This document shows, in pieces, positions 1 through 64,000 of a stretch of 64,000 nt of DNA (positions are counted from its first letter, which is position 1; every line of letters begins with the position of its first letter). The DNA is from Roseibium sp. Lineage in GTDB: Bacteria; Pseudomonadota; Alphaproteobacteria; Rhizobiales; Stappiaceae. The notes beneath the pieces were generated by a model. The model ran no database searches. It was not told the origin of the DNA and was given only the letters and a program-made list of their open reading frames with translations. Made by a program: the position numbers and the translations under genes. The DNA lies in NCBI GenBank assembly GCA_017643215.1, contig JAEPNV010000002.1, forward strand, positions 124,001 through 188,000, written 5' to 3'.

Positions 1-2
1 TG

Positions 3-1892
3 GTCTATTTCGACAAGTCGGTTCATGAACTGACGCTCGATGAGATGGCCTATCTGGCGGCTCTGCCCAAGGCTCCGAACAACTATCATCCGTTCCGTCA
101 GACCGAGCGTGCGATCGGCCGGCGCAACTGGGTGATGGATCGGATGCTGGAAAATGGCTACATCACCGAAGAAGAAGCCGAAGAAGCCAAGGCCAAGCCG
201 CTCGACGTGAAGCCGCGCGAGCGCGGGACACGGCTTTTCGCGGCCGAGTACTTCACCGAGGAGGTGCGCCGCGAGGTGGCCGATATTTTCGGCGAAGAAC
301 GGCTTTATGAGGGCGGCCTGTCAGTCCGCTCGACGCTTGATCCGAAATTGCAGGTGATTGCGCGCAAGACACTGATGGACGGTCTGATCGGTTTCGACCG
401 CCAGCGCGGCAGCTGGCGTGGATCGGTTGACAAAATCGCGATTGGCGCCGATTGGGGCGTTGAACTGGCCAAGATCAACGCCCTGGAAGACATTCCCGAA
501 TGGTCTCTGGCGGTCGTCCTTGAAGCCGAGGCGGGCGAGGCGACCGTTGGCATCCAGCCGCCCGATCTGGTGTCCGGCCGGCTGTCCAGCGAGCGCACCA
601 CCGGCAAGCTCTTTCTCGACACCATGAGTTGGGCACGCACTGGCGGCCGCGCCCCGACCGCGGTTTCCGACGTGTTGTCCGTTGGTGACGTCATCTATGT
701 TGAGGAAAGCAACGTCGCGCCCGGGACTTATGAGCTGCGGCAAATCCCGCGCGTGTCCGGCGCGCTGGTTGCCATGGACCCCTATACGGGCCGCGTTTTG
801 GCGCTGGTCGGCGGCTTCAGTTTTGCCGAGAGCGAGTTCAATCGCGCCACGCAGGCTTACCGGCAGCCGGGCTCGTCCTTCAAGCCGTTCCTCTATGCAG
901 CCGCGCTCGACAATGGCTACACGCCGTCATCCGTGGTGATGGACGCGCCGCTTGAAATCAGCCAGGGGCCGGGCCTTGAGACCTGGCGGCCGCAGAATTA
1001 TGGCGGCAAGTTTTATGGCCCGTCGACACTGAGAACCGGGATCGAACGATCCCGGAATGTGATGACCGTTCGCCTGGCGCAGGACATGGGGATGCCGCTG
1101 GTGGCCGAATACGCCAAACGGTTTGGCATCTACGACAACATGCTCCCAGTCCTGTCCATGTCGCTTGGCGCTGGTGAGACGACCGTGATGCGCATGACCG
1201 CGGCTTACGCGACCATTGCCAATGGCGGGCGCAAGATTCAGCCGACCCTCATTGACCGGATACAGGATCGGTACGGCCGCACAATCTACAAACATGACAG
1301 CCGGATCTGCGACGGCTGCACCCAGGACGCCTGGAACGGACAAGAGGAGCCGAATCTCATCGACGACCGCGAGCAGGTGCTCGACCCGATGACGGCCTAC
1401 CAGATCACCTCAATGATGGAAGGGGTCGTGCGGCGTGGAACGGCGACCAGCGTGCAGGCCGTCGGGCGCCCTGTTGCCGGCAAAACCGGCACGACGAATG
1501 ACGAGAAGGACGCATGGTTCGTCGGTTTCACGCCGGATATGGCGGTCGGTGTGTTCGTCGGTTTCGACACGCCGCGCCCGATGGGACGGGGCGCGACCGG
1601 CGGCCAGGTCGCGGCGCCAATCTTTACCGGGTTCATGAAGGAGGCCCTTGCCGGTAAACCTCCTGTTGAATTCCGGGTTCCGGCGGGCCTGCAACTCATC
1701 CCGATCGACAAGCGGACCGGTCTTCGCGTCGCCGCCGGATCGCCCGGGGCAATCCTTGAGGCCTTCAAGCCGGGCATGGCGCCGCCGGACAGCTATTCGG
1801 TGATTGGCTTTCAGGATGAAATGGGCATACCGCGCACGGTTTCGCCTGAAGCCGGACAAGCCGTGCTCAGCGGTACCGGCGGGCTCTACTGA
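3..1892 (+). CDS. mrcA: Penicillin-binding protein 1A, 5'-truncated
   Basis: Bifunctional class A penicillin-binding protein that polymerises glycan strands and cross-links peptides in periplasmic peptidoglycan. The frame is open to the window edge and no start is present, so the membrane anchor and most of the glycosyltransferase domain are missing. The visible part opens with the end of the glycosyltransferase domain (VYFDKSVHELTLDEMAYLA). The transpeptidase motifs are all present: SSFK with the nucleophile serine at 873-875, SRN at 1050-1058 and KTG at 1482-1490. A PBP1A-type OB-like insert precedes the transpeptidase domain. The gene sits directly upstream of prfB, an order common in Rhizobiales. 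Confidence 0.95.
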   Translation, partial: VYFDKSVHELTLDEMAYLAALPKAPNNYHPFRQTERAIGRRNWVMDRMLENGYITEEEAEEAKAKPLDVKPRERGTRLFAAEYFTEEVRREVADIFGEERLYEGGLSVRSTLDPKLQVIARKTLMDGLIGFDRQRGSWRGSVDKIAIGADWGVELAKINALEDIPEWSLAVVLEAEAGEATVGIQPPDLVSGRLSSERTTGKLFLDTMSWARTGGRAPTAVSDVLSVGDVIYVEESNVAPGTYELRQIPRVSGALVAMDPYTGRVLALVGGFSFAESEFNRATQAYRQPGSSFKPFLYAAALDNGYTPSSVVMDAPLEISQGPGLETWRPQNYGGKFYGPSTLRTGIERSRNVMTVRLAQDMGMPLVAEYAKRFGIYDNMLPVLSMSLGAGETTVMRMTAAYATIANGGRKIQPTLIDRIQDRYGRTIYKHDSRICDGCTQDAWNGQEEPNLIDDREQVLDPMTAYQITSMMEGVVRRGTATSVQAVGRPVAGKTGTTNDEKDAWFVGFTPDMAVGVFVGFDTPRPMGRGATGGQVAAPIFTGFMKEALAGKPPVEFRVPAGLQLIPIDKRTGLRVAAGSPGAILEAFKPGMAPPDSYSVIGFQDEMGIPRTVSPEAGQAVLSGTGGLY

Positions 1893-2022
1893 ACCGGTTT
1901 TGGCCGCCTTATCCGGTGTTTACACACAATCTGCGCGGCGCTACATTCCGCGCTCATTCCCCAAAAGGCCGGGATCTGCGGTTGGGCAGTCCGGTCCAGT
2001 TCAGCAATTCGCGAGGTGTTCG

Positions 2023-3154
2023 ATGCGCGCCGAAATGGAAGCCATCGTCGATGAAATCAAGCAGGCCATCAGCCTGCTGAGGAGGCATCTTTGACTGGGA
2101 TCAGGCCCTTGTCAGACTAGATGAACTCAATGCCGCGTCAGAAGATCCGGAGCTGTGGAACGACCCGTCCCGCGCGCAGAAGCTGATGCGCGAGCGCCAG
2201 CAACTTGATGACGGCATCAACGGGGTCAAGGCGCTTGAACAGGATCTTGCCGACAACGTTGAACTCATCGCGCTTGGTGAACAGGAAGATGACAATGCGG
2301 TCATCGAAGAAGCGGAAGATGCTCTTCGGGGTCTAAATGACCGTGTGGCTAAGCTCCAGCTCCAATCGCTTTTGTCCGGAGAGGCGGACGGCAACGACAC
2401 GTATCTGGAAATCAACTCCGGCGCCGGCGGAACCGAAAGCCAGGACTGGGCGGCGATGCTGTTGCGCATGTACCGCCGATGGGCCGAGCAACACGGCTTC
2501 AAGGTCGAGGTGCTCGAGTATCACGATGGCGAGGAAGCTGGAATCAAATCGGCGACGCTGCTGATTAAGGGTGAAAACGCCTATGGCTGGCTGAAGACCG
2601 AATCCGGCGTACACCGGCTGGTGCGGATCTCTCCGTATGACAGCAACGCCCGCCGCCATACGAGCTTTTCCAGCGCCTGGGTCTACCCTGTCGTCGATGA
2701 TTCCATCGAAATTGACGTCAATGAGGGCGACTGCCGGATTGACACCTACCGCGCGTCAGGGGCGGGCGGTCAGCATGTCAATACGACCGACTCAGCGGTC
2801 CGCATCACCCATCAACCGACGGGTATTGTTGTTCAGTGCCAGTCAGAGCGGTCCCAGCACAAGAACCGGGCCACGGCCTGGAGCATGCTGAAAGCCCGGC
2901 TCTACGAGTTGGAGCTGAAAAAGCGCGAGGAGGCGGCCAATGCGGAGCAAGCCTCCAAAACGGATATCGGCTGGGGCCACCAGATTCGATCTTACGTGCT
3001 GCAACCCTACCAGCTTGTGAAGGATCTGCGCACTGGTGTGGAAAGCACGTCGCCGGGCGATGTTCTTGACGGTGATTTGGACAAATTCATGGAAGCGGCT
3101 TTGGCGCAACGGGTTTTTGGCGGCGAGCCGGCAGTCGTCGAGGACGTGGAGTGA
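2023..3154 (+). CDS. prfB: Peptide chain release factor 2, programmed +1 frameshift
   Basis: Class I release factor that reads UGA/UAA stop codons and triggers peptide release on the ribosome. The gene is split over two frames: 23 codons from ATG 2023 to CTT at 2089-2091, an in-frame TGA at 2092-2094, then continuation in the +1 frame from GAC at 2093, giving about 376 residues. The catalytic GGQ motif (GAGGQHVN) is present. The stop-recognition tripeptide region reads SPYDS where E. coli RF2 has SPF. The start at 2023 is preceded by a GAGG ribosome-binding site at 2013-2016 and matches the usual N-terminus of this family (MRAE...LLRRHL). It is followed at once by a convergent peptidase gene. 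Confidence 0.95.
2080..2095 (+). promoter_or_regulatory. prfB programmed +1 frameshift site
   Basis: The sequence reads AGGAGG, CAT, CTT, TGA, C. This is the autoregulatory architecture known from E. coli prfB: an internal Shine-Dalgarno element three bases upstream of the CTT slip codon, followed by a poor-context TGA-C stop. Low RF2 lets the ribosome slip forward from CTT to TTT and finish the protein. Here the stimulator is a perfect anti-Shine-Dalgarno match (AGGAGG). Confidence 0.95.
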
Positions 3155-3210
3155 AGACGCGTTATCGCGAGCGCCAGACGGCTGGTGGCACACTGAAGAT
3201 CATGGACGAG

Positions 3211-4539
3211 TCAGCGGCCCAGGATTTGCGCCAGACGGTCTCCGGCGGCGACGTAACCCGCCGGATCCACCGACCCGTTTTCGGTTCGCACCTCATAGTG
3301 AAGATGCGGGCCGGTCGACCGTCCGGTTGATCCGATATTGCCGATGACATCGCCGGCAAGAACATGGTCACCTTCCGCGACCTGAAGACGGCTCAAATGG
3401 GCGTAGCGGGTCAGGTGGCCGTTGGCGTGCCGGATTTCGACCATCTTGCCATAACCGCCTTTCCAGCCCGCATGGCTGACCGTTCCGGGCGCCGCGGAGT
3501 ACACCCGTGCGCCGTATTGGCCCTTGAAGTCAATTCCACTGTGCATGGCCCATCGTTTCAAGAACGGATCGAGACGGGGCCCATACTCGCTTGAAATCCG
3601 GGCGCTAAGCACCGGTCGTCCGATCGGCAGGCGACCGGCGGCGAATTTGAGATCTTCGAGTGCATCAAGGGCGTGCGCCGCGCGGCCGACACGGTGTGCG
3701 AAGCTTTGCCCGGTGACCGGAACAAACGGGCCACCGGTTGCCGTTCCGGGACCTGCCGCCGTTGCCAGACTGACGCCCAGAGGGCGCATGGAGGCCAAAA
3801 TCGTGGCAATCTGACCTTCCGTTGCGACCGCGATCGCATCAAGCGCGGCGTTGCTGCGCTGGTCCATCATGCGCAGGCTGTTTTTGACATTGTCCAGGAC
3901 CGCATGTTCATCCGTTGCCAGCGGCTCGCCCAAACCAGGCTCAATGGGTGTGTCTGTGGCCGATCCGCGAAGGCCGAGGGCTTTGATCGGGTCTTTCAAG
4001 GGCTCGGATTCGCCGCCGATTGCCAGGAGATGGTCTGGTGGTGCCACAGCGGCGGTCGAGGGTGCGCGGACAGGCTTTTGCGGCGGGACGGGCCGGCCCG
4101 TTATGATCTGAATGCCGCTTTGTTCTGCCCGGTCCACAAGAGCTTCTACCATCGCGTGCTGTTTGGCGATTGTCTGTTGGCGGCGGATCAGTTCATGAAC
4201 CTGCAACTCGACGCTTTCACGATCCACGATTTGCCGGCTGTTCAAACGTTCGATCTCGGCACGCAGCCGATCGATTCGGTCCTGGTAAAGAAGCTCAAGC
4301 TCGGTTTTTTCCGCATCCGCAACCGCGACCATGTCGTCGCGCATAATCACGTAGACGGCATAGCATCCGGTGATCAGAGTGACCGCGAATAGGGACGCAA
4401 ACGCGGCCGCCAGTGCATGTTTTCGCTCAATGAAGGGCATCGGAAATGCTGCGCGATTCAGCATTCGCTCGGGACGGGTAAAACTGTTTGCACGCGCGGG
4501 CCTTTGGAAAGCGTTCTGCTTATTCATGGTCGCTGACAT
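3211..4539 (-). CDS. M23 family metallopeptidase, membrane-anchored
   Basis: Predicted periplasmic murein endopeptidase of about 442 residues. A basic N-terminus leads into one membrane segment (about residues 42-68). A charged heptad-like stretch consistent with coiled coil follows, then a linker, then a C-terminal LytM/peptidase_M23 domain. Zinc-ligand motifs are visible (HSGIDF and HLHYEV), together with SSEYGPRLDP and GSTGRSTGPH. The family cleaves peptide cross-bridges during growth or division, or acts as an activator. The start is ATG at 4539; a GTG one codon upstream and an ATG at 4527 are alternatives, and no strong ribosome-binding site decides between them. No terminator-like hairpin was seen between this gene and convergent prfB. 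Confidence 0.88.
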   Translation of the reverse strand: MSATMNKQNAFQRPARANSFTRPERMLNRAAFPMPFIERKHALAAAFASLFAVTLITGCYAVYVIMRDDMVAVADAEKTELELLYQDRIDRLRAEIERLNSRQIVDRESVELQVHELIRRQQTIAKQHAMVEALVDRAEQSGIQIITGRPVPPQKPVRAPSTAAVAPPDHLLAIGGESEPLKDPIKALGLRGSATDTPIEPGLGEPLATDEHAVLDNVKNSLRMMDQRSNAALDAIAVATEGQIATILASMRPLGVSLATAAGPGTATGGPFVPVTGQSFAHRVGRAAHALDALEDLKFAAGRLPIGRPVLSARISSEYGPRLDPFLKRWAMHSGIDFKGQYGARVYSAAPGTVSHAGWKGGYGKMVEIRHANGHLTRYAHLSRLQVAEGDHVLAGDVIGNIGSTGRSTGPHLHYEVRTENGSVDPAGYVAAGDRLAQILGR

Positions 4540-4615
4540 CACTCACTTCAGCTCGCCTGACATGGACCATGATTAGAATTTGGTAAGGTTAATATTTTCT
4601 ATGCCGCAAGGGCAT

Positions 4616-5452
4616 TCAGCCGGTCAGGCGGGCAAGTGGTTTGTAAAAACCGGGTGTCAATCCGGCCTCCGCGCGTGCCCGGTCGTTAAAGGGAGGCTTG
4701 AGATGCCCTTTGAAATGCGTCCGGACATAGTCGTGAAAGGCGGGCTCGGGCCGTTTGCCGGTCCGGTCGCATAAATAGCGGAACCATTTTGCTCCGAACG
4801 CCACGTGATTCTTTTCGTCCCGGTAGATCACCTCCAGCACTTTCGCGGTGTCATCATCTCCCAAGTCCCGGGCCTTGGCGATCATGGGCGGCGTGATGTC
4901 GAGCCCGCGGGCCTCCAGAACCAGAGGGATGATCGCGAGCCGTGCGGCGAGATCCGCGCCCGTCGCCTGAGCGGCCTGCCAGAGCCCGTCATGTGCTGGA
5001 TGGTCGCCATAGGCCGCATCAAGTTTCGAAAGCCGGTCCTGGAGCATGGAAAAGTGCTTCGCCTCTTCAAGGCCAACGCGCACCCAGTCGTCGTAGTAGG
5101 ACCTTGGCAATGGGACATCGGCAAACCGGCCGATCAGGTCCCAGGTCAGATCGACCGCATTCAACTCAATATGAGCCAATGAGTGGATCAGGGCGATTCG
5201 CCCCGCGGTCCCGCCGAGCTTGCGTTTCGGCATGTCGCGCGGGGCAAGCAAAACCGGGCGCTCCGGACGGCCTGGCCGGTCAGGCATATGGCCGTCGCGG
5301 GTCGGCGTGCCAAGCGCGAGGCGGCGCTGAAACCAGGCGCGTGCCGTGGCAAACGCCAAGCCGGTTTTTTCATCGGGATCTGCCGCGCGGACAATCGACC
5401 GGGCGCCGGCGACAAGCGTGGCGGGTGCGGCGGCGTGCATGACGGCTGGCAT
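4616..5452 (-). CDS. DUF455 family ferritin-like protein
   Basis: A 278-residue protein of the DUF455/COG2833 family. Members have a ferritin-like four-helix fold with di-iron-type carboxylate ligands and no firmly established function. Candidate ligands are visible in ELNAVDLTWDL, EEAKHFSML, EARGLD and DEKNHVAFG, a pattern of paired Glu/His helices. The start lies about 30 bases after the stop of bcp on the same strand, so the two may be co-transcribed. A link to oxidative metabolism is suggested only by that neighbour and by the putative metal site. Confidence 0.85.
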   Translation of the reverse strand: MPAVMHAAAPATLVAGARSIVRAADPDEKTGLAFATARAWFQRRLALGTPTRDGHMPDRPGRPERPVLLAPRDMPKRKLGGTAGRIALIHSLAHIELNAVDLTWDLIGRFADVPLPRSYYDDWVRVGLEEAKHFSMLQDRLSKLDAAYGDHPAHDGLWQAAQATGADLAARLAIIPLVLEARGLDITPPMIAKARDLGDDDTAKVLEVIYRDEKNHVAFGAKWFRYLCDRTGKRPEPAFHDYVRTHFKGHLKPPFNDRARAEAGLTPGFYKPLARLTG

Positions 5453-5481
5453 CCGGTCGGTTTTCGGCCTTTACGGTGTGT

Positions 5482-5949
5482 CTAAAGGTCTTTTGCCGCG
5501 GCAAGCACCGCATCGGCGTGACCGGGGACTTTCACCTTGCGCCAAATCTGGGCGATGGTGCCATCAGCCTTTACGAGGAAGGTTGCCCGTTCGACACCCA
5601 TATACTTCTTGCCGTACATGTTTTTCTCGACCCAAACGCCATAGGCTTGAGCCGTGGTCGTGTCCGGATCGGCGGCAAGGCGCACTGTCAAATTGTGTTT
5701 TGCCTTGAACTTGTCGTGTTTTTCGGCGCTGTCCGGCGAAATGCCAATGACGATCGCGCCAATCGCCTCGAATTCCGCTGCAAGACCGGAAAACGCTATC
5801 GCCTCCTTCGTGCAGCCAGGGGTATCGTCCTTCGGATAAAAATACACAATGACGGTCTTGCCCTTCAAAGCGCTCAAGGAAACGCGAGCGCCACCATCTG
5901 TCGCCAAGTCAAAATCGGGAGCTGCCATTCCGGTCGCCAGGTCACTCAT
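5482..5949 (-). CDS. bcp: Thioredoxin-dependent thiol peroxidase (Bcp), 1-Cys form
   Basis: Peroxiredoxin of the Bcp/PrxQ group, 155 residues, reducing hydroperoxides in the cytoplasm. The peroxidatic cysteine is Cys46 in DDTPGCTKEA. Many Bcp proteins carry a resolving cysteine five residues later (GCTxEAC); here that position is Ile and no other cysteine exists in the protein. It must therefore work as a 1-Cys enzyme that depends directly on an external thiol. The gene is divergent from the large AsmA-like gene, with about 225 bases between them. Confidence 0.93.
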   Translation of the reverse strand: MSDLATGMAAPDFDLATDGGARVSLSALKGKTVIVYFYPKDDTPGCTKEAIAFSGLAAEFEAIGAIVIGISPDSAEKHDKFKAKHNLTVRLAADPDTTTAQAYGVWVEKNMYGKKYMGVERATFLVKADGTIAQIWRKVKVPGHADAVLAAAKDL

Positions 5950-6174
5950 TCCGCCTTCCTTCCGTCACACTTGTTCGGTTTGTATCGGCATGGACAGCGC
6001 AGTCGATGAAACCACGGTTGAAGGTCCGACAGTCGCTTTTCCAGTCCGGTTCGGAGTATCATAGGTCGCGGGGCGACTCGTTCAATTACCTGACGACTGT
6101 GTGGTGTGATTGAAGCAGCTTCGACATGCGCTGAGACAACATGCGCTGTGGACGGCAACGAGAAAACAACGCGA

Positions 6175-9100
6175 ATGGATCAAGCGCACAGCTCTGGACA
6201 TCACACACCGCCGCCCAGACGCCGGCGCTTGCGGCGTTGGATTATGGTTGCCGGCATTGCCGGCCTGTGTGCATTCAGTGGCTTTGCCGCCATAAGAATC
6301 GCCTCAGGACCGATTTCTCTGCCTTTTCTCGCCGACTACATGGGAGAAATGGCCAGCACCGGCCCGACGCGTCTGAGTGTTGCAGAAGCTGCCATAGATT
6401 TCACTGCGGCGGACGGCCCGACGGTCATCGTCCGCGAAGCGAACCTGACGATTGCCGGTGAAACGCCGGTTGAGGTTTTCCTTCCCCATGTCGAGGCCCC
6501 GTTGCGCACCCGTGAGCTGTTGACCGGGAACATCGGGTTTGGATCGCTCGCACTGGACCGGCCGCGGGTTCGTCTCGGCGTTTCGGGTGCGGCTACGGTG
6601 ACCGCGCCCAGTATGGACAGTCTCGTGGAGGCGATTGATCGCGTGAGTGAGGTCGTCGATGCGGAATTCGCCAGGCGATCTTTGAGCTTCATCGATGTGC
6701 GTAATGGCGAGGTTGTTCTGGTGGGGCCAACCGAATGGCGGTCCGGTGGCATCGACGCCAACGTCCGGCGTGACGAAGACGGCACAATCACCGCGCTGGC
6801 GCGGGTCGCGGGCAACGCCGGGCCGTGGGAACTGGAATTTCTGCGCGCTTCGAATGCCGATGCGGCCGAACGACGGATCGCTTTGGCCGTGCGTGGGATC
6901 ACCTTTCGGGAGGTCCTCGATCCGGACCAAACGATCAAGTCGGGCAAGGGTTTGGGCCTGCCGGTCGACATCACGTTCGATTCCCGGCTTGGTCTGGACG
7001 GCACGTTCAAAAGCGCGAATCTTGTCGGGCGCATGCGCAACGGCTGGTTTCAGTTGGGGCGCACTTCGGTTCGCTTCGACGATGCGGCATTATCGTTGCT
7101 CTGGCGCGAAGGCAAGGACGCGATCCAGGTCCTGCGGTCCCATGTCATTCGCGGCAACACGCAGGTCTATCTAACTGGCGAAATCGCACCCCCGGGAGAT
7201 TCGGGAAACGATTGGACTGTCCGCCTTGCCACTGAAACAGCGCAGTTCGGCTCTTCCGACATCCCGGACCCGCCCGTGCGCATTGACGCCGCACAGTTGG
7301 TCGGGCGGTTTTCCGCGCAAGACCGGACGCTATATTTCGACACTGTCCGGATTCGGGCCGGGAATGCTGATTTTCAGATGGTCGGTTCGGTTCAAATCGG
7401 CGCTGACGGTCCATATTTGGGGCTCGCAGCGCACGCCGAACAAGTCCCGATCGCGATCGCAAAGCAGCTTTGGCCGATCACGCTGGTGCCACCGGCCCGG
7501 CGTTGGATCATTGATCGTATCAAGACCGGTCTGATCGAAAAGGCGAGTTACACCGCCGCGATCCGCCCCCCCGCCTTCGATCAAAGCGATCCGGATGCGG
7601 GCTGGTCCGGCAACGACATGCTGCTCGACATGAGTTTTTCTGGCGCGCGGGTTGCGCCGATCGGAACAGTCCCGGAGGCGAGGGGGCTCAATGGAACGCT
7701 GCGCATTGCCGATGAAACGCTAACCATTGAGGCCGTCGGAGGGACAGTGGCTGCCGAAGACACCGCCGGGCAAGTCGTCGACGTTCCGGAATTGACCTTC
7801 CGGATTTTTGACTTGCCGCTGAGGGTCGGCAAGGAAGCGGCGCTTGAAACCCGGCTGGAAGGGGCAACGGCAGATATTGGAACAATTGTCGACAGCGAGC
7901 CGTTTCGCGTGCTTGAGCGCGCCGGACTGGTCGGCAATGGACTTTCCGGGGAAAGCTCAATGGTTGTTGAGGCCCGGTTCCCGTTAAAGAGAAAAATCGT
8001 TCTCGACGATGTGGATTGGCAGGCGGAGGCCGTCACGAGCGGCTTTTCGGCCCGCGAACCGATCAAGGGCCACGTGGTCAGCAACGCGGATGTGGTCGTT
8101 CAGGTGGATCCAACGCAGGTTTCCATTACCGGAAAAGGTGAACTGGACGGCCTTCCCGCAGATATCGACCTTTTGCTGCCTCTTGGTGGATCGGGCGTAG
8201 AGGCACGCCAGGGCGTTAGCCTGGAGGTGACGACGGAAAAACTGAAGGAGCGCGGCATAGACCTCACCGCGTTCGTCAACGGTCCTGTGTCGATGCAGGT
8301 GCGCGACGAAAGCGGCGACCGGGAATTTGTTGTCGATCTGGCCGAGGCGGAAGTCGCGCTGACGCCACTCGGCTGGGCGAAAGCCGCCGGCGTGCCGGCT
8401 GAGGCAACATTCCGCCTGCGAGAGACCGAAACCGAACGCCAAATCGAAGACTTTACGCTCACGGCCGACGGGGTCGATGTGTCCGGCTCCATCAGGTTGT
8501 CGGCGGACGGTGACGTTGTCTCCGCATCGTTTGCGCGGTTCCGGCTGCGGCCTGATGATGACGCCTCGCTTAGCATTCAACGGTCCGGACCCGACGCCTA
8601 CAAAGTCGCCATGGTGGGCAGCAGTTTTGATGCGCGCGGCCTCATCCGGCAGATGCGCGCCTCCGGATCGGACGTTGACGGTGGATTTGCCCAGTCCCTG
8701 TCCATCACGGCGAATTTTTCCAAGGTCACAGGTTACAACGGCACGCGGCTTGACGAGTTCACCGGAACGGTTGAGACAAACAGCGAGGGTGTGCGGTCGG
8801 CGACCCTGACGGGGACACTCAACGGCCGCGCGCCCCTTGAATTCACAATGAGCCCTGACGGTGAGGGTCGGCGCGCCGCTGGAACTTTTCAGGATGCCGG
8901 TGCGCTATTGAGCTTCCTGGACCTTTATGAACGCATGCGCGGCGGGATCGGTCAGCTCAACGCCGTCCTGCCGACCGCGACGGACTGGACCGGTCAGTTC
9001 AGTGTCCGCGAGCTCTCCATTACCAATGATCCGGCCATTCAGCGCTTGCGCGAGCGGCCGGGTCTGTTGGCGGACCGGTCTGACCCGGGCCGGGTCCTGA

Positions 9101-9474
9101 TCGGTGGGGGCGATCTTGGCGGCGGCAACGCCTCCTTCGAAACGCTTGAGATCGTGTTTGCCCGCACGGGAGACATCCTGACGATTGAGCGCGGGGCGCT
9201 TCAGGGCGCGGTGTTCGGCGGCACTGTTTCAGGCTCGGTGGACTTGAAAACGCAGACGCTTGACCTTGCCGGAACTTTCGTTCCGATCTATGCGCTCAAC
9301 AACATATTCGCGAAAATACCCGTTCTGGGATTTGCGCTCGGCGGGAACACGGGCGAGGGTCTGATCGGCGTCACGTACCGTTTGTCCGGCGCGCTGACGG
9401 ATCCGGTGCTTGCGGTCAATCCGGTTTCGGCCATCGCGCCGGGCATCTTCCGGCGCATGTTTGAGTTCCAATAG
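6175..9474 (+). CDS. AsmA/YhdP-like large envelope protein (DUF3971)
   Basis: Very large protein of about 1,099 residues with a basic N-terminus (RRRRLRRW), one membrane anchor and a long beta-rich periplasmic body. This is the layout of the DUF3971/AsmA-like C-terminal group (YhdP-type, COG3164). Members are proposed to form hydrophobic-groove bridges carrying phospholipid from inner to outer membrane. The conserved C-terminus includes GGTVSGSVDLKTQTLDLAGT followed by VPIYALNN and a PVLAVNPVSA-type ending. The ATG at 6175 precedes the anchor; a GTG at 6106 in the same frame is possible but adds 23 low-complexity residues. A hairpin separates it from convergent tyrS. Confidence 0.85.
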   Translation: MDQAHSSGHHTPPPRRRRLRRWIMVAGIAGLCAFSGFAAIRIASGPISLPFLADYMGEMASTGPTRLSVAEAAIDFTAADGPTVIVREANLTIAGETPVEVFLPHVEAPLRTRELLTGNIGFGSLALDRPRVRLGVSGAATVTAPSMDSLVEAIDRVSEVVDAEFARRSLSFIDVRNGEVVLVGPTEWRSGGIDANVRRDEDGTITALARVAGNAGPWELEFLRASNADAAERRIALAVRGITFREVLDPDQTIKSGKGLGLPVDITFDSRLGLDGTFKSANLVGRMRNGWFQLGRTSVRFDDAALSLLWREGKDAIQVLRSHVIRGNTQVYLTGEIAPPGDSGNDWTVRLATETAQFGSSDIPDPPVRIDAAQLVGRFSAQDRTLYFDTVRIRAGNADFQMVGSVQIGADGPYLGLAAHAEQVPIAIAKQLWPITLVPPARRWIIDRIKTGLIEKASYTAAIRPPAFDQSDPDAGWSGNDMLLDMSFSGARVAPIGTVPEARGLNGTLRIADETLTIEAVGGTVAAEDTAGQVVDVPELTFRIFDLPLRVGKEAALETRLEGATADIGTIVDSEPFRVLERAGLVGNGLSGESSMVVEARFPLKRKIVLDDVDWQAEAVTSGFSAREPIKGHVVSNADVVVQVDPTQVSITGKGELDGLPADIDLLLPLGGSGVEARQGVSLEVTTEKLKERGIDLTAFVNGPVSMQVRDESGDREFVVDLAEAEVALTPLGWAKAAGVPAEATFRLRETETERQIEDFTLTADGVDVSGSIRLSADGDVVSASFARFRLRPDDDASLSIQRSGPDAYKVAMVGSSFDARGLIRQMRASGSDVDGGFAQSLSITANFSKVTGYNGTRLDEFTGTVETNSEGVRSATLTGTLNGRAPLEFTMSPDGEGRRAAGTFQDAGALLSFLDLYERMRGGIGQLNAVLPTATDWTGQFSVRELSITNDPAIQRLRERPGLLADRSDPGRVLIGGGDLGGGNASFETLEIVFARTGDILTIERGALQGAVFGGTVSGSVDLKTQTLDLAGTFVPIYALNNIFAKIPVLGFALGGNTGEGLIGVTYRLSGALTDPVLAVNPVSAIAPGIFRRMFEFQ

Positions 9475-9482
9475 ACGCTGAA

Positions 9483-9500
9483 ACGGCGGCCTGCCGCCGT
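9483..9500. terminator. Hairpin between convergent genes
   Basis: A perfect 7-base inverted repeat (ACGGCGG, loop CCTG, CCGCCGT) lies in the 38-base gap between the convergent AsmA-like gene and tyrS. It lacks a T-tract on either side, so it is at best a weak or Rho-assisted bidirectional terminator. Confidence 0.45.
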
Positions 9501-9512
9501 GAACCGCCAAAC

Positions 9513-10766
9513 TCAGACCGGCTTTAAAAGAACATGCTTTTTCTTGCCAAGAGACAGCTTGATGATGCCGTCGGCTGTGACATCCTGAAGTGACAACAGC
9601 CGTTTGTCATCGCGTTCGCCAAGATCGTTGACCTTGACGGCGCCGCCCTTGATACTGCGCCGCACTTCACCGTTGGAGGCACACAGGCCCGCCAGCACGA
9701 ATGCGGTCAGTACGCCGAGGCCGTTCTCCAGTTCGCCGCTTGAGACTTCAACCGTTGGAAGCCCGGCCGCGGTCTGTCCTTCCTCGAACGCCTTGCGTGC
9801 TGTTTCGGTGGCCCCTTCCGCCTTTTCGCGGCCATGCAACATGGCTGTCGCCTCGGTGGCGAGGACCTTCTTCGCCTCGTTGATTTCCGACCCTTCAAGC
9901 GCAGCCAGCCTGTCGATCTCTGGCATGGGCAGGACGGTGAACAGCTTCAAAAACCGCCCGACATCGGCGTCCTCGGTGTTTCGCCAGTACTGCCAGTAGT
10001 CGTAGACGGACAACTGCTCTTCATTCAGCCACACCGCGCCGTCGGCGGTCTTGCCCATTTTTGCGCCTGACGCGGTCGTCAGAAGAGGTGAGGTGAGCGC
10101 AAAAGTCTCCACGCTTTCCAGCCGCCGGACAAGATCCGTGCCGGAGAGGATGTTGCCCCATTGGTCCGATCCGCCCATCTGCAGACGGCAACCGGTCCGC
10201 CGGTAAAGCTCCAGATAGTCGTAGCCCTGCAGCAGCATGTAGTTGAACTCCAGGAACGAAAGGTGATGCTCGCGTTCCAGCCGGAGCCGCACGGAATCGC
10301 GCTGGATCATCTGGTTGACGGAAAAATGCCGGCCGATCTCCCGAAGAAAGTCGACGTAATTGAGCGACAAAAGCCAGTCCGCGTTGTCGAGCATCACGGC
10401 GTCGTTTGGTCCGTCGCCGAAGGTCAGCAGCTTCTCAAACACACGCTTGATGCCGGCCTTGTTGTCCTCGATCAGGTCCGGTGTCAGCATTTTCCGGCTC
10501 TCGTCCTTTCCGGACGGATCGCCGACGCGTGTGGTGCCGCCGCCCATCAGCGCGATCGGGCGGTGGCCGGTTTGCTGAAACCAGTACAGCATCATGATCT
10601 GGACGAGCGAGCCCACGTGAAGGCTCGGTGCGGTGCAGTCAAACCCGATATACGCGGTCACGGTCTCTTTTGAGCACAGCGCGTCCAGGCCTTGAGGATC
10701 CGAGATCTGATGGATGTACCCGCGGTCAGACAGGACCTTCAAAAACTCTGATTTGAACTCGCTCAT
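9513..10766 (-). CDS. tyrS: Tyrosyl-tRNA synthetase
   Basis: Class Ic aminoacyl-tRNA synthetase of 417 residues that charges tRNA-Tyr. The HIGH-type signature is H50-V-G-S in APSLHVGSL. The KMSKS loop reads KMGKT. The C-terminal S4-like RNA-binding domain contains GGAVKVND. Length is normal for the TyrRS-F (bacterial type 1) group. Its leader on the minus strand carries a 7-base perfect inverted repeat at 10790-10810, of unknown role. The gene is divergent from thiE. Confidence 0.97.
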
Positions 10767-10978
10767 ATTGGATTCCCGTGGACTGTTCCGGCCGCCGCTG
10801 CATGGCGGCCCTCAGGCTCTATACCGTGAATTGTTGGATGTAAATCTCGGCTGTCATCTGATAAGGGCAGGATTGGGTTGGTGCTTTGCCATCCGGCTGC
10901 GCCGCCCAGATACGCTTGGCGGCCGGCATTTGTGTAACACTCAGAAACGCACGCCGCCGTGCCGGGAATCCGTTGGTC

Positions 10979-11584
10979 ATGAAGCTCGATCCGTTTTATC
11001 TCATCATCGACCGCGCCGCCTGGATCGACCGGCTCGGACCGTCCGGTCTTCGTTTCGCGCAGTTGCGGATCAAGAGGGCGGATCCGGGCATTGTTCGCGG
11101 CGAAATCCGGGCCGCGAAAGCGGCTGCGGCCCGGCACGGCGTCACCCTGGTCATCAATGACCACTGGCAGTTGGCGATCGAAGAGCGGTGCGACTGGCTG
11201 CATCTGGGACAGGAGGACTTGGCGGCCGCCGATCTTGATCGAATCCGCGCCGCCGGGCTCAAGTTCGGACTAAGCAGCCATGATGACAGTGAACTCCAGA
11301 CCGCGCTTGATGCCGATCCGGACTACATCGCCCTCGGACCGGTCTTTCCGACAACGGCAAAACAGGTGCCGTTCGCGCCGCAGGGTCTGGAGCGGTTGCG
11401 GACCTGGAAGGAGCGCATCGGCCAGATTCCGTTGGTCGCCATCGGCGGGCTGACGCCCGTGCGGGCGGTGCAGGCGCTGGAACATGGGGCGGACAGCGCC
11501 GCCGTGATCACGGATGTGACCGGAAATGCCGATCCGGTGGCGCGGACGCGGGAGTGGGTCGAAGCGACAGAGACCTGGCGGTGA
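10979..11584 (+). CDS. thiE: Thiamine phosphate synthase
   Basis: TIM-barrel enzyme joining HMP-pyrophosphate and the thiazole phosphate to make thiamine monophosphate in the cytoplasm. About 201 residues from ATG 10979. The N-terminus (MKLDPFYLIIDRAAWIDRL) is the form I associate with alphaproteobacterial ThiE, and the start was chosen on that basis; the frame extends upstream to 10886 without recognisable sequence. Conserved segments include FAQLRIKR, VTLVINDHWQLA, WLHLGQEDL, IALGPVFPTTAK and VAIGGLTP. No TPP riboswitch was recognised upstream. It stands alone between tyrS and the glnA terminator. Confidence 0.9.
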   Translation: MKLDPFYLIIDRAAWIDRLGPSGLRFAQLRIKRADPGIVRGEIRAAKAAAARHGVTLVINDHWQLAIEERCDWLHLGQEDLAAADLDRIRAAGLKFGLSSHDDSELQTALDADPDYIALGPVFPTTAKQVPFAPQGLERLRTWKERIGQIPLVAIGGLTPVRAVQALEHGADSAAVITDVTGNADPVARTREWVEATETWR

Positions 11585-11618
11585 CCAAGGCCCATTGGCC
11601 TTTAACTGTGTAAACCCA

Positions 11619-11647
11619 AAAAGGCCGGGCGAAGTGCCCGGCCTTTT
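11619..11647. terminator. Bidirectional intrinsic terminator, thiE / glnA
   Basis: Perfect stem AAAAGGCCGGGC with loop GAAGT and complementary GCCCGGCCTTTT. A-tract and T-tract flank the stem on both sides, so it can terminate thiE on the plus strand and glnA on the minus strand. Confidence 0.92.
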
Positions 11648-11668
11648 CTGTTTGAACGCGTGATGCGG

Positions 11669-13078
11669 TCAGACCGAGTAGTACATGTCGAACTCGACCG
11701 GATGCGGGGTCATTTCGAACCGCTCGACTTCTTCCATCTTCAACTCGATGTAGGCGTCGATCTGGTCGTCATCGAACACACCGCCGGCTTTCAGGAACTC
11801 GCGATCGGCATCAAGGGTCTCAAGCGCCTCACGCAGCGAGCCGCAGACCGTGGCGATTTCCGCCAATTCTTCCGCCGGCAGGTCGTAAAGGTTCTTGTCC
11901 ATGGCATCGCCCGGATGGATCTTGTTCTTGATGCCATCGAGCCCGGCCATGAGCATTGCGGCGAAGGCCAGGTACGGGTTGGCGGTCGGATCCGGGAAGC
12001 GCACCTCGATCCGCTTCGCCTTCGGCGATGCGGTGAACGGGATACGGCAGGAGGCCGACCGGTTGCGCGACGAATAGGCCAGAAGGACCGGAGCCTCATA
12101 ACCCGGGACCAGGCGCTTGTAGGAGTTGGTCGACGGGTTGGTGAAGGCGTTCAGTGCCTTGGCATGCTTCAAGATGCCGCCGATGTAAAACAGGCAGGTC
12201 TCGGACAGGTCCGCATAAAGGTTGCCGGCAAAGACCGGATCGCCGTCTTTCCAGATCGATTGATGGCAGTGCATGCCCGTGCCGTTGTCGCCAAAGACCG
12301 GCTTCGGCATGAAGGTTGCGGTCTTGCCGTAGGCGTGCGCGACCTGATGCACAACGTATTTGTAGACCTGCATGTTGTCGGCACACTTGGTCAGCGTGTC
12401 GAACTTCATGCCAAGCTCGTGCTGTGCGGCAGCAACTTCGTGGTGATGCTTTTCGGTCGGAACACCCATGTCGCCCATGACGGACAGCATTTCGGAGCGG
12501 ATGTCCTGCGCGCTGTCGACCGGCGGAACCGGGAAGTATCCGCCCTTCGTGCGCGGGCGGTGGCCGAGATTGCCGGTTTCGTATTCAGATCCCATGTTGG
12601 ACGGCAGTTCAGTGCTGTCCAGCACGAAGCCGGTGTTGTACGGATCCGCGGAGAACCGGACGTCGTCGAACATGAAGAACTCGGCTTCCGGGCCGAAGAA
12701 GATCGTGTCGCCCACGCCCGATGCCTTCACATAGGCTTCGGCCTTCTTGGCGGTCATACGCGGGTCGCGATTGTAGCCTTCGCCGGTGATCGGATCGACA
12801 ATGTCGCAGAAGACAGCCATCGTGGACTGGGCAAAGAACGGATCGACATGCGCCGATTCCGGATCCAGGATCAACATCATGTCGGATTCGTTGATGGCTT
12901 TCCAGCCGGCGATCGAAGAGCCATCGAAGGCCACGCCTTCGGCAAACATGTCTTCATCGACCAGAGCAGCATCCATGGTGACGTGCTGCATCTTGCCCCG
13001 AGGGTCGGTGAAACGCAGGTCCACGAACTTGACGTCCTTGTCCTGAATCTCCTTCAGCACTTCAGCGGCTGTTGTCAT
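11669..13078 (-). CDS. glnA: Glutamine synthetase type I
   Basis: Dodecameric ATP-dependent ligase making glutamine from glutamate and ammonia, 469 residues. GSI-beta features are present: the MQHVTMDA and [11 protein letters not shown] substrate region, [10 protein letters not shown], and near residue 398 the adenylylation-site sequence NLYDLPAEE, whose tyrosine is modified by GlnE in proteobacteria. It lies downstream of glnB on the same strand with a 131-base spacer. The ribosome-binding site AAGGGA (minus strand, 13088-13093) lies in the loop of a short inverted repeat (13083-13087 with 13101-13105), which could modulate initiation. A strong terminator follows the gene. Confidence 0.98.
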
Positions 13079-13209
13079 GTTTGTTCATCCCTTTTTTGTG
13101 TGAACGTTTGGGTTTTGGGCCGGTCGGCCGGATTGCTCACAATTGATTGGCATCCGGCAGGACCAGGCATGAGGTGAGGATTGCGTGAAAGGACCCGATA
13201 GCGGGCAAA

Positions 13210-13903
<694 letters not shown>

Positions 13904-15424
13904 TTGTCGGCGGCCGCAGACAATGAGCGCGCAGGGTTAGCTCTGCTGACGCCCACTGAAATGGGCCGGGCGGACCAACTGACGATCGATGCGGGGACCC
14001 CCGGGATCGAGTTGATGGAGCGGGCCGGTTCCTTGGTTGCGGACGCGGTGCGCCGAAAGGAGCCGTCCGGCGGACGGGTGTTAATCCTGTGCGGCCCCGG
14101 CAACAACGGCGGCGACGGATTTGTCGCCGCGCGGTTGCTCAAATCAGCGGGATACGAGATCGATGTTTGGTTGCTGGGCCAGCCGGACCGCTTGGCCGGA
14201 GATGCCCGCCTGGCTTTCGAGGCCATGGGCACCGAGGATGTCCTGGCCGAAGACGCCGACATTGAGATGGAGCTCAACCGGTGCACAGTCGTCGTGGACG
14301 CGTTGTTCGGCGCGGGTCTCGACCGGCCCTTGAAGGGTCAGGCGCTCGGCGTCGTGGAAAAGGTGAATGCCGCGAAATGCCCGGTGGTCAGCGTCGATCT
14401 GCCCTCCGGGATCAACGGGGCCAGCGGCAAGGTCATGGGTGCGGCGATCAAGGCGCAGGAAACCGTGACCTTTTTCCGCCTCAAGCCCGGCCATCTGCTG
14501 GCACCGGGGCGGTTTCACTGTGGACCGGTGGTATGTGGACAGATCGGCATACCGGCCGCTGTCCTTACCGAGATTTCGCCGAAAGCGTTCTGGAACGCGC
14601 CTGCGCTTTGGCAGGATTGCTGGCGGGGACCAAGGCCCGGCGGCCACAAATATGACCGTGGCCATGCGGTTGTGTTCAGTGGCGGCATGACGACAACGGG
14701 GGCAGCACGTCTGGCGGCGGGCGCGGCCCTTCGTGCCGGGGCCGGATTGGTGACGGTCGGATCACCGCCGAACGCCGTTTTGGCGCATGCGGCGCATTTG
14801 ACGGCGGTGATGTTGCAATCAGTCGATGGCGCCGACGGCATTTCGGCGATGTTGTCCGATCCGCGATTGAACGCCGCCCTGATCGGACCCGGTTTCGGGG
14901 TTGGCGAGGCATGCCGGGCGGCGACCGAGGCGATTTTGAATGCCGGTTGCGCCAGTGTGCTCGATGCTGATGCGCTGACCAGTTTCGAAAACGAACCGGA
15001 CCAATTGTTTCGGGCGATCGACGACGCGTCCGACGAGGTCGTGCTCACCCCGCACGCCGGCGAGTTCGCCCGGTTGTTTCCGGACCTGGCTTCGATGGAC
15101 AAACTTGCCGCTGCGCGCTGCGCCGCTGACCGCAGCCAGGCGGTTATCGTGTTGAAGGGCGCCGATACCGTGATTGCCGCGCCGGGCGGTGTTGCGGCAC
15201 TCAACGACAATGCACCGCCATGGCTTGCAACGGCCGGATCCGGGGACGTGCTGGCAGGGATCGTGACCGGTCTTTTGGCGCAGGCGTTACCGGCATTCGA
15301 GGCCGCATCCATGGGCGTGTGGCTTCATGGCGCGGCCGGCGCGGCCGCCGGGCCCGGATTGATTGCCGAAGACCTTTGCCCAGCGCTGAGAAAGGTGATT
15401 GGCGACCTTGTGGACAAATCCTAG
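13904..15424 (+). CDS. nnr: Bifunctional NAD(P)H-hydrate epimerase/dehydratase
   Basis: Metabolite-repair enzyme of 506 residues. The N-terminal YjeF_N half (about 1-215) epimerises damaged NAD(P)HX and carries the motif GPGNNGGDGFVAARLL. The C-terminal carbohydrate-kinase-like half (about 230-505) is the ADP-dependent dehydratase with TAGSGDVLAGIVTGLL. The start is TTG at 13904, chosen because a strong GGAGG element (13893-13897) sits at the right distance and no in-frame ATG precedes the conserved LLTPTEMGRADQL. In many proteobacteria the two activities are fused as here. Confidence 0.92.
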   Translation: MSAAADNERAGLALLTPTEMGRADQLTIDAGTPGIELMERAGSLVADAVRRKEPSGGRVLILCGPGNNGGDGFVAARLLKSAGYEIDVWLLGQPDRLAGDARLAFEAMGTEDVLAEDADIEMELNRCTVVVDALFGAGLDRPLKGQALGVVEKVNAAKCPVVSVDLPSGINGASGKVMGAAIKAQETVTFFRLKPGHLLAPGRFHCGPVVCGQIGIPAAVLTEISPKAFWNAPALWQDCWRGPRPGGHKYDRGHAVVFSGGMTTTGAARLAAGAALRAGAGLVTVGSPPNAVLAHAAHLTAVMLQSVDGADGISAMLSDPRLNAALIGPGFGVGEACRAATEAILNAGCASVLDADALTSFENEPDQLFRAIDDASDEVVLTPHAGEFARLFPDLASMDKLAAARCAADRSQAVIVLKGADTVIAAPGGVAALNDNAPPWLATAGSGDVLAGIVTGLLAQALPAFEAASMGVWLHGAAGAAAGPGLIAEDLCPALRKVIGDLVDKS

Positions 15425-15454
15425 CTGCGGCGCGCCAAAAAACGTCATTTGTCC

Positions 15455-15483
15455 TTTAAAGCTCAAAAACCCGGTGCTATAGA
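15455..15483 (+). promoter_or_regulatory. Promoter of tRNA-Leu
   Basis: TTTAAA at 15455-15460, a 17-base spacer and TATAGA at 15478-15483. Predicted initiation near 15490 gives a leader of about 27 bases before the tRNA. It matches a housekeeping sigma-70 layout with 4/6 and 5/6 consensus bases. Confidence 0.5.
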
Positions 15484-15516
15484 GGCCGCGCCCCGGGTTC
15501 GGGCCGACCGGCCATT

Positions 15517-15601
15517 GCGGGCGTGGTGGAACTGGTAGACACGCCAGATTTAGGTTCTGGTGGCGCAAGCCGTGGGGGTTCAAGTCCCTCCGCCCGCACC
15601 A
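15517..15601 (+). tRNA. tRNA-Leu(TAG)
   Basis: An 85-base class II tRNA with encoded CCA. The acceptor stem GCGGGCG pairs with CGCCCGC at 15591-15597. The anticodon stem CCAGA/TCTGG holds the loop TTTAGGT, giving anticodon TAG for CUA codons. A long variable arm (TGGCGCAAGCCGT) and the T-arm GGGGGTTCAAGTCCCTC are clear. Confidence 0.97.
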
Positions 15602-15727
15602 TGTCCCAACGGTCCCATGGCCCGTCAAGCGGTGCGTCAAGGCGACCGCCGCCGGCAGACCGGGATACGGAATTTCATAAAAACACTTGGAACGGGGCGT
15701 TCCATACCGAGGACGAAGCAAAACACC

Positions 15728-17077
15728 ATGCAGGTCACTGAAACCCTCGCCGAGGGCCTCAAGCGAGAGCTGAAAATCGACATTCCCGCCGGCGATTTGG
15801 CCACAAAGCTCGACGCGTATATGGACGATTTGAAGTCGAAGGCGCAGATCAAGGGCTTTCGTCCGGGAAAAGTGCCGGTTGGACATCTGAAAAAGCTCTA
15901 CGGTCGTCAGGCGATGGCCGAAATCCTGTCGAGCACGATCCAGGAAACCAGCCAGAAGGCGATTGAGGAGCGCGAGGAGCGTCCGGCGCTGACGCCGGAA
16001 ATCGATCTGCCGGATGACGACGCGGAAAAGATCCTGGCCGGCGATGCGGATCTGTCATTCAAGATGTCCTATGACGTGTTGCCCGATTTCGAGTTGATCG
16101 ATTTTTCGACCATCGAAATCGAGCGGCCGGTTGTTGAAGTCGACGACACCGAGGTTGACGAGCGCGTTACGGAAATCGCGCAAAACAACAAGCCGTTCAA
16201 TGAAAAGGACGGTGCTGCCGAGGACGGCGACCGGGTCACCATGTCCTATGTCGGCAAGATCGACGGAGAGCCTTTTGAGGGCGGCGCCGACGAGGATGGC
16301 CAGTTGGTGCTCGGGTCCGGGCAGTTCATCCCCGGCTTTGAGGAGCAGCTGGTCGGTATCAAGGCGGGTGAGGAAAAAACGATCGATGTGACGTTCCCCG
16401 AAGACTATCCGGCCAAGCACCTTGCGGGTAAAACAGCACAATTCGACATTGTCGCGAAAGAAGTGGCCGCGCCCGGCGAAGCGGTGGTGGATGATGAATT
16501 TGCATCATCGCTCGGCATGGAATCGCTGGACAAGCTCAAGGACGTTATCCGAGGCCAGATCGAGAGCCAGTTCGGCGCAATGACCCGCCAGAAGGTCAAA
16601 CGTGAACTCCTGGATAAGCTGGATGAGATCTACACGTTCGATCTTCCCGAGGGCCTGTTGAACTCGGAGGCCGACATCGTCTGGCGCCAGGTCGAAGAAG
16701 ACATGAAGCGCAACGAAAAGACGTTCGAGGACGAAGGCACGACCGAGGAAGCGGCTCGCGAAGACTATCGCAAGATCGCCGAACGCCGCGTGCGCCTCGG
16801 ACTGGTTCTGTCTGAAATCGGCGACAAGAACAGCATCCAGGTGACGGACGAGGAAATGCAGCGCGCGCTTTACGAGCGTGTGCGTCAATTCCCCGGACAA
16901 GAACAGCAGGTGTTTGAGTTTTACAAGAACAACCAGCAGGCCATCGCATCGCTTCGGGCGCCGATCTACGAGGAAAAGGTGGTCGATTTCATTTTGGAAC
17001 TGGCCAAGGTGAACGACAAGACGGTCAGCAAGGACGAGCTTGAAAAGCTCGTTGCCGAGGATGATGACGATGCGTAA
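15728..17077 (+). CDS. tig: Trigger factor
   Basis: Ribosome-associated chaperone and peptidyl-prolyl isomerase, 449 residues, acidic C-terminus. The N-terminal ribosome-docking signature is GFRPGKVPVGHLKKLYG. A central FKBP-type PPIase domain (about 160-245) includes VTMSYVGKIDGEPFEGG and LVLGSGQFIPGFE. The C-terminal helical chaperone domain follows. The ATG at 15728 begins the conserved MQVTETLAEGLKRE; an upstream extension of the frame runs into the tRNA gene and is not coding. It starts the protein-quality block tig-clpP-clpX-lon-hup. Confidence 0.97.
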   Translation: MQVTETLAEGLKRELKIDIPAGDLATKLDAYMDDLKSKAQIKGFRPGKVPVGHLKKLYGRQAMAEILSSTIQETSQKAIEEREERPALTPEIDLPDDDAEKILAGDADLSFKMSYDVLPDFELIDFSTIEIERPVVEVDDTEVDERVTEIAQNNKPFNEKDGAAEDGDRVTMSYVGKIDGEPFEGGADEDGQLVLGSGQFIPGFEEQLVGIKAGEEKTIDVTFPEDYPAKHLAGKTAQFDIVAKEVAAPGEAVVDDEFASSLGMESLDKLKDVIRGQIESQFGAMTRQKVKRELLDKLDEIYTFDLPEGLLNSEADIVWRQVEEDMKRNEKTFEDEGTTEEAAREDYRKIAERRVRLGLVLSEIGDKNSIQVTDEEMQRALYERVRQFPGQEQQVFEFYKNNQQAIASLRAPIYEEKVVDFILELAKVNDKTVSKDELEKLVAEDDDDA

Positions 17078-17304
17078 GCCTGTCCGTCCAACACAATTTG
17101 GATGGGCACGGCAGCAGATTTAACCTTGCATTCACGCCGTGCCTGTCATCCCTTTGCGAATGAGGCGACATCCCTTATGTATGGGCTGTCGCTTTTTTCA
17201 CCTGAGTACCGGGCTTTGATCGCCGCCTGTGCGCGGCCGGCGGGGCGTCGGTTCGTTTTTGGACGGCGTTGTCCAAGTGTCCTCTCGAAGAATATGGATA
17301 AGGT

Positions 17305-17940
17305 ATGAAGGATCCTGTCGATATCTACATGAACACTCTCGTCCCCATGGTCGTGGAGCAGACCAATCGGGGGGAGCGGGCCTTCGATATCTATTCGCGC
17401 CTTTTAAAAGAGCGCATTATATTTCTGACCGGGCCCATTGAAGATCATCTTGCCGCGCTCGTCAGTGCGCAGCTTTTGTATCTGGAGGCTGACAATCCCT
17501 CCAAGGAGATCGCCCTATATATCAATTCGCCGGGCGGTCTTGTCACATCCGGGCTTGCGATTTACGACACGATGCAGTTCATCCGGCCAGCGATTTCGAC
17601 GCTGTGCATCGGTCAGGCCGCATCGATGGGTTCGCTCCTGCTTGCGGCTGGAGAAAAGGACATGCGCTTTTCCCTGCCAAACGCGCGCGTCATGGTACAC
17701 CAGCCGTCCGGCGGCTTTCGCGGCCAGGCGGCCGATATCATGCTGCATGCCCAGGAAATCCTCGCCATGAAACGGCGATTGAACGAGATCTATGTCAAGC
17801 ACACCGGCCAGAGCCTTGACGATGTCGAAGAAGCGCTTGAACGCGACAACTTCATGACGGCCGAAAAGGCAAAGGAATTTGGAATCATAGACAGCGTCAT
17901 CAGTGACCGCGCCAGTCTGGGGAATGAATCCGAGCGCTAA
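17305..17940 (+). CDS. clpP: ATP-dependent Clp protease proteolytic subunit
   Basis: Serine protease that forms the tetradecameric chamber of ClpXP/ClpAP; 211 residues. The catalytic serine is Ser107 in [11 protein letters not shown] and the histidine is His132 in VMVHQPSGG. The glycine-rich strand [18 protein letters not shown] is conserved. Upstream are 227 bases without a gene. clpX follows after about 255 bases, suggesting that clpX can have its own promoter. Confidence 0.98.
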
Positions 17941-18195
17941 AATGTCCAGCATGAAAGGGCGGAACGGCCGTCAAAACGGTCGAAACCCTTGATTTGTGCC
18001 GGATTTCACCTTCGCCTTAAACCTATGTTGATTTTTACTGGCGAAGCATGGTCACATTGAAATGATGGAAAACAAACGCCCCCGGGCATTCCATCGATCG
18101 GCGATCGGCCTAAATTGGGCCTGGTCCGGAAAGAAATGGGGAGACTGGCCTCGGCTTCGGGGTTAAGCTCTTCCAGAGACTACGGGGTTGATTAC

Positions 18196-19461
18196 ATGAC
18201 AAAGGCCAGCGGCAGCGATTCTAAGAATACGCTTTACTGCTCCTTTTGCGGCAAGAGCCAGCACGAGGTTCGCAAGCTGATCGCCGGCCCGACGGTTTTC
18301 ATATGTGATGAATGTGTCGAGCTGTGCATGGACATCATCCGCGAGGAAAACAAGTCCTCGCTGGTGAAATCGCGGGATGGCATCCCGACGCCTCAGGAGA
18401 TCCGCAACGTTCTCGATGATTATGTCATCGGACAGGCGAGTGCGAAGAAGGTTCTCTCCGTCGCCGTTCATAATCATTACAAGCGCTTGAACCACGCCTC
18501 GAAGAACAACGACGTGGAACTGGCCAAGTCCAACATCTTGTTGGTCGGGCCGACCGGCTGCGGCAAAACGCTGCTCGCTCAAACGCTCGCGCGCATCCTC
18601 GATGTGCCCTTCACCATGGCCGACGCGACCACGCTGACGGAAGCCGGCTATGTCGGTGAGGATGTCGAGAACATCATTTTGAAGCTGCTGCAGGCGGCGG
18701 ACTATAATGTCGAGCGCGCCCAGCGCGGCATCGTTTACATCGACGAGGTCGACAAGATCAGCCGCAAGGCCGACAATCCCTCGATCACCCGGGATGTGTC
18801 CGGTGAGGGCGTTCAACAGGCCCTATTGAAGATCATGGAAGGCACCGTCGCCTCCGTGCCGCCGCAGGGCGGCCGCAAGCATCCGCAGCAGGAGTTCCTC
18901 CAGGTCGACACGACGAACATCCTGTTCATCTGTGGTGGCGCGTTCGCCGGTCTGGACAAGATCATTTCCGACCGGGGTACACAGACATCGATCGGCTTCA
19001 AAGCCAAGGTCGAAGCGCCGGAAGACCGCCGCATTGGCGAGTTGTTTTCCGAGCTCGAGCCTGAGGATCTTCTCAAATTCGGCCTGATCCCCGAATTTGT
19101 CGGCCGTCTCCCGGTCATCGCGACGCTTGAGGATCTTGATGAGGATGCGTTGGTGACGATCCTCACGGAACCGAAAAACGCTCTGGTCAAACAGTATCAG
19201 CGGCTGTTCGAAATGGAGCAGGTCGAGCTGTCGTTCCACGAGGACGCGCTGAAAGCCATTGCCCGCAAAGCGATCGAGCGCAAGACCGGCGCCCGCGGCC
19301 TGCGGTCGATCCTCGAAGCGATTCTTCTTGATACCATGTATGAGCTGCCCGGCTTAAAGGGCGTCAAGGAAGTGGTGATTTCACCGGAAGTGGTTGAGGG
19401 CAAGGCGCGGCCGCTTTACATCTACGAAGACCGGGAAGAAAGCTCCGCGACCAGCGCTTGA
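18196..19461 (+). CDS. clpX: ATP-dependent Clp protease ATPase subunit ClpX
   Basis: AAA+ unfoldase that recognises substrates and feeds ClpP, 421 residues from ATG 18196. The N-terminal zinc finger has CSFCGK and CDECVELC. Walker A is [10 protein letters not shown], Walker B is [11 protein letters not shown], and the pore loop segment GYVGEDVEN is present. The frame is open upstream to 18115, but the family start is [20 protein letters not shown], which fixes the start. Confidence 0.98.
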
Positions 19462-19489
19462 GGGTTTGCCGCGGTAATCAGAACGTGCA

Positions 19490-19518
19490 AAATGCCGCCT
19501 TTCTGGGCGGCATTTTTC
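19490..19518 (+). terminator. Intrinsic terminator after clpX
   Basis: Stem AATGCCGCC (19491-19499) with a 6-base loop and GGCGGCATT (19506-19514), followed by a T-run. It closes the clpX transcript before lon. Confidence 0.9.
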
Positions 19519-19610
19519 GTCAAAGTCGAGATGTTTCCTTGTCTTAATGTGCGGTTTTCCGCCATGTTTTGACTCGTCAACAGGGATTGACCGGGTGCTT
19601 GCCGCCCTGC

Positions 19611-19643
19611 CTTGACACCGGGTGAGCAGGTGTCCACCTATAG
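19611..19643 (+). promoter_or_regulatory. Possible heat-shock-type promoter of lon
   Basis: CTTGAC at 19611-19616 and CCTATAG at 19637-19643, both close to alphaproteobacterial RpoH elements (CTTGAC and CyTAT). The spacing of 20 bases is 2-3 longer than usual. lon is a heat-shock gene in proteobacteria, which motivates the call. The other sequence between 19519 and 19786 shows no gene. Confidence 0.3.
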
Positions 19644-19786
19644 GTTAACGTGACGGCGAAGCGGACTGAGAAACGCCCGAATGGGGTTTTCCGGTTTGGC
19701 CTTGCAAGGCTCCTTCTTGCGGCCGTCCTTGAAGTGCCTGGAACCGCCGCTCTCGGGGGACCGGGCACGCAGCGAAAGGACAAATA

Positions 19787-22216
19787 ATGAGCGACACAGA
19801 AATCCGCTCCTTCGATGATGACGGTTCGGCCGTCTATCCTGTGCTTCCCTTGCGCGACATCGTCGTGTTCCCCCACATGATTGTGCCTCTTTTTGTTGGC
19901 CGCGAGAAATCCATCCGCGCCCTTGAAGAGGTGATGACCACCGACAAGCACATTCTTCTGGCAACCCAGATGAACGCCGCGGACGACGACCCCAAACCCG
20001 ATCAGATCTACAATGTCGGCACGCTGGCGACAGTCCTGCAGCTCCTGAAACTGCCCGACAACACGGTCAAGGTTCTGGTGGAGGGCGGCGCCCGGGCACA
20101 GATCGGTGACTATTCCGATCGGTCTGACTACTATGAAGCGCAGGCTACTGTGCTTCCTGAGCGGGACGGCGAGAACATTGAGGTCGAGGCGCTGGCGCGG
20201 TCCGTGCTCGCGGAGTTCGAGAACTACGTCAAGCTGAACAAGAAGGTCTCGCCCGAAGTCCTCGGCGCGGTCAACCAGATCGACGACTACTCAAAGCTCG
20301 CCGATACGATTGCCTCGCACCTTGCCATCAAGATCCCCGAAAAGCAGGAAATCCTTGGGGTCGTTTCCGTTTCGGAACGCCTCGAGCGGGTTCTTGGCAT
20401 GATGGAGAGCGAAATCTCCGTTCTGCAGGTGGAAAAGCGCATCCGTTCGCGCGTCAAACGCCAAATGGAGAAGACGCAGCGCGAGTACTATTTGAATGAG
20501 CAGATGAAGGCCATTCAGAAGGAACTTGGCGACAGCGAGGACGGCCGCGACGAGATCGCGGAGCTGGAAGAAAAGATCAAGAAGACGAAGCTGTCCAAGG
20601 AGGCCAAGGAGCGCGCCGCCGCGGAGATCAAGAAACTCAAGCAGATGAGCCCGATGTCGGCCGAAGCGACGGTCGTGCGAAACTACCTCGATTGGCTCAT
20701 CGGCATTCCGTGGAACAAGAAAAGCAAGGTCAAACACGACCTGGCGCTGGCCGAAAAGGTGCTGGACACCGATCACTACGGCCTTGAGAAGGTCAAGGAA
20801 CGGATCGTTGAATATCTTGCGGTCCAAAGCCGCGCGAACAAGCTGCGCGGTCCGATCCTGTGTCTCGTTGGACCTCCCGGTGTTGGCAAGACCTCGCTCG
20901 GCAAATCGATCGCCAAGGCAACGGGCCGTGAGTTCGTGCGCATGTCGCTCGGCGGCGTGCGGGACGAGGCCGAAATCCGTGGCCACCGGCGCACCTATAT
21001 CGGCTCCATGCCGGGCAAGGTGATCCAGTCGATGAAAAAGGCCAAGAAGTCCAATCCGCTGTTCTTGCTCGATGAAATCGACAAGATGGGCATGGATTTC
21101 AGGGGAGACCCGTCCTCGGCCCTGTTGGAGGTGCTCGACCCGGAGCAGAACTCCACGTTCATGGACCACTATCTGGAAGTCGAATATGACCTTTCCGACG
21201 TGATGTTCGTGACGACGGCCAACACGCTCAACATTCCTGCGCCGCTGATGGACCGGATGGAGATCATCCGGATCGCCGGCTACACGGAGGACGAGAAGGT
21301 CGAGATCTGCCGCCGGCACCTGATTCCGAAGGCAGAGAAGGATCACGGATTGCGCGAAGGCGAGTTCGCCATTGAGGACGACGCGTTGCGCTTCGTGGTG
21401 CGCCGCTACACCCGTGAAGCCGGTGTCCGGAACCTGGAACGCGAGATGGCAACGCTGGCGCGGAAGGCCGTGAAGGATATCCTGATGAGCGACAAGACCT
21501 CGGTCACCGTGACCGAGGAGGTGGTTGAGGATTACCTCGGGGTTCCGCGGTACCGCTATGGCGAGGCCGAACTGGAGGACCAGGTCGGTGTTGTCACCGG
21601 GCTGGCCTGGACGGAAGTGGGCGGCGAACTGCTCACCATCGAAGGCGTCATGATGCCCGGCAAGGGCAAGATGACCGTTACGGGCAACCTCAAGGATGTG
21701 ATGAAGGAATCGATCTCCGCCGCCGCATCCTATGTGCGCTCGCGCGCCGTCGATTTCGGCATTGAACCACCGTTGTTCGACAAGAAGGACATCCATGTCC
21801 ACGTCCCGGAAGGGGCGACACCAAAAGACGGTCCTTCGGCCGGGATTGCCATGGCGACTGCCGTGATCTCGACCCTGACCGGCATTCCGGTCCGCCGGGA
21901 TGTGGCCATGACCGGTGAAATCACGCTGCGCGGCCGGATCCTTCCCATTGGCGGCCTCAAGGAGAAGCTGCTTGCGGCCCTTCGCGGCGGGATCAAGAAG
22001 GTGATGATCCCGGAAGACAACGCCAAGGACCTGGCGGAGATCCCGGACTCGGTGAAAAATCTGCTCGAGATCATTCCGGTTTCAAGCATGGAAGAGGTCT
22101 TGAAGACCGCGCTCACGCGCCAGCCGGAGCCGATCGAATGGGATGAAGCGGCCGCTGAGACGGCTGCCAAGTCCGGGGTTGCGGACGACGAAAGTGCTGG
22201 TGTGGTTGCACATTAA
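19787..22216 (+). CDS. lon: ATP-dependent protease La
   Basis: Homohexameric AAA+ serine protease of 809 residues that degrades misfolded and regulatory proteins in the cytoplasm. The N-terminal substrate domain begins [20 protein letters not shown]. Walker A is [13 protein letters not shown] and Walker [11 protein letters not shown]. The C-terminal protease domain has the catalytic serine in [12 protein letters not shown] and the lysine in the following GLKEKLLAA region. Length is typical. It lies between its own promoter region and an intrinsic terminator. Confidence 0.98.
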
Positions 22217-22241
22217 GCCGGCAACCTGTTGCAAACATGTC

Positions 22242-22268
22242 AAGCCCCGGCTTTGCCGGGGCTTTTCT
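22242..22268 (+). terminator. Intrinsic terminator after lon
   Basis: Perfect 10-base stem AAGCCCCGGC, loop TTT, GCCGGGGCTT, followed by TTCTT. Confidence 0.92.
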
Positions 22269-22400
22269 TATGAATAATCGCCGGGATTGGCTGTTTTCCG
22301 CCATAAATGGCTTGCGTTCGCGCGCATTTCGCCCGAATTTCCGGCAACGGCACTGACGGGAATCGTCGGCACTCCGCCGTTTCTTAGAAAGGTATCTGCT

Positions 22401-22676
22401 ATGAACAAGAACGATCTAATCGCAGCCGTCGCAGAAAAGACAGGCCTCACGAAGGCCCAGGCGGGCGAAGCTGTCGACGCGACTTTTGACGCGGTCACCG
22501 AAACGTTGAAGTCGGGCGACGAAGTCCGGATCATCGGTTTTGGCAATTTCACCGTGTCCGCGCGCGCGGCAACCGAAGGCCGCAATCCCCGGACGGGCGA
22601 GACGATCCAGATCCCGGCATCCAAAACGCCCAAATTCAAGGCCGGCAAGGGCCTCAAGGATGCCGTGAACGTATAA
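22401..22676 (+). CDS. hup: DNA-binding protein HU
   Basis: Histone-like nucleoid protein of 91 residues that bends DNA nonspecifically. The family signature is clear: [19 protein letters not shown] at the N-terminus and the DNA-binding arm [20 protein letters not shown]. The ATG at 22401 is preceded by an AGAAAGG element. Its position directly downstream of lon is conserved in Rhizobiales and many other proteobacteria. A hairpin terminator follows. Confidence 0.97.
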
Positions 22677-22697
22677 TTTCCTTTCGCGGTATTTTTT

Positions 22698-22735
22698 TAA
22701 GAACCTGTGTGCCGACGGGCATGCAGGTTCTTTTC
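22698..22735 (+). terminator. Intrinsic terminator after hup
   Basis: Stem beginning AGAACCTG and ending CAGGTTCT, with TGCC/GGCA pairing inside and a T-run after it. Confidence 0.85.
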
Positions 22736-22864
22736 ATTTTGGGTCAAGGCCGACGGGCACGCGCGATCACGTGGCCTTACGTGAGTGCTCCGCGCCCATG
22801 CGGTCCATCGGCCGAAGCGGGCAAGCTGCCTCTTGGGGTGCCTTTAGGAGGCGCAACGGCGGAC

Positions 22865-22893
22865 TTGCCAATCCGGAAAATTGTGCATAAAAC
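22865..22893 (+). promoter_or_regulatory. Candidate promoter of tRNA-Val
   Basis: TTGCCA at 22865-22870, a 17-base spacer and TAAAAC at 22888-22893. Initiation would fall about 20-25 bases before the tRNA. Nothing else was seen in the 22736-22923 gap. Confidence 0.4.
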
Positions 22894-22923
22894 GGCGCTC
22901 TCAAGGTGGACATGCCACCTGAC

Positions 22924-22999
22924 GGGCGGTTAGCTCAGTTGGTAGAGCGCCTCGTTTACACCGAGGATGTCGGGAGTTCGAGTCTCTCACCGCCCACCA
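22924..22999 (+). tRNA. tRNA-Val(TAC)
   Basis: A 76-base tRNA with encoded CCA. The acceptor stem GGGCGGT pairs with ACCGCCC. The anticodon stem CCTCG/CGAGG holds the loop TTTACAC, giving anticodon TAC. It marks the left border of the accessory cluster. Confidence 0.97.
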
Positions 23000-23266
23000 T
23001 ATTTTTCAATGACTTGGATGACATGATTAAAAACGTGCGCACGGTTTCGCGCACGGTGTCAGGCCCCGGGGCGCCTTGAAATGGCTTCTGCCGCGGTGCT
23101 GACCAGGCGCGCTGTCATGGCTCCAGCGGATCGGACACTACCAATTTATGACGGCCCGTGCCGGTCAAAGGACGCTACGGCGCCCTATGTCGATCCGAGG
23201 GCGGGGGACGTGAAGTGGCCGGAGCACACTTTGAACGATCCGGATTCGGCGCCGTTTCGCGGCGTT

Positions 23267-24037
23267 TTAGGCGGTGATGATGTCCAGGCCCTTTTCGCGC
23301 GCGCCGCGCAGGAAGTCCGAGGGTGCGCCGCTGTCGGTGATCAGACCGTTGGCCTCTCCCAGTCCGACGATCCGCGCGGAGGCGATATGCCCGATCTTGC
23401 TGTGATCGGCCAGGAACACGACACGCTTGGCCGCCCGCACCATCGCTTTGGCCACTTCCGCCTCGGCCCAGGACGCGTTGGTGAAGCCGCGGTCCACGTC
23501 GACGCCCGACGCGCTCAAAAGGCCGAGATCGGCGTTGATTTCCCGCAAAAGGACATCGCCCAGCGGTGCGACCAGCGAATTGACCTTGGAACGCAAGGTG
23601 CCGCCGGTCACGATCACCGAAACGCCGGGATGATCGGCGAGGATCCGGGCGACATTGATCGAGTTGGTCGCCACTACGAGGTCGGTGATGGTGGCCGGGA
23701 TGCGTGCTGCAAGCAGTTCGGCGGTCGTTCCGCTGCTCAAGAAGATCGTTTGCCCGTTGAAGACCAGTTTCAGCGCCTCGGTGACGATCCGCTCCTTCTG
23801 CCGGAGGTTCGGCGGCGTCAGCACATCGGCGCTGGCGTCGTAACGGCCGGTGAAGGCGGCAACCGCCCCGCCGCGGACCCGCCGCAACAACTGGGCGTTC
23901 TCCAGGCGGTTCAGGTCTGCGCGGATCGTCACGGTCGATACGCCAAGATCTTCGGACAATTGGGCAATGTCCACACGTCCGTTCGCCTGGAGCATGTCGA
24001 GAATACGATTCTGCCTTTCGGAAGCTTTCATTTCCAT
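23267..24037 (-). CDS. DeoR-family transcriptional regulator
   Basis: A 256-residue regulator. The N-terminal winged helix-turn-helix (about 5-60) reads RQNRILDMLQANGRVDIAQL and VSTVTIRADLNRLE. The C-terminal DeoRC sugar-phosphate sensor domain (about 75-250) contains FLSSGTTAELLA and VIVTGGTLRSKVNSLVAP. Such regulators usually repress carbohydrate operons and respond to a phosphorylated sugar. It is divergent from the BtpA-SIS-PfkB operon and is the natural candidate regulator of both operons. Start at 24037; ATG 24031 is an equally good alternative. Confidence 0.93.
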   Translation of the reverse strand: MEMKASERQNRILDMLQANGRVDIAQLSEDLGVSTVTIRADLNRLENAQLLRRVRGGAVAAFTGRYDASADVLTPPNLRQKERIVTEALKLVFNGQTIFLSSGTTAELLAARIPATITDLVVATNSINVARILADHPGVSVIVTGGTLRSKVNSLVAPLGDVLLREINADLGLLSASGVDVDRGFTNASWAEAEVAKAMVRAAKRVVFLADHSKIGHIASARIVGLGEANGLITDSGAPSDFLRGAREKGLDIITA

Positions 24038-24086
24038 CTATATGTCAAGTCACCTGTTGTTGGCACCGTTTCGCGCAAACCTTATC

Positions 24087-24146
24087 CGAACCTGGGTTCC
24101 AGGCAAATCCTAAGTCTTGCGAACGGTCTTTCGATTCAGATTGAAT
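24087..24146. promoter_or_regulatory. Candidate operator region, DeoR regulator / BtpA operon
   Basis: The 130-base divergent gap holds two short palindromes: GAACC-TG-GGTTC at 24088-24099 (overlapping CCTGG-GTT-CCAGG at 24091-24103) and ATTCA-GAT-TGAAT at 24134-24146. Either could bind the DeoR-type regulator. The second lies 21 bases before the BtpA start. Confidence 0.35.
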
Positions 24147-24167
24147 AAGGGAATACCACAAAGAACG

Positions 24168-24929
24168 ATGCGGAATCATATCGTTGCGGCGCTCCAGGTG
24201 CCGGCATTTCAAAAGACCGGTGCGCGGCCAATGAGCTGGTATGAAGACTATGTGCTTTCAAATGCGCGCACTTTCGTTGCAAACGGAATCGGCGCGATCA
24301 AGCTGCAAGACGAAACCGTGGAGCCGCAGGATGCGGCGCCGCGCACCATTGCACGGATGTCGGCTCTTGGCACTGCGCTTCTGCGCGAGTTTCCAAAACT
24401 TGACCTTGGGATCATCGTTCAAGCCCATGATCCTGCGGCGGCGATTGCGATCGCGGACGGTTGCGGGGCCGGTTTCGTGCGTTTGAAGGTGTTTACCGGC
24501 GCTGCGGTCAACGCGGAAGGCACACGGACCGCCCTTGGGCCTTCGGCGGTTGCCTACCGCGATGGAATCGGGCGGACGGATATCCGCATCTTTGCCGATG
24601 TTCACGACCGGACGGCGGTGCCGCTGGCGCCGGTTCCAAATGACGTGGCCGCGCAGTGGGCGGCAAAACTCGGCGCGGATGCCCTGGTCATTACCGGCGC
24701 CGGCTTTGAAGACACACTCAAACGGATCGAAAGCGCCCGGGCACGGGGGATCCGGGCACCGATCCTGATTGGGGGAAGCGTCACCCGCTCGAATGTCCGC
24801 CAGGCGCTGACGGCCGCCGAAGGGGTCATCGTGTCGTCGTCCTTGCGCCGCGAAGGCGCGGCGCCGGATGCGATGGACCGGTGGGACCCGGCCCGGATCC
24901 GGGCATTGATGGACGAGGTGGCCGCATGA
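24168..24929 (+). CDS. BtpA/SgcQ-family TIM-barrel protein
   Basis: About 253 residues, assigned to the BtpA family by its TIM-barrel pattern: AALQVPAFQKTG, NGIGAIKLQDETVEPQ, FVRLKVFTGAAVNAEGT, FADVHDRTA and PILIGGSVTRSNVRQAL. The family is named from a photosystem I biogenesis factor and includes E. coli SgcQ of a sugar cluster; no reaction is firmly assigned. The segment that usually reads ENFGDVPF is here LQDETVEPQ, so this is a divergent member. It is the first gene of the plus-strand operon and overlaps the next by ATGA. The start was chosen at ATG 24168 because upstream residues do not fit. Confidence 0.75.
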   Translation: MRNHIVAALQVPAFQKTGARPMSWYEDYVLSNARTFVANGIGAIKLQDETVEPQDAAPRTIARMSALGTALLREFPKLDLGIIVQAHDPAAAIAIADGCGAGFVRLKVFTGAAVNAEGTRTALGPSAVAYRDGIGRTDIRIFADVHDRTAVPLAPVPNDVAAQWAAKLGADALVITGAGFEDTLKRIESARARGIRAPILIGGSVTRSNVRQALTAAEGVIVSSSLRREGAAPDAMDRWDPARIRALMDEVAA

Positions 24930-26104
24930 CCGGGAGGCTGGACGTGCCCATATCGCCTTTGCTTGGCGCCTCGTCGCCGATCCCACCGGCCGATCAGGAC
25001 CTGGTCCGCGCGTTGACGACAGCCGAGGCGGAGCTGATCTCCGGTCTTCCAAGCGATGATCCGGGAGATCCCAAGCGGCGGCGGCGTGTCGGGCACACAC
25101 AGACAGAAATCGAGCAGCAGCCGGCCTGTGTGGCTCAGACCATCGAGCAAAACCGCCCAGTGGTCGGCGCCATCGCGCGGGAGCTTGCCGCCCGTCGTCC
25201 AAAGCGGATCGTCTTGACCGGGTGCGGCGACAGCCTGGCCTGCCACATCGGCATGCGTTTGGTGTGGGAGGCAGCGACAGGTTTGCCGGCGATTCCGGTT
25301 CAGGCGCTTGACCTTGCCTACTACCCGGGTGCGCTTATCGATGAGCAGACGGTGGTTCTTGGCCTGTCGTCCTCCGGGACGACGCCACGCACTGTCGAAG
25401 CGATGCTGACAGCCCGTCAGAAAGGCGCGGCGACCGTCGCATTGACCAACACGCCGGGCTCTTCCATCACCGATATCGCCGACCATGGGCTCTTGATCTC
25501 AGCTGAGCGCAAGGGCTGGCCGACTCAGGCCTCGACAGCGGCCATGGCGCTTGAGGTGCAGTTGGCGGGTGCGCTTGGCGCGGCGATGGGCCGGCCAGAA
25601 CCCGCCCCGGAGCTTCTGCCGGAGGCACTTGCCGGTCAGGTCGAAGCTGCGCTCGCGGCCGCAGCCGGGCCGGCGGCCGCAATTGGCCGGCGGTTGTCGG
25701 GTGACGGGCTCGTGCATCTTTGCGGCGGTGGCCCGGCATTCGCATCGGCTCTCTTTGGCGCCGCGAAGATCAAGGAATGCACGTCTGGCCACGGCCAGGC
25801 GCACCCGCTTGAGGAAGTGCATCACTACACATCGGTCAAGCCGGGCGAAAGCATGATCATTCTGGCGCCGGACGGGCCCTCACGGGCACGGGCGGCCGAT
25901 ACGGCCCGGCAGGTCCGCGCCTGGGGCGGACACACTGTCGGCATTGTCAGCGCGGGCGACGAGACGCTTTCCGCGTTGTGCGACGAGACGGTCGTCCTGC
26001 CGTCGGGCCCTGAAGCTCTGGCCGCGCTGACCTTCACAATCCCATTGCACTATATCGCGCTTCACATGGCACTCGGGGAATTTGAGAGGGCGGACAATGG
26101 CTGA
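24926..26104 (+). CDS. SIS-domain protein 1 (sugar-phosphate isomerase/deglycase-like)
   Basis: 392 residues with two SIS folds. The first contains IVLTGCGDSLACHIGMRL and LGLSSSGTTPRTVEAML; the second contains VHLCGGGPAFASALFGAAKI and LEEVHHYT. The E-x-x-H pattern in the second domain (25814-25822) resembles EFRH of fructosamine-6-phosphate deglycase FrlB and ELKH of GlmS, so ketose/aldose-phosphate amine chemistry is likely; the substrate is unknown. The gene overlaps BtpA by 4 bases and PfkB by 8. Two further SIS paralogues lie in the converging operon. Confidence 0.82.
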   Translation: MTGRLDVPISPLLGASSPIPPADQDLVRALTTAEAELISGLPSDDPGDPKRRRRVGHTQTEIEQQPACVAQTIEQNRPVVGAIARELAARRPKRIVLTGCGDSLACHIGMRLVWEAATGLPAIPVQALDLAYYPGALIDEQTVVLGLSSSGTTPRTVEAMLTARQKGAATVALTNTPGSSITDIADHGLLISAERKGWPTQASTAAMALEVQLAGALGAAMGRPEPAPELLPEALAGQVEAALAAAAGPAAAIGRRLSGDGLVHLCGGGPAFASALFGAAKIKECTSGHGQAHPLEEVHHYTSVKPGESMIILAPDGPSRARAADTARQVRAWGGHTVGIVSAGDETLSALCDETVVLPSGPEALAALTFTIPLHYIALHMALGEFERADNG

Positions 26105-27068
26105 AACGGGAGGACCGGCGCTCATTTGTCTCGGCAATCTGACGATGGACGATGTGGTCCTGCCGACGGGCGAAAAACGGCCTGGCTGCATTGGCGGCGA
26201 TGCGCTTTACGCCGTGCTGGCCGCAAGGCCCTGGGATCCAACGGCCGAGATGGTCGCACCGGTCGGCCGGGACCTGCCGCAAAGCGTGTCTGGCGGCATC
26301 CGCGACGCGAACCTGTCCGTTGCCGGACTACCGGCCCGCGACTGCCCGACGCTTCACAATCAGGTCGTCTATGACGATACCGGCGGGCGGCACTGGACGC
26401 TCTACAACGCGCCCGAGGACTTCGACACCCTGTCGCCGCGCTCCGGCGACGTGCCGGAGGCCTTTTTGGGCGCGGACCGGGTATTGATCTCTGCCATGGC
26501 CCTTCCGGCCCAGGAAGACCTGGTGCCGTTCTTCAAGAGGCAGACCGCGGCGCGCGTTGCCCTTGATCCCCAGGAAGACTACATCGCCGGCAACGTGCCC
26601 CGTCTGGCCGCTTTGATCAGCGCGGTTGACATCTTTCTGCCGAGCGAGGACGAGGTGACCAAGCTGACGGGCTGCCGCGACTGGTCGCGGGCGGCGCGTC
26701 AGTTTGCCGGAATGGGGCCGCGGATTGTGGTCATCAAGCGCGGCGGCGCCGGCGCTCTGCTCTACGACGCCGCGCGCGATATGGAATTCCACCTGCCACC
26801 CTGTCCAGGAGCACCGGTTGTCGACACAACCGGAGCCGGAGACAGCTTTTGCGGGGCATTCATGGCCGCGCTTGTAACACATCCGCCCGAAATCGCCGCT
26901 CTTGCCGGCGCTACGGCGGCGTCCTTCACCGTTGCTGGGTATGGTGCAGCGCCACTCCTTGAAACACCACCTGAGTCTGTTCGCGCCCGCTTCGCCGCAT
27001 GGCGCGATGGGATGGTGTACACGCCTGAGGGAGGCCGGCGCATGGTCCTGCGGGAGCGCGGAGCATGA
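26097..27068 (+). CDS. PfkB-family carbohydrate kinase
   Basis: Ribokinase-fold kinase of 323 residues. The N-terminal substrate motif is CIGGDALYAVLAA. The C-terminal ATP and anion-hole motif is TTGAGDSFCGAFMAAL, with the catalytic base Asp. The start at ATG 26097 has GAGAGGGCGG upstream and overlaps the SIS gene by 8 bases. In fructoselysine and related Amadori pathways a PfkB kinase (FrlD) acts just before a SIS deglycase, a pairing seen here. Ribose or nucleoside kinases are an alternative; the sequence does not distinguish them. Confidence 0.88.
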   Translation: MAETGGPALICLGNLTMDDVVLPTGEKRPGCIGGDALYAVLAARPWDPTAEMVAPVGRDLPQSVSGGIRDANLSVAGLPARDCPTLHNQVVYDDTGGRHWTLYNAPEDFDTLSPRSGDVPEAFLGADRVLISAMALPAQEDLVPFFKRQTAARVALDPQEDYIAGNVPRLAALISAVDIFLPSEDEVTKLTGCRDWSRAARQFAGMGPRIVVIKRGGAGALLYDAARDMEFHLPPCPGAPVVDTTGAGDSFCGAFMAALVTHPPEIAALAGATAASFTVAGYGAAPLLETPPESVRARFAAWRDGMVYTPEGGRRMVLRERGA

Positions 27069-28615
27069 GCGGCGTCCTGGTGAGCGGCGATCATGTGCTG
27101 CAAGGCTTTCACGGAGACACGCCGGTCATACATAGCAATGCCGCCGTCCTAATCGAGGAGGGCGTTGTCAAGCAGATCGGCCCGGCGGCGGAACTGGACC
27201 GCCACTATCCGGAGGCAAAACGCTTCGGCGGACCTGGCCAGGTCGTAATCCCCGGCCTGATCAACGCGCATCACCATGTTGGCCTGACCCCTTTCCAGCT
27301 TGGTTCGCCCGATCATCCGCTGGAGCTTTGGTTCGCCTCGCGAATGGGTCTGCGCGCGGTCGATCCCCGGCTCGACACGCTTTATTCGGCGTTCGAGATG
27401 ATCGCGTCGGGCGTCACCTGCGTCCAGCATCTCCACAGCCGCGCACCGGGCGGTCTTGAGGGCTTGCACAGCACAGCGTCGGCGGTTCTCGGCGCCTATG
27501 ACGAGATCGGTATGCGGGTCTCCTTCTCCATGGCGATCCGCGACCAGAACCGGCTGGTCTACGAGGACGACCAGGCGTTCTTGTCCCGGCTGCCGGAGGC
27601 GCTGCGCCCCGCATTGGCCGCCTATTTCGACAATTATACCGTGCCGCTCGCCAACCAGATCGCGCTGACAGATGCGCTTGAGGCCATGGTGGCCGGGCGG
27701 GAAAAACAGCGGGTGCAATTGGCTCCGTCGAACCTTCACTGGATGAGCGATGCGGCGATCGAGGCCGTGGCTGACCTCTCCGAGGCGCGGGACATGGCCA
27801 TGCACGCGCACGTCCTGGAAACACCCTATCAGTGGGAGTATGCCCGCCGCCGGACGGGCGGATCGCCGCTGGCCTATCTGGCGGAGCGCGGGCTGGTCAC
27901 CCATCGCCTGACCGTCGGCCACGGGGTCTGGATGAGCGATAGCGACGTCGACCGCTGCGCGGAGGCGGGCTGTGCCATTTGCCACAATTGCAGTTCAAAT
28001 ATGCGGCTGAAGAGCGGGATCGCCCCGGTGAACCGGTTTCTTGCCAAGGGTCTGCCCGTTGCTCTGGGGATCGATGAGGCGGGCATCAACGATGACCGGG
28101 ATATGCTGCAGGAAATGCGGCTGGTCTTGCATATGCACCGCGAGCCCGGCCTTGATGCGCCGGCGCCGACCCACGCTCAGGTCCTGCGTATGGCGAGCGA
28201 TCACGGCGCCCGGACCACGCCTTTTGGACCCACGATCGGTTCGCTTCGGCCCGGATCGGCCGGGGACTTGGTCATTCTGGACTGGCGCAAAGTGACCTGG
28301 CCGCACCAGGACCCGGCCCGGGGCCTTGATGAGGTGCTGGTGCACCGGGCCCGCCCGGCGGCGGTGCATACCGTCCTTGTCGCTGGCGAACCGGTATTGG
28401 AGAACGGCCGGTTTACCCGTATGGACCGGGACGATGTTTTAAGCGAGATTGCCGAGGCGCTTGCCACAGCGCCAGACGCTGACACCTTGGCGCGCCGGGA
28501 GCTGGCCGAGGACGTGATGCCGTTTGTGCGCGATGTCTATCGCGATTACCGTCTGCCGTCAGGCGCGCCGCATTACCGGCAAAGCAGCCGGACGTGGCCG
28601 GGGGAGGAGACGTGA
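27065..28615 (+). CDS. COG0402-type metal-dependent amidohydrolase
   Basis: 516-residue enzyme of the amidohydrolase superfamily, in the branch that deaminates N-heterocycles (guanine, 8-oxoguanine, S-adenosylhomocysteine) or dechlorinates triazines. Metal ligands visible are HxH (His69, His71 in INAHHHVG), a histidine in MHAHVLETPYQ, a histidine in VGHGVW and the aspartate in GIDEAGIND. CHNCSSNMRLKSG is the usual CPxSNxxLxSG segment with Cys-His at its start. It overlaps the kinase by ATGA and the next gene by GTGA. The exact substrate cannot be read from sequence. Confidence 0.85.
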   Translation: MSGVLVSGDHVLQGFHGDTPVIHSNAAVLIEEGVVKQIGPAAELDRHYPEAKRFGGPGQVVIPGLINAHHHVGLTPFQLGSPDHPLELWFASRMGLRAVDPRLDTLYSAFEMIASGVTCVQHLHSRAPGGLEGLHSTASAVLGAYDEIGMRVSFSMAIRDQNRLVYEDDQAFLSRLPEALRPALAAYFDNYTVPLANQIALTDALEAMVAGREKQRVQLAPSNLHWMSDAAIEAVADLSEARDMAMHAHVLETPYQWEYARRRTGGSPLAYLAERGLVTHRLTVGHGVWMSDSDVDRCAEAGCAICHNCSSNMRLKSGIAPVNRFLAKGLPVALGIDEAGINDDRDMLQEMRLVLHMHREPGLDAPAPTHAQVLRMASDHGARTTPFGPTIGSLRPGSAGDLVILDWRKVTWPHQDPARGLDEVLVHRARPAAVHTVLVAGEPVLENGRFTRMDRDDVLSEIAEALATAPDADTLARRELAEDVMPFVRDVYRDYRLPSGAPHYRQSSRTWPGEET

Positions 28616-29502
28616 GCGCAGATGAACGTGATCTGATCGGCTATGGCGCAACGCCGCCGGACGTCACCTGGCCAGGCGGTGCTCGCGTAGCCGTTTCAAT
28701 TGTCGTCAATGTCGAGGAGGGGGCCGAACTTTCGATTCTTGACGGCGATGAGCGCAACGAGAGCATTTACGAGGCGCGCGAGGAAGTCGTCGGCGCGCCG
28801 GACCCGTGCATGACCAGCCACTTCGGCTACGGTCCCCGGCGCGGGTACTGGCGGATCGCCGAGTGTTTGGCCCGCCACGGGGTTCAGGCGACCTTTTCCA
28901 CCTGCGGCCGTGCGGCCGAAGCAACGCCGTGGCTGATCAAGGATGCGGCCGAACGCGGCCACGAGATTTCCTGCCATGGCTGGCGCTGGGAACGGCACGC
29001 GGGCATGGACGAAGCGACCGAGCGTGACATCATCGCAAAGACGCATGCCACCTTGGCGCAGATTTCGGGCATTCCGCCGGTCGGCTGGCACACCCGTTCC
29101 GCGGCGACCGTCAACACCCGGCGGCTCCTCATCGAACATGGCGGGTTCTTGTATGATTCGGACGCATATGACGACGACCTGCCGTATCTCACCGGTGGAC
29201 ATGACCACCCGCATGTGATCTTGCCCTATGCGTTCGACACCAACGACATGCGGTTCCAGCCAGGTGGCGGTTTCATCACCGGCGAGGATTTTGCCAGCTA
29301 CTGCCTCACGGCTTTCGACCGCCTGAGCCGGGAAGGGCGCGGCGCGATGATGTCGGTGGGTTTGCACTTGAGGCTGATCGGCAAGCCAGCACGGATTGAC
29401 GGTCTCGACATGCTGCTGGAGGGGATTCATCAACGCGGCGGCGCCTGGATCGCGACCCGCCGCGAAATCGCCGCGCATTGGCGTCAGACCTTCGCGCCCT
29501 GA
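28612..29502 (+). CDS. PuuE-like allantoinase/polysaccharide-deacetylase fold protein 1
   Basis: 296 residues with the NodB/polysaccharide-deacetylase fold. The metal-binding TFDDG motif is replaced by VNVEEGAE (EEG at 28714-28722) and the H-x3-H motif by CHGWRW. These replacements are typical of PuuE, the metal-independent allantoinase, so hydrolysis of a cyclic ureide or amide is more likely than sugar deacetylation. Other family segments are YGPRRGYWRI, GWHTRSAATVNTRRLL and FLYDSDAYDDDLPY. The start is GTG at 28612, backed by GGAGGAG and overlapping the amidohydrolase stop. It is the last gene of the plus-strand operon; its end overlaps the convergent racemase gene by 19 bases. Confidence 0.85.
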   Translation: MSADERDLIGYGATPPDVTWPGGARVAVSIVVNVEEGAELSILDGDERNESIYEAREEVVGAPDPCMTSHFGYGPRRGYWRIAECLARHGVQATFSTCGRAAEATPWLIKDAAERGHEISCHGWRWERHAGMDEATERDIIAKTHATLAQISGIPPVGWHTRSAATVNTRRLLIEHGGFLYDSDAYDDDLPYLTGGHDHPHVILPYAFDTNDMRFQPGGGFITGEDFASYCLTAFDRLSREGRGAMMSVGLHLRLIGKPARIDGLDMLLEGIHQRGGAWIATRREIAAHWRQTFAP

Positions 29503-30143
29503 AGCATCAAGGCCATCCGCCGGGCGGCTTCCGGCACCGGTTCGATGAGCGGCAATGGGCTTTCAGGCGAAAGCTGCCGGGCCACTGTGGCGAGCGGGCC
29601 CCCGCCAATGACAACGGCCTCGGCGCCGTCCTCGGCGCACGCTTTAATGGCGACGCGCATTTCCCGTTGCAGGCGGTCGGGATTGGACATGACGGCCAGC
29701 GGCGGTCCTTTTGTCACCTGTACGGAAATCAGTTGATCGCCATGTCCATACGCATGGGCGGCCTCCCGGATCCGTTCGATCAGATCCGGCGTTGTGGTGG
29801 CGATCGAAAACGCCCGTCCGCCGCGCGCGGCTTCCGCGATGCCGGCCTCCGCGATGCCAAGGACGGGGCAGTCGAGACGCTCAGCCAACCGCTTCCGGCC
29901 CGGATCTCCAAAAGCAGCAACAATGACGCCGGCGGTTGCGTGCGGTACGTTGCAGCCCGCAACGGCGCGGGAGGCTGCGTCTAAAAGGTCAGGCGTCGTG
30001 ATCACATCGGGTCCACCGGGGGTCGAGACGGCTTTCAGGCGGAGCGAAGGGCACGCCTGGCGGGCAATCCGCGCCATGGCGCGGGTCGTGGCCGTGCTGC
30101 CGTTCGGATTGATCAGAAGGACCGGCCCTTTCTCCGGGCTCAT
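29484..30143 (-). CDS. Hydantoin/allantoin-racemase-like protein lacking catalytic cysteines
   Basis: 219 residues of the Asp/Glu/hydantoin racemase superfamily: LLINPNGSTATTRAM at the N-terminus, AAFGDPGRKRLAE, VLGIAEAGIAEAA, FSIATTTPDLIERI and VIGGGPLA. Known hydantoin racemases carry a cysteine in ACFGDPG and another in LGCAGM; here the positions are Ala (29907-29920) and Gly (about 29600). A two-cysteine racemisation mechanism is therefore not possible, and a related lyase, hydrolase or binding role must be considered. It is the last gene of the minus-strand operon and overlaps the upstream gene by ATGA. Confidence 0.8.
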   Translation of the reverse strand: MSPEKGPVLLINPNGSTATTRAMARIARQACPSLRLKAVSTPGGPDVITTPDLLDAASRAVAGCNVPHATAGVIVAAFGDPGRKRLAERLDCPVLGIAEAGIAEAARGGRAFSIATTTPDLIERIREAAHAYGHGDQLISVQVTKGPPLAVMSNPDRLQREMRVAIKACAEDGAEAVVIGGGPLATVARQLSPESPLPLIEPVPEAARRMALMLQGAKV

Positions 30144-31039
30144 CTTATCGCCCCGGAAAACGCACGCGCGATGTCGCGGCGGGGGGCGATCCAGACCGCA
30201 TCCCCCAACTCGTTCAGCATGGTCAGTGTGTCGGCGAAGGCCGAAAACCGGGCGGGCCGCCCGGTTATGCGCAGGTGATAACCAACGTTAAAAATCGCCG
30301 ATTTTCCCCGGGCCGCCTCGTCGATCAGTGTTTTAAGACCATCGGACACATAGCCCGTCATGTCGTGTGCCCGCACAAAGCCATTGGGATGGAAGAACTT
30401 CATGTCGTTGGTATCGAGCGCATAAGGCACGACAAGCAGGTCCTTATGATCCGGATCGCGATAGGGCAGGTCGTCGTCGAAAGCGTTGGACGTGTAAAAA
30501 TAGCCGAGTTCGGACAGGATCTTGCGTGTCCATGGGCTTTCGCTGCCGCGGCAGAAAAAGCCCTCGGGGGCCGTTCCCGTGGCGTCCCGGAGGGCCGCTT
30601 CGCACCGTCTCAGATCGGCTGTCTCAGCGTCGCGCGACGCATAGTCGGAATGCGGGTGCCAGCGCCAGCCATGACAGGCAAGCTCATGTCCGCGGCGGGC
30701 GACCGCGCGCGCGGCCTCCGGGCTGCGTTCGACCGCGCGTCCGCAGCAGAAAAACGTCGCGGTCAATCCAGCCCGGTCAAGGGCGTCCAGCATCCGCCAC
30801 AGACCGGCGCGCATGCCATAGGCGAAAATTTGTTCCTGGCCAATGTCCCGGTCGCCTTCGCGCACCACGCTAATGACCTCTCCAATGCGCTCGCTTACCG
30901 GATCTCCGTCGCCGACTTGAAGCTCGGCGCCCTCTTCGAAGTTGACGACAATCGAGACGGCAACACGCGCACCGTTCGGCCAGACGATGTCCGGCCGGTT
31001 TTCGCCATAGCCCCGAAGGTCACGGATGGGGCTGCTCAT
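30140..31039 (-). CDS. PuuE-like allantoinase/polysaccharide-deacetylase fold protein 2
   Basis: 299 residues, paralogous to the protein encoded at 28612-29502. It shares an N-terminus of the type RGYGENRPDIVWPNGARVAVS, VNFEEGAE in place of TFDDG, CHGWRW (30659-30676) and FYTSNAFDDDLPY. The 'deacetylase' metal ligands are again replaced in the PuuE manner. Having one copy in each convergent operon suggests two related ring-opening or amide-cleaving steps, or two substrate variants. It overlaps both neighbours by 4 bases, implying translational coupling to the permease upstream and the racemase-like gene downstream. Confidence 0.85.
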   Translation of the reverse strand: MSSPIRDLRGYGENRPDIVWPNGARVAVSIVVNFEEGAELQVGDGDPVSERIGEVISVVREGDRDIGQEQIFAYGMRAGLWRMLDALDRAGLTATFFCCGRAVERSPEAARAVARRGHELACHGWRWHPHSDYASRDAETADLRRCEAALRDATGTAPEGFFCRGSESPWTRKILSELGYFYTSNAFDDDLPYRDPDHKDLLVVPYALDTNDMKFFHPNGFVRAHDMTGYVSDGLKTLIDEAARGKSAIFNVGYHLRITGRPARFSAFADTLTMLNELGDAVWIAPRRDIARAFSGAIR

Positions 31040-31884
31040 TTTGCGAGCCGTTCCAATCCGACCGAACGCGACAGGACCAGCATGATGACAAAAGCAAACA
31101 GGATTTCGAGGCTGGAGAGGGCCGCGACCATCGGGCTGCTGTCATATTGCACGAGATTGTAAAGCTCCACCGACAGCGGCCGCCCGCGCGGAGAGGCTGT
31201 GAATAGCGCCACGGTGAGATTGTCGAAGGATTCAATGAACACGAACGCCGCCCCGGCGACGATCGCGGGGATGATCTGACGAAGCGTGATTTGAACGAAT
31301 GTCCGTTTGCGGGTGGCGCCGAGCGAAAGGGAGGCTTCCTCCAAGGCCGGATCGAGCAGTTGGAGCTGCGCCATGACAAGCCGCACCGCAAAGGGAAGGC
31401 AGAAGACCGTCAGCCCAAGGATCAGCATCAGGTCGGATTGCCGGAACGCGATGTAGGCGCCGAAAAACAAAAGGGCAACGCCGATGACCATCCCGGGGAT
31501 CATCTGCGGGGCCACGATCAGCGCGCCGGCGAACGCCTTGCCCGGATAGCGGCCGCGCACCAGCGAAAACGCGGCCGGCACGGCGAGTGTCAGCGCGATG
31601 GCCGTAGACCAAACTGAGATCCGCAGGCTGGTAATCGCCGAATCGATGATCTGCTGACGGGAAAACAAATCCGCATACCATTTCAATGTAAAGCCCTGCG
31701 GCGGGAAGGTGATGTAGGCGGTTTCTGTAAACGAGATCATCACCACGATGAGGCTTGGCGCGATCAGGAGAAGCAGCGCAAACGCAGCGAGCGCCCAAAT
31801 CAGGCCAAACCCGACCCGGTCGATCCAATCCGCCAGTATGGTGCCGGAAGGTCCGGTCGTGATTATCTCGGCCGAGTGCGTCAT
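31036..31884 (-). CDS. ABC transporter permease, PotC-like
   Basis: 282-residue inner-membrane permease with about six membrane segments. The BPD_transp_1 EAA loop region reads EEASLSLGATRKRTFVQITL. It belongs to the polyamine/opine/iron transporter group (COG1177). The N-terminal helix is LIWALAAFALLLLIAPSLIV. It overlaps the preceding permease gene and the following PuuE-like gene by 4 bases each. It pairs with the PotB-like permease to form the translocation pore. Confidence 0.92.
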   Translation of the reverse strand: MTHSAEIITTGPSGTILADWIDRVGFGLIWALAAFALLLLIAPSLIVVMISFTETAYITFPPQGFTLKWYADLFSRQQIIDSAITSLRISVWSTAIALTLAVPAAFSLVRGRYPGKAFAGALIVAPQMIPGMVIGVALLFFGAYIAFRQSDLMLILGLTVFCLPFAVRLVMAQLQLLDPALEEASLSLGATRKRTFVQITLRQIIPAIVAGAAFVFIESFDNLTVALFTASPRGRPLSVELYNLVQYDSSPMVAALSSLEILFAFVIMLVLSRSVGLERLAK

Positions 31885-32771
31885 GCCGCCTCCTTCTGGC
31901 TCCAGCGCATCACGCGATTGCCGGCAAGTCCGATGAGCAAGATGAAGACGAAGCAGCTTCCCAGCAACAAGAGCGCCAGCATTGCGCCCTTGCTCCAGTT
32001 CAAAACGACCACGATCTGCTCATAGACCTGAACGGCGAGCGTGGTAAAGCCCCCGCCGCCCAGAAGCTGCGGGATGATGAAGTTGGTGTAGGACAGGGCA
32101 AAGACGATCGTCAGGCCGGCGACGATGCCGGGTGTCGACAGCGGCAGCACGATCTTGAAGAAAGTCGCCAGCCGGCTTGCGCCCATGCCGAGCGAGGCGG
32201 CCTCCATGTTGCGGTCGCGGGCGGCCAGCACGGTGATCAGCGGCAGCACCATGAACGGCAAATGCACTTGGGTCATCCCGACGATCACCGCGAAATCCGT
32301 GTTCAGCATCCGGATCGGCCGGGAAATCACGCCAAGTTCGATCAAGGTGGAATTGACCACGCCGCGACGCCCGCCGAGCAGCACCAGCCAGGCATAGGTG
32401 CGCACAATGGCGCTGGTCAGGAGCGGCGAGATGGTCAGGACCAGGATGAGAAGCCGCATGGTGCGCCCGCTCTCGCTGTAGAGATAGGCGAGCGGATAGG
32501 CGAGCAGAAAGCACAGCAGGGTCGACAGGATGCCGATATAGAAAGACTTCCACCAGACCCACCAGAACAGGTCGTCCTGAAGCGTGCCGGTCAGATAGCG
32601 CAAGGTGAAGCCGCTGTCCTGGATCCGGCCCCGTTCAATTTCGGTAAAGCCGAACGACAACAACACCGCCATAGGGATGATGAAAAAGATCGTGAGGAAC
32701 ACGAAGGCGGGCACGGCCGGCCATATGCCGCGCCCGTCGCGGAACCTGGTCCAGAATGCTGCCGCCATCAT
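31881..32771 (-). CDS. ABC transporter permease, PotB-like
   Basis: 296-residue permease (COG1176) with about six membrane segments. The EAA loop is MEAASLGMGASRLATFFKIV, followed by LPLSTPGIVAGL. The start is taken at ATG 32771, which overlaps the ATPase stop by ATGA; a second ATG follows directly and the frame extends upstream to 32795 without support. It forms the pore together with the PotC-like protein. Confidence 0.92.
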   Translation of the reverse strand: MMAAAFWTRFRDGRGIWPAVPAFVFLTIFFIIPMAVLLSFGFTEIERGRIQDSGFTLRYLTGTLQDDLFWWVWWKSFYIGILSTLLCFLLAYPLAYLYSESGRTMRLLILVLTISPLLTSAIVRTYAWLVLLGGRRGVVNSTLIELGVISRPIRMLNTDFAVIVGMTQVHLPFMVLPLITVLAARDRNMEAASLGMGASRLATFFKIVLPLSTPGIVAGLTIVFALSYTNFIIPQLLGGGGFTTLAVQVYEQIVVVLNWSKGAMLALLLLGSCFVFILLIGLAGNRVMRWSQKEAA

Positions 32772-33784
32772 GCAGTCCCCGGCAGGGGAACACACGCATC
32801 CGGATTGCGGATAGTGATTTCAACGGTGCTGCCGACAGCAAGCGGTTCTTGCCGGTCCCGGTCCACCAGCGCGCGCAGGATTGTGCCATCGGCAAGCGCA
32901 ATCTCGTATTCCATGGCTGGCCCCGTCAGCCGGGCAAAAACAACCTCGCCTTTGACGCCGCCGCCTTGAGAGGAAGGGGACAGAGCGAAATTCTCAGGGC
33001 GGATCACAAGCGCACCGCTGCCGTTCAAGGATTTATGCGCGGTCTTGAAACGCTCCGCGCTTTTCCGCGGAAGGATGTTGGCCGCGCCGACAAAGTCGGC
33101 CACGAAGGCCGAGGCCGGCTTGTCATAGATCTGGTCCGGAGCGGCGAATTGCTGGATCCGTCCCTCGGCCATCACCGCGATGCGGTCACTGATGGTGAGA
33201 GCTTCGGCCTGGTCATGGGTGACACAGACCGCGGTAATCCCGACATGTTTCACGATCTTGCGCAGTTCGATCTGCATTGCGCCGCGCAGCTTGGCATCGA
33301 GCGCATTGAAGGCCTCGTCCATCAAAAGCACCTTCGGATGCAGCACCAGCGAGCGTGCCAGCGCGACACGCTGCTGCTGCCCGCCGGACAATGACTTGGG
33401 ATACCGGCGGGCGAATTCGGTCAGCGAGACGAGGTCAAGCACCTTATCGACTTCGGCGCGGATCGTCTCCTTCGCCGTCTTTCGGGCTTTGAGACCATAG
33501 GCGACATTTTCCGCGACGGTCATATGCGGAAACAAGGCGTAGTTTTGAAACACGAACCCGACATCGCGGCGGTTTGGCGGCAGGCGCGTGACATCCTGGT
33601 TCGCCAGAACCAGGCTGCCGCTGTCCGGCGTTTCGAAACCGGCGATGCATCGCAAGAGCGTGGTCTTACCACAGCCGGAGGCGCCCAGCAGCGTCACGAC
33701 TTCACCGGTGTCCACTGAAATTGTGCAATCGCGCAGGACGTGGTTCGACCCGAAATGCTTGTTGACCCCGTTCGCCTCAATCAT
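32768..33784 (-). CDS. ABC transporter ATPase, PotA-like
   Basis: 338-residue nucleotide-binding subunit. Walker A is GASGCGKTTLL, the signature is LSGGQQQRVALARSL, and the H-loop is VCVTHDQAEAL. A C-terminal TOBE domain (about 255-335) is present. The Walker B/D-loop stretch reads LLMDEAFNALD instead of the usual LLLDEPLSALD: the catalytic Glu is kept but the following Pro is Ala. TAAGGA provides a ribosome-binding site. It energises uptake of the binding-protein ligand and lies between the SIS2 gene and the permeases. Confidence 0.95.
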   Translation of the reverse strand: MIEANGVNKHFGSNHVLRDCTISVDTGEVVTLLGASGCGKTTLLRCIAGFETPDSGSLVLANQDVTRLPPNRRDVGFVFQNYALFPHMTVAENVAYGLKARKTAKETIRAEVDKVLDLVSLTEFARRYPKSLSGGQQQRVALARSLVLHPKVLLMDEAFNALDAKLRGAMQIELRKIVKHVGITAVCVTHDQAEALTISDRIAVMAEGRIQQFAAPDQIYDKPASAFVADFVGAANILPRKSAERFKTAHKSLNGSGALVIRPENFALSPSSQGGGVKGEVVFARLTGPAMEYEIALADGTILRALVDRDRQEPLAVGSTVEITIRNPDACVPLPGTA

Positions 33785-33793
33785 GTTTTTTCC

Positions 33794-34876
33794 TTAGACC
33801 GCCGTCTTGGCGTTGCCTGCCTGTGCCAAAAGCGACCGGCGGGTCAGCATGCGGCTTGTTTTGAACCGCTTGGTGTCGTTCTTGAGATGCATCCTTAGGT
33901 TCGGATCAAATCCGGTCGCTTGCGCCCAATGATAGCCGAAAAACTGCATCGCCGCTGTTGCCATCGATAACGGGTCGACGCCAGGTGTAGCTTCCCATGT
34001 GAAGGTCCAGTCGCCGCCCGTGTCCATGCCTTGAGGGGCGACGGTCAGGCTGCGCACACCCATGTTGCGCAAAGCCTTTGCCGATTCCGCGGCAATTCCT
34101 GCGACGGCCGGGCTGGTCGGCAGCAGGACGACGACTTCGCCTTCGGACATGGTCCAGAACTGGCGATGGGCGAATTCCTCTATGTCGTCGCTCCAGACGG
34201 GCGTGCCCGACAGTTCGACGATCTTTGCGGCGCCATAGTCGGCGATGGCCAGACCGGCAGGTCCACAGGACAGATACCGCAGTCCCGGCGCGCCAGCGCA
34301 GGCTTGCGCGACCTTAAGGGAGATTGAGTCTGCGTCGGGCAGGGCCTTTTCCAAGACATTGGCGGTTGCGCGCAGTCCGGCGGCCAAATCATCCGGTGGC
34401 GTTCCCCGGTTCAACCCGGCAAACAGGCCGAGCATCGCCCGCGTTGCCAGAAAACTGGATGTGCCGCACAAGAACGGCGCGATGTCCGTCAATTGCAGAC
34501 TGATATTGGGAAGGCCGAGTTCGGCGAGCCGGCCGCCTTCGCTGTTGGTCAGGCAAATCGCACCGCCGCACGCGTTGTTCGCGACTTCGGCCGCCTCCAC
34601 GGTCCGGTCGACATTGCCGGACATGGAAATGGCAATGGCCCGGTCGGCGGACGTCAGTTGCGGGCCGACGTCACCCAGGATCTCCAGGCCCGAGGCCGGT
34701 GTAATCCCGTCGGCGGCAAGGCTTCGCGCGGCAAACCAGCCATCGCCGCTGCCGAATGCGATCAGCCGGCCATCCGGTCCGGGCACGAGATGCTCCCGGC
34801 AAAAGGCGTCGATATCATTGAGCCGCGCGGCAAGGCCCCGTAGTACATCGGGTTGGCGGCGGATATCGGTCAGCAT
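33794..34876 (-). CDS. SIS-domain protein 2
   Basis: 360 residues with two SIS folds. The first contains LIAFGSGDGWFAARSL and AISMSGNVDRTVEAAEVA; the second contains LRYLSCGPAGLAIADYGAAK and DDIEEFAHRQFW. The E-x-x-H motif (complement of about 34160-34180) is shared with the other two SIS proteins here and with FrlB/GlmS. The start at 34876 begins MLTDIRRQPDVLRGLAAR; upstream codons of the same frame overlap the binding-protein gene and are not coding. Its start codon lies inside a strong hairpin. No clear ribosome-binding site is visible. Confidence 0.8.
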   Translation of the reverse strand: MLTDIRRQPDVLRGLAARLNDIDAFCREHLVPGPDGRLIAFGSGDGWFAARSLAADGITPASGLEILGDVGPQLTSADRAIAISMSGNVDRTVEAAEVANNACGGAICLTNSEGGRLAELGLPNISLQLTDIAPFLCGTSSFLATRAMLGLFAGLNRGTPPDDLAAGLRATANVLEKALPDADSISLKVAQACAGAPGLRYLSCGPAGLAIADYGAAKIVELSGTPVWSDDIEEFAHRQFWTMSEGEVVVLLPTSPAVAGIAAESAKALRNMGVRSLTVAPQGMDTGGDWTFTWEATPGVDPLSMATAAMQFFGYHWAQATGFDPNLRMHLKNDTKRFKTSRMLTRRSLLAQAGNAKTAV

Positions 34877-34900
34877 CGGGGCGGCGTTGGCCGCCCCGAT
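34875..34900 (-). promoter_or_regulatory. Perfect hairpin overlapping the SIS2 start codon
   Basis: Inverted repeat ATCGGGGCGGC, loop GTTG, GCCGCCCCGAT: 11 paired bases with no mismatch, in the 31-base gap after the binding-protein gene. The start codon of SIS2 (34874-34876) is partly within the stem. Such hairpins downstream of ABC binding-protein genes commonly protect the upstream mRNA or reduce expression of downstream genes; either fits here. There is no T-tract on the minus strand. Confidence 0.75.
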
Positions 34901-34907
34901 GTCCGGT

Positions 34908-35948
34908 TCAGGTTGCGAATTCACGGTCGAACCGATCCACCAGTTCCGGACGCACCTTGACGATTTCGGCCCAATTGACCGTTTGCAGGGACGCGACCTC
35001 TTCGGGCGTTGATGGTGTGTAGGGCCGCGCGGCCTCCGGCACGTCGACGCCCTGGACGGTGACGCCGAAGTAGTAGGGCGCGTTGGCGGCGAGTTCCTGG
35101 TACTCGGTGCTGATGATGCCATCCATCCAGCGATAGACGAGCTCGCTGTCGCGGGCGCCGGTGATTTCCGACATGACCGACAAGATGGCGACGGGCCCCG
35201 GATCCGGCTTGACGAATTTGATCGGCAGACCCTTTTCCGCCGCGACGGCGGCATCGTTGTTCCACAACGGTGCGATCGCGATTTCGCCGCGTTCCATCAT
35301 CTGCGCAAGGATCCGGGGGCTGCGGCCGGCCAGGGGGTTCAGTTCCTTCAGTTTCTGCCAGGCGGGCTCCAGATCGGTTTCAGATCCGCCGAAGATTTTC
35401 GCCGTGATCGCCAGCGTCCCGAGCCCAAGGTTCGACGAGGTCCGGCAAATGCCGACCATATCGGCATATTCTTCGTTCCACATGTCGGCCCAGCTGGTCG
35501 GCGGCGTTTCCACCATTTCCTCGTTGTAGGCAAGGCCAATCAGCGAGAATGTCGCCGGGACGCCGTAGCCCTGGGTTTTGTCCCAGAATTCGGGAACCAC
35601 ATTGCCCGCGTTTTCCAGGCGGGAACGGTCGAGCTCTTGAATATAGCCGTCGCGGATCGCGATCAGGTGCGGTGGTTCGCCGTTGGGCATGGCATCATAG
35701 GGGCTGAAGCCCTGGGCGGCCTTGATCTGGGCGACGATATCCTGGCTTTCACTCGGCACAAGCCGCACGGTCAGGCCGGAGATCTCGTTTTGCAGCTTGT
35801 CGCCCAGCCAGCGATGAGGCTCTTGCAAAGCGCCGCCGTAACTGATGATCACCAGTTCCCGGTCAGAGGCGCGCACGATCGACGGCGCTGCCAGAACCGC
35901 GCCCGCGGCCAGGGCCGTCTTTGTAAAGCTTCGGCGTGTAATGCTCAT
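34908..35948 (-). CDS. Tat-exported solute-binding protein, PotD-like
   Basis: 346-residue periplasmic binding protein (extracellular solute-binding family 1, COG0687). The signal peptide [21 protein letters not shown] carries a twin-arginine motif (TRRSFTK), so it is probably exported folded. The mature body has ELVIISYGGALQEPHRWLGD, AMPNGEPPHLIAIRDG and RWMDGIISTEYQ. The start at 35948 is supported by AGGAGAG; codons upstream to 35999 are non-conserved. It defines the substrate of the adjacent transporter. The PotD class binds polyamines, opines and other small cations or amides. Confidence 0.92.
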   Translation of the reverse strand: MSITRRSFTKTALAAGAVLAAPSIVRASDRELVIISYGGALQEPHRWLGDKLQNEISGLTVRLVPSESQDIVAQIKAAQGFSPYDAMPNGEPPHLIAIRDGYIQELDRSRLENAGNVVPEFWDKTQGYGVPATFSLIGLAYNEEMVETPPTSWADMWNEEYADMVGICRTSSNLGLGTLAITAKIFGGSETDLEPAWQKLKELNPLAGRSPRILAQMMERGEIAIAPLWNNDAAVAAEKGLPIKFVKPDPGPVAILSVMSEITGARDSELVYRWMDGIISTEYQELAANAPYYFGVTVQGVDVPEAARPYTPSTPEEVASLQTVNWAEIVKVRPELVDRFDREFAT

Positions 35949-36004
35949 ATTCACTCTCCTGTTCTGGCCGCCAGGGCGACCGGTTGTGCCGGCGGGCACG
36001 CACC

Positions 36005-37186
36005 TTAAAGGCCTGCTTGCATTCCGCCGCCGCGGATCAGCCAGTAGTCATCGGTACGGCGCAGCGGAATTTCGGGAACCTTGCGCCGCCAGGCCAATTG
36101 CAGCGCCAAAAGCTGGGCGGGTACGTGGAAGGTCAGTGGCGATAGGAGCTCGTCGGAAACGCCGGGCATTTCGACAACGGCTTCCGCATCGTTATGTGCA
36201 AGAAGCGACGGATCGTCGGTCAACAGCACTGCGCGCCCTCCGGCTTGACGAATGCCCTTCAGCATTTCGCCGGCCCGGTCCGCCGAATGACCTTTCGGTG
36301 CCAGCACGAGCACGATGGCCGCGCGGCCCCAGTCGAGCGTCAGGAAATACTGAAGATGCGCCCATTCCTCGAGATCTTGCGCCACGCCGTTGATAGGCAC
36401 CTGTTCGTGGAACTTCGCGGCGCTGTAATCCGCGCTCCCGCGGCTTGGCCCCGCGCCAAGCACCCAGATTGTCCGCGCACCGTCCATCGACATGGCGAGG
36501 CCGCGCATCAAAGGTTCGGCGGCTTCGGCCGTGTTGCCGATGTTTGCGATCACCACGGCGATACGTTCGCGCCAATCGGCGACTTCCGAATCAGTCATGG
36601 TTCCGGCCTCGCGGGCAGCGTGAAGCCCCAACGCGTAAAGGGCCGTCAGCCCGGCCATATACTCGGCCGCGTTCAAGAAGACGCGAGGCGACCACGCCGG
36701 CGGCTCCCCGTTCAAAGCGACTGGCCGGTGCAGGATCGTGTCAGCGCTCTTGGCGAGCGGCCCATCGGCTTTGCCGACGACGCCAAACGAGGGCACGTGA
36801 AGCTTGCGGGCAAGCGCCGCCGTCTCCCGGGTGCGTGTTGAGCCTCCGGAATTGGAGACGGCGATCATGACGGCCTGGTCCGCGGTATGGGGCAACTCGT
36901 AGCGGGCGCACTCGATCGATGTCAGCGCGCGAAAATCAAGGCCGCTCCATTGCCGCATGGCCGGCGCGGCGCTGACCGCGGCAAACAGGCTGTCGCCTGA
37001 TCCCGACAGCAAGAACCTGTCCCGGTCCTCCCGTTTTGAAACCGCCACCAGGTCCCGGGCGGTGGCCCGGGCGTTGTCGAAGATCTGGGTGACATCCACG
37101 CTTGCCGCGGCTTGCGCCATGTCGCGGACAAAGGACCTCTCGCCGCGGATCACTTCGGTACGTATCTGTCCGATGTCGAACCTCAT
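36005..37186 (-). CDS. SIS-domain protein 3
   Basis: 393 residues with two SIS folds, first gene of the minus-strand operon. The first fold has FLLSGSGDSLFAAVSAAPAM and MIAVSNSGGSTRTRETAALA; the second has IWVLGAGPSRGSADYSAAKF and QDLEEWAHLQYF. The same E-x-x-H placement as in SIS1 and SIS2 suggests a shared catalytic origin. A sugar-phosphate aminotransferase, isomerase or deglycase activity is plausible. A gap of 56 bases precedes the binding-protein gene. Confidence 0.82.
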   Translation of the reverse strand: MRFDIGQIRTEVIRGERSFVRDMAQAAASVDVTQIFDNARATARDLVAVSKREDRDRFLLSGSGDSLFAAVSAAPAMRQWSGLDFRALTSIECARYELPHTADQAVMIAVSNSGGSTRTRETAALARKLHVPSFGVVGKADGPLAKSADTILHRPVALNGEPPAWSPRVFLNAAEYMAGLTALYALGLHAAREAGTMTDSEVADWRERIAVVIANIGNTAEAAEPLMRGLAMSMDGARTIWVLGAGPSRGSADYSAAKFHEQVPINGVAQDLEEWAHLQYFLTLDWGRAAIVLVLAPKGHSADRAGEMLKGIRQAGGRAVLLTDDPSLLAHNDAEAVVEMPGVSDELLSPLTFHVPAQLLALQLAWRRKVPEIPLRRTDDYWLIRGGGMQAGL

Positions 37187-37229
37187 TTCGTTTGTGACCT
37201 CTTAATCACCGCGATTTTTGGTTCGCGAT

Positions 37230-37275
37230 GTGTGCATGCGCTTTTTATAATTTGACTTTCTATTCTCAAAAAAAG
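37230..37275 (-). promoter_or_regulatory. Candidate promoter of the SIS3-transporter operon
   Basis: On the minus strand an AT-rich run holds TTGAGA followed after 14-16 bases by TATAAA/TAAAAA, within 90 bases of the SIS3 start. A loose inverted repeat GCGA-N8-TCGC at 37210-37225 lies between it and the gene. Confidence 0.35.
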
Positions 37276-37818
37276 CAAGCCGCTTCGTTGATCACAAGCG
37301 GGTTTAGGCGCGGCGTTGCTGCGGAATGCAAAATCGATATGGGATTAACTATCTGAAAAATAATAAAAAATATATGATTTATTGCAGCTTAGTGTTTTGC
37401 GAGGATTGATAATGCGGGTGGATATGCGACTAATTTTTGAATTTTTTTGATCTTTGGATGCTTATTTTTTTAGCAAATAAGAAAGCAGAATTCTCGCAAT
37501 GGTGGCCGGCATTGTTTGGTGCAATCCAAATCGTTCCGGCTTCCGCGAATCCAAGGGGCAAGCCACACAACCACATGCTGTCACATGCTGTGTGCCGCTC
37601 TGGTTCCGGTGGGCATTTGAAAAACGGAGATACCTTGTCGTGCAATCGGGCGGAGGTCTGTGCCGGTGTGGCCCAGATGCGAGGTCCGTGCTCAGCCAGC
37701 AACTCCGCGCCAACCGGCCATGGCGGCATCCGGCGGTTGCAGGAAACACATTTTATATCGGATTATGTTGGACTGCTCTTGCCTGGGCAGAATTCCAATG
37801 GGGTCAGGCTCGGCTGGG
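37241..37818. other. AT-rich intergenic segment, no convincing gene
   Basis: A stretch that stands out from the GC-rich surroundings, especially 37240-37490 with runs of A and T. It contains one inverted repeat CTTATTT-N7-AAATAAG at 37461-37481. Several overlapping frames of 90-190 codons exist on both strands across 37430-38065, but none looks like a known protein. It may be remnant DNA at the edge of the acquired cluster. Confidence 0.5.
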
Positions 37819-38214
37819 CTATTGGCCGTTGGTCTTGTTGGGGCCGGCGCCGGGCTGCTGGGAGGCCAGCATGTCGGAAATTGTTCTTGCAAATTTGTCG
37901 GCCACGTTAATCTGCGCAGCCAGGCTGGCGTCACGATCGTGTTTCGGGCAGGCAGATGGTGGCCCGACTTGGCCGTCTTCTTGCGATTGCTTCCGTTCCT
38001 CGTGGCTGTTTTCCGCCGCCCGTGCGGTCAGGTCGTGGATGACGCGTTTGATCACCACATCGTAAGCCTCTCCAGCCACGGCGGTACTGGCGTCAATTTC
38101 GGCCAGGTAGCGATTGAAATGAAGTCGTGTCAGCTTTTCGATGTCTGGGACATGCATATCGACTGTCCATTCGGCGCGGCAGCGGGTGACCATTGTCAAA
38201 AATAATGAATACAT
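37819..38214 (-). CDS. Hypothetical protein (orphan)
   Basis: Possible gene of about 131 residues that I do not recognise. The stretch MHVPDIEKLTRLHFNRYLAE and YDVVIKRVIHDLTARAAE has the composition of a real helical protein, and the tail is charged and low-complexity. The frame is open upstream to 38382, but the N-terminal part of that extension looks non-coding. ATG 38214 has GGGAGGTG about 14 bases upstream, which is further than ideal. There are no co-oriented neighbours: it lies alone between the catabolic cluster and tRNA-Asp. Confidence 0.4.
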   Translation of the reverse strand: MYSLFLTMVTRCRAEWTVDMHVPDIEKLTRLHFNRYLAEIDASTAVAGEAYDVVIKRVIHDLTARAAENSHEERKQSQEDGQVGPPSACPKHDRDASLAAQINVADKFARTISDMLASQQPGAGPNKTNGQ

Positions 38215-38412
38215 AACGGGATCGCGGTCACCTCCCGGATTTTGGGGTGTCTTGTGTTTTTCTGAAAATTGGGGGCCAGAAGCAGACGTGGACTGGAAAC
38301 GAAATCCCATTTTTTTGAAGTGCGTCCGCCGCAGCTGGCAAACAAATCGGGCGTATTCGGCGGCGATAGCTGCGCGGTTCAAAATTCGGTTTCCAAACGG
38401 CTCTCGCGGTGC

Positions 38413-38441
38413 TTGACTTCCCAGGCTGACCGCCGTACATC
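38413..38441 (+). promoter_or_regulatory. Candidate promoter of tRNA-Asp
   Basis: TTGACT at 38413-38418, a 17-base spacer and TACATC at 38436-38441. The predicted start is about 30 bases before the tRNA. Confidence 0.4.
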
Positions 38442-38478
38442 AGCGCCACTTCGCACCGCTATCAACTCGGTGCGCGAA

Positions 38479-38555
38479 GCGGGTGTAGCTCAGTTGGTTA
38501 GAGTGCCGGCCTGTCACGCCGGAGGTCGCGGGTTCGAGCCCCGTCACTCGCGCCA
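38479..38555 (+). tRNA. tRNA-Asp(GTC)
   Basis: A 77-base tRNA with encoded CCA. The acceptor GCGGGTG pairs with CACTCGC (one G-T pair). The anticodon stem CCGGC/GCCGG holds the loop CTGTCAC, giving anticodon GTC. It is the right border of the accessory region and lies upstream of nuoA. Confidence 0.97.
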
Positions 38556-38986
38556 CTTACGGATCACGGTTTTGTTTTTCCATTCGAAAACGGCTTGCTT
38601 GTGCCGTGAAACGACTCACTGCGCCGCATCTGGCGTGTGGCGGCAGGCTTGTCATGCAACCGCCCGTCAATTCCACGGGCAAAATCGCGTTCGATTATCG
38701 CTGCGGCGAATTGGCCCGAACCCTGTGCAGCGTGGGAATTTCCTTCTAATATTCAAGGAAACAAGGGCTTCGTGCGAGGGCGGCGTGTGCAGAGCACAAT
38801 CCGGTCAATCGATTGATTGGCAAGGGGTCTTGCGTTGCACCGTACCGTACGATAAGCGTGCCGACGCGCGTCGGTTTCACTTGGCCGACGGGCAGCTTGG
38901 GTCCTGTTGGCGGCGTTTTGGAGCGCGACGCGGCCTTCGTTGGAAGACCGCCTCAGGCAAGTCCCTGATGCAAGGACGCGAATGAC
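38556..38986. other. tRNA-Asp / nuoA intergenic region
   Basis: About 430 bases without a convincing gene; it must contain the nuo promoter, but I cannot pick one confidently. Two palindromes are visible: CAATCGATTG at 38806-38815 and CCGACGC-GCGTCGG at 38861-38874, the latter followed by TTT. Confidence 0.5.
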
Positions 38987-39352
38987 ATGGAAGAACTGCT
39001 GCGAGAGTATATCCCGATCGTCGTGTTTATCGGTATCTCTTTGGTGATCGGCCTCGCCCTGCTTATTTCACCGTTCATCATCGCCTACAAGAATCCGGAC
39101 CCGGAAAAACTGTCGGCCTATGAGTGCGGGTTCAATGCGTTTGACGACGCACGCATGAAGTTCGATGTGCGGTTTTACCTGGTTGCGATCTTGTTCATCA
39201 TTTTTGACCTCGAAGTCGCGTTTCTGTTTCCGTGGGCGGTTGTGTTCGGGGATCTCGGCTGGTTCGGATTTTGGTCGATGATGATCTTCCTCGGCGTGCT
39301 GACGGTCGGTTTCGTCTATGAGTGGAAAAAGGGAGCGTTGGAATGGGATTGA
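38987..39352 (+). CDS. nuoA: NADH-quinone oxidoreductase subunit A
   Basis: Membrane subunit of complex I, 121 residues, three transmembrane helices. The conserved loop [21 protein letters not shown] and the helix [18 protein letters not shown] near the quinone site are clear. It is the first gene of the nuo operon. Its stop overlaps the nuoB start by 10 bases. Confidence 0.98.
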
Positions 39353-39924
39353 CAACGACCTCCAAGCCAGTGGTTGCCTCGCAGCCCAAGGGCATCCTTG
39401 ATCCGAATACCGGAAAGCCGATTGGCGCCGACGATCCGTTTTTCCTCGAGATGAACGATGAACTGGCCGACAAGGGCTTTCTGGTCACATCCACCGACAA
39501 CCTCATTCAATGGGCGCGCACCGGTTCGTTGATGTGGATGACCTTCGGGCTCGCCTGCTGCGCGGTGGAAATGATGCAGATGTCCATGCCGCGCTATGAC
39601 GCTGAGCGGTTCGGTTTTGCGCCGCGCGCCTCGCCGCGCCAGTCCGACGTGATGATCGTTGCAGGCACGTTGACGAACAAGATGGCACCGGCGCTTCGGA
39701 AGGTCTATGACCAGATGCCCGAACCCCGTTACGTGATCTCCATGGGGTCCTGTGCGAACGGCGGGGGCTATTACCATTACTCCTATTCGGTCGTCCGCGG
39801 CTGTGACCGGGTTGTGCCGGTCGATATCTATGTTCCCGGCTGCCCACCGACCGCCGAAGCGCTGCTTTATGGCGTGCTGATGCTCCAGAAGAAAATCCGG
39901 CGCACGGGGACGATCGAACGGTAG
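39343..39924 (+). CDS. nuoB: NADH-quinone oxidoreductase subunit B
   Basis: Peripheral-arm subunit holding the terminal iron-sulphur cluster N2, 193 residues. Cluster cysteines are in [26 protein letters not shown] and [14 protein letters not shown]. The start at ATG 39343 lies within the end of nuoA with a GGGAG element upstream. Confidence 0.98.
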
Positions 39925-40000
39925 ACGGCGCGTGCGCCAACATGACGAGTTTTTGGGTCCGGTCTTCGTGAACGCGGCCTATCGCAAATGAGGATGCATC

Positions 40001-40606
40001 ATGGACGAAACGCTCGAGGAACTCGCAGAGCATATTGCGCTCGGCTTGGGCGAGTCTGTTTTGTCCTGGAGTGTCGAGTACGGCGAACTGACCATCGTGG
40101 TCGCCGCCTCTGACATTTTGGATGTGATCCGGTTTCTTCGCGACAACAGTTCCTGCAAGTTCAGCAATCTCACAGATATCTGCGGGGTTGACTGGCCCGG
40201 CCGCGAAAAACGCTTCGACCTCGTTTATCATTTCCTGTCACCGGTCCAGAACCACCGGATACGCGTCAAGCTGGCGACCGATGAAGAAACTCCGGTCGCG
40301 TCGATCACATCGATTTTCCCTGGTGCGGAATGGTTCGAACGGGAGGCCTATGACATGTATGGCATCCTCTTTTCCGGTCACCCGGATTTGCGCCGGATCC
40401 TGACCGACTACGGATTTGACGGACATCCGCTGCGCAAGGACTTTCCACTGACAGGATTTGTCGAGGTCCGCTATGACGATGAAAAGAAACGTGTCGTCTA
40501 CGAGCCGGTCCGGCTTACCCAGGAATTCCGCGATTTCGACTTCCTGTCGCCGTGGGAGGGCACCGACTATGTGCTTCCCGGCGACGAAAAAGCCACGACG
40601 AACTAG
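40001..40606 (+). CDS. nuoC: NADH-quinone oxidoreductase subunit C
   Basis: Hydrophilic 30-kDa-type subunit of complex I, 201 residues. The family signature is [20 protein letters not shown], followed by [18 protein letters not shown]. It is not fused to nuoD, as is normal in alphaproteobacteria. A gap of 76 bases follows nuoB. Confidence 0.98.
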
Positions 40607-40618
40607 GGTGGCGTCTGG

Positions 40619-41053
40619 ATGAACGACCGGCTTTCTGGAGGGTGTCTTTGTGGTGCGGTCCGCTTCGCCGCGGTGCCGGACAAGACCGAAATGGGCGTTT
40701 GCCATTGTTCCATGTGCCGGCGCTGGACTGGTGGAACGTTCATGGCTGTTGGCTGCGGGCAAAGCGTTGAACTGGACGGCGAAGACGCGCTCGGTGTCTA
40801 TCGGTCCTCGGACTACGGTGAACGCGTGTTTTGCTCAAAATGCGGATCGACCCTGTTCTGGCGCATGGCGGACGGCTCGCACACCAGCGTGTCCGCGCAA
40901 GCATTCGATGATCCGTCCGTCTTCGACTTCACCACGGAAATCTTTGTCGATGAGCAACCGGCCAACTACGCGTTCGCCAACAAAACCCGCAAGATGACCG
41001 GGCCGGAAGTGTTCGCTTACTTTGCCAAAAAACAGGAACCTCATCATGGCTGA
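40619..41053 (+). CDS. GFA/CENP-V-family zinc protein inside the nuo operon
   Basis: 144-residue protein with the glutathione-dependent formaldehyde-activating enzyme (GFA) fold. Zinc-site cysteines are in [22 protein letters not shown] and [11 protein letters not shown]. Members have been proposed to act on glutathione adducts, but most are uncharacterised. It lies 12 bases after nuoC and overlaps nuoD by 8 bases, so it is translated from the complex I message. Whether it has any role in complex I is unknown. Confidence 0.9.
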
Positions 41054-42230
41054 GGCTCAGGTTCGCAATTTCAATATCAATTTCGGTCCCCAGCACCCGG
41101 CCGCACACGGCGTTCTGCGCCTCGTGCTGGAATTGGATGGCGAGGTGGTGACGCGGGTCGACCCCCATATCGGCCTGTTGCATCGTGGCACCGAAAAACT
41201 GATTGAACACAAGACCTATCTTCAGGCCATTCCGTATTTCGACCGGCTTGACTATGTCGCGCCAATGAACCAGGAGCACGCGTTTGCGCTGGCGGTGGAA
41301 CGGCTGCTGGGGATTACCGTGCCCATGCGCGGCCAGCTGATCCGGGTGCTTTATTCTGAAATTGGCCGGCTTCTCTCACACCTTCTCAACGTGACCACCC
41401 AGGCAATGGATGTCGGCGCCTTGACCCCGCCGCTTTGGGGATTTGAGCCGCGCGAGGAACTGATGGTGTTCTATGAGCGCGCCTGCGGCGCGCGGATGCA
41501 CGCCGCCTATGTGCGACCGGGCGGGGTGCATCAGGACCTGCCACGGGACCTGCTCGACGATATCTGGGATTTCTGCGATCCGTTTTTGCAGACGCTCGAT
41601 GACATTGAGGGCCTGTTGACCGACAACCGCATCTTCAAGCAGCGCAATGTCGATATCGGCGTGGTCGACATCGAAGACGCCTGGGCCTGGGGCTTTTCCG
41701 GCGTCATGGTGCGCGGCTCGGGCGCGGCGTGGGATCTGCGCAAGAGCCAGCCCTATGAGTGTTATGCCGATCTCGACTTCGATATTCCGATCGGCAAGAA
41801 CGGCGACTGCTATGACAGGTATCTGATCCGCATGGAGGAAATGCGCCAGTCCGTACGGATCATGAAACAGTGTCTGGAAAAGCTGACGGTGGAGACGGGG
41901 CCGGTCGCGTCGACAGACGGAAAGATCGTGCCGCCCAAGCGCGGGGAAATGAAGCGGTCCATGGAAGCGCTGATCCACCACTTCAAACTCTACACGGAGG
42001 GCTATCACGTGCCGGCCGGTGAGGTGTATGCGGCGGTGGAAGCGCCCAAGGGTGAATTTGGCGTCTATCTGGTCGCGGACGGGACCAACAAGCCGTACCG
42101 GTGCAAAATCAAAGCGCCCGGCTATGCCCATCTTCAGGCGATGGACTTTGTATGTTCGGGCCACCAGCTTGCCGATGTATCGGCGGTGCTTGGGTCCATG
42201 GACATCGTGTTTGGCGAGGTCGACCGCTAA
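41046..42230 (+). CDS. nuoD: NADH-quinone oxidoreductase subunit D
   Basis: 49-kDa-type subunit lining the quinone pocket, 394 residues from ATG 41046. It has the signature [20 protein letters not shown], and [18 protein letters not shown] and [18 protein letters not shown] follow. The C-terminus ends with [11 protein letters not shown], typical for the family. Confidence 0.98.
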
Positions 42231-42314
42231 TCGGGCGGGCCGGATCGTAGACTGAATTCAAGCCTTAAAGCCGGGACGCGGCGTAGGCATGAGAATTGAG
42301 ACGGGGAACGAACA

Positions 42315-43586
42315 ATGGCGGTGCGCAGACTTGCCGCGGAACAGCCAGATAGCTTTGACTTCACGCCTGAGAACCTGGCGTGGGCCAACAAGCTGATCGA
42401 CCGGTATCCGGCCGGGCGCCAAGCCTCCGCCGTGATCCCGCTGCTGTGGCGGGCGCAGGAGCAAAATGACGGCTGGGTGTCAGAACCGGCAATCCGCCGC
42501 GTCGCCGATCTTCTGGACATGCCGCATATCCGTGTTCTGGAAGTCGCCACTTTCTATACGATGTTCCAGCTTCAACCGGTTGGGAAAAAGGCCCACATCC
42601 AGGTGTGCGGCACGACGCCCTGCATGCTGCGCGGCTCGGAGGACATCATCCAGATTTGCAAGAGCCGCATTGCAAAACATATGCATGAGATTTCCGAGGA
42701 CGGGCTGTTTTCCTGGGAAGAAGTGGAGTGTCTTGGCGCGTGCGTAAACGCGCCTATGGTTCAGATTTTCAAGGACACCTATGAGGATCTGACCGCCGAC
42801 AGTTTCAATAGGCTGCTGGACGACATCGCCGCTGATCGGGACGTGACACCGGGTCCGCAAAACGGCCGCAGATTTGCCATGCCGGAAGGCGGCGCGACCA
42901 GTCTGACCGATATCAATGACAACACGGAGGGCGGCGCGCCGGTGCCGCATGTTGTCGATGGCGCGGCAAAGGCGTCCCACGCCTTTGCCGGTGCTGCCAT
43001 CAACGCCGGCGGTGCGGATTATAATGGCGTTCCGACACCGGCCGAGGATGCGGTCGCCAAGGTCAGGGCCGAGTTCGCGGCGGCGGCTGCGAAAAAAGCA
43101 GAGCCCAAGACCGCGGCGCCTGCGCCGACGAAGATCGCGGAACCGGCATCCAAGGAGGTTCCGCCGCCCAAGTCGAACCGTGTCAAGGCGGCGACGCCAG
43201 AGGCAAGGGCCCAGAATGTGGCTCGGCCGGACAGCTCAGACCGTGCCGAGGTGGAGGTCGCACGCTCCAGCGCTCAAACCGCGACGGAAAAAGAGCCGGA
43301 TCTGCTCACGGAAGCCCGGGATGGACAAGCGGATGATCTGAAACAGCTGAAAGGCGTCGGTCCCAAGCTGGAGAGCCTGCTGCACGACCTCGGTGTTTTC
43401 CATTTCGACCAGATCGCGGCCTGGGGTCCGGAAGAAGTGGCCTGGGTCGACAACCGGCTGAAATTCAAGGGCCGGATCGAACGCGACGGCTGGATCGCGC
43501 AAGCCAAGATCCTGGCCGGCGGCGGCGAGACCGAGTTTTCCAAGCGCACCGCCAAGGATGCGCCCTCGGGTAAAACGGACAAGTAG
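42315..43586 (+). CDS. nuoE: NADH-quinone oxidoreductase subunit E with C-terminal extension
   Basis: 423 residues, about twice the basic 24-kDa subunit. Residues 1-190 are NuoE proper and bind cluster N1a through cysteines in [12 protein letters not shown] and [12 protein letters not shown] long Ala/Lys/Pro-rich linker follows (about 195-335). The C-terminal module (about 340-415) contains [20 protein letters not shown], a helix-hairpin-helix-like motif also known from ribosomal and DNA-binding proteins. Such tails occur on NuoE in several alphaproteobacteria; their function is not established. Confidence 0.95.
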
Positions 43587-43595
43587 GGGAACGCG

Positions 43596-44900
43596 ATGCT
43601 GAAAGATCAGGATCGGATCTTCACCAACATCTACGGTCTTCATGACTGGGGTCTTGAGGGCGCGAAGAAACGCGGCCAGTGGGACGACACCAAGGCGCTG
43701 CTCGACAAGGGGCGCGACTGGATCGTCCAGGAAATGAAGAACTCAGGATTGCGCGGACGTGGCGGCGCGGGCTTTCCCACCGGCCTGAAATGGTCGTTCA
43801 TGCCGAAGGAATCCGATGGCCGCCCGGCCTATCTTGTTGTCAATGCCGACGAATCTGAACCTGGGACCTGTAAGGACCGGGAGATCATGCGGCATGACCC
43901 GCACACGCTTGTTGAAGGGTGCCTGGTCGCCGGTTTCGCCATGAATGCGATCGCCGCGTACATTTATGTTCGGGGCGAATTCATCCGCGAGCGGGAGCGC
44001 CTGCAGGCGGCGGTCGATCAGGCCTACGATGCCGGCCTCATCGGCAAGAACAACAAGAACGGCTACGATTTCGACATCTATCTTCATCACGGCGCGGGCG
44101 CTTATATCTGCGGCGAGGAAACCGCGCTCCTGGAGAGCCTGGAAGGCAAGAAGGGCCAGCCACGCCTGAAACCGCCGTTTCCGGCCAATGTCGGGCTTTA
44201 CGGCTGCCCGACCACGGTGAACAACGTCGAATCCATCGCAGTGGCGCCAACCATCTTGCGGCGTGGCGCCGCCTGGTTCTCGGCAATCGGCAAACCGAAT
44301 AACACCGGCACGAAGCTGTTTTGCGTCTCCGGCCACGTCAACCAGCCCTGCACGGTCGAAGAAGAACTCGGGATCCCGTTCCAGGATCTGATCGATCGTC
44401 ATTGCGGCGGGATCCGCGGGGGCTGGGACAACCTGCTGGCTGTCATCCCGGGCGGTTCATCGGTACCGTGCCTGACGGCCGACCAGTGCAAAGACACGCC
44501 GATGGACTTTGATTCGCTCAAGAACCTGGGCTCTGGTCTTGGCACGGCGGCCGTAATCGTCATGGACAAGTCCACGGACATCATCAAGGCAATCGCGCGG
44601 ATCAGCTACTTCTACAAACACGAGAGCTGCGGCCAATGCACACCATGCCGGGAAGGCACCGGATGGATGTGGCGCGTGCTGGAGCGCATGGTCAAGGGCC
44701 AGTCCTCGCGCGAGGAAATCGACATGCTGTTTGAGGTGACCAAGCAGGTGGAAGGCCACACGATCTGCGCGCTTGGCGACGCGGCCGCCTGGCCAATTCA
44801 AGGGCTGATCCGGAACTTCCGGCCGGTGATCGAACAGCGTATTGACGACTATGTCGCACGTCCAAAGGCGCGCACAGAAGCGCTGGCGGCGGCGGAATAA
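43596..44900 (+). CDS. nuoF: NADH-quinone oxidoreductase subunit F
   Basis: 51-kDa subunit that oxidises NADH through FMN and cluster N3, 434 residues. The NADH/FMN site is [18 protein letters not shown] and [18 protein letters not shown]. Cluster ligands are [12 protein letters not shown] and the distal cysteine in [13 protein letters not shown]. It follows nuoE after 9 bases. Confidence 0.98.
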
Positions 44901-44926
44901 GTGCTACGGGATTTGGAGATCAGCCG

Positions 44927-47002
44927 ATGACAAAATTGATCATCGACGGCAATGAGGTAGACGTCCCGTCGGACTACACGCTCCTCCAGGCGTGCGAGGA
45001 GGCCGGCGCTGAGGTTCCGCGCTTTTGCTACCACGACCGGTTGTCCATTGCCGGCAATTGCCGCATGTGCCTGGTCGAGGTCAAAGGCGGTCCACCCAAA
45101 CCGACCGCCTCTTGCGCCATGTCTGTCAAGGACCTGCGTCCGGGGCCCAACGGCGAGCCGCCGGTCGTCGACACGAAGTCGCCGATGGTGAAAAAAGCGC
45201 GCGAAGGGGTGATGGAGTTTTTGCTCATCAACCACCCCCTCGATTGCCCGATCTGCGACCAGGGCGGCGAATGCGACCTGCAGGACCAGGCTATGGCCTA
45301 CGGGGTCGATGGCTCCCGGTTCCACGAAAACAAGCGCGCGGTCGAAAACAAGGAGATCGGTCCGCTCGTCAAGACGATCATGACCCGCTGCATCCATTGC
45401 ACGCGCTGCGTCCGGTTCACCACGGAAGTCGGCGGCGTGGCGGATATGGGTCTGATCGGCCGCGGCGAGGACGCGGAGATCACCACCTATCTGGAAGCGG
45501 CGCTTTCCTCCGAGCTTCAGGGCAATGCGGTTGACCTTTGCCCCGTCGGCGCCTTGACCCACAAGCCCTATGCATTCCATGCCCGGCCCTGGGAACTCGA
45601 CAAGACCGAAACCGTCGATGTGATGGACGCGGTCGGCTCGGCGATCCGGGTCGACACCCGCGGCAAGGAAGTCATGCGCGTCATGCCGAGGCTGAACGAG
45701 GCAGTGAACGAGGAGTGGATTTCCGACAAGACCCGCTACATCTGGGACGGTCTCAAGACCCAGCGCCTCGACCGGCCCTATGCCAAAAAGGATGGCAAGC
45801 TACAGGCGGTCTCCTGGGCGGAAGCCTTCAAGATCATCGCGGACAAGGTATCCGCCTCCAGCCCGGACCGGATCGGCGCACTTGCCGGGCAGTTGTCCGG
45901 CGTGGAGGAGATGTTCGCGCTCAAAGGTCTGATGGATCGCTTGGGTGTCGCAAACATTGATGCCCGCTATCCGGGGTCGCCGCTGCATCCGAAAAACGGA
46001 CGCGCCAGCTACATTTTCAACACCACCATCCAGGGGATTGAAGAGGCCGACGCGATCATGCTGATCGGCAGCAACCCACGCCGCGAGGCACCGGTGCTGA
46101 ACGCGCGGATCCGCAAACGCTGGCTTCACGGCGGCATGGATGTTGGTATTATCGGTGAAAACGCCGATTTGACCTATGACACGATCTATGTCGGTGCCGG
46201 GCCGGACAGCTTGAAAGCGCTGGTGGACGACAAGTCCTATGTACCGACCTCCAAAAATCCAATGGTCATCGTCGGGCAAGGCGCTCTGAACCGACCGGAC
46301 GGAGCGGAAATTCTGGCGCTTGCGGCCGAATTTGCGAAAATGCGCGGCGCTGTCCGCGAGGACTGGAACGGATTCAACGTCCTGCACCATGAAGCAGCCC
46401 TGGTTGGCGCGCTCGATATCGGCTTCGTGCCGGGTGAGGGCGGCAAGGATACCGGGGCCATGCTTGAGCCGGGCGCGATGGATGTCTTGTTTCTGCTTGG
46501 CGTCGATGAAGTCGATGTGCCGGAGGGCGCCTTTGTTGTCTATCAGGGCACCCATGGCGACCGCGGGGCGCACCGGGCGGACGTCATCCTGCCGGGCGCG
46601 GCCTATACCGAAAAATCGGCGCTTTACGTCAATACCGAGGGGCGTGTGCAACTGGCCGAACGTGCCGGCTTCCCGCCAGGCGATGCGCGCGAGGACTGGG
46701 CGATCTTGCGGGCATTGTCCGCCGCTCTCGGCCAGGCGCTGCCGTTCGATTCGTTGTCGGAGCTGCGGAGCGGCCTGTTTGAAGCCCATCCGCATCTGTC
46801 CTCCATCGACATGATCGAGCCGGGCGCGACAGCCGACCTGGAGGCGTATGCCAAGAACGCCGGCAAGGGTTCGCTCACGTCCAAGGCGTTTTCAAACGCG
46901 GTCGACGATTTTTATCTGACGAACCCGATCGCACGGGCGTCCAATGTGATGGCCGAGTGTTCGGCATTGGCCCAGTCACGTGCCGCGGAAGCAGCCGAGT
47001 AG
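44927..47002 (+). CDS. nuoG: NADH-quinone oxidoreductase subunit G
   Basis: 75-kDa subunit, 691 residues, carrying electrons along the peripheral arm. The N-terminal 2Fe-2S domain has RFCYHDRLSIAGNCRMCLVEV-type spacing. The His-Cys cluster is HPLDCPICDQGGECDLQD and the next is CIHCTRCVRF. The molybdopterin-type domain (about 220-690) lacks a cofactor, as is usual for this subunit. Confidence 0.98.
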   Translation: MTKLIIDGNEVDVPSDYTLLQACEEAGAEVPRFCYHDRLSIAGNCRMCLVEVKGGPPKPTASCAMSVKDLRPGPNGEPPVVDTKSPMVKKAREGVMEFLLINHPLDCPICDQGGECDLQDQAMAYGVDGSRFHENKRAVENKEIGPLVKTIMTRCIHCTRCVRFTTEVGGVADMGLIGRGEDAEITTYLEAALSSELQGNAVDLCPVGALTHKPYAFHARPWELDKTETVDVMDAVGSAIRVDTRGKEVMRVMPRLNEAVNEEWISDKTRYIWDGLKTQRLDRPYAKKDGKLQAVSWAEAFKIIADKVSASSPDRIGALAGQLSGVEEMFALKGLMDRLGVANIDARYPGSPLHPKNGRASYIFNTTIQGIEEADAIMLIGSNPRREAPVLNARIRKRWLHGGMDVGIIGENADLTYDTIYVGAGPDSLKALVDDKSYVPTSKNPMVIVGQGALNRPDGAEILALAAEFAKMRGAVREDWNGFNVLHHEAALVGALDIGFVPGEGGKDTGAMLEPGAMDVLFLLGVDEVDVPEGAFVVYQGTHGDRGAHRADVILPGAAYTEKSALYVNTEGRVQLAERAGFPPGDAREDWAILRALSAALGQALPFDSLSELRSGLFEAHPHLSSIDMIEPGATADLEAYAKNAGKGSLTSKAFSNAVDDFYLTNPIARASNVMAECSALAQSRAAEAAE

Positions 47003-47017
47003 GGGCAGGGGACCAGT

Positions 47018-48070
47018 ATGGATTTCATGACCACATACGGCTGGCCGTTTCTCTGGATGACGCTGCAAAGCTTCGTTCTCCTGGCGGCGCTTTTGCTGAT
47101 CATAGCCTATGTTCTTTATGCCGATCGCAAGATCTGGGCAGCCGTCCAGATCCGGCGCGGACCGAACGTGGTCGGTCCCTGGGGCCTTCTGCAAAGCTTT
47201 GCCGATCTGCTGAAATTCGTCTTGAAGGAACCGGTGATCCCGGCCGGGGCCAACAAGCCACTGTTCCTGATTGCCCCGCTCATCACCGTACTTCTGGCAC
47301 TCGCCGCCTGGGCGGTGATGCCGGTCGCCGAGGGCTGGGTGATCGCCGACATCAATGTCGGCATTCTCTATATCTTCGCGATCTCCTCGCTGTCGGTCTA
47401 CGGGATCATCATCGGCGGATGGGCATCGAACTCCAAGTATCCGTTCTTGTCGGCCCTCAGATCGGCGGCGCAAATGGTCTCATACGAGGTGTCGATCGGT
47501 TTCGTCATCGTCACGGTGCTCCTTTGCGCCGGTTCGCTCAATCTGACTGAAATCGTCATGTCGCAGCAAACGGGCCTTGCCACCATGCTGGGCGTTCCGT
47601 GGTTGGCGTTCCTCAACTGGTACTGGCTGCCGCTGTTTCCGATGTTTATCGTGTTCTTCGTGTCGGCGCTGGCGGAGACCAACCGGCCGCCTTTCGATCT
47701 GCCGGAGGCTGAGTCCGAACTGGTTGCCGGTTTCATGGTCGAGTACGGCTCGACGCCGTACATGATGTTCATGCTTGGCGAATATGTCGCCATTGCACTC
47801 ATGTGCTCGCTGACAACGGTGATGTTTCTGGGCGGCTGGCTGCCCCCGTTCGACTTTGCGCCATTCACCTGGGTGCCGGGGGTCGTGTGGTTCCTTTTGA
47901 AGTCGCTTCTGGTGTTCTTCATGTTCGCCATGGTCAAGGCGATGGTGCCGCGCTACCGCTATGACCAGTTGATGCGACTTGGCTGGAAGGTGTTCCTGCC
48001 CCTGTCGTTGTTCATGGTCGCGGCCGTTGCCGCGGTCCTGATGGTCATGGGCTGGGCGCCGCAGGCATGA
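47018..48070 (+). CDS. nuoH: NADH-quinone oxidoreductase subunit H
   Basis: Membrane subunit at the junction with the peripheral arm, 350 residues, eight predicted helices. Conserved loops are [20 protein letters not shown] and [20 protein letters not shown], the latter part of the E-channel/quinone region. It overlaps the next small gene by ATGA. Confidence 0.98.
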
Positions 48071-48303
48071 GTTTGTCCATTGCCGGGCTGATTGGCGCGG
48101 CACTGGGGCTTTACCTTGGCTGGATCGATCAAAAGATCCTGACGGGCATGCTTCAGGCGGCGGAAATGAAAAACCGGCAAGCCGGGGGCGACGGCGGGTT
48201 TGCCGGAAAGTACAGAGCACCTTTGCAGGCGCTCATCATTGCAGTGCCGATGGTCGGATTTCCGATTATCGGATATTGGGCCGGCAGCAGTCTCGCCGGT
48301 TGA
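48067..48303 (+). CDS. Small membrane protein between nuoH and nuoI
   Basis: 78 residues, not recognised. Two hydrophobic segments (about 4-20, [17 protein letters not shown], and about 53-72, [19 protein letters not shown]) flank a basic/glycine-rich loop. It overlaps nuoH by 4 bases and precedes nuoI by 23 bases, so it is made with complex I. Small extra frames between nuoH and nuoI are known in other alphaproteobacterial nuo operons. It could be an accessory subunit or assembly factor, but this is inference only. Confidence 0.75.
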
Positions 48304-48326
48304 GGGATGAAGAAGGGCAACGATCG

Positions 48327-48815
48327 ATGGGACTTGATCAGGCCGCCAAATCGCTGTTCTTGAAGGAATTCGTCTCGGCGTTTTTTCTCGCCATGCGGTA
48401 TTTCTTCAAGCCGAAGCCAACCGTCAACTATCCGTTTGAAAAGGGGCCGGTCAGCCCCCGGTTTCGCGGAGAGCATGCGCTCCGCCGTTATCCGAACGGC
48501 GAGGAACGGTGTATCGCCTGTAAGCTGTGCGAGGCCATCTGCCCGGCGCAGGCGATCACGATCGAGGCCGGACCACGGCGAAATGACGGCACGCGGCGCA
48601 CCACCCGCTACGACATCGACATGGTCAAGTGCATCTATTGCGGTTTCTGTCAGGAAGCTTGCCCGGTCGATGCCATCGTCGAGGGGCCGAATTTCGAGTT
48701 CGCCACGGAAACCCGTGAAGAACTCTATTACGACAAGCACAAATTGCTCGAAAACGGCGACCGCTGGGAGCGGGAGATCGCCCGAAACATTGAAATGGAC
48801 GCTCCTTACCGTTAG
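48327..48815 (+). CDS. nuoI: NADH-quinone oxidoreductase subunit I
   Basis: TYKY-type ferredoxin subunit with two 4Fe-4S clusters (N6a, N6b), 162 residues. Motifs are [16 protein letters not shown] and [16 protein letters not shown]. The ATG at 48327 begins [15 protein letters not shown]; upstream codons belong to the previous gene region. Expected length for the family. Confidence 0.98.
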
Positions 48816-48909
48816 GAGCAAGACGCATCTCCACTAAGCGCCGCCCGGCAATCCGGCCGCGGGGCGCCCGATCCGGCCGGTCCCGGCCAGACGACAGGCA
48901 GACCCTTCC

Positions 48910-49524
48910 ATGTTCCTGACAGCCTTCTTCTTCTATCTCTTCGCTGGCGTCACCGTGGCGTCGGCGTTCATGGTCATCGCGTCCCGCAATCCGGTCCATT
49001 CGGTGCTGTTCCTGATTCTGGCCTTCGTGAATTCCGCCGGGCTGTTCATTTTGCTTGGCGCCGAGTATCTGGCGATGCTCCTGGTGGTGGTCTATGTCGG
49101 CGCGGTCGCGGTTCTGTTCCTCTTCGTCGTGATGATGCTGGACGTGGATTTCACTGAATTGCGCCAGGGCTTCCTGCAGTATCTGCCGGTTGGCGGGCTG
49201 GTCGGTGTTGTCCTGTTGATCGAGCTGCTCTTGGGGATCGGCGCATGGGTGATCGCGCCGGATCTCATAGCGCAGGGGGCCGAGCCAACGCCGGCGCTGT
49301 CGGAGCTGTCCAACATCGAGGCGATCGGCCACGTCCTTTATACGAAATACGTCTTCTTCTTCCAGGTGGCCGGCCTGGTGCTGCTCGTGGCGATGATCGG
49401 CGCGATCGTGCTGACGCTTCGGCACAAGCCTTATGCCAAGCGCCAGGACATCACCGCGCAGGTCGCGCGCACACGGGAAACGGCCATCGAGGTTCGCAAG
49501 GTCGAAACCGGCAAGGGCATTTAA
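48910..49524 (+). CDS. nuoJ: NADH-quinone oxidoreductase subunit J
   Basis: Membrane subunit of 204 residues with five helices. The conserved region is SRNPVHSVLFLILAFVNSAG and LLGAEYLAMLLVVVYVGAVA, including the pi-bulge helix involved in coupling. A gap of 94 GC-rich bases precedes it. Confidence 0.97.
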   Translation: MFLTAFFFYLFAGVTVASAFMVIASRNPVHSVLFLILAFVNSAGLFILLGAEYLAMLLVVVYVGAVAVLFLFVVMMLDVDFTELRQGFLQYLPVGGLVGVVLLIELLLGIGAWVIAPDLIAQGAEPTPALSELSNIEAIGHVLYTKYVFFFQVAGLVLLVAMIGAIVLTLRHKPYAKRQDITAQVARTRETAIEVRKVETGKGI

Positions 49525-49623
49525 CGACGCGGTCAACCGCGCAATCGCATGATCTGGATGGTGGCGAGTTCCTCCGCGCCGCGTCCGGTTGGGGTTAATC
49601 AAGGGGAGCACGGCGAGGCGCCC

Positions 49624-49932
49624 ATGGAAATCGGTCTGTCGCACTATTTGTCGGTCGCGGCGATCCTGTTCACGATCGGGATCTTCGGGATTTTCTTGAA
49701 CCGAAAAAACGTGATTGTCATTTTGATGTCGATCGAGCTTCTGCTGTTGGCGGTCAATATCAACTTCGTCGCCTTTTCGTCCTTCCTCGGGGATCTGATG
49801 GGTCAGGTCTTCACACTGCTTGTCCTGACGGTGGCGGCCGCCGAGGCGGCCATCGGGCTCGCCATCTTGGTGGTCTTTAACCGAAACCGCGGCTCGATCG
49901 CGGTTGAAGACGTCAACATGATGAAGGGTTAG
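49624..49932 (+). CDS. nuoK: NADH-quinone oxidoreductase subunit K
   Basis: Small membrane subunit, 102 residues, three helices. It has [20 protein letters not shown] and [18 protein letters not shown] with the conserved buried glutamate, and a [14 protein letters not shown]-type third helix. ATG 49624 is the family start. Confidence 0.98.
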
Positions 49933-49938
49933 GGACCG

Positions 49939-51933
49939 ATGTATACCGCAATCCTGTTCCTGCCCCTGATCGGGTTTTTGATCGCCGGCCTGTTCGGCCG
50001 GGCCCTCGGCGCGAAGGCGTGTGAATACATCACCAGCGGCCTGGTGATTATCGCGGCGCTTTTGTCGTGGTGGGCGTTCTTCTCGGTCGGTTATGGCGCG
50101 AGCGGCCTTTATCAGATCGAAATCCTGCGCTGGATCACGGCCGGCGCCCTTGATGTCACCTGGTCGATCCGCGTCGACACGTTGACCGTCGTCATGCTGG
50201 TGGTGGTCAACACCGTCTCGGCTTTGGTGCATGTCTACTCCATCGGCTACATGCATCACGATCCGCACCGTCCGCGGTTCTTCGCCTATCTGTCGCTGTT
50301 CACCTTTGCGATGCTCTCGCTGGTCACGGCCGACAACCTGCTGCAAATGTTCTTCGGCTGGGAAGGGGTGGGGCTCGCGTCTTATCTCCTGATCGGTTTC
50401 TGGTACAAGAAGCCGTCGGCCAATGCCGCAGCGATCAAGGCGTTTGTCGTCAACAGGATCGGGGACTTCGGATTTGCCCTCGGTATCTTCGGCGTGTTCT
50501 TCCTGTTCAACAGCATCGACCTGTCGACGGTGTTCGCCAATGTGGGCCCGTTTGTCGAGGGAGCTGGCGACGAGCCGGTGATGACGTTCCTCGGCTATCA
50601 CTTGACCGCGGACGCGGCCCTGACGGTGGTCTGTCTGCTTCTGTTCATGGGTGCCATGGGCAAGTCGGCGCAGTTCCTGCTGCACACCTGGCTGCCGGAT
50701 GCCATGGAAGGCCCGACGCCCGTTTCGGCGCTGATCCACGCCGCGACCATGGTGACGGCGGGCGTGTTCATGGTGGCGCGGCTGTCGCCGATCTTCGAAT
50801 ACTCCCAGACGGCGCTGGTCGTCGTGACCTTCTTCGGCGCGACCACGGCCTTTTTCGCCGCGACCGTCGGGCTCGTCCAGAACGATATCAAGCGCGTGAT
50901 CGCGTATTCGACATGTTCGCAGCTCGGTTACATGTTCGTCGCCCTGGGCGTTGGCGCCTATTCAATCGGTATCTTCCACCTGTTTACCCACGCCTTCTTC
51001 AAGGCGCTGTTGTTCCTGTGCGCGGGATCTGTGATCCATGCCGTCTCGGACGAGCAGGACATGCGGAAAATGGGCGGCCTGCGCAAACACATCCCGTGGA
51101 CCTACTGGACCATGATGATCGGCACGGTGGCGCTGACCGGTGTCGGCATTCCGCTGACCTATATCGGCTTTGCCGGTTTCATCTCCAAGGACGCCGTGAT
51201 CGAGGCCGCCTACGCGGCAGCCGGGGGCGACCACCCCAACAGCATGGCGCTTTACGGCTTCTGGCTCACCGTGATGGCCGCCGGATTGACGTCATTTTAT
51301 TCGTGGCGCCTGACCTTCATGACCTTCCACGGCAAACCGCGCGCGCCGGCCGACGTGATGAAACACGTTCACGAATCGCCCTGGGTCATGCTGGTGCCGC
51401 TGCTGTTGCTGGCCGCCGGCGCCGTGCTGGCCGGCATGGCGTTCAAAACACCGTTCATCGGCGATGGCTATGATGCGTTCTGGAAAGGCGCGATCTTCCT
51501 CGGCGCCGACAATCACATCATGCACGAGTTCCACCAGGTGCCGAAATGGGTCAAGGTCTCGCCCTTCGTGATGATGGTGGTCGGCCTTGTCGTGGCCTAC
51601 CAGTTCTACATCCGCTCGCCGGAAACGCCGAAGAAGCTCGCAGAGCAGCATGCTGGTCTGTATCAGTTCCTGCTCAACAAATGGTATTTCGATGAGCTCT
51701 ACGATTTCCTCTTTGTCCGCCCGTCGATGTGGGTCGGCCGTCAGCTCTGGAAGAAGGGCGACGGGAAAGTGATTGACGGATTTGGTCCTGATGGGGTCGC
51801 CTCGCGCGTCCAGAATGTCACCACCTGGGTCGTCAAGTTGCAGACCGGTTATCTTTATCACTACGCTTTCGCGATGCTGATCGGCGTGGCCGCGCTAATC
51901 ACCTGGTCGATGTTCACCGGGGGAGGCAACTGA
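49939..51933 (+). CDS. nuoL: NADH-quinone oxidoreductase subunit L
   Basis: Antiporter-like proton-pumping subunit, 664 residues, with the long C-terminal lateral helix. Signatures are [53 protein letters not shown] and [20 protein letters not shown]. The stop overlaps the nuoM ATG by one base. Confidence 0.98.
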
Positions 51934-53453
51934 TGATCGACTGGCCGATTCTGTCGCTCACAACCTTCCTGCCGCTTCTCGGGGTTCTCTTCATCCTTCT
52001 CGTCAACGGCGATGATGAGGGGGCGAAGCGCAACATCCGGATGGTCGCGCTGGTCACCACGGTGTTCACGTTTATCCTGTCGTTGTTCATATGGTTTGCC
52101 TTCGACTACGACAATCCGGGCTTTCAGTTCGTGGAAGAAAGCGCGTGGCTCGCCGGCAACATTACCTACAGGATGGGCGTTGACGGGATTTCGATCCTGT
52201 TCGTGATCCTGACCACGTTCTTGATGCCGTTCTGCATCCTGGCAAGCTGGGAAAGCATCCAGAACCGGGTCAAGGAGTACATGATCGCGTTTCTGATCCT
52301 GGAAACGCTCATGATCGGCGTCTTCTGCGCGCTCGATCTGGTCGTCTTCTATATCTTCTTCGAGGCGGGCCTGATTCCGATGTTCCTGATCATCGGGGTC
52401 TGGGGCGGCGCGCGGCGGGTGTACGCGTCCTACAAGTTCTTCCTCTACACGCTGCTTGGATCGGTCCTGATGCTGATCGCCGTGATGGCGATGTATTGGG
52501 AGGCCGGCACGACCGACATCACGGTTCTGCTGAACCATCCGTTCCCGGCGGAGATGCAGACCTGGCTGTGGATCGCCTTCTTCGCCAGCTTTGCTGTGAA
52601 GATGCCAATGTGGCCGGTGCACACATGGTTGCCGGACGCGCACGTGGAGGCGCCGACCGCCGGATCGGTCATTCTGGCCGGCATTCTGCTGAAGCTCGGT
52701 GGTTACGGCTTTCTGCGGTTTTCCCTGCCGATGTTCCCGATCGCATCGGACATGTTCGCGCCCTTTATCTTCACGCTGTCGATCGTTGCGATCATCTACA
52801 CATCCCTGGTGGCCTTGGCGCAGGAAGACATCAAAAAGCTGATTGCCTATTCTTCCGTTGCCCATATGGGTTACGTCACGATGGGCATCTTCACGATGAC
52901 CCCGCAGGGCGTGCAGGGCGGCATCTTCCAGATGCTCTCGCACGGTATTGTGTCAGGCGCGTTGTTCCTTTGCGTCGGCGTGATTTACGACCGCATGCAC
53001 ACGCGTGAGATCTCCGCCTATGGCGGGCTGGTCAACCGCATGCCGAAATACGCCGTCGCTTTCCTGATTTTCACGATGGCCAATGTCGGTCTGCCCGGCA
53101 CAAGCGGGTTCGTTGGCGAGATCCTGACATTGATGGGCGCGTTCCAGGTCAACACTTGGGTGGCGTTCTTCGCCACAACGGGCGTAATCCTGTCGGCGGC
53201 CTACGCGCTGTATCTTTACCGCCGCGTCGTGTTCGGGGAAATCAACAAGGAAAGCCTGAAATCGATCATGGATTTGAACCTTCGTGAGAAGGCCATCCTT
53301 CTTCCGATGGTCGCCCTGACGATCTTCTTCGGCTTTTATCCGATGGCGATCCTGGATGTGACCCAGGGTGCCGTCGACAACCTGATCACCCAATACACCG
53401 CCGCTCTTGAGGCTGCTGGAACGGTCCAGCAGGCCGCGGTTGGCGCGCAATAA
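51933..53453 (+). CDS. nuoM: NADH-quinone oxidoreductase subunit M
   Basis: Second antiporter-like subunit, 506 residues. Conserved parts are [18 protein letters not shown] with the essential glutamate, [20 protein letters not shown] and [15 protein letters not shown]. About 14 transmembrane helices are expected. Confidence 0.98.
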
Positions 53454-53471
53454 CGGTATGAGGCAAGACAA

Positions 53472-54911
53472 ATGTCGGACGTGACACAAGTGCCCGATCT
53501 CATGCCGGTCATGCCGGAGATCATTCTCGCCGTCGGCGCGATGGTGCTTTTAATGATTGGCGTGTTTGGCGGGCGGAACATCTCCCACCTTGTATTCGGC
53601 GGCTCGATGGGCCTCTTGGCGGCCACTGGCCTGGTCATGCTGTTTCTGCCGACACTGGGAGAGACATTCGGCGGATCGTTCGTTGCCGACGAGTTCGCTT
53701 ATTTCATGAAACTGCTCGTGCTCATAGGCTCGTTTTTCGCGATTGCGATGTCCTGGGCCTACGCCCGCTCACAAAGCTTCGACAAATTCGAATATCCCGT
53801 TCTTATCGTTCTGGCGACGCTTGGCATGATGCTCATGCTGTCGGCCAACGATATGATCGCGCTTTATATGGGCCTCGAATTGCAGAGCCTTGCGCTTTAC
53901 GTCGTCGCCGCCATCAACCGCGACTCGGTGCGCTCGACCGAAGCCGGCCTGAAGTACTTTGTTCTGGGTGCATTGTCCTCAGGCATGCTGCTTTACGGCA
54001 TGTCGCTGGTCTATGGGTTCACCGGACAGGTCGGCTTTCCCGAAATCGCTGCGGTTCTGGCCCAGGAAGGCGCATCGATCGGTCTGATCATCGGGCTCGT
54101 CTTCATCCTCGCCGGCCTGGCGTTCAAGATTTCGGCCGTTCCCTTCCATATGTGGACGCCGGACGTCTATGAGGGCGCGCCGACGCCGGTCACGGCGTTC
54201 CTGGCGGCTGCGCCGAAGGTGGCGGCCATGGGCATGATGGTCCGGATCATCATCGACGCGTTCCAGCCGGTGACGTCCGACTGGCAGCAGGTGATCGTGT
54301 TTGTGTCCATTGCGTCCATGGCGCTTGGCGCGTTCGCGGCCATCGGGCAAACCAACATCAAGCGGCTGATGGCCTATTCCTCCATCGGGCACATGGGTTA
54401 CGCGCTTGTCGGGCTCGCGGCCGGCACCCAGACCGGTGTCGAGGGCGTCATCTTCTACATGACCGCGTATCTCGCCATGACGCTTGGCGTGTTTGCCTGC
54501 ATTTTGTCGATGCGGCGCAAGGACGGCATGGTTGAGGACATCTACGAGCTCGCCGGCCTGTCGCGCACGAACCTGCCGATGGCCGTCATCCTGGCGATGT
54601 TGCTCTGGTCGCTGGCCGGCATTCCGCCATTCGTCGGTTTCTTCGGCAAGTGGTTCGTGTTTTCCGCCGCCGTCGAAGCCGGGCTTTATCCGCTCGCGGT
54701 GATCGGCGTGCTGATGTCCGTCGTCGGGTGTTACTATTACCTGCGCATCATCAAGGTCATGTTCTTCGATGAACCGGCCGAGAAATTCGATCCGATGCCC
54801 GTGGAGCTTCGGTTTGTTCTCGGCCTGTCTGGAGCGTTCATCATCTTGTTCGCCGTGGTCCCGGGACCGATCGTGACGGCCGCGCAGACCGCTGCAGGGT
54901 CGTTGTTCTAA
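53472..54911 (+). CDS. nuoN: NADH-quinone oxidoreductase subunit N
   Basis: Third antiporter-like subunit, 479 residues, last nuo gene. Motifs are [40 protein letters not shown] and [16 protein letters not shown]. It is followed after 3 bases by birA, so transcription probably continues. Confidence 0.98.
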
Positions 54912-54914
54912 CGC

Positions 54915-55736
54915 ATGAATTCGGATCGGCAGGCTCATCGCCCGGCGCCTGGTGCGCCGGGCACACGCGTTGAACGACATGACTCGGTCGGTTCGACGAA
55001 CACAATCGCCTTCGCCAAGGCACGGGACGGCGATCAAGGCGATGTATGGGTCACGGCGAATGAACAAACCGCCGGACGCGGTCGGCGCGGACGCCATTGG
55101 GAATCCGGCCGAGGCAACCTTTTCGCAAGTTATCTTCTGGTCGACCCGGCCCCGTCTCCGCGCATCGGCGAACTGCCACTGGTTGCCGCGCTCACGCTTG
55201 CCGAGGCCATCGACCGCGCAGCCGGCACGCACAATCTGGCGCTCCTCAAATGGCCGAACGATCTCATCAGCGGCGGCGCGAAACTGTCGGGTATCCTTCT
55301 GGAAGCAGAGGCGCTGGCAAACGGCCGGTTCGCCGTGGTCCTCGGGTTCGGCGTCAATTGTGTCTCCCATCCCCAATCGGCGCTCTATCCGTGCACGGAC
55401 CTTGCCGCACTCGGCTACCGCGTTTTGCCGGAGGTCTTGTTCGGCCACTTGCAGGATGCGTTGAACCGGCGGTTGTTGGCTTGGCGGGCGGTGAACGGTT
55501 TTGAGGACTTGCGCCGCGCATGGCTTGCCCGGGCCGCACATCTTGGCCAGTCGATCACCGTGCGTGTCGGCGACGATGTTGTATCAGGGACTTTTTTGGA
55601 CCTTGATGCGCGCGGCCATCTCGTTCTGTGTCTTGAAACCGGCGAACGGAAGACGGTTTTCGCCGGTGATGTCTTTTTGCCGGACTTGCAGCCACATGGT
55701 TCGTCCGGCGCTTTCCCATCATCTGGAGCGACTTGA
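54915..55736 (+). CDS. birA: Biotin--[acetyl-CoA-carboxylase] ligase
   Basis: Attaches biotin to the carboxyl carrier protein; 273 residues. Catalytic-domain features are DSVGSTNTIAFAKARDG, the biotinyl-AMP loop TAGRGRRGRHWES, LKWPNDLI and AKLSGILLE. There is no N-terminal helix-turn-helix, so it is the monofunctional class without repressor activity. Location after nuoN and before rnj is conserved in Rhizobiales. Confidence 0.95.
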   Translation: MNSDRQAHRPAPGAPGTRVERHDSVGSTNTIAFAKARDGDQGDVWVTANEQTAGRGRRGRHWESGRGNLFASYLLVDPAPSPRIGELPLVAALTLAEAIDRAAGTHNLALLKWPNDLISGGAKLSGILLEAEALANGRFAVVLGFGVNCVSHPQSALYPCTDLAALGYRVLPEVLFGHLQDALNRRLLAWRAVNGFEDLRRAWLARAAHLGQSITVRVGDDVVSGTFLDLDARGHLVLCLETGERKTVFAGDVFLPDLQPHGSSGAFPSSGAT

Positions 55737-55738
55737 CA

Positions 55739-57418
55739 ATGCCGCGCGCCAAAAACGGAACACATGACCTCGTCTTTTTGCCTTTGGGCGGCGTGGGCGA
55801 AATCGGAATGAATCTGGGCCTATACGGCTTCGGGCCGGAGAACGACCGGTCGTGGTTGATTGTCGATTGCGGCGTCACCTTCGCCGGGCCGGAACTCCCG
55901 GGCATTGATGTTGTGGTCCCCGACATCAAGTTTCTTGAAGACGAAGTCGACAACATCGTTGGCATGGTGATTACCCATGCCCATGAAGACCACTATGGCG
56001 CTGTGATCCATCTGTGGCCGTTTTTGAAGGTTCCGATCTATGCGACCCCGTTCACGGCCGGCCTGCTGGCGGCAAAGGTGGACTCCGAATCGCTGGAGGA
56101 GGACATTCCGGTGACGGTTGTCCGGCAAGGCGACCGGATCGATATCGGGCCTTTTGACGTTGAGTTCGTCGCAATGGCGCATTCCATCCCCGAGCCTTGC
56201 GCCCTCGCGATCCGAACCGTGGCCGGAATGGTGCTTCACACCGGCGACTGGAAGGTCGATCTTACGCCAGGTGTCGGTGACCCGATTGACCTCAAAAGGC
56301 TGGAGGAACTGGGCCGGGAAGGGGTGATGGCCCTTGTGTGCGACAGCACCAATGCGGTCCGCGATGGTGTCAGTCCATCGGAAGCCGATGTTGCGGCCGA
56401 ACTGAAGCAGATCATGGCTTCCTCAAAGAAGCGGATCGCGGTCACGACATTTGCGTCCAATGTTGCGCGCATTCGTGCGATCGCGGAAGCGGCCCAGCAC
56501 GCCGGCCGAGACGTGGTCGTTGTTGGCCGGTCGATGCACCGGATGATCGATGTGGCTTCTGAACTTGGATATCTCGATGGCCTGAAGGCGTTTCACGACG
56601 AGGAAGCGTATGGCTATCTGCCGCGCGAAAAAGTGGTGCTCTTGTGCACTGGCTCACAAGGCGAGAGCCGGGCCGCTCTGGCGCGCATTGCGGCCGGAGA
56701 CCATCGGAACATCGCGCTCTCCAATGGCGATTTGGTGATTTTTTCCTCGCGCACCATTCCCGGTAACGAAAAGGCCGTCATCGAGGTCATGAACAACCTC
56801 GCGGACGCCGATGTCGACGTCATTACTGACGGCGACGCGCTTGTGCATGTCTCCGGTCATCCGCGGCGGGGCGAATTGGAACAGGTCTACCAACGGGTGC
56901 AGCCAAAGGTCGTGGTTCCCGTTCACGGGGAACCGATGCATCTTGCCGCACATGCGCGTTTTGCAAAATCGCAGGGTGTTGGAGAGGTCATACGGGCCAA
57001 GGACGGAGATGTCGTGCGCCTCAACGCCGGCTCGGCAGGCGTGATCGACGAAGCACCGCACGGCATCCTCGTCAAGGATGGCACCATCCTTGATGATCCG
57101 GAAGTGACCGGCGTGCGCGAACGCCGCAAACTGTCTTTTGCCGGATCGGCTGTCGTGGCGCTCGTCGTCAACCGGGCCGGTGACCTTTTGGACGATCCAC
57201 AGATTGCGCTGGCGGGTCTGCCGGATACGGACGACGACGGCGAACCGATGGAAGACATTGTTGAAAAAGCGGTTGTCGGGGCCGTGACAAGCATTCCAAA
57301 GGCGCGCCGCAAGGACAAGGACCTGATCGCGGAGGCCGCGCGGCGGGCCGCCCGGGCCGCCGTTCTTGACGTGTGGGGCAAAAAGACGCTTTGCAAAGTG
57401 CTCGTCACCCGGCTGTAA
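55739..57418 (+). CDS. rnj: Ribonuclease J
   Basis: Metallo-beta-lactamase/beta-CASP ribonuclease with 5' exonuclease and endonuclease activities, 559 residues. The metal site is ITHAHEDHYGAV (HxHxDH) with further ligands in LVCDSTN and VSGHPRRGEL. The start is ATG 55739 rather than the in-frame TTG at 55733. In alphaproteobacteria RNase J matures ribosomal RNA and degrades mRNA alongside RNase E. Confidence 0.96.
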   Translation: MPRAKNGTHDLVFLPLGGVGEIGMNLGLYGFGPENDRSWLIVDCGVTFAGPELPGIDVVVPDIKFLEDEVDNIVGMVITHAHEDHYGAVIHLWPFLKVPIYATPFTAGLLAAKVDSESLEEDIPVTVVRQGDRIDIGPFDVEFVAMAHSIPEPCALAIRTVAGMVLHTGDWKVDLTPGVGDPIDLKRLEELGREGVMALVCDSTNAVRDGVSPSEADVAAELKQIMASSKKRIAVTTFASNVARIRAIAEAAQHAGRDVVVVGRSMHRMIDVASELGYLDGLKAFHDEEAYGYLPREKVVLLCTGSQGESRAALARIAAGDHRNIALSNGDLVIFSSRTIPGNEKAVIEVMNNLADADVDVITDGDALVHVSGHPRRGELEQVYQRVQPKVVVPVHGEPMHLAAHARFAKSQGVGEVIRAKDGDVVRLNAGSAGVIDEAPHGILVKDGTILDDPEVTGVRERRKLSFAGSAVVALVVNRAGDLLDDPQIALAGLPDTDDDGEPMEDIVEKAVVGAVTSIPKARRKDKDLIAEAARRAARAAVLDVWGKKTLCKVLVTRL

Positions 57419-57460
57419 CGGGCCAAACCGCTACGGATGTGGGAAAGGGAGCAGACTGAG

Positions 57461-57865
57461 ATGATTGGACGGCTAAATCACGTTGCGATTGCGGTTTCCG
57501 ATATCGAGGCGGCAACCGCCGTCTATCGGGATACGCTTGGCGCCGAGGTTTCCGAAAAAGTGCCACAGCCTGATCACGGGGTCAGCACCGTGTTCATCAC
57601 CTTGCCGAACACCAAGATCGAACTGCTTGAGCCGCTTGGCGCGGACTCCCCGATTGCAAAGTTCCTGGAAAAGAACCCGTCCGGCGGGATCCACCACGTG
57701 TGCTACGAAGTCGCCGACATCAAAGCCGCCCGGGACAAGTTGGTTGAGGACGGTGCGCGTGTGCTTGGTGATGGTGAACCGAAAATCGGCGCGCACGGAA
57801 AGCCGGTCCTGTTCCTTCACCCCAAAGACTTTTGCGGCACACTCACTGAGCTTGAAGAGGCCTGA
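57461..57865 (+). CDS. mce: Methylmalonyl-CoA epimerase
   Basis: VOC-fold metal enzyme of 134 residues interconverting (2R)- and (2S)-methylmalonyl-CoA in propionate and branched-chain catabolism. It has GRLNHVAIAVSDIEAATAVY at the N-terminus, then ELLEPLGADSPIAKFLEKNP, GGIHHVCYEV and the final LFLHPKDFCGTLTELEEA with the conserved glutamate. ATG 57461 is the fitting start. It is followed by a DUF1467 gene. Confidence 0.95.
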   Translation: MIGRLNHVAIAVSDIEAATAVYRDTLGAEVSEKVPQPDHGVSTVFITLPNTKIELLEPLGADSPIAKFLEKNPSGGIHHVCYEVADIKAARDKLVEDGARVLGDGEPKIGAHGKPVLFLHPKDFCGTLTELEEA

Positions 57866-57871
57866 TCGCAA

Positions 57872-58135
57872 ATGTCTGTGGTGTATGGAATGGCGGTCTT
57901 TTTCCTGATCTGGTGGATCGTGCTGTTCGCCGTTCTGCCGTTCGGCTTTCGCCAGACGCAGGATGAAGCCGGCGACGTCGTTCCGGGCTCAGAGCCCGGC
58001 GCACCGGTGCGGCCGCGATTCCGGCGGGTGATCATCTGGACGACGATCGTGTCGGCCATTGTATTCACGATTTATGTCGTGGCGCGCGACGCCGGTTTTT
58101 CGCTTTTGGATCTGCCGTTGCCGGGGCCGCGATAG
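57872..58135 (+). CDS. DUF1467 family membrane protein
   Basis: 87 residues with two membrane segments (about 5-25 and 51-69) and the family core FFLIWWIVLFAVLPFG followed by RRVIIWTTIVSAIVF. Function unknown. It is conserved between mce and proS in Rhizobiales and is probably co-transcribed with mce. A strong terminator follows. Confidence 0.9.
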   Translation: MSVVYGMAVFFLIWWIVLFAVLPFGFRQTQDEAGDVVPGSEPGAPVRPRFRRVIIWTTIVSAIVFTIYVVARDAGFSLLDLPLPGPR

Positions 58136-58184
58136 GGCGCGATCAACCACGTCGGGAGGGCGCGAACCCTCATCCGGGTTTGCC

Positions 58185-58217
58185 AAAAAAAAAGCAGGGC
58201 ATTGCCCTGCTTTTTTA
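58185..58217 (+). terminator. Intrinsic terminator after the DUF1467 gene
   Basis: Stem GCAGGGC (58194-58200), loop ATT, GCCCTGC (58204-58210), flanked by an A-run upstream and a T-run downstream. It closes the nuo-to-DUF1467 block. Confidence 0.95.
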
Positions 58218-58652
58218 AGTTCCGCGTCTAATCACCCTCATCTTCGCCGCGACATTTGTCTACTTGCGAAGCGGCTGCGACCACAGATGGCGCGCCTGAA
58301 GGTGCTTCCTCCCAAGACTCAGACCGCGATGCCTGTATAGGATCCATACGTCGTTTGCCGGACCCTTTTTATTATGGAGGTGGACCCTATCTTACCGTGA
58401 TCTGTTTGTCACGTATTTGTGCGTGCGCGCTTATTTTTTTTGCTTGCCTAATGAATTAGCAGGACCGGATTGGCGTGTTTAGCCGGCTTGCCGCTGGTTT
58501 GGAGAGGCGGCATCGCTCGGTCGCGTGTGGCTGGAAAGCGGTCACTGGTGCCCAAAAACACGCCTTGTCTCTGGCGGGGGCTTGTTTTTGAGACCGGCAT
58601 GGGCTTTGACTGCGCTCCGACCGGCATGTGCCCCGACATTTGAGAGAACCCG
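58218..58652. other. proS upstream region, no gene seen
   Basis: About 435 bases. An AT-rich patch (58365-58460) probably carries the proS promoter. A perfect short palindrome CTAAT-GA-ATTAG lies at 58448-58459 after a T-run and may be an operator. Short open frames here lack ribosome-binding sites and recognisable content. Confidence 0.5.
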
Positions 58653-59981
58653 ATGCGTTTGTCCCGATACTTTCTGCCGATCCTGAAAGAAAATCCCAAA
58701 GAGGCGGAAATCGTTTCCCACCGCTTGATGCTGCGTGCCGGCATGATCCGCCAGCAATCTGCCGGTATCTACTCCTGGCTGCCGCTGGGGCTGCGCGTGT
58801 TGCGGAAAATCGAACGTATCGTGGAGGAGGAACAGGCGCGCGCGGGGGCGATCCAGGTCTTGATGCCAACGATCCAGCCGGCAGACCTGTGGCGCGAAAG
58901 CGGCCGCTATGATGCCTACGGCAAGGAAATGCTGCGCATTGCCGACCGGCACGAACGCGACCTGCTATTCGGCCCGACAAACGAGGAGATGATCACCGAC
59001 ATCTTCCGGGCCTATGTCCGGTCCTATAAGGACCTGCCGCTCAACCTCTATCATATCCAATGGAAGTTCCGGGACGAGGTGCGTCCGCGGTTTGGCATCA
59101 TGCGCGGCCGCGAGTTCCTCATGAAGGATGCCTATTCCTTCGACGTCGACAAGGAGGCTGCCCGGCACGCCTATAACCGCATGTTCGTTTCTTACCTTCG
59201 AACATTCACGCGAATGGGTCTGAAGGCCATCCCGATGAAAGCCGAAACGGGCCCAATTGGCGGTGACATGAGCCACGAATTCATCATCCTCGCTTCAACC
59301 GGGGAAAGTGAAGTCTATTGTGACAAGGCTCTGCTTGACCTCGAAACACCGGCGGCGGACACAGATTTCTTTTCCGATCTCACGCCGATCGTCGAGGCAT
59401 GGACGGCGCCTTATGCCGCGACCGACGAAATGCATGATCCGGCCGCCTTCGAGACCCTTGCCGAATCCGCGCGGGTCTCGGCGCGCGGGATCGAAGTGGG
59501 CCATATCTTCTACTTCGGCACAAAGTATTCAGATCCCATGGGCGCGAAGGTGGCGACCGGGGACGGCAACGAAGTTCCGGTCCACATGGGGTCTTACGGG
59601 ATTGGCGTTTCCCGCCTTGTTGGCGCCCTGATCGAGGCCAATCATGATGAGGCGGGAATCATCTGGCCGGCATCGGTCGCGCCGTTTCACGTCGGGCTGG
59701 TCAACCTGAAACCGGGCGACGGCCCAACCGATGCCGCGTCAGAGGATCTATACGGCAAGCTCACCGCGGCCGGTGTGGAGGTCTTGTATGACGACACCGA
59801 CACGCGGGCCGGGGCCAAGTTTGCCACAATGGATCTGATTGGATTGCCGTACCAGGTCGTGGCCGGACCACGCGGCCTGAAAGACGGCGTAGTGGAAGTC
59901 AAGAACCGGGCGAGCGGCGAGAAAGAACTTCTTTCCCCAGATGCTGTCGTCAACAAGCTCGTTCCGGCATTGACGGCTTAG
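58653..59981 (+). CDS. proS: Prolyl-tRNA synthetase, short alphaproteobacterial type
   Basis: Class II synthetase charging tRNA-Pro, 442 residues. It has [35 protein letters not shown], the class II motif 2 region [21 protein letters not shown]-type sequence and motif 3 [16 protein letters not shown]. The roughly 180-residue editing insert of E. coli ProS is absent, as is normal for this clade. GAGAGAA precedes the start. Confidence 0.97.
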
Positions 59982-60013
59982 GGTCAGGAGCGCTTAAAAA
60001 ATTGGAACGGGAC

Positions 60014-61312
60014 ATGAGCGTGGCGGACGCGGCGGTGGACACTGGGATTGAGGAACACAAGACGCGGCCGTTTGCCCCGTTTGAGTGGATGATCGCGGGC
60101 CGTTATCTGCGCTCCCGGCGCAGGGAAACCTTCATATCCGTCATCGCCGGGTTCTCCTTCGCGGGCATCATGCTGGGCGTTGCAACGCTGATCATCGTCA
60201 TGGCGGTGATGAACGGCTTTCGCAGCGAACTCCTGGGCAAGATCCTCGGGATCAACGGACACATGCTCGTCCAGCCGGTCGATTCTGCGCTGACCGACTA
60301 CAATGCCGTCGCCAGCCGCCTGGAAGGTGTTGCGGATGTGATCAGCGCCATCCCGTTCGTGGAAGGTCAGGCACTTGTCTCCGGTCCGGCGGGCAATCTG
60401 GGCGGTCTTGTGCGCGGCCTTTACGAGAGCGATCTTCGCCGGATCCCGCTCGTTGCCAACAACATCCGCGCCGGGGCGCTTGACGGCTTTGACGATGGCG
60501 GCGGCATTGCCATCGGCTCGCGCATGGCGCAGCGGCTTGGCGTCACGCTCGGCGACAATGTGACGATCATCTCGCCGCGTGGCAACGTCACGCCGATCGG
60601 TGTCACGCCCCGGGTGAAAGCCTATCCGGTTTCGGCGATTTTCGAGATCGGCATGAGCGAATATGACAGTACCTTCCTGTTCATGCCGCTGACGGAGGCG
60701 CAGGGCTATTTCAACATGGACGGGCGCGCGACCGGCATCGAGCTCTATGTCACCGATCCGGACGCGGTCGGGGCGATGAAGACGGCCGTGGAGGACGGCG
60801 CCGGCCGGCCGGCCTTCGTCACCGACTGGCGCCAGCGCAATGTCACGTTCTTTTCCGCCCTCGAGGTGGAGCGCAATGTGATGTTCATCATCTTGACCCT
60901 GATTGTGCTTGTGGCCGCGCTCAATATCATCTCTGGACTGATCATGCTGGTGAAGGACAAGGGGCGTGACATCGCGATCCTGCGGACCATGGGCGCGACG
61001 CGCGGCGCGATCATGCGCATTTTCCTGATCACGGGTGCCAGTATCGGATGTGTCGGCACCTTCGCCGGGTTCCTGCTCGGTCTTGTGGTCTGCTGGAACA
61101 TTGAAAGCATCCGCCAGTTTATCTCATGGCTCACGTCGACCCAGCTGTTCGACCCGACGCTGTATTTCCTGTCGCGATTGCCAGCGGAGATCGACAATGG
61201 CGAGACGGTCATGGTGCTGGTGATGGCGTTGATCCTGTCGCTGCTGGCAACGCTTTATCCGGCCTGGCGGGCCGCGCGCCTCGATCCGGTGGAAGCGCTG
61301 AGGTACGAGTGA
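60014..61312 (+). CDS. lolC: Lipoprotein-releasing system permease LolC/E
   Basis: Inner-membrane FtsX-like permease of the LolCDE complex that extracts outer-membrane lipoproteins; 432 residues. One N-terminal helix ([20 protein letters not shown]) is followed by a periplasmic domain (about 60-265) and three C-terminal helices ([19 protein letters not shown] onward), ending [15 protein letters not shown] single gene serves where E. coli has lolC and lolE. The stop overlaps the lolD start as TGATG. Confidence 0.95.
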
Positions 61313-62043
61313 TGGACGCTCGCGCCAATCCAGGTGCCAACGCGGCTTCCCCACAAGACGGCAGCTCCGTCTTGGCGCTGCGTCGCATCACCCGCAGCTT
61401 CGATGAAGGCGGCCGCGCACTGCATGTGCTGAGCGGCGCGGACCTTGCGCTTGCCGCCGGCGAGATGGTGGCGTTGGTCGCACCGTCTGGAACCGGCAAG
61501 TCGACACTTTTGCACATCGCCGGGCTTTTGGAGCGCCCGGACGGTGGCGAGGTCTATGTCGTCGGGCAAAAATGCTCCGAACTCACTGACGATGAGCGCA
61601 CGGCCATCCGGCGCAACGATGTCGGGTTTGTCTACCAGTTCCATCATCTGCTGCCGGAGTTCACCGCGCTTGAAAACATCATGATGCCGCAGATGATCCG
61701 AGGACTACCCAAAAATGTCGCGGCCGAGCGGGCCAAAGAACTCCTGGAGTATCTGCGCCTTGGAGCCCGGGCCGGGCACCGCCCGTCAGAACTCTCCGGA
61801 GGTGAGCAGCAGCGGGTTGCCGTCGCCCGGGCGGTCGCCAACGCGCCGCGGATCCTGTTGCTGGACGAGCCGACCGGCAATCTCGATCCGAAGACCGCCC
61901 ACTATGTGTTCGAGGCGCTTCAAGCGCTCGTGCGCGCCTCCGGGGTCGGCACTTTGTTTGCCACCCACAACATGGACCTTGCCGCGCGCATGGACCGCGC
62001 CATCACCCTGGAAAACGGCCTCGTCCATCCGCTTGAGACCTGA
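61312..62043 (+). CDS. lolD: Lipoprotein-releasing system ATPase LolD
   Basis: ABC ATPase of 243 residues driving LolC. Walker A reads [11 protein letters not shown], the signature [15 protein letters not shown] and Walker [13 protein letters not shown]. The start is ATG 61312, overlapping the lolC stop by one base; the longer open frame upstream lies inside lolC in another frame. Confidence 0.96.
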
Positions 62044-62148
62044 GCGCGCAAGGGCCAGCGGCCAATAAACCGCCGTCTACGTGTCAATACGCATGTCCAA
62101 ATCAGGAACGGCGAAAATCCGCGTTGGATTATTCCAGTTGACACATAT

Positions 62149-62182
62149 GAGAACAAAAAGCGCTTGCAAAGAGAACAAAAAT
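62149..62182. repeat. Direct repeat upstream of the small ORF
   Basis: GAGAACAAAAA occurs at 62149-62159 and again at 62171-62181, 22 bases apart, which is two helical turns. The GAAC cores match half-sites of alphaproteobacterial LexA operators, but those are 11 bases apart, so the identity of any binding protein is open. Confidence 0.5.
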
Positions 62183-62226
62183 ATAACATTGTCAAACAAG
62201 TCTCGATCCGGCGTTGGAGGAGTTAC

Positions 62227-62328
62227 ATGGTGTATCTGGCACGCGACCTTGCGGCGTTTGGCGCCCTTACAAGCTTTTGGGCAACGTTTGCCGTTTGGGG
62301 CGACGTTCTTGTCCGGCTCGGCGGATAA
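62227..62328 (+). CDS. Candidate 33-residue membrane miniprotein
   Basis: Short frame starting ATG 62227 with a very good GGAGGAG ribosome-binding site 6 bases upstream. The product, beginning MVYLARDLAAFGALT and continuing SFWATFAVWGDVLV, is mostly one hydrophobic helix and ends at TAA 62328. I do not recognise the family. It lies between lolD and dnaE with its own AT-rich upstream region. The strong ribosome-binding site and clean helix argue for a real gene; the small size argues for caution. Confidence 0.55.
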   Translation: MVYLARDLAAFGALTSFWATFAVWGDVLVRLGG

Positions 62329-62332
62329 TCAA

Positions 62333-62369
62333 GCCGCGCTTACGCGGCGCGTTGCGGACAGTCCGCAAC
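62333..62369 (+). other. Tandem hairpins before dnaE
   Basis: Two perfect adjacent inverted repeats follow the small ORF: GCCGCG-CTTA-CGCGGC (62333-62348) and GTTGCGGA-CAG-TCCGCAAC (62351-62369). There is no T-run, so they are more likely RNA structure in the dnaE leader or a Rho-dependent stop than an intrinsic terminator. Nothing else was seen between 62370 and 62475. Confidence 0.55.
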
Positions 62370-62475
62370 ACCGTCTTTACTGAAAAACAGCGGGGACAGC
62401 CCCCTGCCTCACTCGACAGCTCGTGGTGGTCAATGTTCACTTGAGCCTGCGAATCGAGATCGGTGAGGGGCACAA

Positions 62476-64000
62476 TATGAGCGTTGAGCGGACCGGCACG
62501 GCCATGGACCATGGCGCGGACGCGCGCCCACTCGGTCCCGGATTTATCCATTTGCGGGTGCATTCAGCCTTGTCCTTGCTGGAAGGCGCGTTGCCGGTCA
62601 AGAAGCTGCTCGACTTGGCCAAGGCCGATGGTCAACCGGCCCTTGCAATCACCGATACGGGCAACTTGTTTGGCGCGCAGGAATTTTCCGCCAAGGCGTG
62701 GGGAGCCGGAATTCAGCCGATCATCGGCTGCCAGCTTGCGATTGATTTCATGGACGGTCTGAGCGGAGAGCGGCGGGACGATCCACCGCTGTCGGACGTC
62801 GTGCTTCTGGCAATGTCGGAAACCGGATACGGCAATCTCCTGGAGTTGTCGTCGCGGGCGTTTTTGGACACTGACACAGGTCTCAAGCCGCATGTTAGCA
62901 GTGACTACCTGCGCGAAAAGGCCGAGGGTCTCATTTTGCTGACCGGCGGCGTGCACGGCCCGGTCGGCAAGGCGCTTTTGGCCGGCAACAAGCCGATTGC
63001 CCGCTCGCGGCTGGAATTCCTGGCGGGCGCCTTTGACGGCCGGTGTTACGTCGAGCTGCAGCGCCACGGCATGGAGGCCGAGCGCCGGACCGAACCGGGT
63101 TTTCTGAATTTGGCGTATGAAACCGGGCTGCCGATCGTTGCGACCAATGAGGCCTTTTTTCCAAATCGCGAGGACTATGAAGCCCATGACGCGCTGATTT
63201 GCATTGCCGAGGGGCGGGTGCTGATTGAGGACGACCGCCGCCGATTAACGCCCGAACACCACTTCAAGTCCCGGGCCGAAATGATCGACCTGTTCCGGGA
63301 TCTGCCGGAAGCGTTGGAGGCGAGCGTTGAGATCGCGCGGCGCTGCGCCTATCGGCCGATGAAGCGCAGCCCGATCCTGCCGCGTTTTGCCGGCGCGGGC
63401 GCGGATGCGGAGGAGGCGGACCGCGCGGAGGCCGAAGAGCTCCGCCGCCAGGCTCAGGAGGGTTTGCGGGCGCGGCTTGACGCGCACGGCCTCGCGCCCG
63501 GCCTTGACGAAAAGGACTACTGGGACCGGCTGGACTATGAGACCGGCGTCATCGAGCGGATGAAGTTTCCCGGCTATTTCCTCATCGTTGCGGACTTCAT
63601 CAAATGGGCCAAAGCGCAGGATATCCCGGTCGGCCCGGGCCGGGGATCGGGCGCGGGTTCTCTGGTGGCCTGGTCATTGACGATCACCGATCTTGATCCG
63701 ATGCGCTTTTCGCTGCTGTTTGAGCGCTTTTTGAACCCGGAACGCGTGTCGATGCCGGACTTTGACATCGATTTCTGCCAGACCCGGCGGGAAGAGGTGA
63801 TCCGCTATGTCCAGGAAAAATACGGCCGGCGTCAGGTCGCCCAGATCATCACCTTCGGGTCGCTCCAGGCCCGGGCCGTCCTGCGCGACGTCGGGCGCGT
63901 CCTGCAAATGCCCTACGGCCAGGTCGACCGTTTGTGCAAGCTCGTGCCGGCCAATCCCGCCAATCCGGTCACGCTCGCCCAGGCGATCGACGATGAACCG
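62476..64000 (+). CDS. dnaE: DNA polymerase III alpha subunit, 3'-truncated
   Basis: Replicative polymerase; the first 508 codons are in the window and the frame runs off the end. The N-terminal PHP domain begins [20 protein letters not shown] and contains [14 protein letters not shown]. The polymerase palm follows with [14 protein letters not shown] and [17 protein letters not shown], where the catalytic aspartates sit. GAGGGG (62464-62469) supports ATG 62476. The lolC-lolD context points to the housekeeping dnaE rather than the error-prone dnaE2/imuC. Confidence 0.96.

What the first reader, a model, noticed from the sequence alone, without database searches (positions are those of the whole stretch)
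23267..37186. Uncharacterised two-operon catabolic system combining sugar-kinase/SIS chemistry with ureide-type hydrolases
Thirteen structural genes plus a DeoR regulator form two convergent, tightly overlapping operons: BtpA-SIS1-PfkB-amidohydrolase-PuuE1 and SIS3-PotD-SIS2-PotA-PotB-PotC-PuuE2-racemase-like. Known: PfkB kinase plus SIS deglycase is the core of fructosamine (Amadori) catabolism, and PuuE allantoinase with racemase and COG0402 deaminase families belongs to purine/ureide catabolism. I know of no described pathway joining both with a BtpA protein. Inference: import of an N-linked sugar conjugate of a purine- or hydantoin-like ring (or an oxidised nucleoside), ring opening or deamination, then phosphorylation and sugar release.
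Basis: partly seen in the sequence, partly recalled or inferred. Interest (0 to 1): 0.88.

Follow-up and report, generated by a model that had tools for sequence, protein, structure and literature searches.

The report
Unknown nucleoside-like sugar-base breakdown operons
A rare, mobile-looking set of fourteen bacterial genes appears to import an unusual sugar-linked ring compound resembling a nucleoside, open the ring and release the sugar through a phosphorylation route that includes BtpA, a widespread protein of unknown function.

Summary
In detail: 13 structural genes plus a DeoR regulator lie in two convergent, mostly overlapping operons. The layout is not chance. It recurs gene for gene, except SIS3, in another family (G057, 48-78% identity), and parts recur in 43 loci from a pattern-based scan: 35 of 43 have SIS1, PfkB and BtpA side by side, 20 of 43 have deaminase+PuuE1+PuuE2.

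The system is modular. A sugar module (PfkB, SIS, BtpA) is joined to alternative base modules and importers. In five sister clusters not cut by a contig end, relatives of the sugar module sit with a BMP (PnrA-like) importer, a cyanuric-acid-hydrolase-type ring opener and an FAD hydroxylase; three of the five also carry PuuE. One runs on into ureidoglycolate lyase and deoxyribose-phosphate aldolase. This favours a nucleoside-like conjugate over a fructosamine or polyamine.

Corrections: the 'racemase' lacks both catalytic cysteines in 22 of 22 rows; the PotD-like protein lacks the polyamine-binding acids; both PuuEs miss the allantoinase cut-off. BtpA models as a ribulose-phosphate-type barrel. 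Substrate, step order and BtpA chemistry remain inferred. No paper joining these families was found in the library searched. New variant of a known kind; interest 0.6.

The parts
23267..24037 (-). DeoR/AgaR-type transcriptional regulator, divergent from operon 1
   Evidence: PF00455 151 bits, PF08220 57 bits; AgaR model 164 bits, below its cut-off of 260; 67% identical in G057
24168..24929 (+). BtpA-family phosphosugar-type TIM barrel (start uncertain; ORF open from 24117)
24881..26104 (+). SIS1: GlmS-like double SIS protein with the catalytic Glu and His in place (start uncertain)
   Evidence: PF01380 102 bits; alignment to GlmS 1moq; E299 and H315 in 36 of 36 rows
26082..27068 (+). PfkB-family sugar/nucleoside kinase
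   Evidence: PF00294 89.8 bits; best NCBIfam model ribokinase 64.7 bits, below cut-off
27065..28615 (+). AHY: amidohydrolase of the TRZ/ATZ aminohydrolase group, metal ligands intact
   Evidence: PF01979 134 bits; six proposed metal/catalytic positions invariant in 25 of 25 rows; PDB relatives MTA/SAH deaminase, AtzA, 8-oxoguanine deaminase
28594..29502 (+). PuuE1: PuuE-like cyclic-amide hydrolase
   Evidence: TIGR03212 296 bits, cut-off 424.6; PuuE structure 3cl6 and relative 1z7a
29484..30143 (-). RAC: Asp/Glu/hydantoin racemase fold without the two catalytic cysteines
   Evidence: PF01177 126 bits; A77 and G181 at the Cys positions of 3qvj, 22 of 22 rows
30140..31039 (-). PuuE2: second PuuE-like hydrolase, distinct from PuuE1
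   Evidence: TIGR03212 251 bits, cut-off 424.6; 44% identical to PuuE1
31036..31884 (-). ABC permease, PotC-like
   Evidence: NF007047 123 bits, below cut-off
31881..32795 (-). ABC permease, PotB-like
   Evidence: NF007044 159 bits, below cut-off
32768..33784 (-). ABC ATPase, PotA/PhnT-like
   Evidence: TIGR03265 356 bits, TIGR01187 338 bits, both below cut-off
33794..34876 (-). SIS2: separate SIS clade with catalytic Glu and His in place
   Evidence: PF01380 38.6 bits; E221 and H237 in 21 of 21 rows; own clade 100/100
34908..35999 (-). PotD-like solute-binding protein with non-polyamine pocket residues
   Evidence: Invariant R140/S143 in place of the polyamine-binding acids; model pLDDT 93, fold search
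36005..37186 (-). SIS3: third SIS protein, absent from the G057 copy
   Evidence: PF01380 59 bits; no separate SIS3 hit in L019; loosely nearest the SIS of BMP-type clusters, long branch

Best explanation
The locus encodes uptake and breakdown of a nucleoside-like sugar conjugate of a nitrogen heterocycle, probably an atypical or oxidised base. Inferred route: the PotABCD-like transporter imports it; the AHY aminohydrolase deaminates the ring; PuuE1 and PuuE2 open cyclic amide or hydantoin-type rings, with RAC helping in an unknown, non-racemase way; PfkB phosphorylates the sugar; SIS1, SIS2 and SIS3, with the phosphosugar barrel BtpA, isomerise and cleave the sugar-nitrogen bond so that sugar phosphate enters central metabolism. 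Shown here by computation: gene content, conserved linkage, modularity, intact SIS and AHY motifs, the BtpA fold, the missing racemase cysteines and the non-polyamine PotD pocket. Inferred: substrate class, order of steps, and the chemistry of BtpA and RAC.
For: Whole arrangement but SIS3 kept in G057. SIS1 and PfkB beside BtpA in 35 of 43 loci; of 43 loci AHY 27, PuuE1 24, PuuE2 21, RAC 18, PotABCD complete 25. AHY relatives (41-52% identity, 7 of 55 plasmid records read) lie beside C-N hydrolases, amidases, a racemase-family protein, creatininase or cytosine deaminase, twice with a 62% PuuE1 relative and a Pot-type importer, and no SIS, PfkB or BtpA is detectable in those stretches: base and sugar modules are separable. 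A second BtpA set (6 of 394 order genomes, plus Mesorhizobium huakuii) has regulator-PfkB-SIS-BtpA followed by a BMP importer; G342's contig starts inside BtpA. The other 5 of 6 lie beside AtzD, FAD hydroxylase and epimerase genes, and 3 of these 5 beside window-type SIS1, PfkB and PuuE1. G311 continues with ureidoglycolate lyase, DeoC (144 bits, cut-off 117) and ALDH. BtpA fold: ribulose-phosphate-type barrel. In the two haloarchaeal records read (of three hit) BtpA adjoins a carbohydrate kinase.
Against: The window has no BMP importer, nucleoside hydrolase or phosphorylase among these 14 genes; its importer belongs to the polyamine/GABA/opine group, which I do not know to carry nucleosides. 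BMP proteins are not all nucleoside receptors: the only curated model hit by the one scored is a putative B6 receptor, 90 bits, below its cut-off of 400. AtzD could mean triazine rather than nucleoside breakdown. DeoC is in 2 and AllA in 1 of the sister clusters; two of five (G086, G323) have no PuuE in the stretches read. No window enzyme reaches an equivalog cut-off, among the models listed, that would fix a reaction.
Confidence: 0.48

Rival explanations
1. Amadori/opine route: the substrate is a fructosamine (ketosamine) of an amino acid or lactam; PfkB and the SIS proteins work like FrlD/FrlB, and PuuE, AHY and RAC degrade a cyclised amine part.
Against: FrlB and FrlD models score 29 and 29.7 bits against cut-offs of 430 and 247. 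Sister clusters carry AtzD, AllA, DeoC and BMP importers, which this route does not need. No relatives of SIS1, SIS2 or RAC in 72,556 plasmid records at the E-values used, so no opine-plasmid link was seen.
Confidence: 0.22
2. Triazine or pyrimidine-ring catabolism with an incidental sugar: the base is the real substrate and the sugar module handles an N-glycoside formed elsewhere.
For: AHY is in the TRZ/ATZ group and the sister clusters hold cyanuric acid amidohydrolase above its equivalog cut-off in the three scored (454, 443, 402 vs 360 bits) and an amidase with an allophanate-hydrolase C-terminal domain in G366.
Against: AtzD was found in none of the 43 window-type loci or the window. The sugar module is the most constant part of the set.
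Confidence: 0.12
3. Two independent catabolic operons (a sugar operon and a ureide operon) that share a chromosomal hot spot.
For: The locus is a variable interval between lon and nuo.
Against: The genes are interleaved: SIS2 and SIS3 lie in the transporter/PuuE2 operon, AHY and PuuE1 in the BtpA operon, with short overlaps; this is kept in G057 and rearranged but still joint in 20 of 43 loci with AHY+PuuE1+PuuE2.
Confidence: 0.08

Closest known systems
Fructosamine catabolism (FrlD kinase + FrlB SIS deglycase; FraB)
   Same: A PfkB kinase with SIS proteins whose catalytic Glu/His pair is present (the FraB residues are recalled)
   Different: Far below FrlB/FrlD cut-offs; adds BtpA, PuuE, AHY and RAC; three SIS proteins
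Ureide/purine breakdown (PuuE allantoinase, allantoin racemase, 8-oxoguanine deaminase)
   Same: The PuuE, Asp/Glu racemase and TRZ/ATZ-type families are all present
   Different: PuuEs below the equivalog cut-off, racemase cysteines absent, no oxidase among the 14 genes, joined to sugar chemistry
BtpA/SgcQ family (E. coli sgc operon and cyanobacterial BtpA, both recalled)
   Same: Pfam family
   Different: Window and sister BtpAs share K105, D142 and D145-R146, missing in the genome's own SgcQ-like copy; joined to PfkB+SIS instead of a PTS (sgc PTS recalled)
Haloarchaeal non-carboxylating pentose bisphosphate pathway (PMC9700705; only abstract start and passages from a term search seen)
   Same: A PfkB-family kinase used for nucleoside-derived sugar
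   Different: Uses a phosphorylase, R15P isomerase and Ru1P aldolase; the paper's main text has no BtpA or SgcQ
Lower s-triazine pathway (AtzD, AtzF)
   Same: AtzD, and in G366 an amidase with allophanate-hydrolase C-terminus, occur in the sister BMP-type clusters
   Different: AtzD absent from the window cluster; sister clusters add importer, kinases, SIS and BtpA

Membership tests
Fructosamine (Frl/Fra) catabolism | SIS protein at FrlB equivalog level | tested here: not met
   SIS1 29 bits vs 430; no FrlB hit for SIS2 or SIS3 at E 0.001
Fructosamine (Frl/Fra) catabolism | PfkB at FrlD equivalog level | tested here: not met
   29.7 bits vs 247
Fructosamine (Frl/Fra) catabolism | Catalytic Glu and His of the SIS active site | tested here: met
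   E299/H315 in 36 of 36 SIS1 rows, E221/H237 in 21 of 21 SIS2 rows, aligned pair in SIS3; mapped on GlmS for SIS1
PuuE allantoinase | TIGR03212 equivalog score | tested here: not met
   296.4 and 251.2 vs 424.6 bits
Allantoin/hydantoin racemase | Two catalytic cysteines | tested here: not met
   Ala and Gly at both places, 22 of 22 rows, not all independent
TRZ/ATZ-type aminohydrolase (COG0402) | Metal and catalytic residues HxH, HxxE, H, D | tested here: met
   Invariant in 25 of 25 rows; their roles are recalled
TRZ/ATZ-type aminohydrolase (COG0402) | Any equivalog-level substrate assignment | tested here: not met
   Best 196 bits vs 540; 8-oxoguanine deaminase 173 vs 532; 25 of 27 models listed
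BtpA family (PF03437) | Pfam gathering score | tested here: met
   90.8 vs 30 bits
BtpA/SgcQ subfamily TIGR00259 | NCBIfam cut-off | tested here: not met
   99 vs 153 bits; sister BtpA of L101 does reach it, 191 bits
Ribulose-phosphate-binding barrels | Fold | tested here: met
Polyamine ABC receptor PotD/PotF | Acidic ligand residues | tested here: not met
   Aligned positions hold invariant R140 and S143 and, in the profile, Ser; which residues bind polyamine is recalled
Opine receptors MotA/AgtB | Fold and ligand residues | tested here: inconclusive
BMP-importer nucleoside clusters | BMP importer in the cluster | tested here: not met
   None in the window cluster; 4 BMP matches elsewhere in the genome
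Any of the above | Substrate turnover | not testable with these tools
   Needs purified enzymes

The most novel reading that the evidence does not exclude
A nucleosidase-free way to dismantle damaged nucleosides: the base of an oxidised guanine nucleoside (cyanuric-acid, hydantoin or spirodihydantoin type) is deaminated and opened while still on the sugar; PfkB phosphorylates the exposed glycosylamine; BtpA, a HisA/TrpF-like barrel, moves it to the ketosamine (Amadori step); and an SIS deglycase releases sugar phosphate. This would give the BtpA/SgcQ family a reaction and reveal a dedicated catabolic route for oxidised nucleic-acid debris.
Probability: 0.13. Interest if true: 0.85.

Novelty: new variant of a known kind. 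Interest (0 to 1): 0.6.

Why it matters
BtpA/SgcQ proteins are widespread, and no natural close relative of this BtpA has a solved structure in the PDB copy searched: the best hits are designed TIM barrels and a partial match to tryptophan synthase alpha chain. Recurrent partners (PfkB, SIS) and alternating base modules give a concrete, testable reaction space. If the substrate is an oxidised or otherwise atypical nucleoside, this would be a dedicated environmental route for recycling damaged nucleic-acid bases, which I do not know to be described.

Tried and rejected
Plain polyamine import: rejected on the aligned pocket residues. Hydantoin/allantoin racemase: rejected, cysteines absent; a racemase-family protein in L037 does keep both. 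Opine-plasmid link: window BtpA has one distant plasmid hit (33%), SIS1, SIS2 and RAC none, SIS3 two distant ones. Viral contigs: no BtpA relative. Order of L069: only L069's own genome of 295 at E 1e-35. Weaker BtpA relatives of the own genus and order (L105-L111, 24-33% to the Mesorhizobium BtpA) showed no PfkB-SIS-BtpA triplet. Promoter scan: none found, 2.6 expected; terminator-like sites at chance level, 15 vs 13.8. Repeats of the tRNA ends as island boundaries: none at up to 4 mismatches. Oxidised-nucleoside catabolism in print: 0 papers hold spiroiminodihydantoin, guanidinohydantoin, catabolism and bacteria together. Joint descriptions: 0 papers; two searches listed 9 and 7 papers by partial terms, of which only titles and abstract starts were seen, and none of these names such a cluster. 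One search listed 20 of 218 papers for BtpA or SgcQ, several on an unrelated Brucella effector; those were not opened.

Caveats on counts: the 43 loci are those whose DNA matched two peptide patterns, not a census. One search counted genes by identity thresholds anywhere in the DNA held, without a coverage filter; the AHY hits of L061, L064, L073 and L076 are pieces at the edge of the locus; several loci are cut by contig ends (L054, L055, L067, L075, L078 and others). 'Beside' means same strand and start within 3.5 kb. L059's BtpA match contains a stop and was left out of alignment A2 (39 rows with the window); L052, L055, L063 and L079 were also not given to A2. Family rows mix the 43 loci with L019, L027-L029; L029 and L070 are from contigs of the same length and appear to be one record, L054/L055 one bin. 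In one search the row named mSIS_L103 is the sequence of L099, and SIS3 sits on a long branch. Neighbour genes were called by a simple script; not all were given a family search. Plasmid gene tables are incomplete, so rechecked them with tblastn.
Full report
What is there. The window holds 13 structural genes and a DeoR regulator at 23267-37186 in two convergent operons: BtpA-SIS1-PfkB-AHY-PuuE1 (+) and SIS3-PotD-SIS2-PotA-PotB-PotC-PuuE2-RAC (-). Nine of the 13 junctions overlap, four of them by 4 bases.

It is more than chance. In G057, a genome of another family of the same order, every gene but SIS3 is present in the same order and orientation at 48-78% identity. BtpA relatives at E 1e-30 are rare: 7 of 397 genomes of the order and 1 of 398 drawn from the phylum, the own genome. 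A scan of genome contigs with seven BtpAs returned 43 loci, nearly all named as alphaproteobacteria, plus one Oscillospiraceae bin (L069) and two contigs of one bin labelled Acidobacteria. Of the 43, SIS1 and PfkB sit beside BtpA on the same strand in 35; AHY occurs in 27, PuuE1 24, PuuE2 21, SIS2 19, RAC 18, DeoR 17, complete PotABCD 25, AHY+PuuE1+PuuE2 together 20 (thresholds and truncations under Tried and rejected). Of the eight without the triplet, three are short contigs (L054, L055, L078), one is L059, and four (L040, L043, L044, L050) are a variant with SIS2-DeoR|BtpA; two of these, L040 and L044, were checked and carry another amidohydrolase and a family-5 (dipeptide-type) binding protein.

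Modularity. AHY relatives (41-52%) occur without the sugar genes: with a nitrilase-type hydrolase and importer (Klebsiella, Paraburkholderia, Methylobacterium), with a 62% PuuE1 relative and Pot-type importer (Methylobacterium, Salipiger), with a racemase-family protein and amidase (Leptolyngbya), with creatininase and nucleoside deaminase family proteins (R. leguminosarum), or with codA (Pleomorphomonas); no SIS, PfkB or BtpA was detected in these seven stretches (7 of 55 matching records were read). So the base module stands alone elsewhere.

Sister clusters. The one plasmid hit of the window BtpA (33%) is in Mesorhizobium huakuii: UTRA regulator, kinase, SIS, BtpA, BMP binding protein, ATPase, two permeases. 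The same eight-gene order occurs in 5 of 394 order genomes, and a sixth (G342) shows BtpA-BMP-ABC-permeases on a contig that starts inside BtpA. In three of the six, window-type SIS1 (45-50%), PfkB (49-52%) and PuuE1 (44-46%) lie directly next to it; G086 and G323 show no PuuE in the stretches read. The five not cut short all carry AtzD, an FAD hydroxylase and an epimerase nearby; an amidase-like gene is seen in four of the five, not in G339. AtzD exceeds the cyanuric acid amidohydrolase equivalog cut-off in the three scored (454, 443, 402 vs 360); the FAD hydroxylases resemble urate hydroxylase HpxO only weakly (59 and 77 vs 500). G339 reads NMT1-type importer-AtzD-FAD hydroxylase-epimerase-SIS1-PfkB-PuuE1, convergent with the BMP operon, an architecture like the window's. 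G311 adds AllA, DeoC (above cut-off) and an aldehyde dehydrogenase; DeoC recurs in G323. In L069, SIS1-PfkB-BtpA follow a Bmp lipoprotein and meet a convergent nucleoside hydrolase.

Interpretation. A constant sugar module (kinase, SIS, phosphosugar barrel) coupled to interchangeable ring-opening modules and importers is what a family of pathways for sugar-linked nitrogen heterocycles would look like. BMP importers, DeoC, AllA and PuuE point to nucleoside-like substrates; AtzD and AHY point to unusual amino- or oxo-rings, such as oxidised purines. That cyanuric-acid, hydantoin and spirodihydantoin nucleosides arise from oxidised guanosine is recalled, not from a call. The window itself has no BMP importer, so for it the assignment is by relation to its sisters. 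The bolder proposal, BtpA as an Amadori isomerase ahead of SIS cleavage, rests only on fold and gene logic.

History. The cluster sits between tRNA-Val and tRNA-Asp in a lon-nuoB interval that spans 2.3-27.4 kb in the 14 genus genomes, own included, where both genes share a contig (own: 17.1 kb; two others are split). None of 36 same-genus genomes has a close BtpA (best 34% identity). Cluster G+C is 63.7% against 59.6% for lon and 59.5% for the nuo region. This fits horizontal gain, but no integrase or boundary repeat was shown.

Literature. Searches for the family combinations found no paper; the library holds open-licence PMC papers only. PMC9700705 was seen by abstract start and term search only.

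Noticed in passing
window 22216-39322 (lon/hupB to nuoB): Variable interval between lon and nuoB, flanked inside by tRNA-Val (22924-22999) and tRNA-Asp (38479-38555); 2.3-27.4 kb in 14 genus genomes, so a likely insertion hot spot.
   Followed up: partly
G000:C11:262000-281900 (L080): The genome's second BtpA is SgcQ-like and lies among M42 peptidase, enolase-family and FGGY kinase genes, with sugar-ABC-like ORFs named by eye.
   Followed up: partly
G000:C39:138184-139062 (L125 9170-10081): A third PuuE-like protein outside the cluster, beside an AraC-family regulator; by eye it looks more like canonical PuuE.
   Followed up: partly
L061 14883-15818; L073 14885-15820; L046 10797-11774: Related flavin amine-oxidoreductase-like genes beyond BtpA in three loci (73% and 41% to L061), about 0.1-4 kb downstream.
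   Followed up: partly
L038 5778 onwards: A second racemase-fold protein without the two cysteines (33% to RAC), in a neighbouring Pot-type cluster.
   Followed up: no
L113 about 1.0 kb (G311): A 32% relative of SIS3 lies on the other strand some 14 kb from the SIS1 of the G311 sister cluster.
   Followed up: no
L122 8100-10074 (Streptosporangium plasmid): BtpA-SIS pair near 7-deazaguanine-synthesis and aminoglycoside-phosphotransferase-family genes, perhaps a biosynthetic use of the same enzymes.
   Followed up: no
L121 8983-10753; L123 7989-9709: Haloarchaeal plasmid BtpA genes convergent with a carbohydrate kinase gene.
   Followed up: partly
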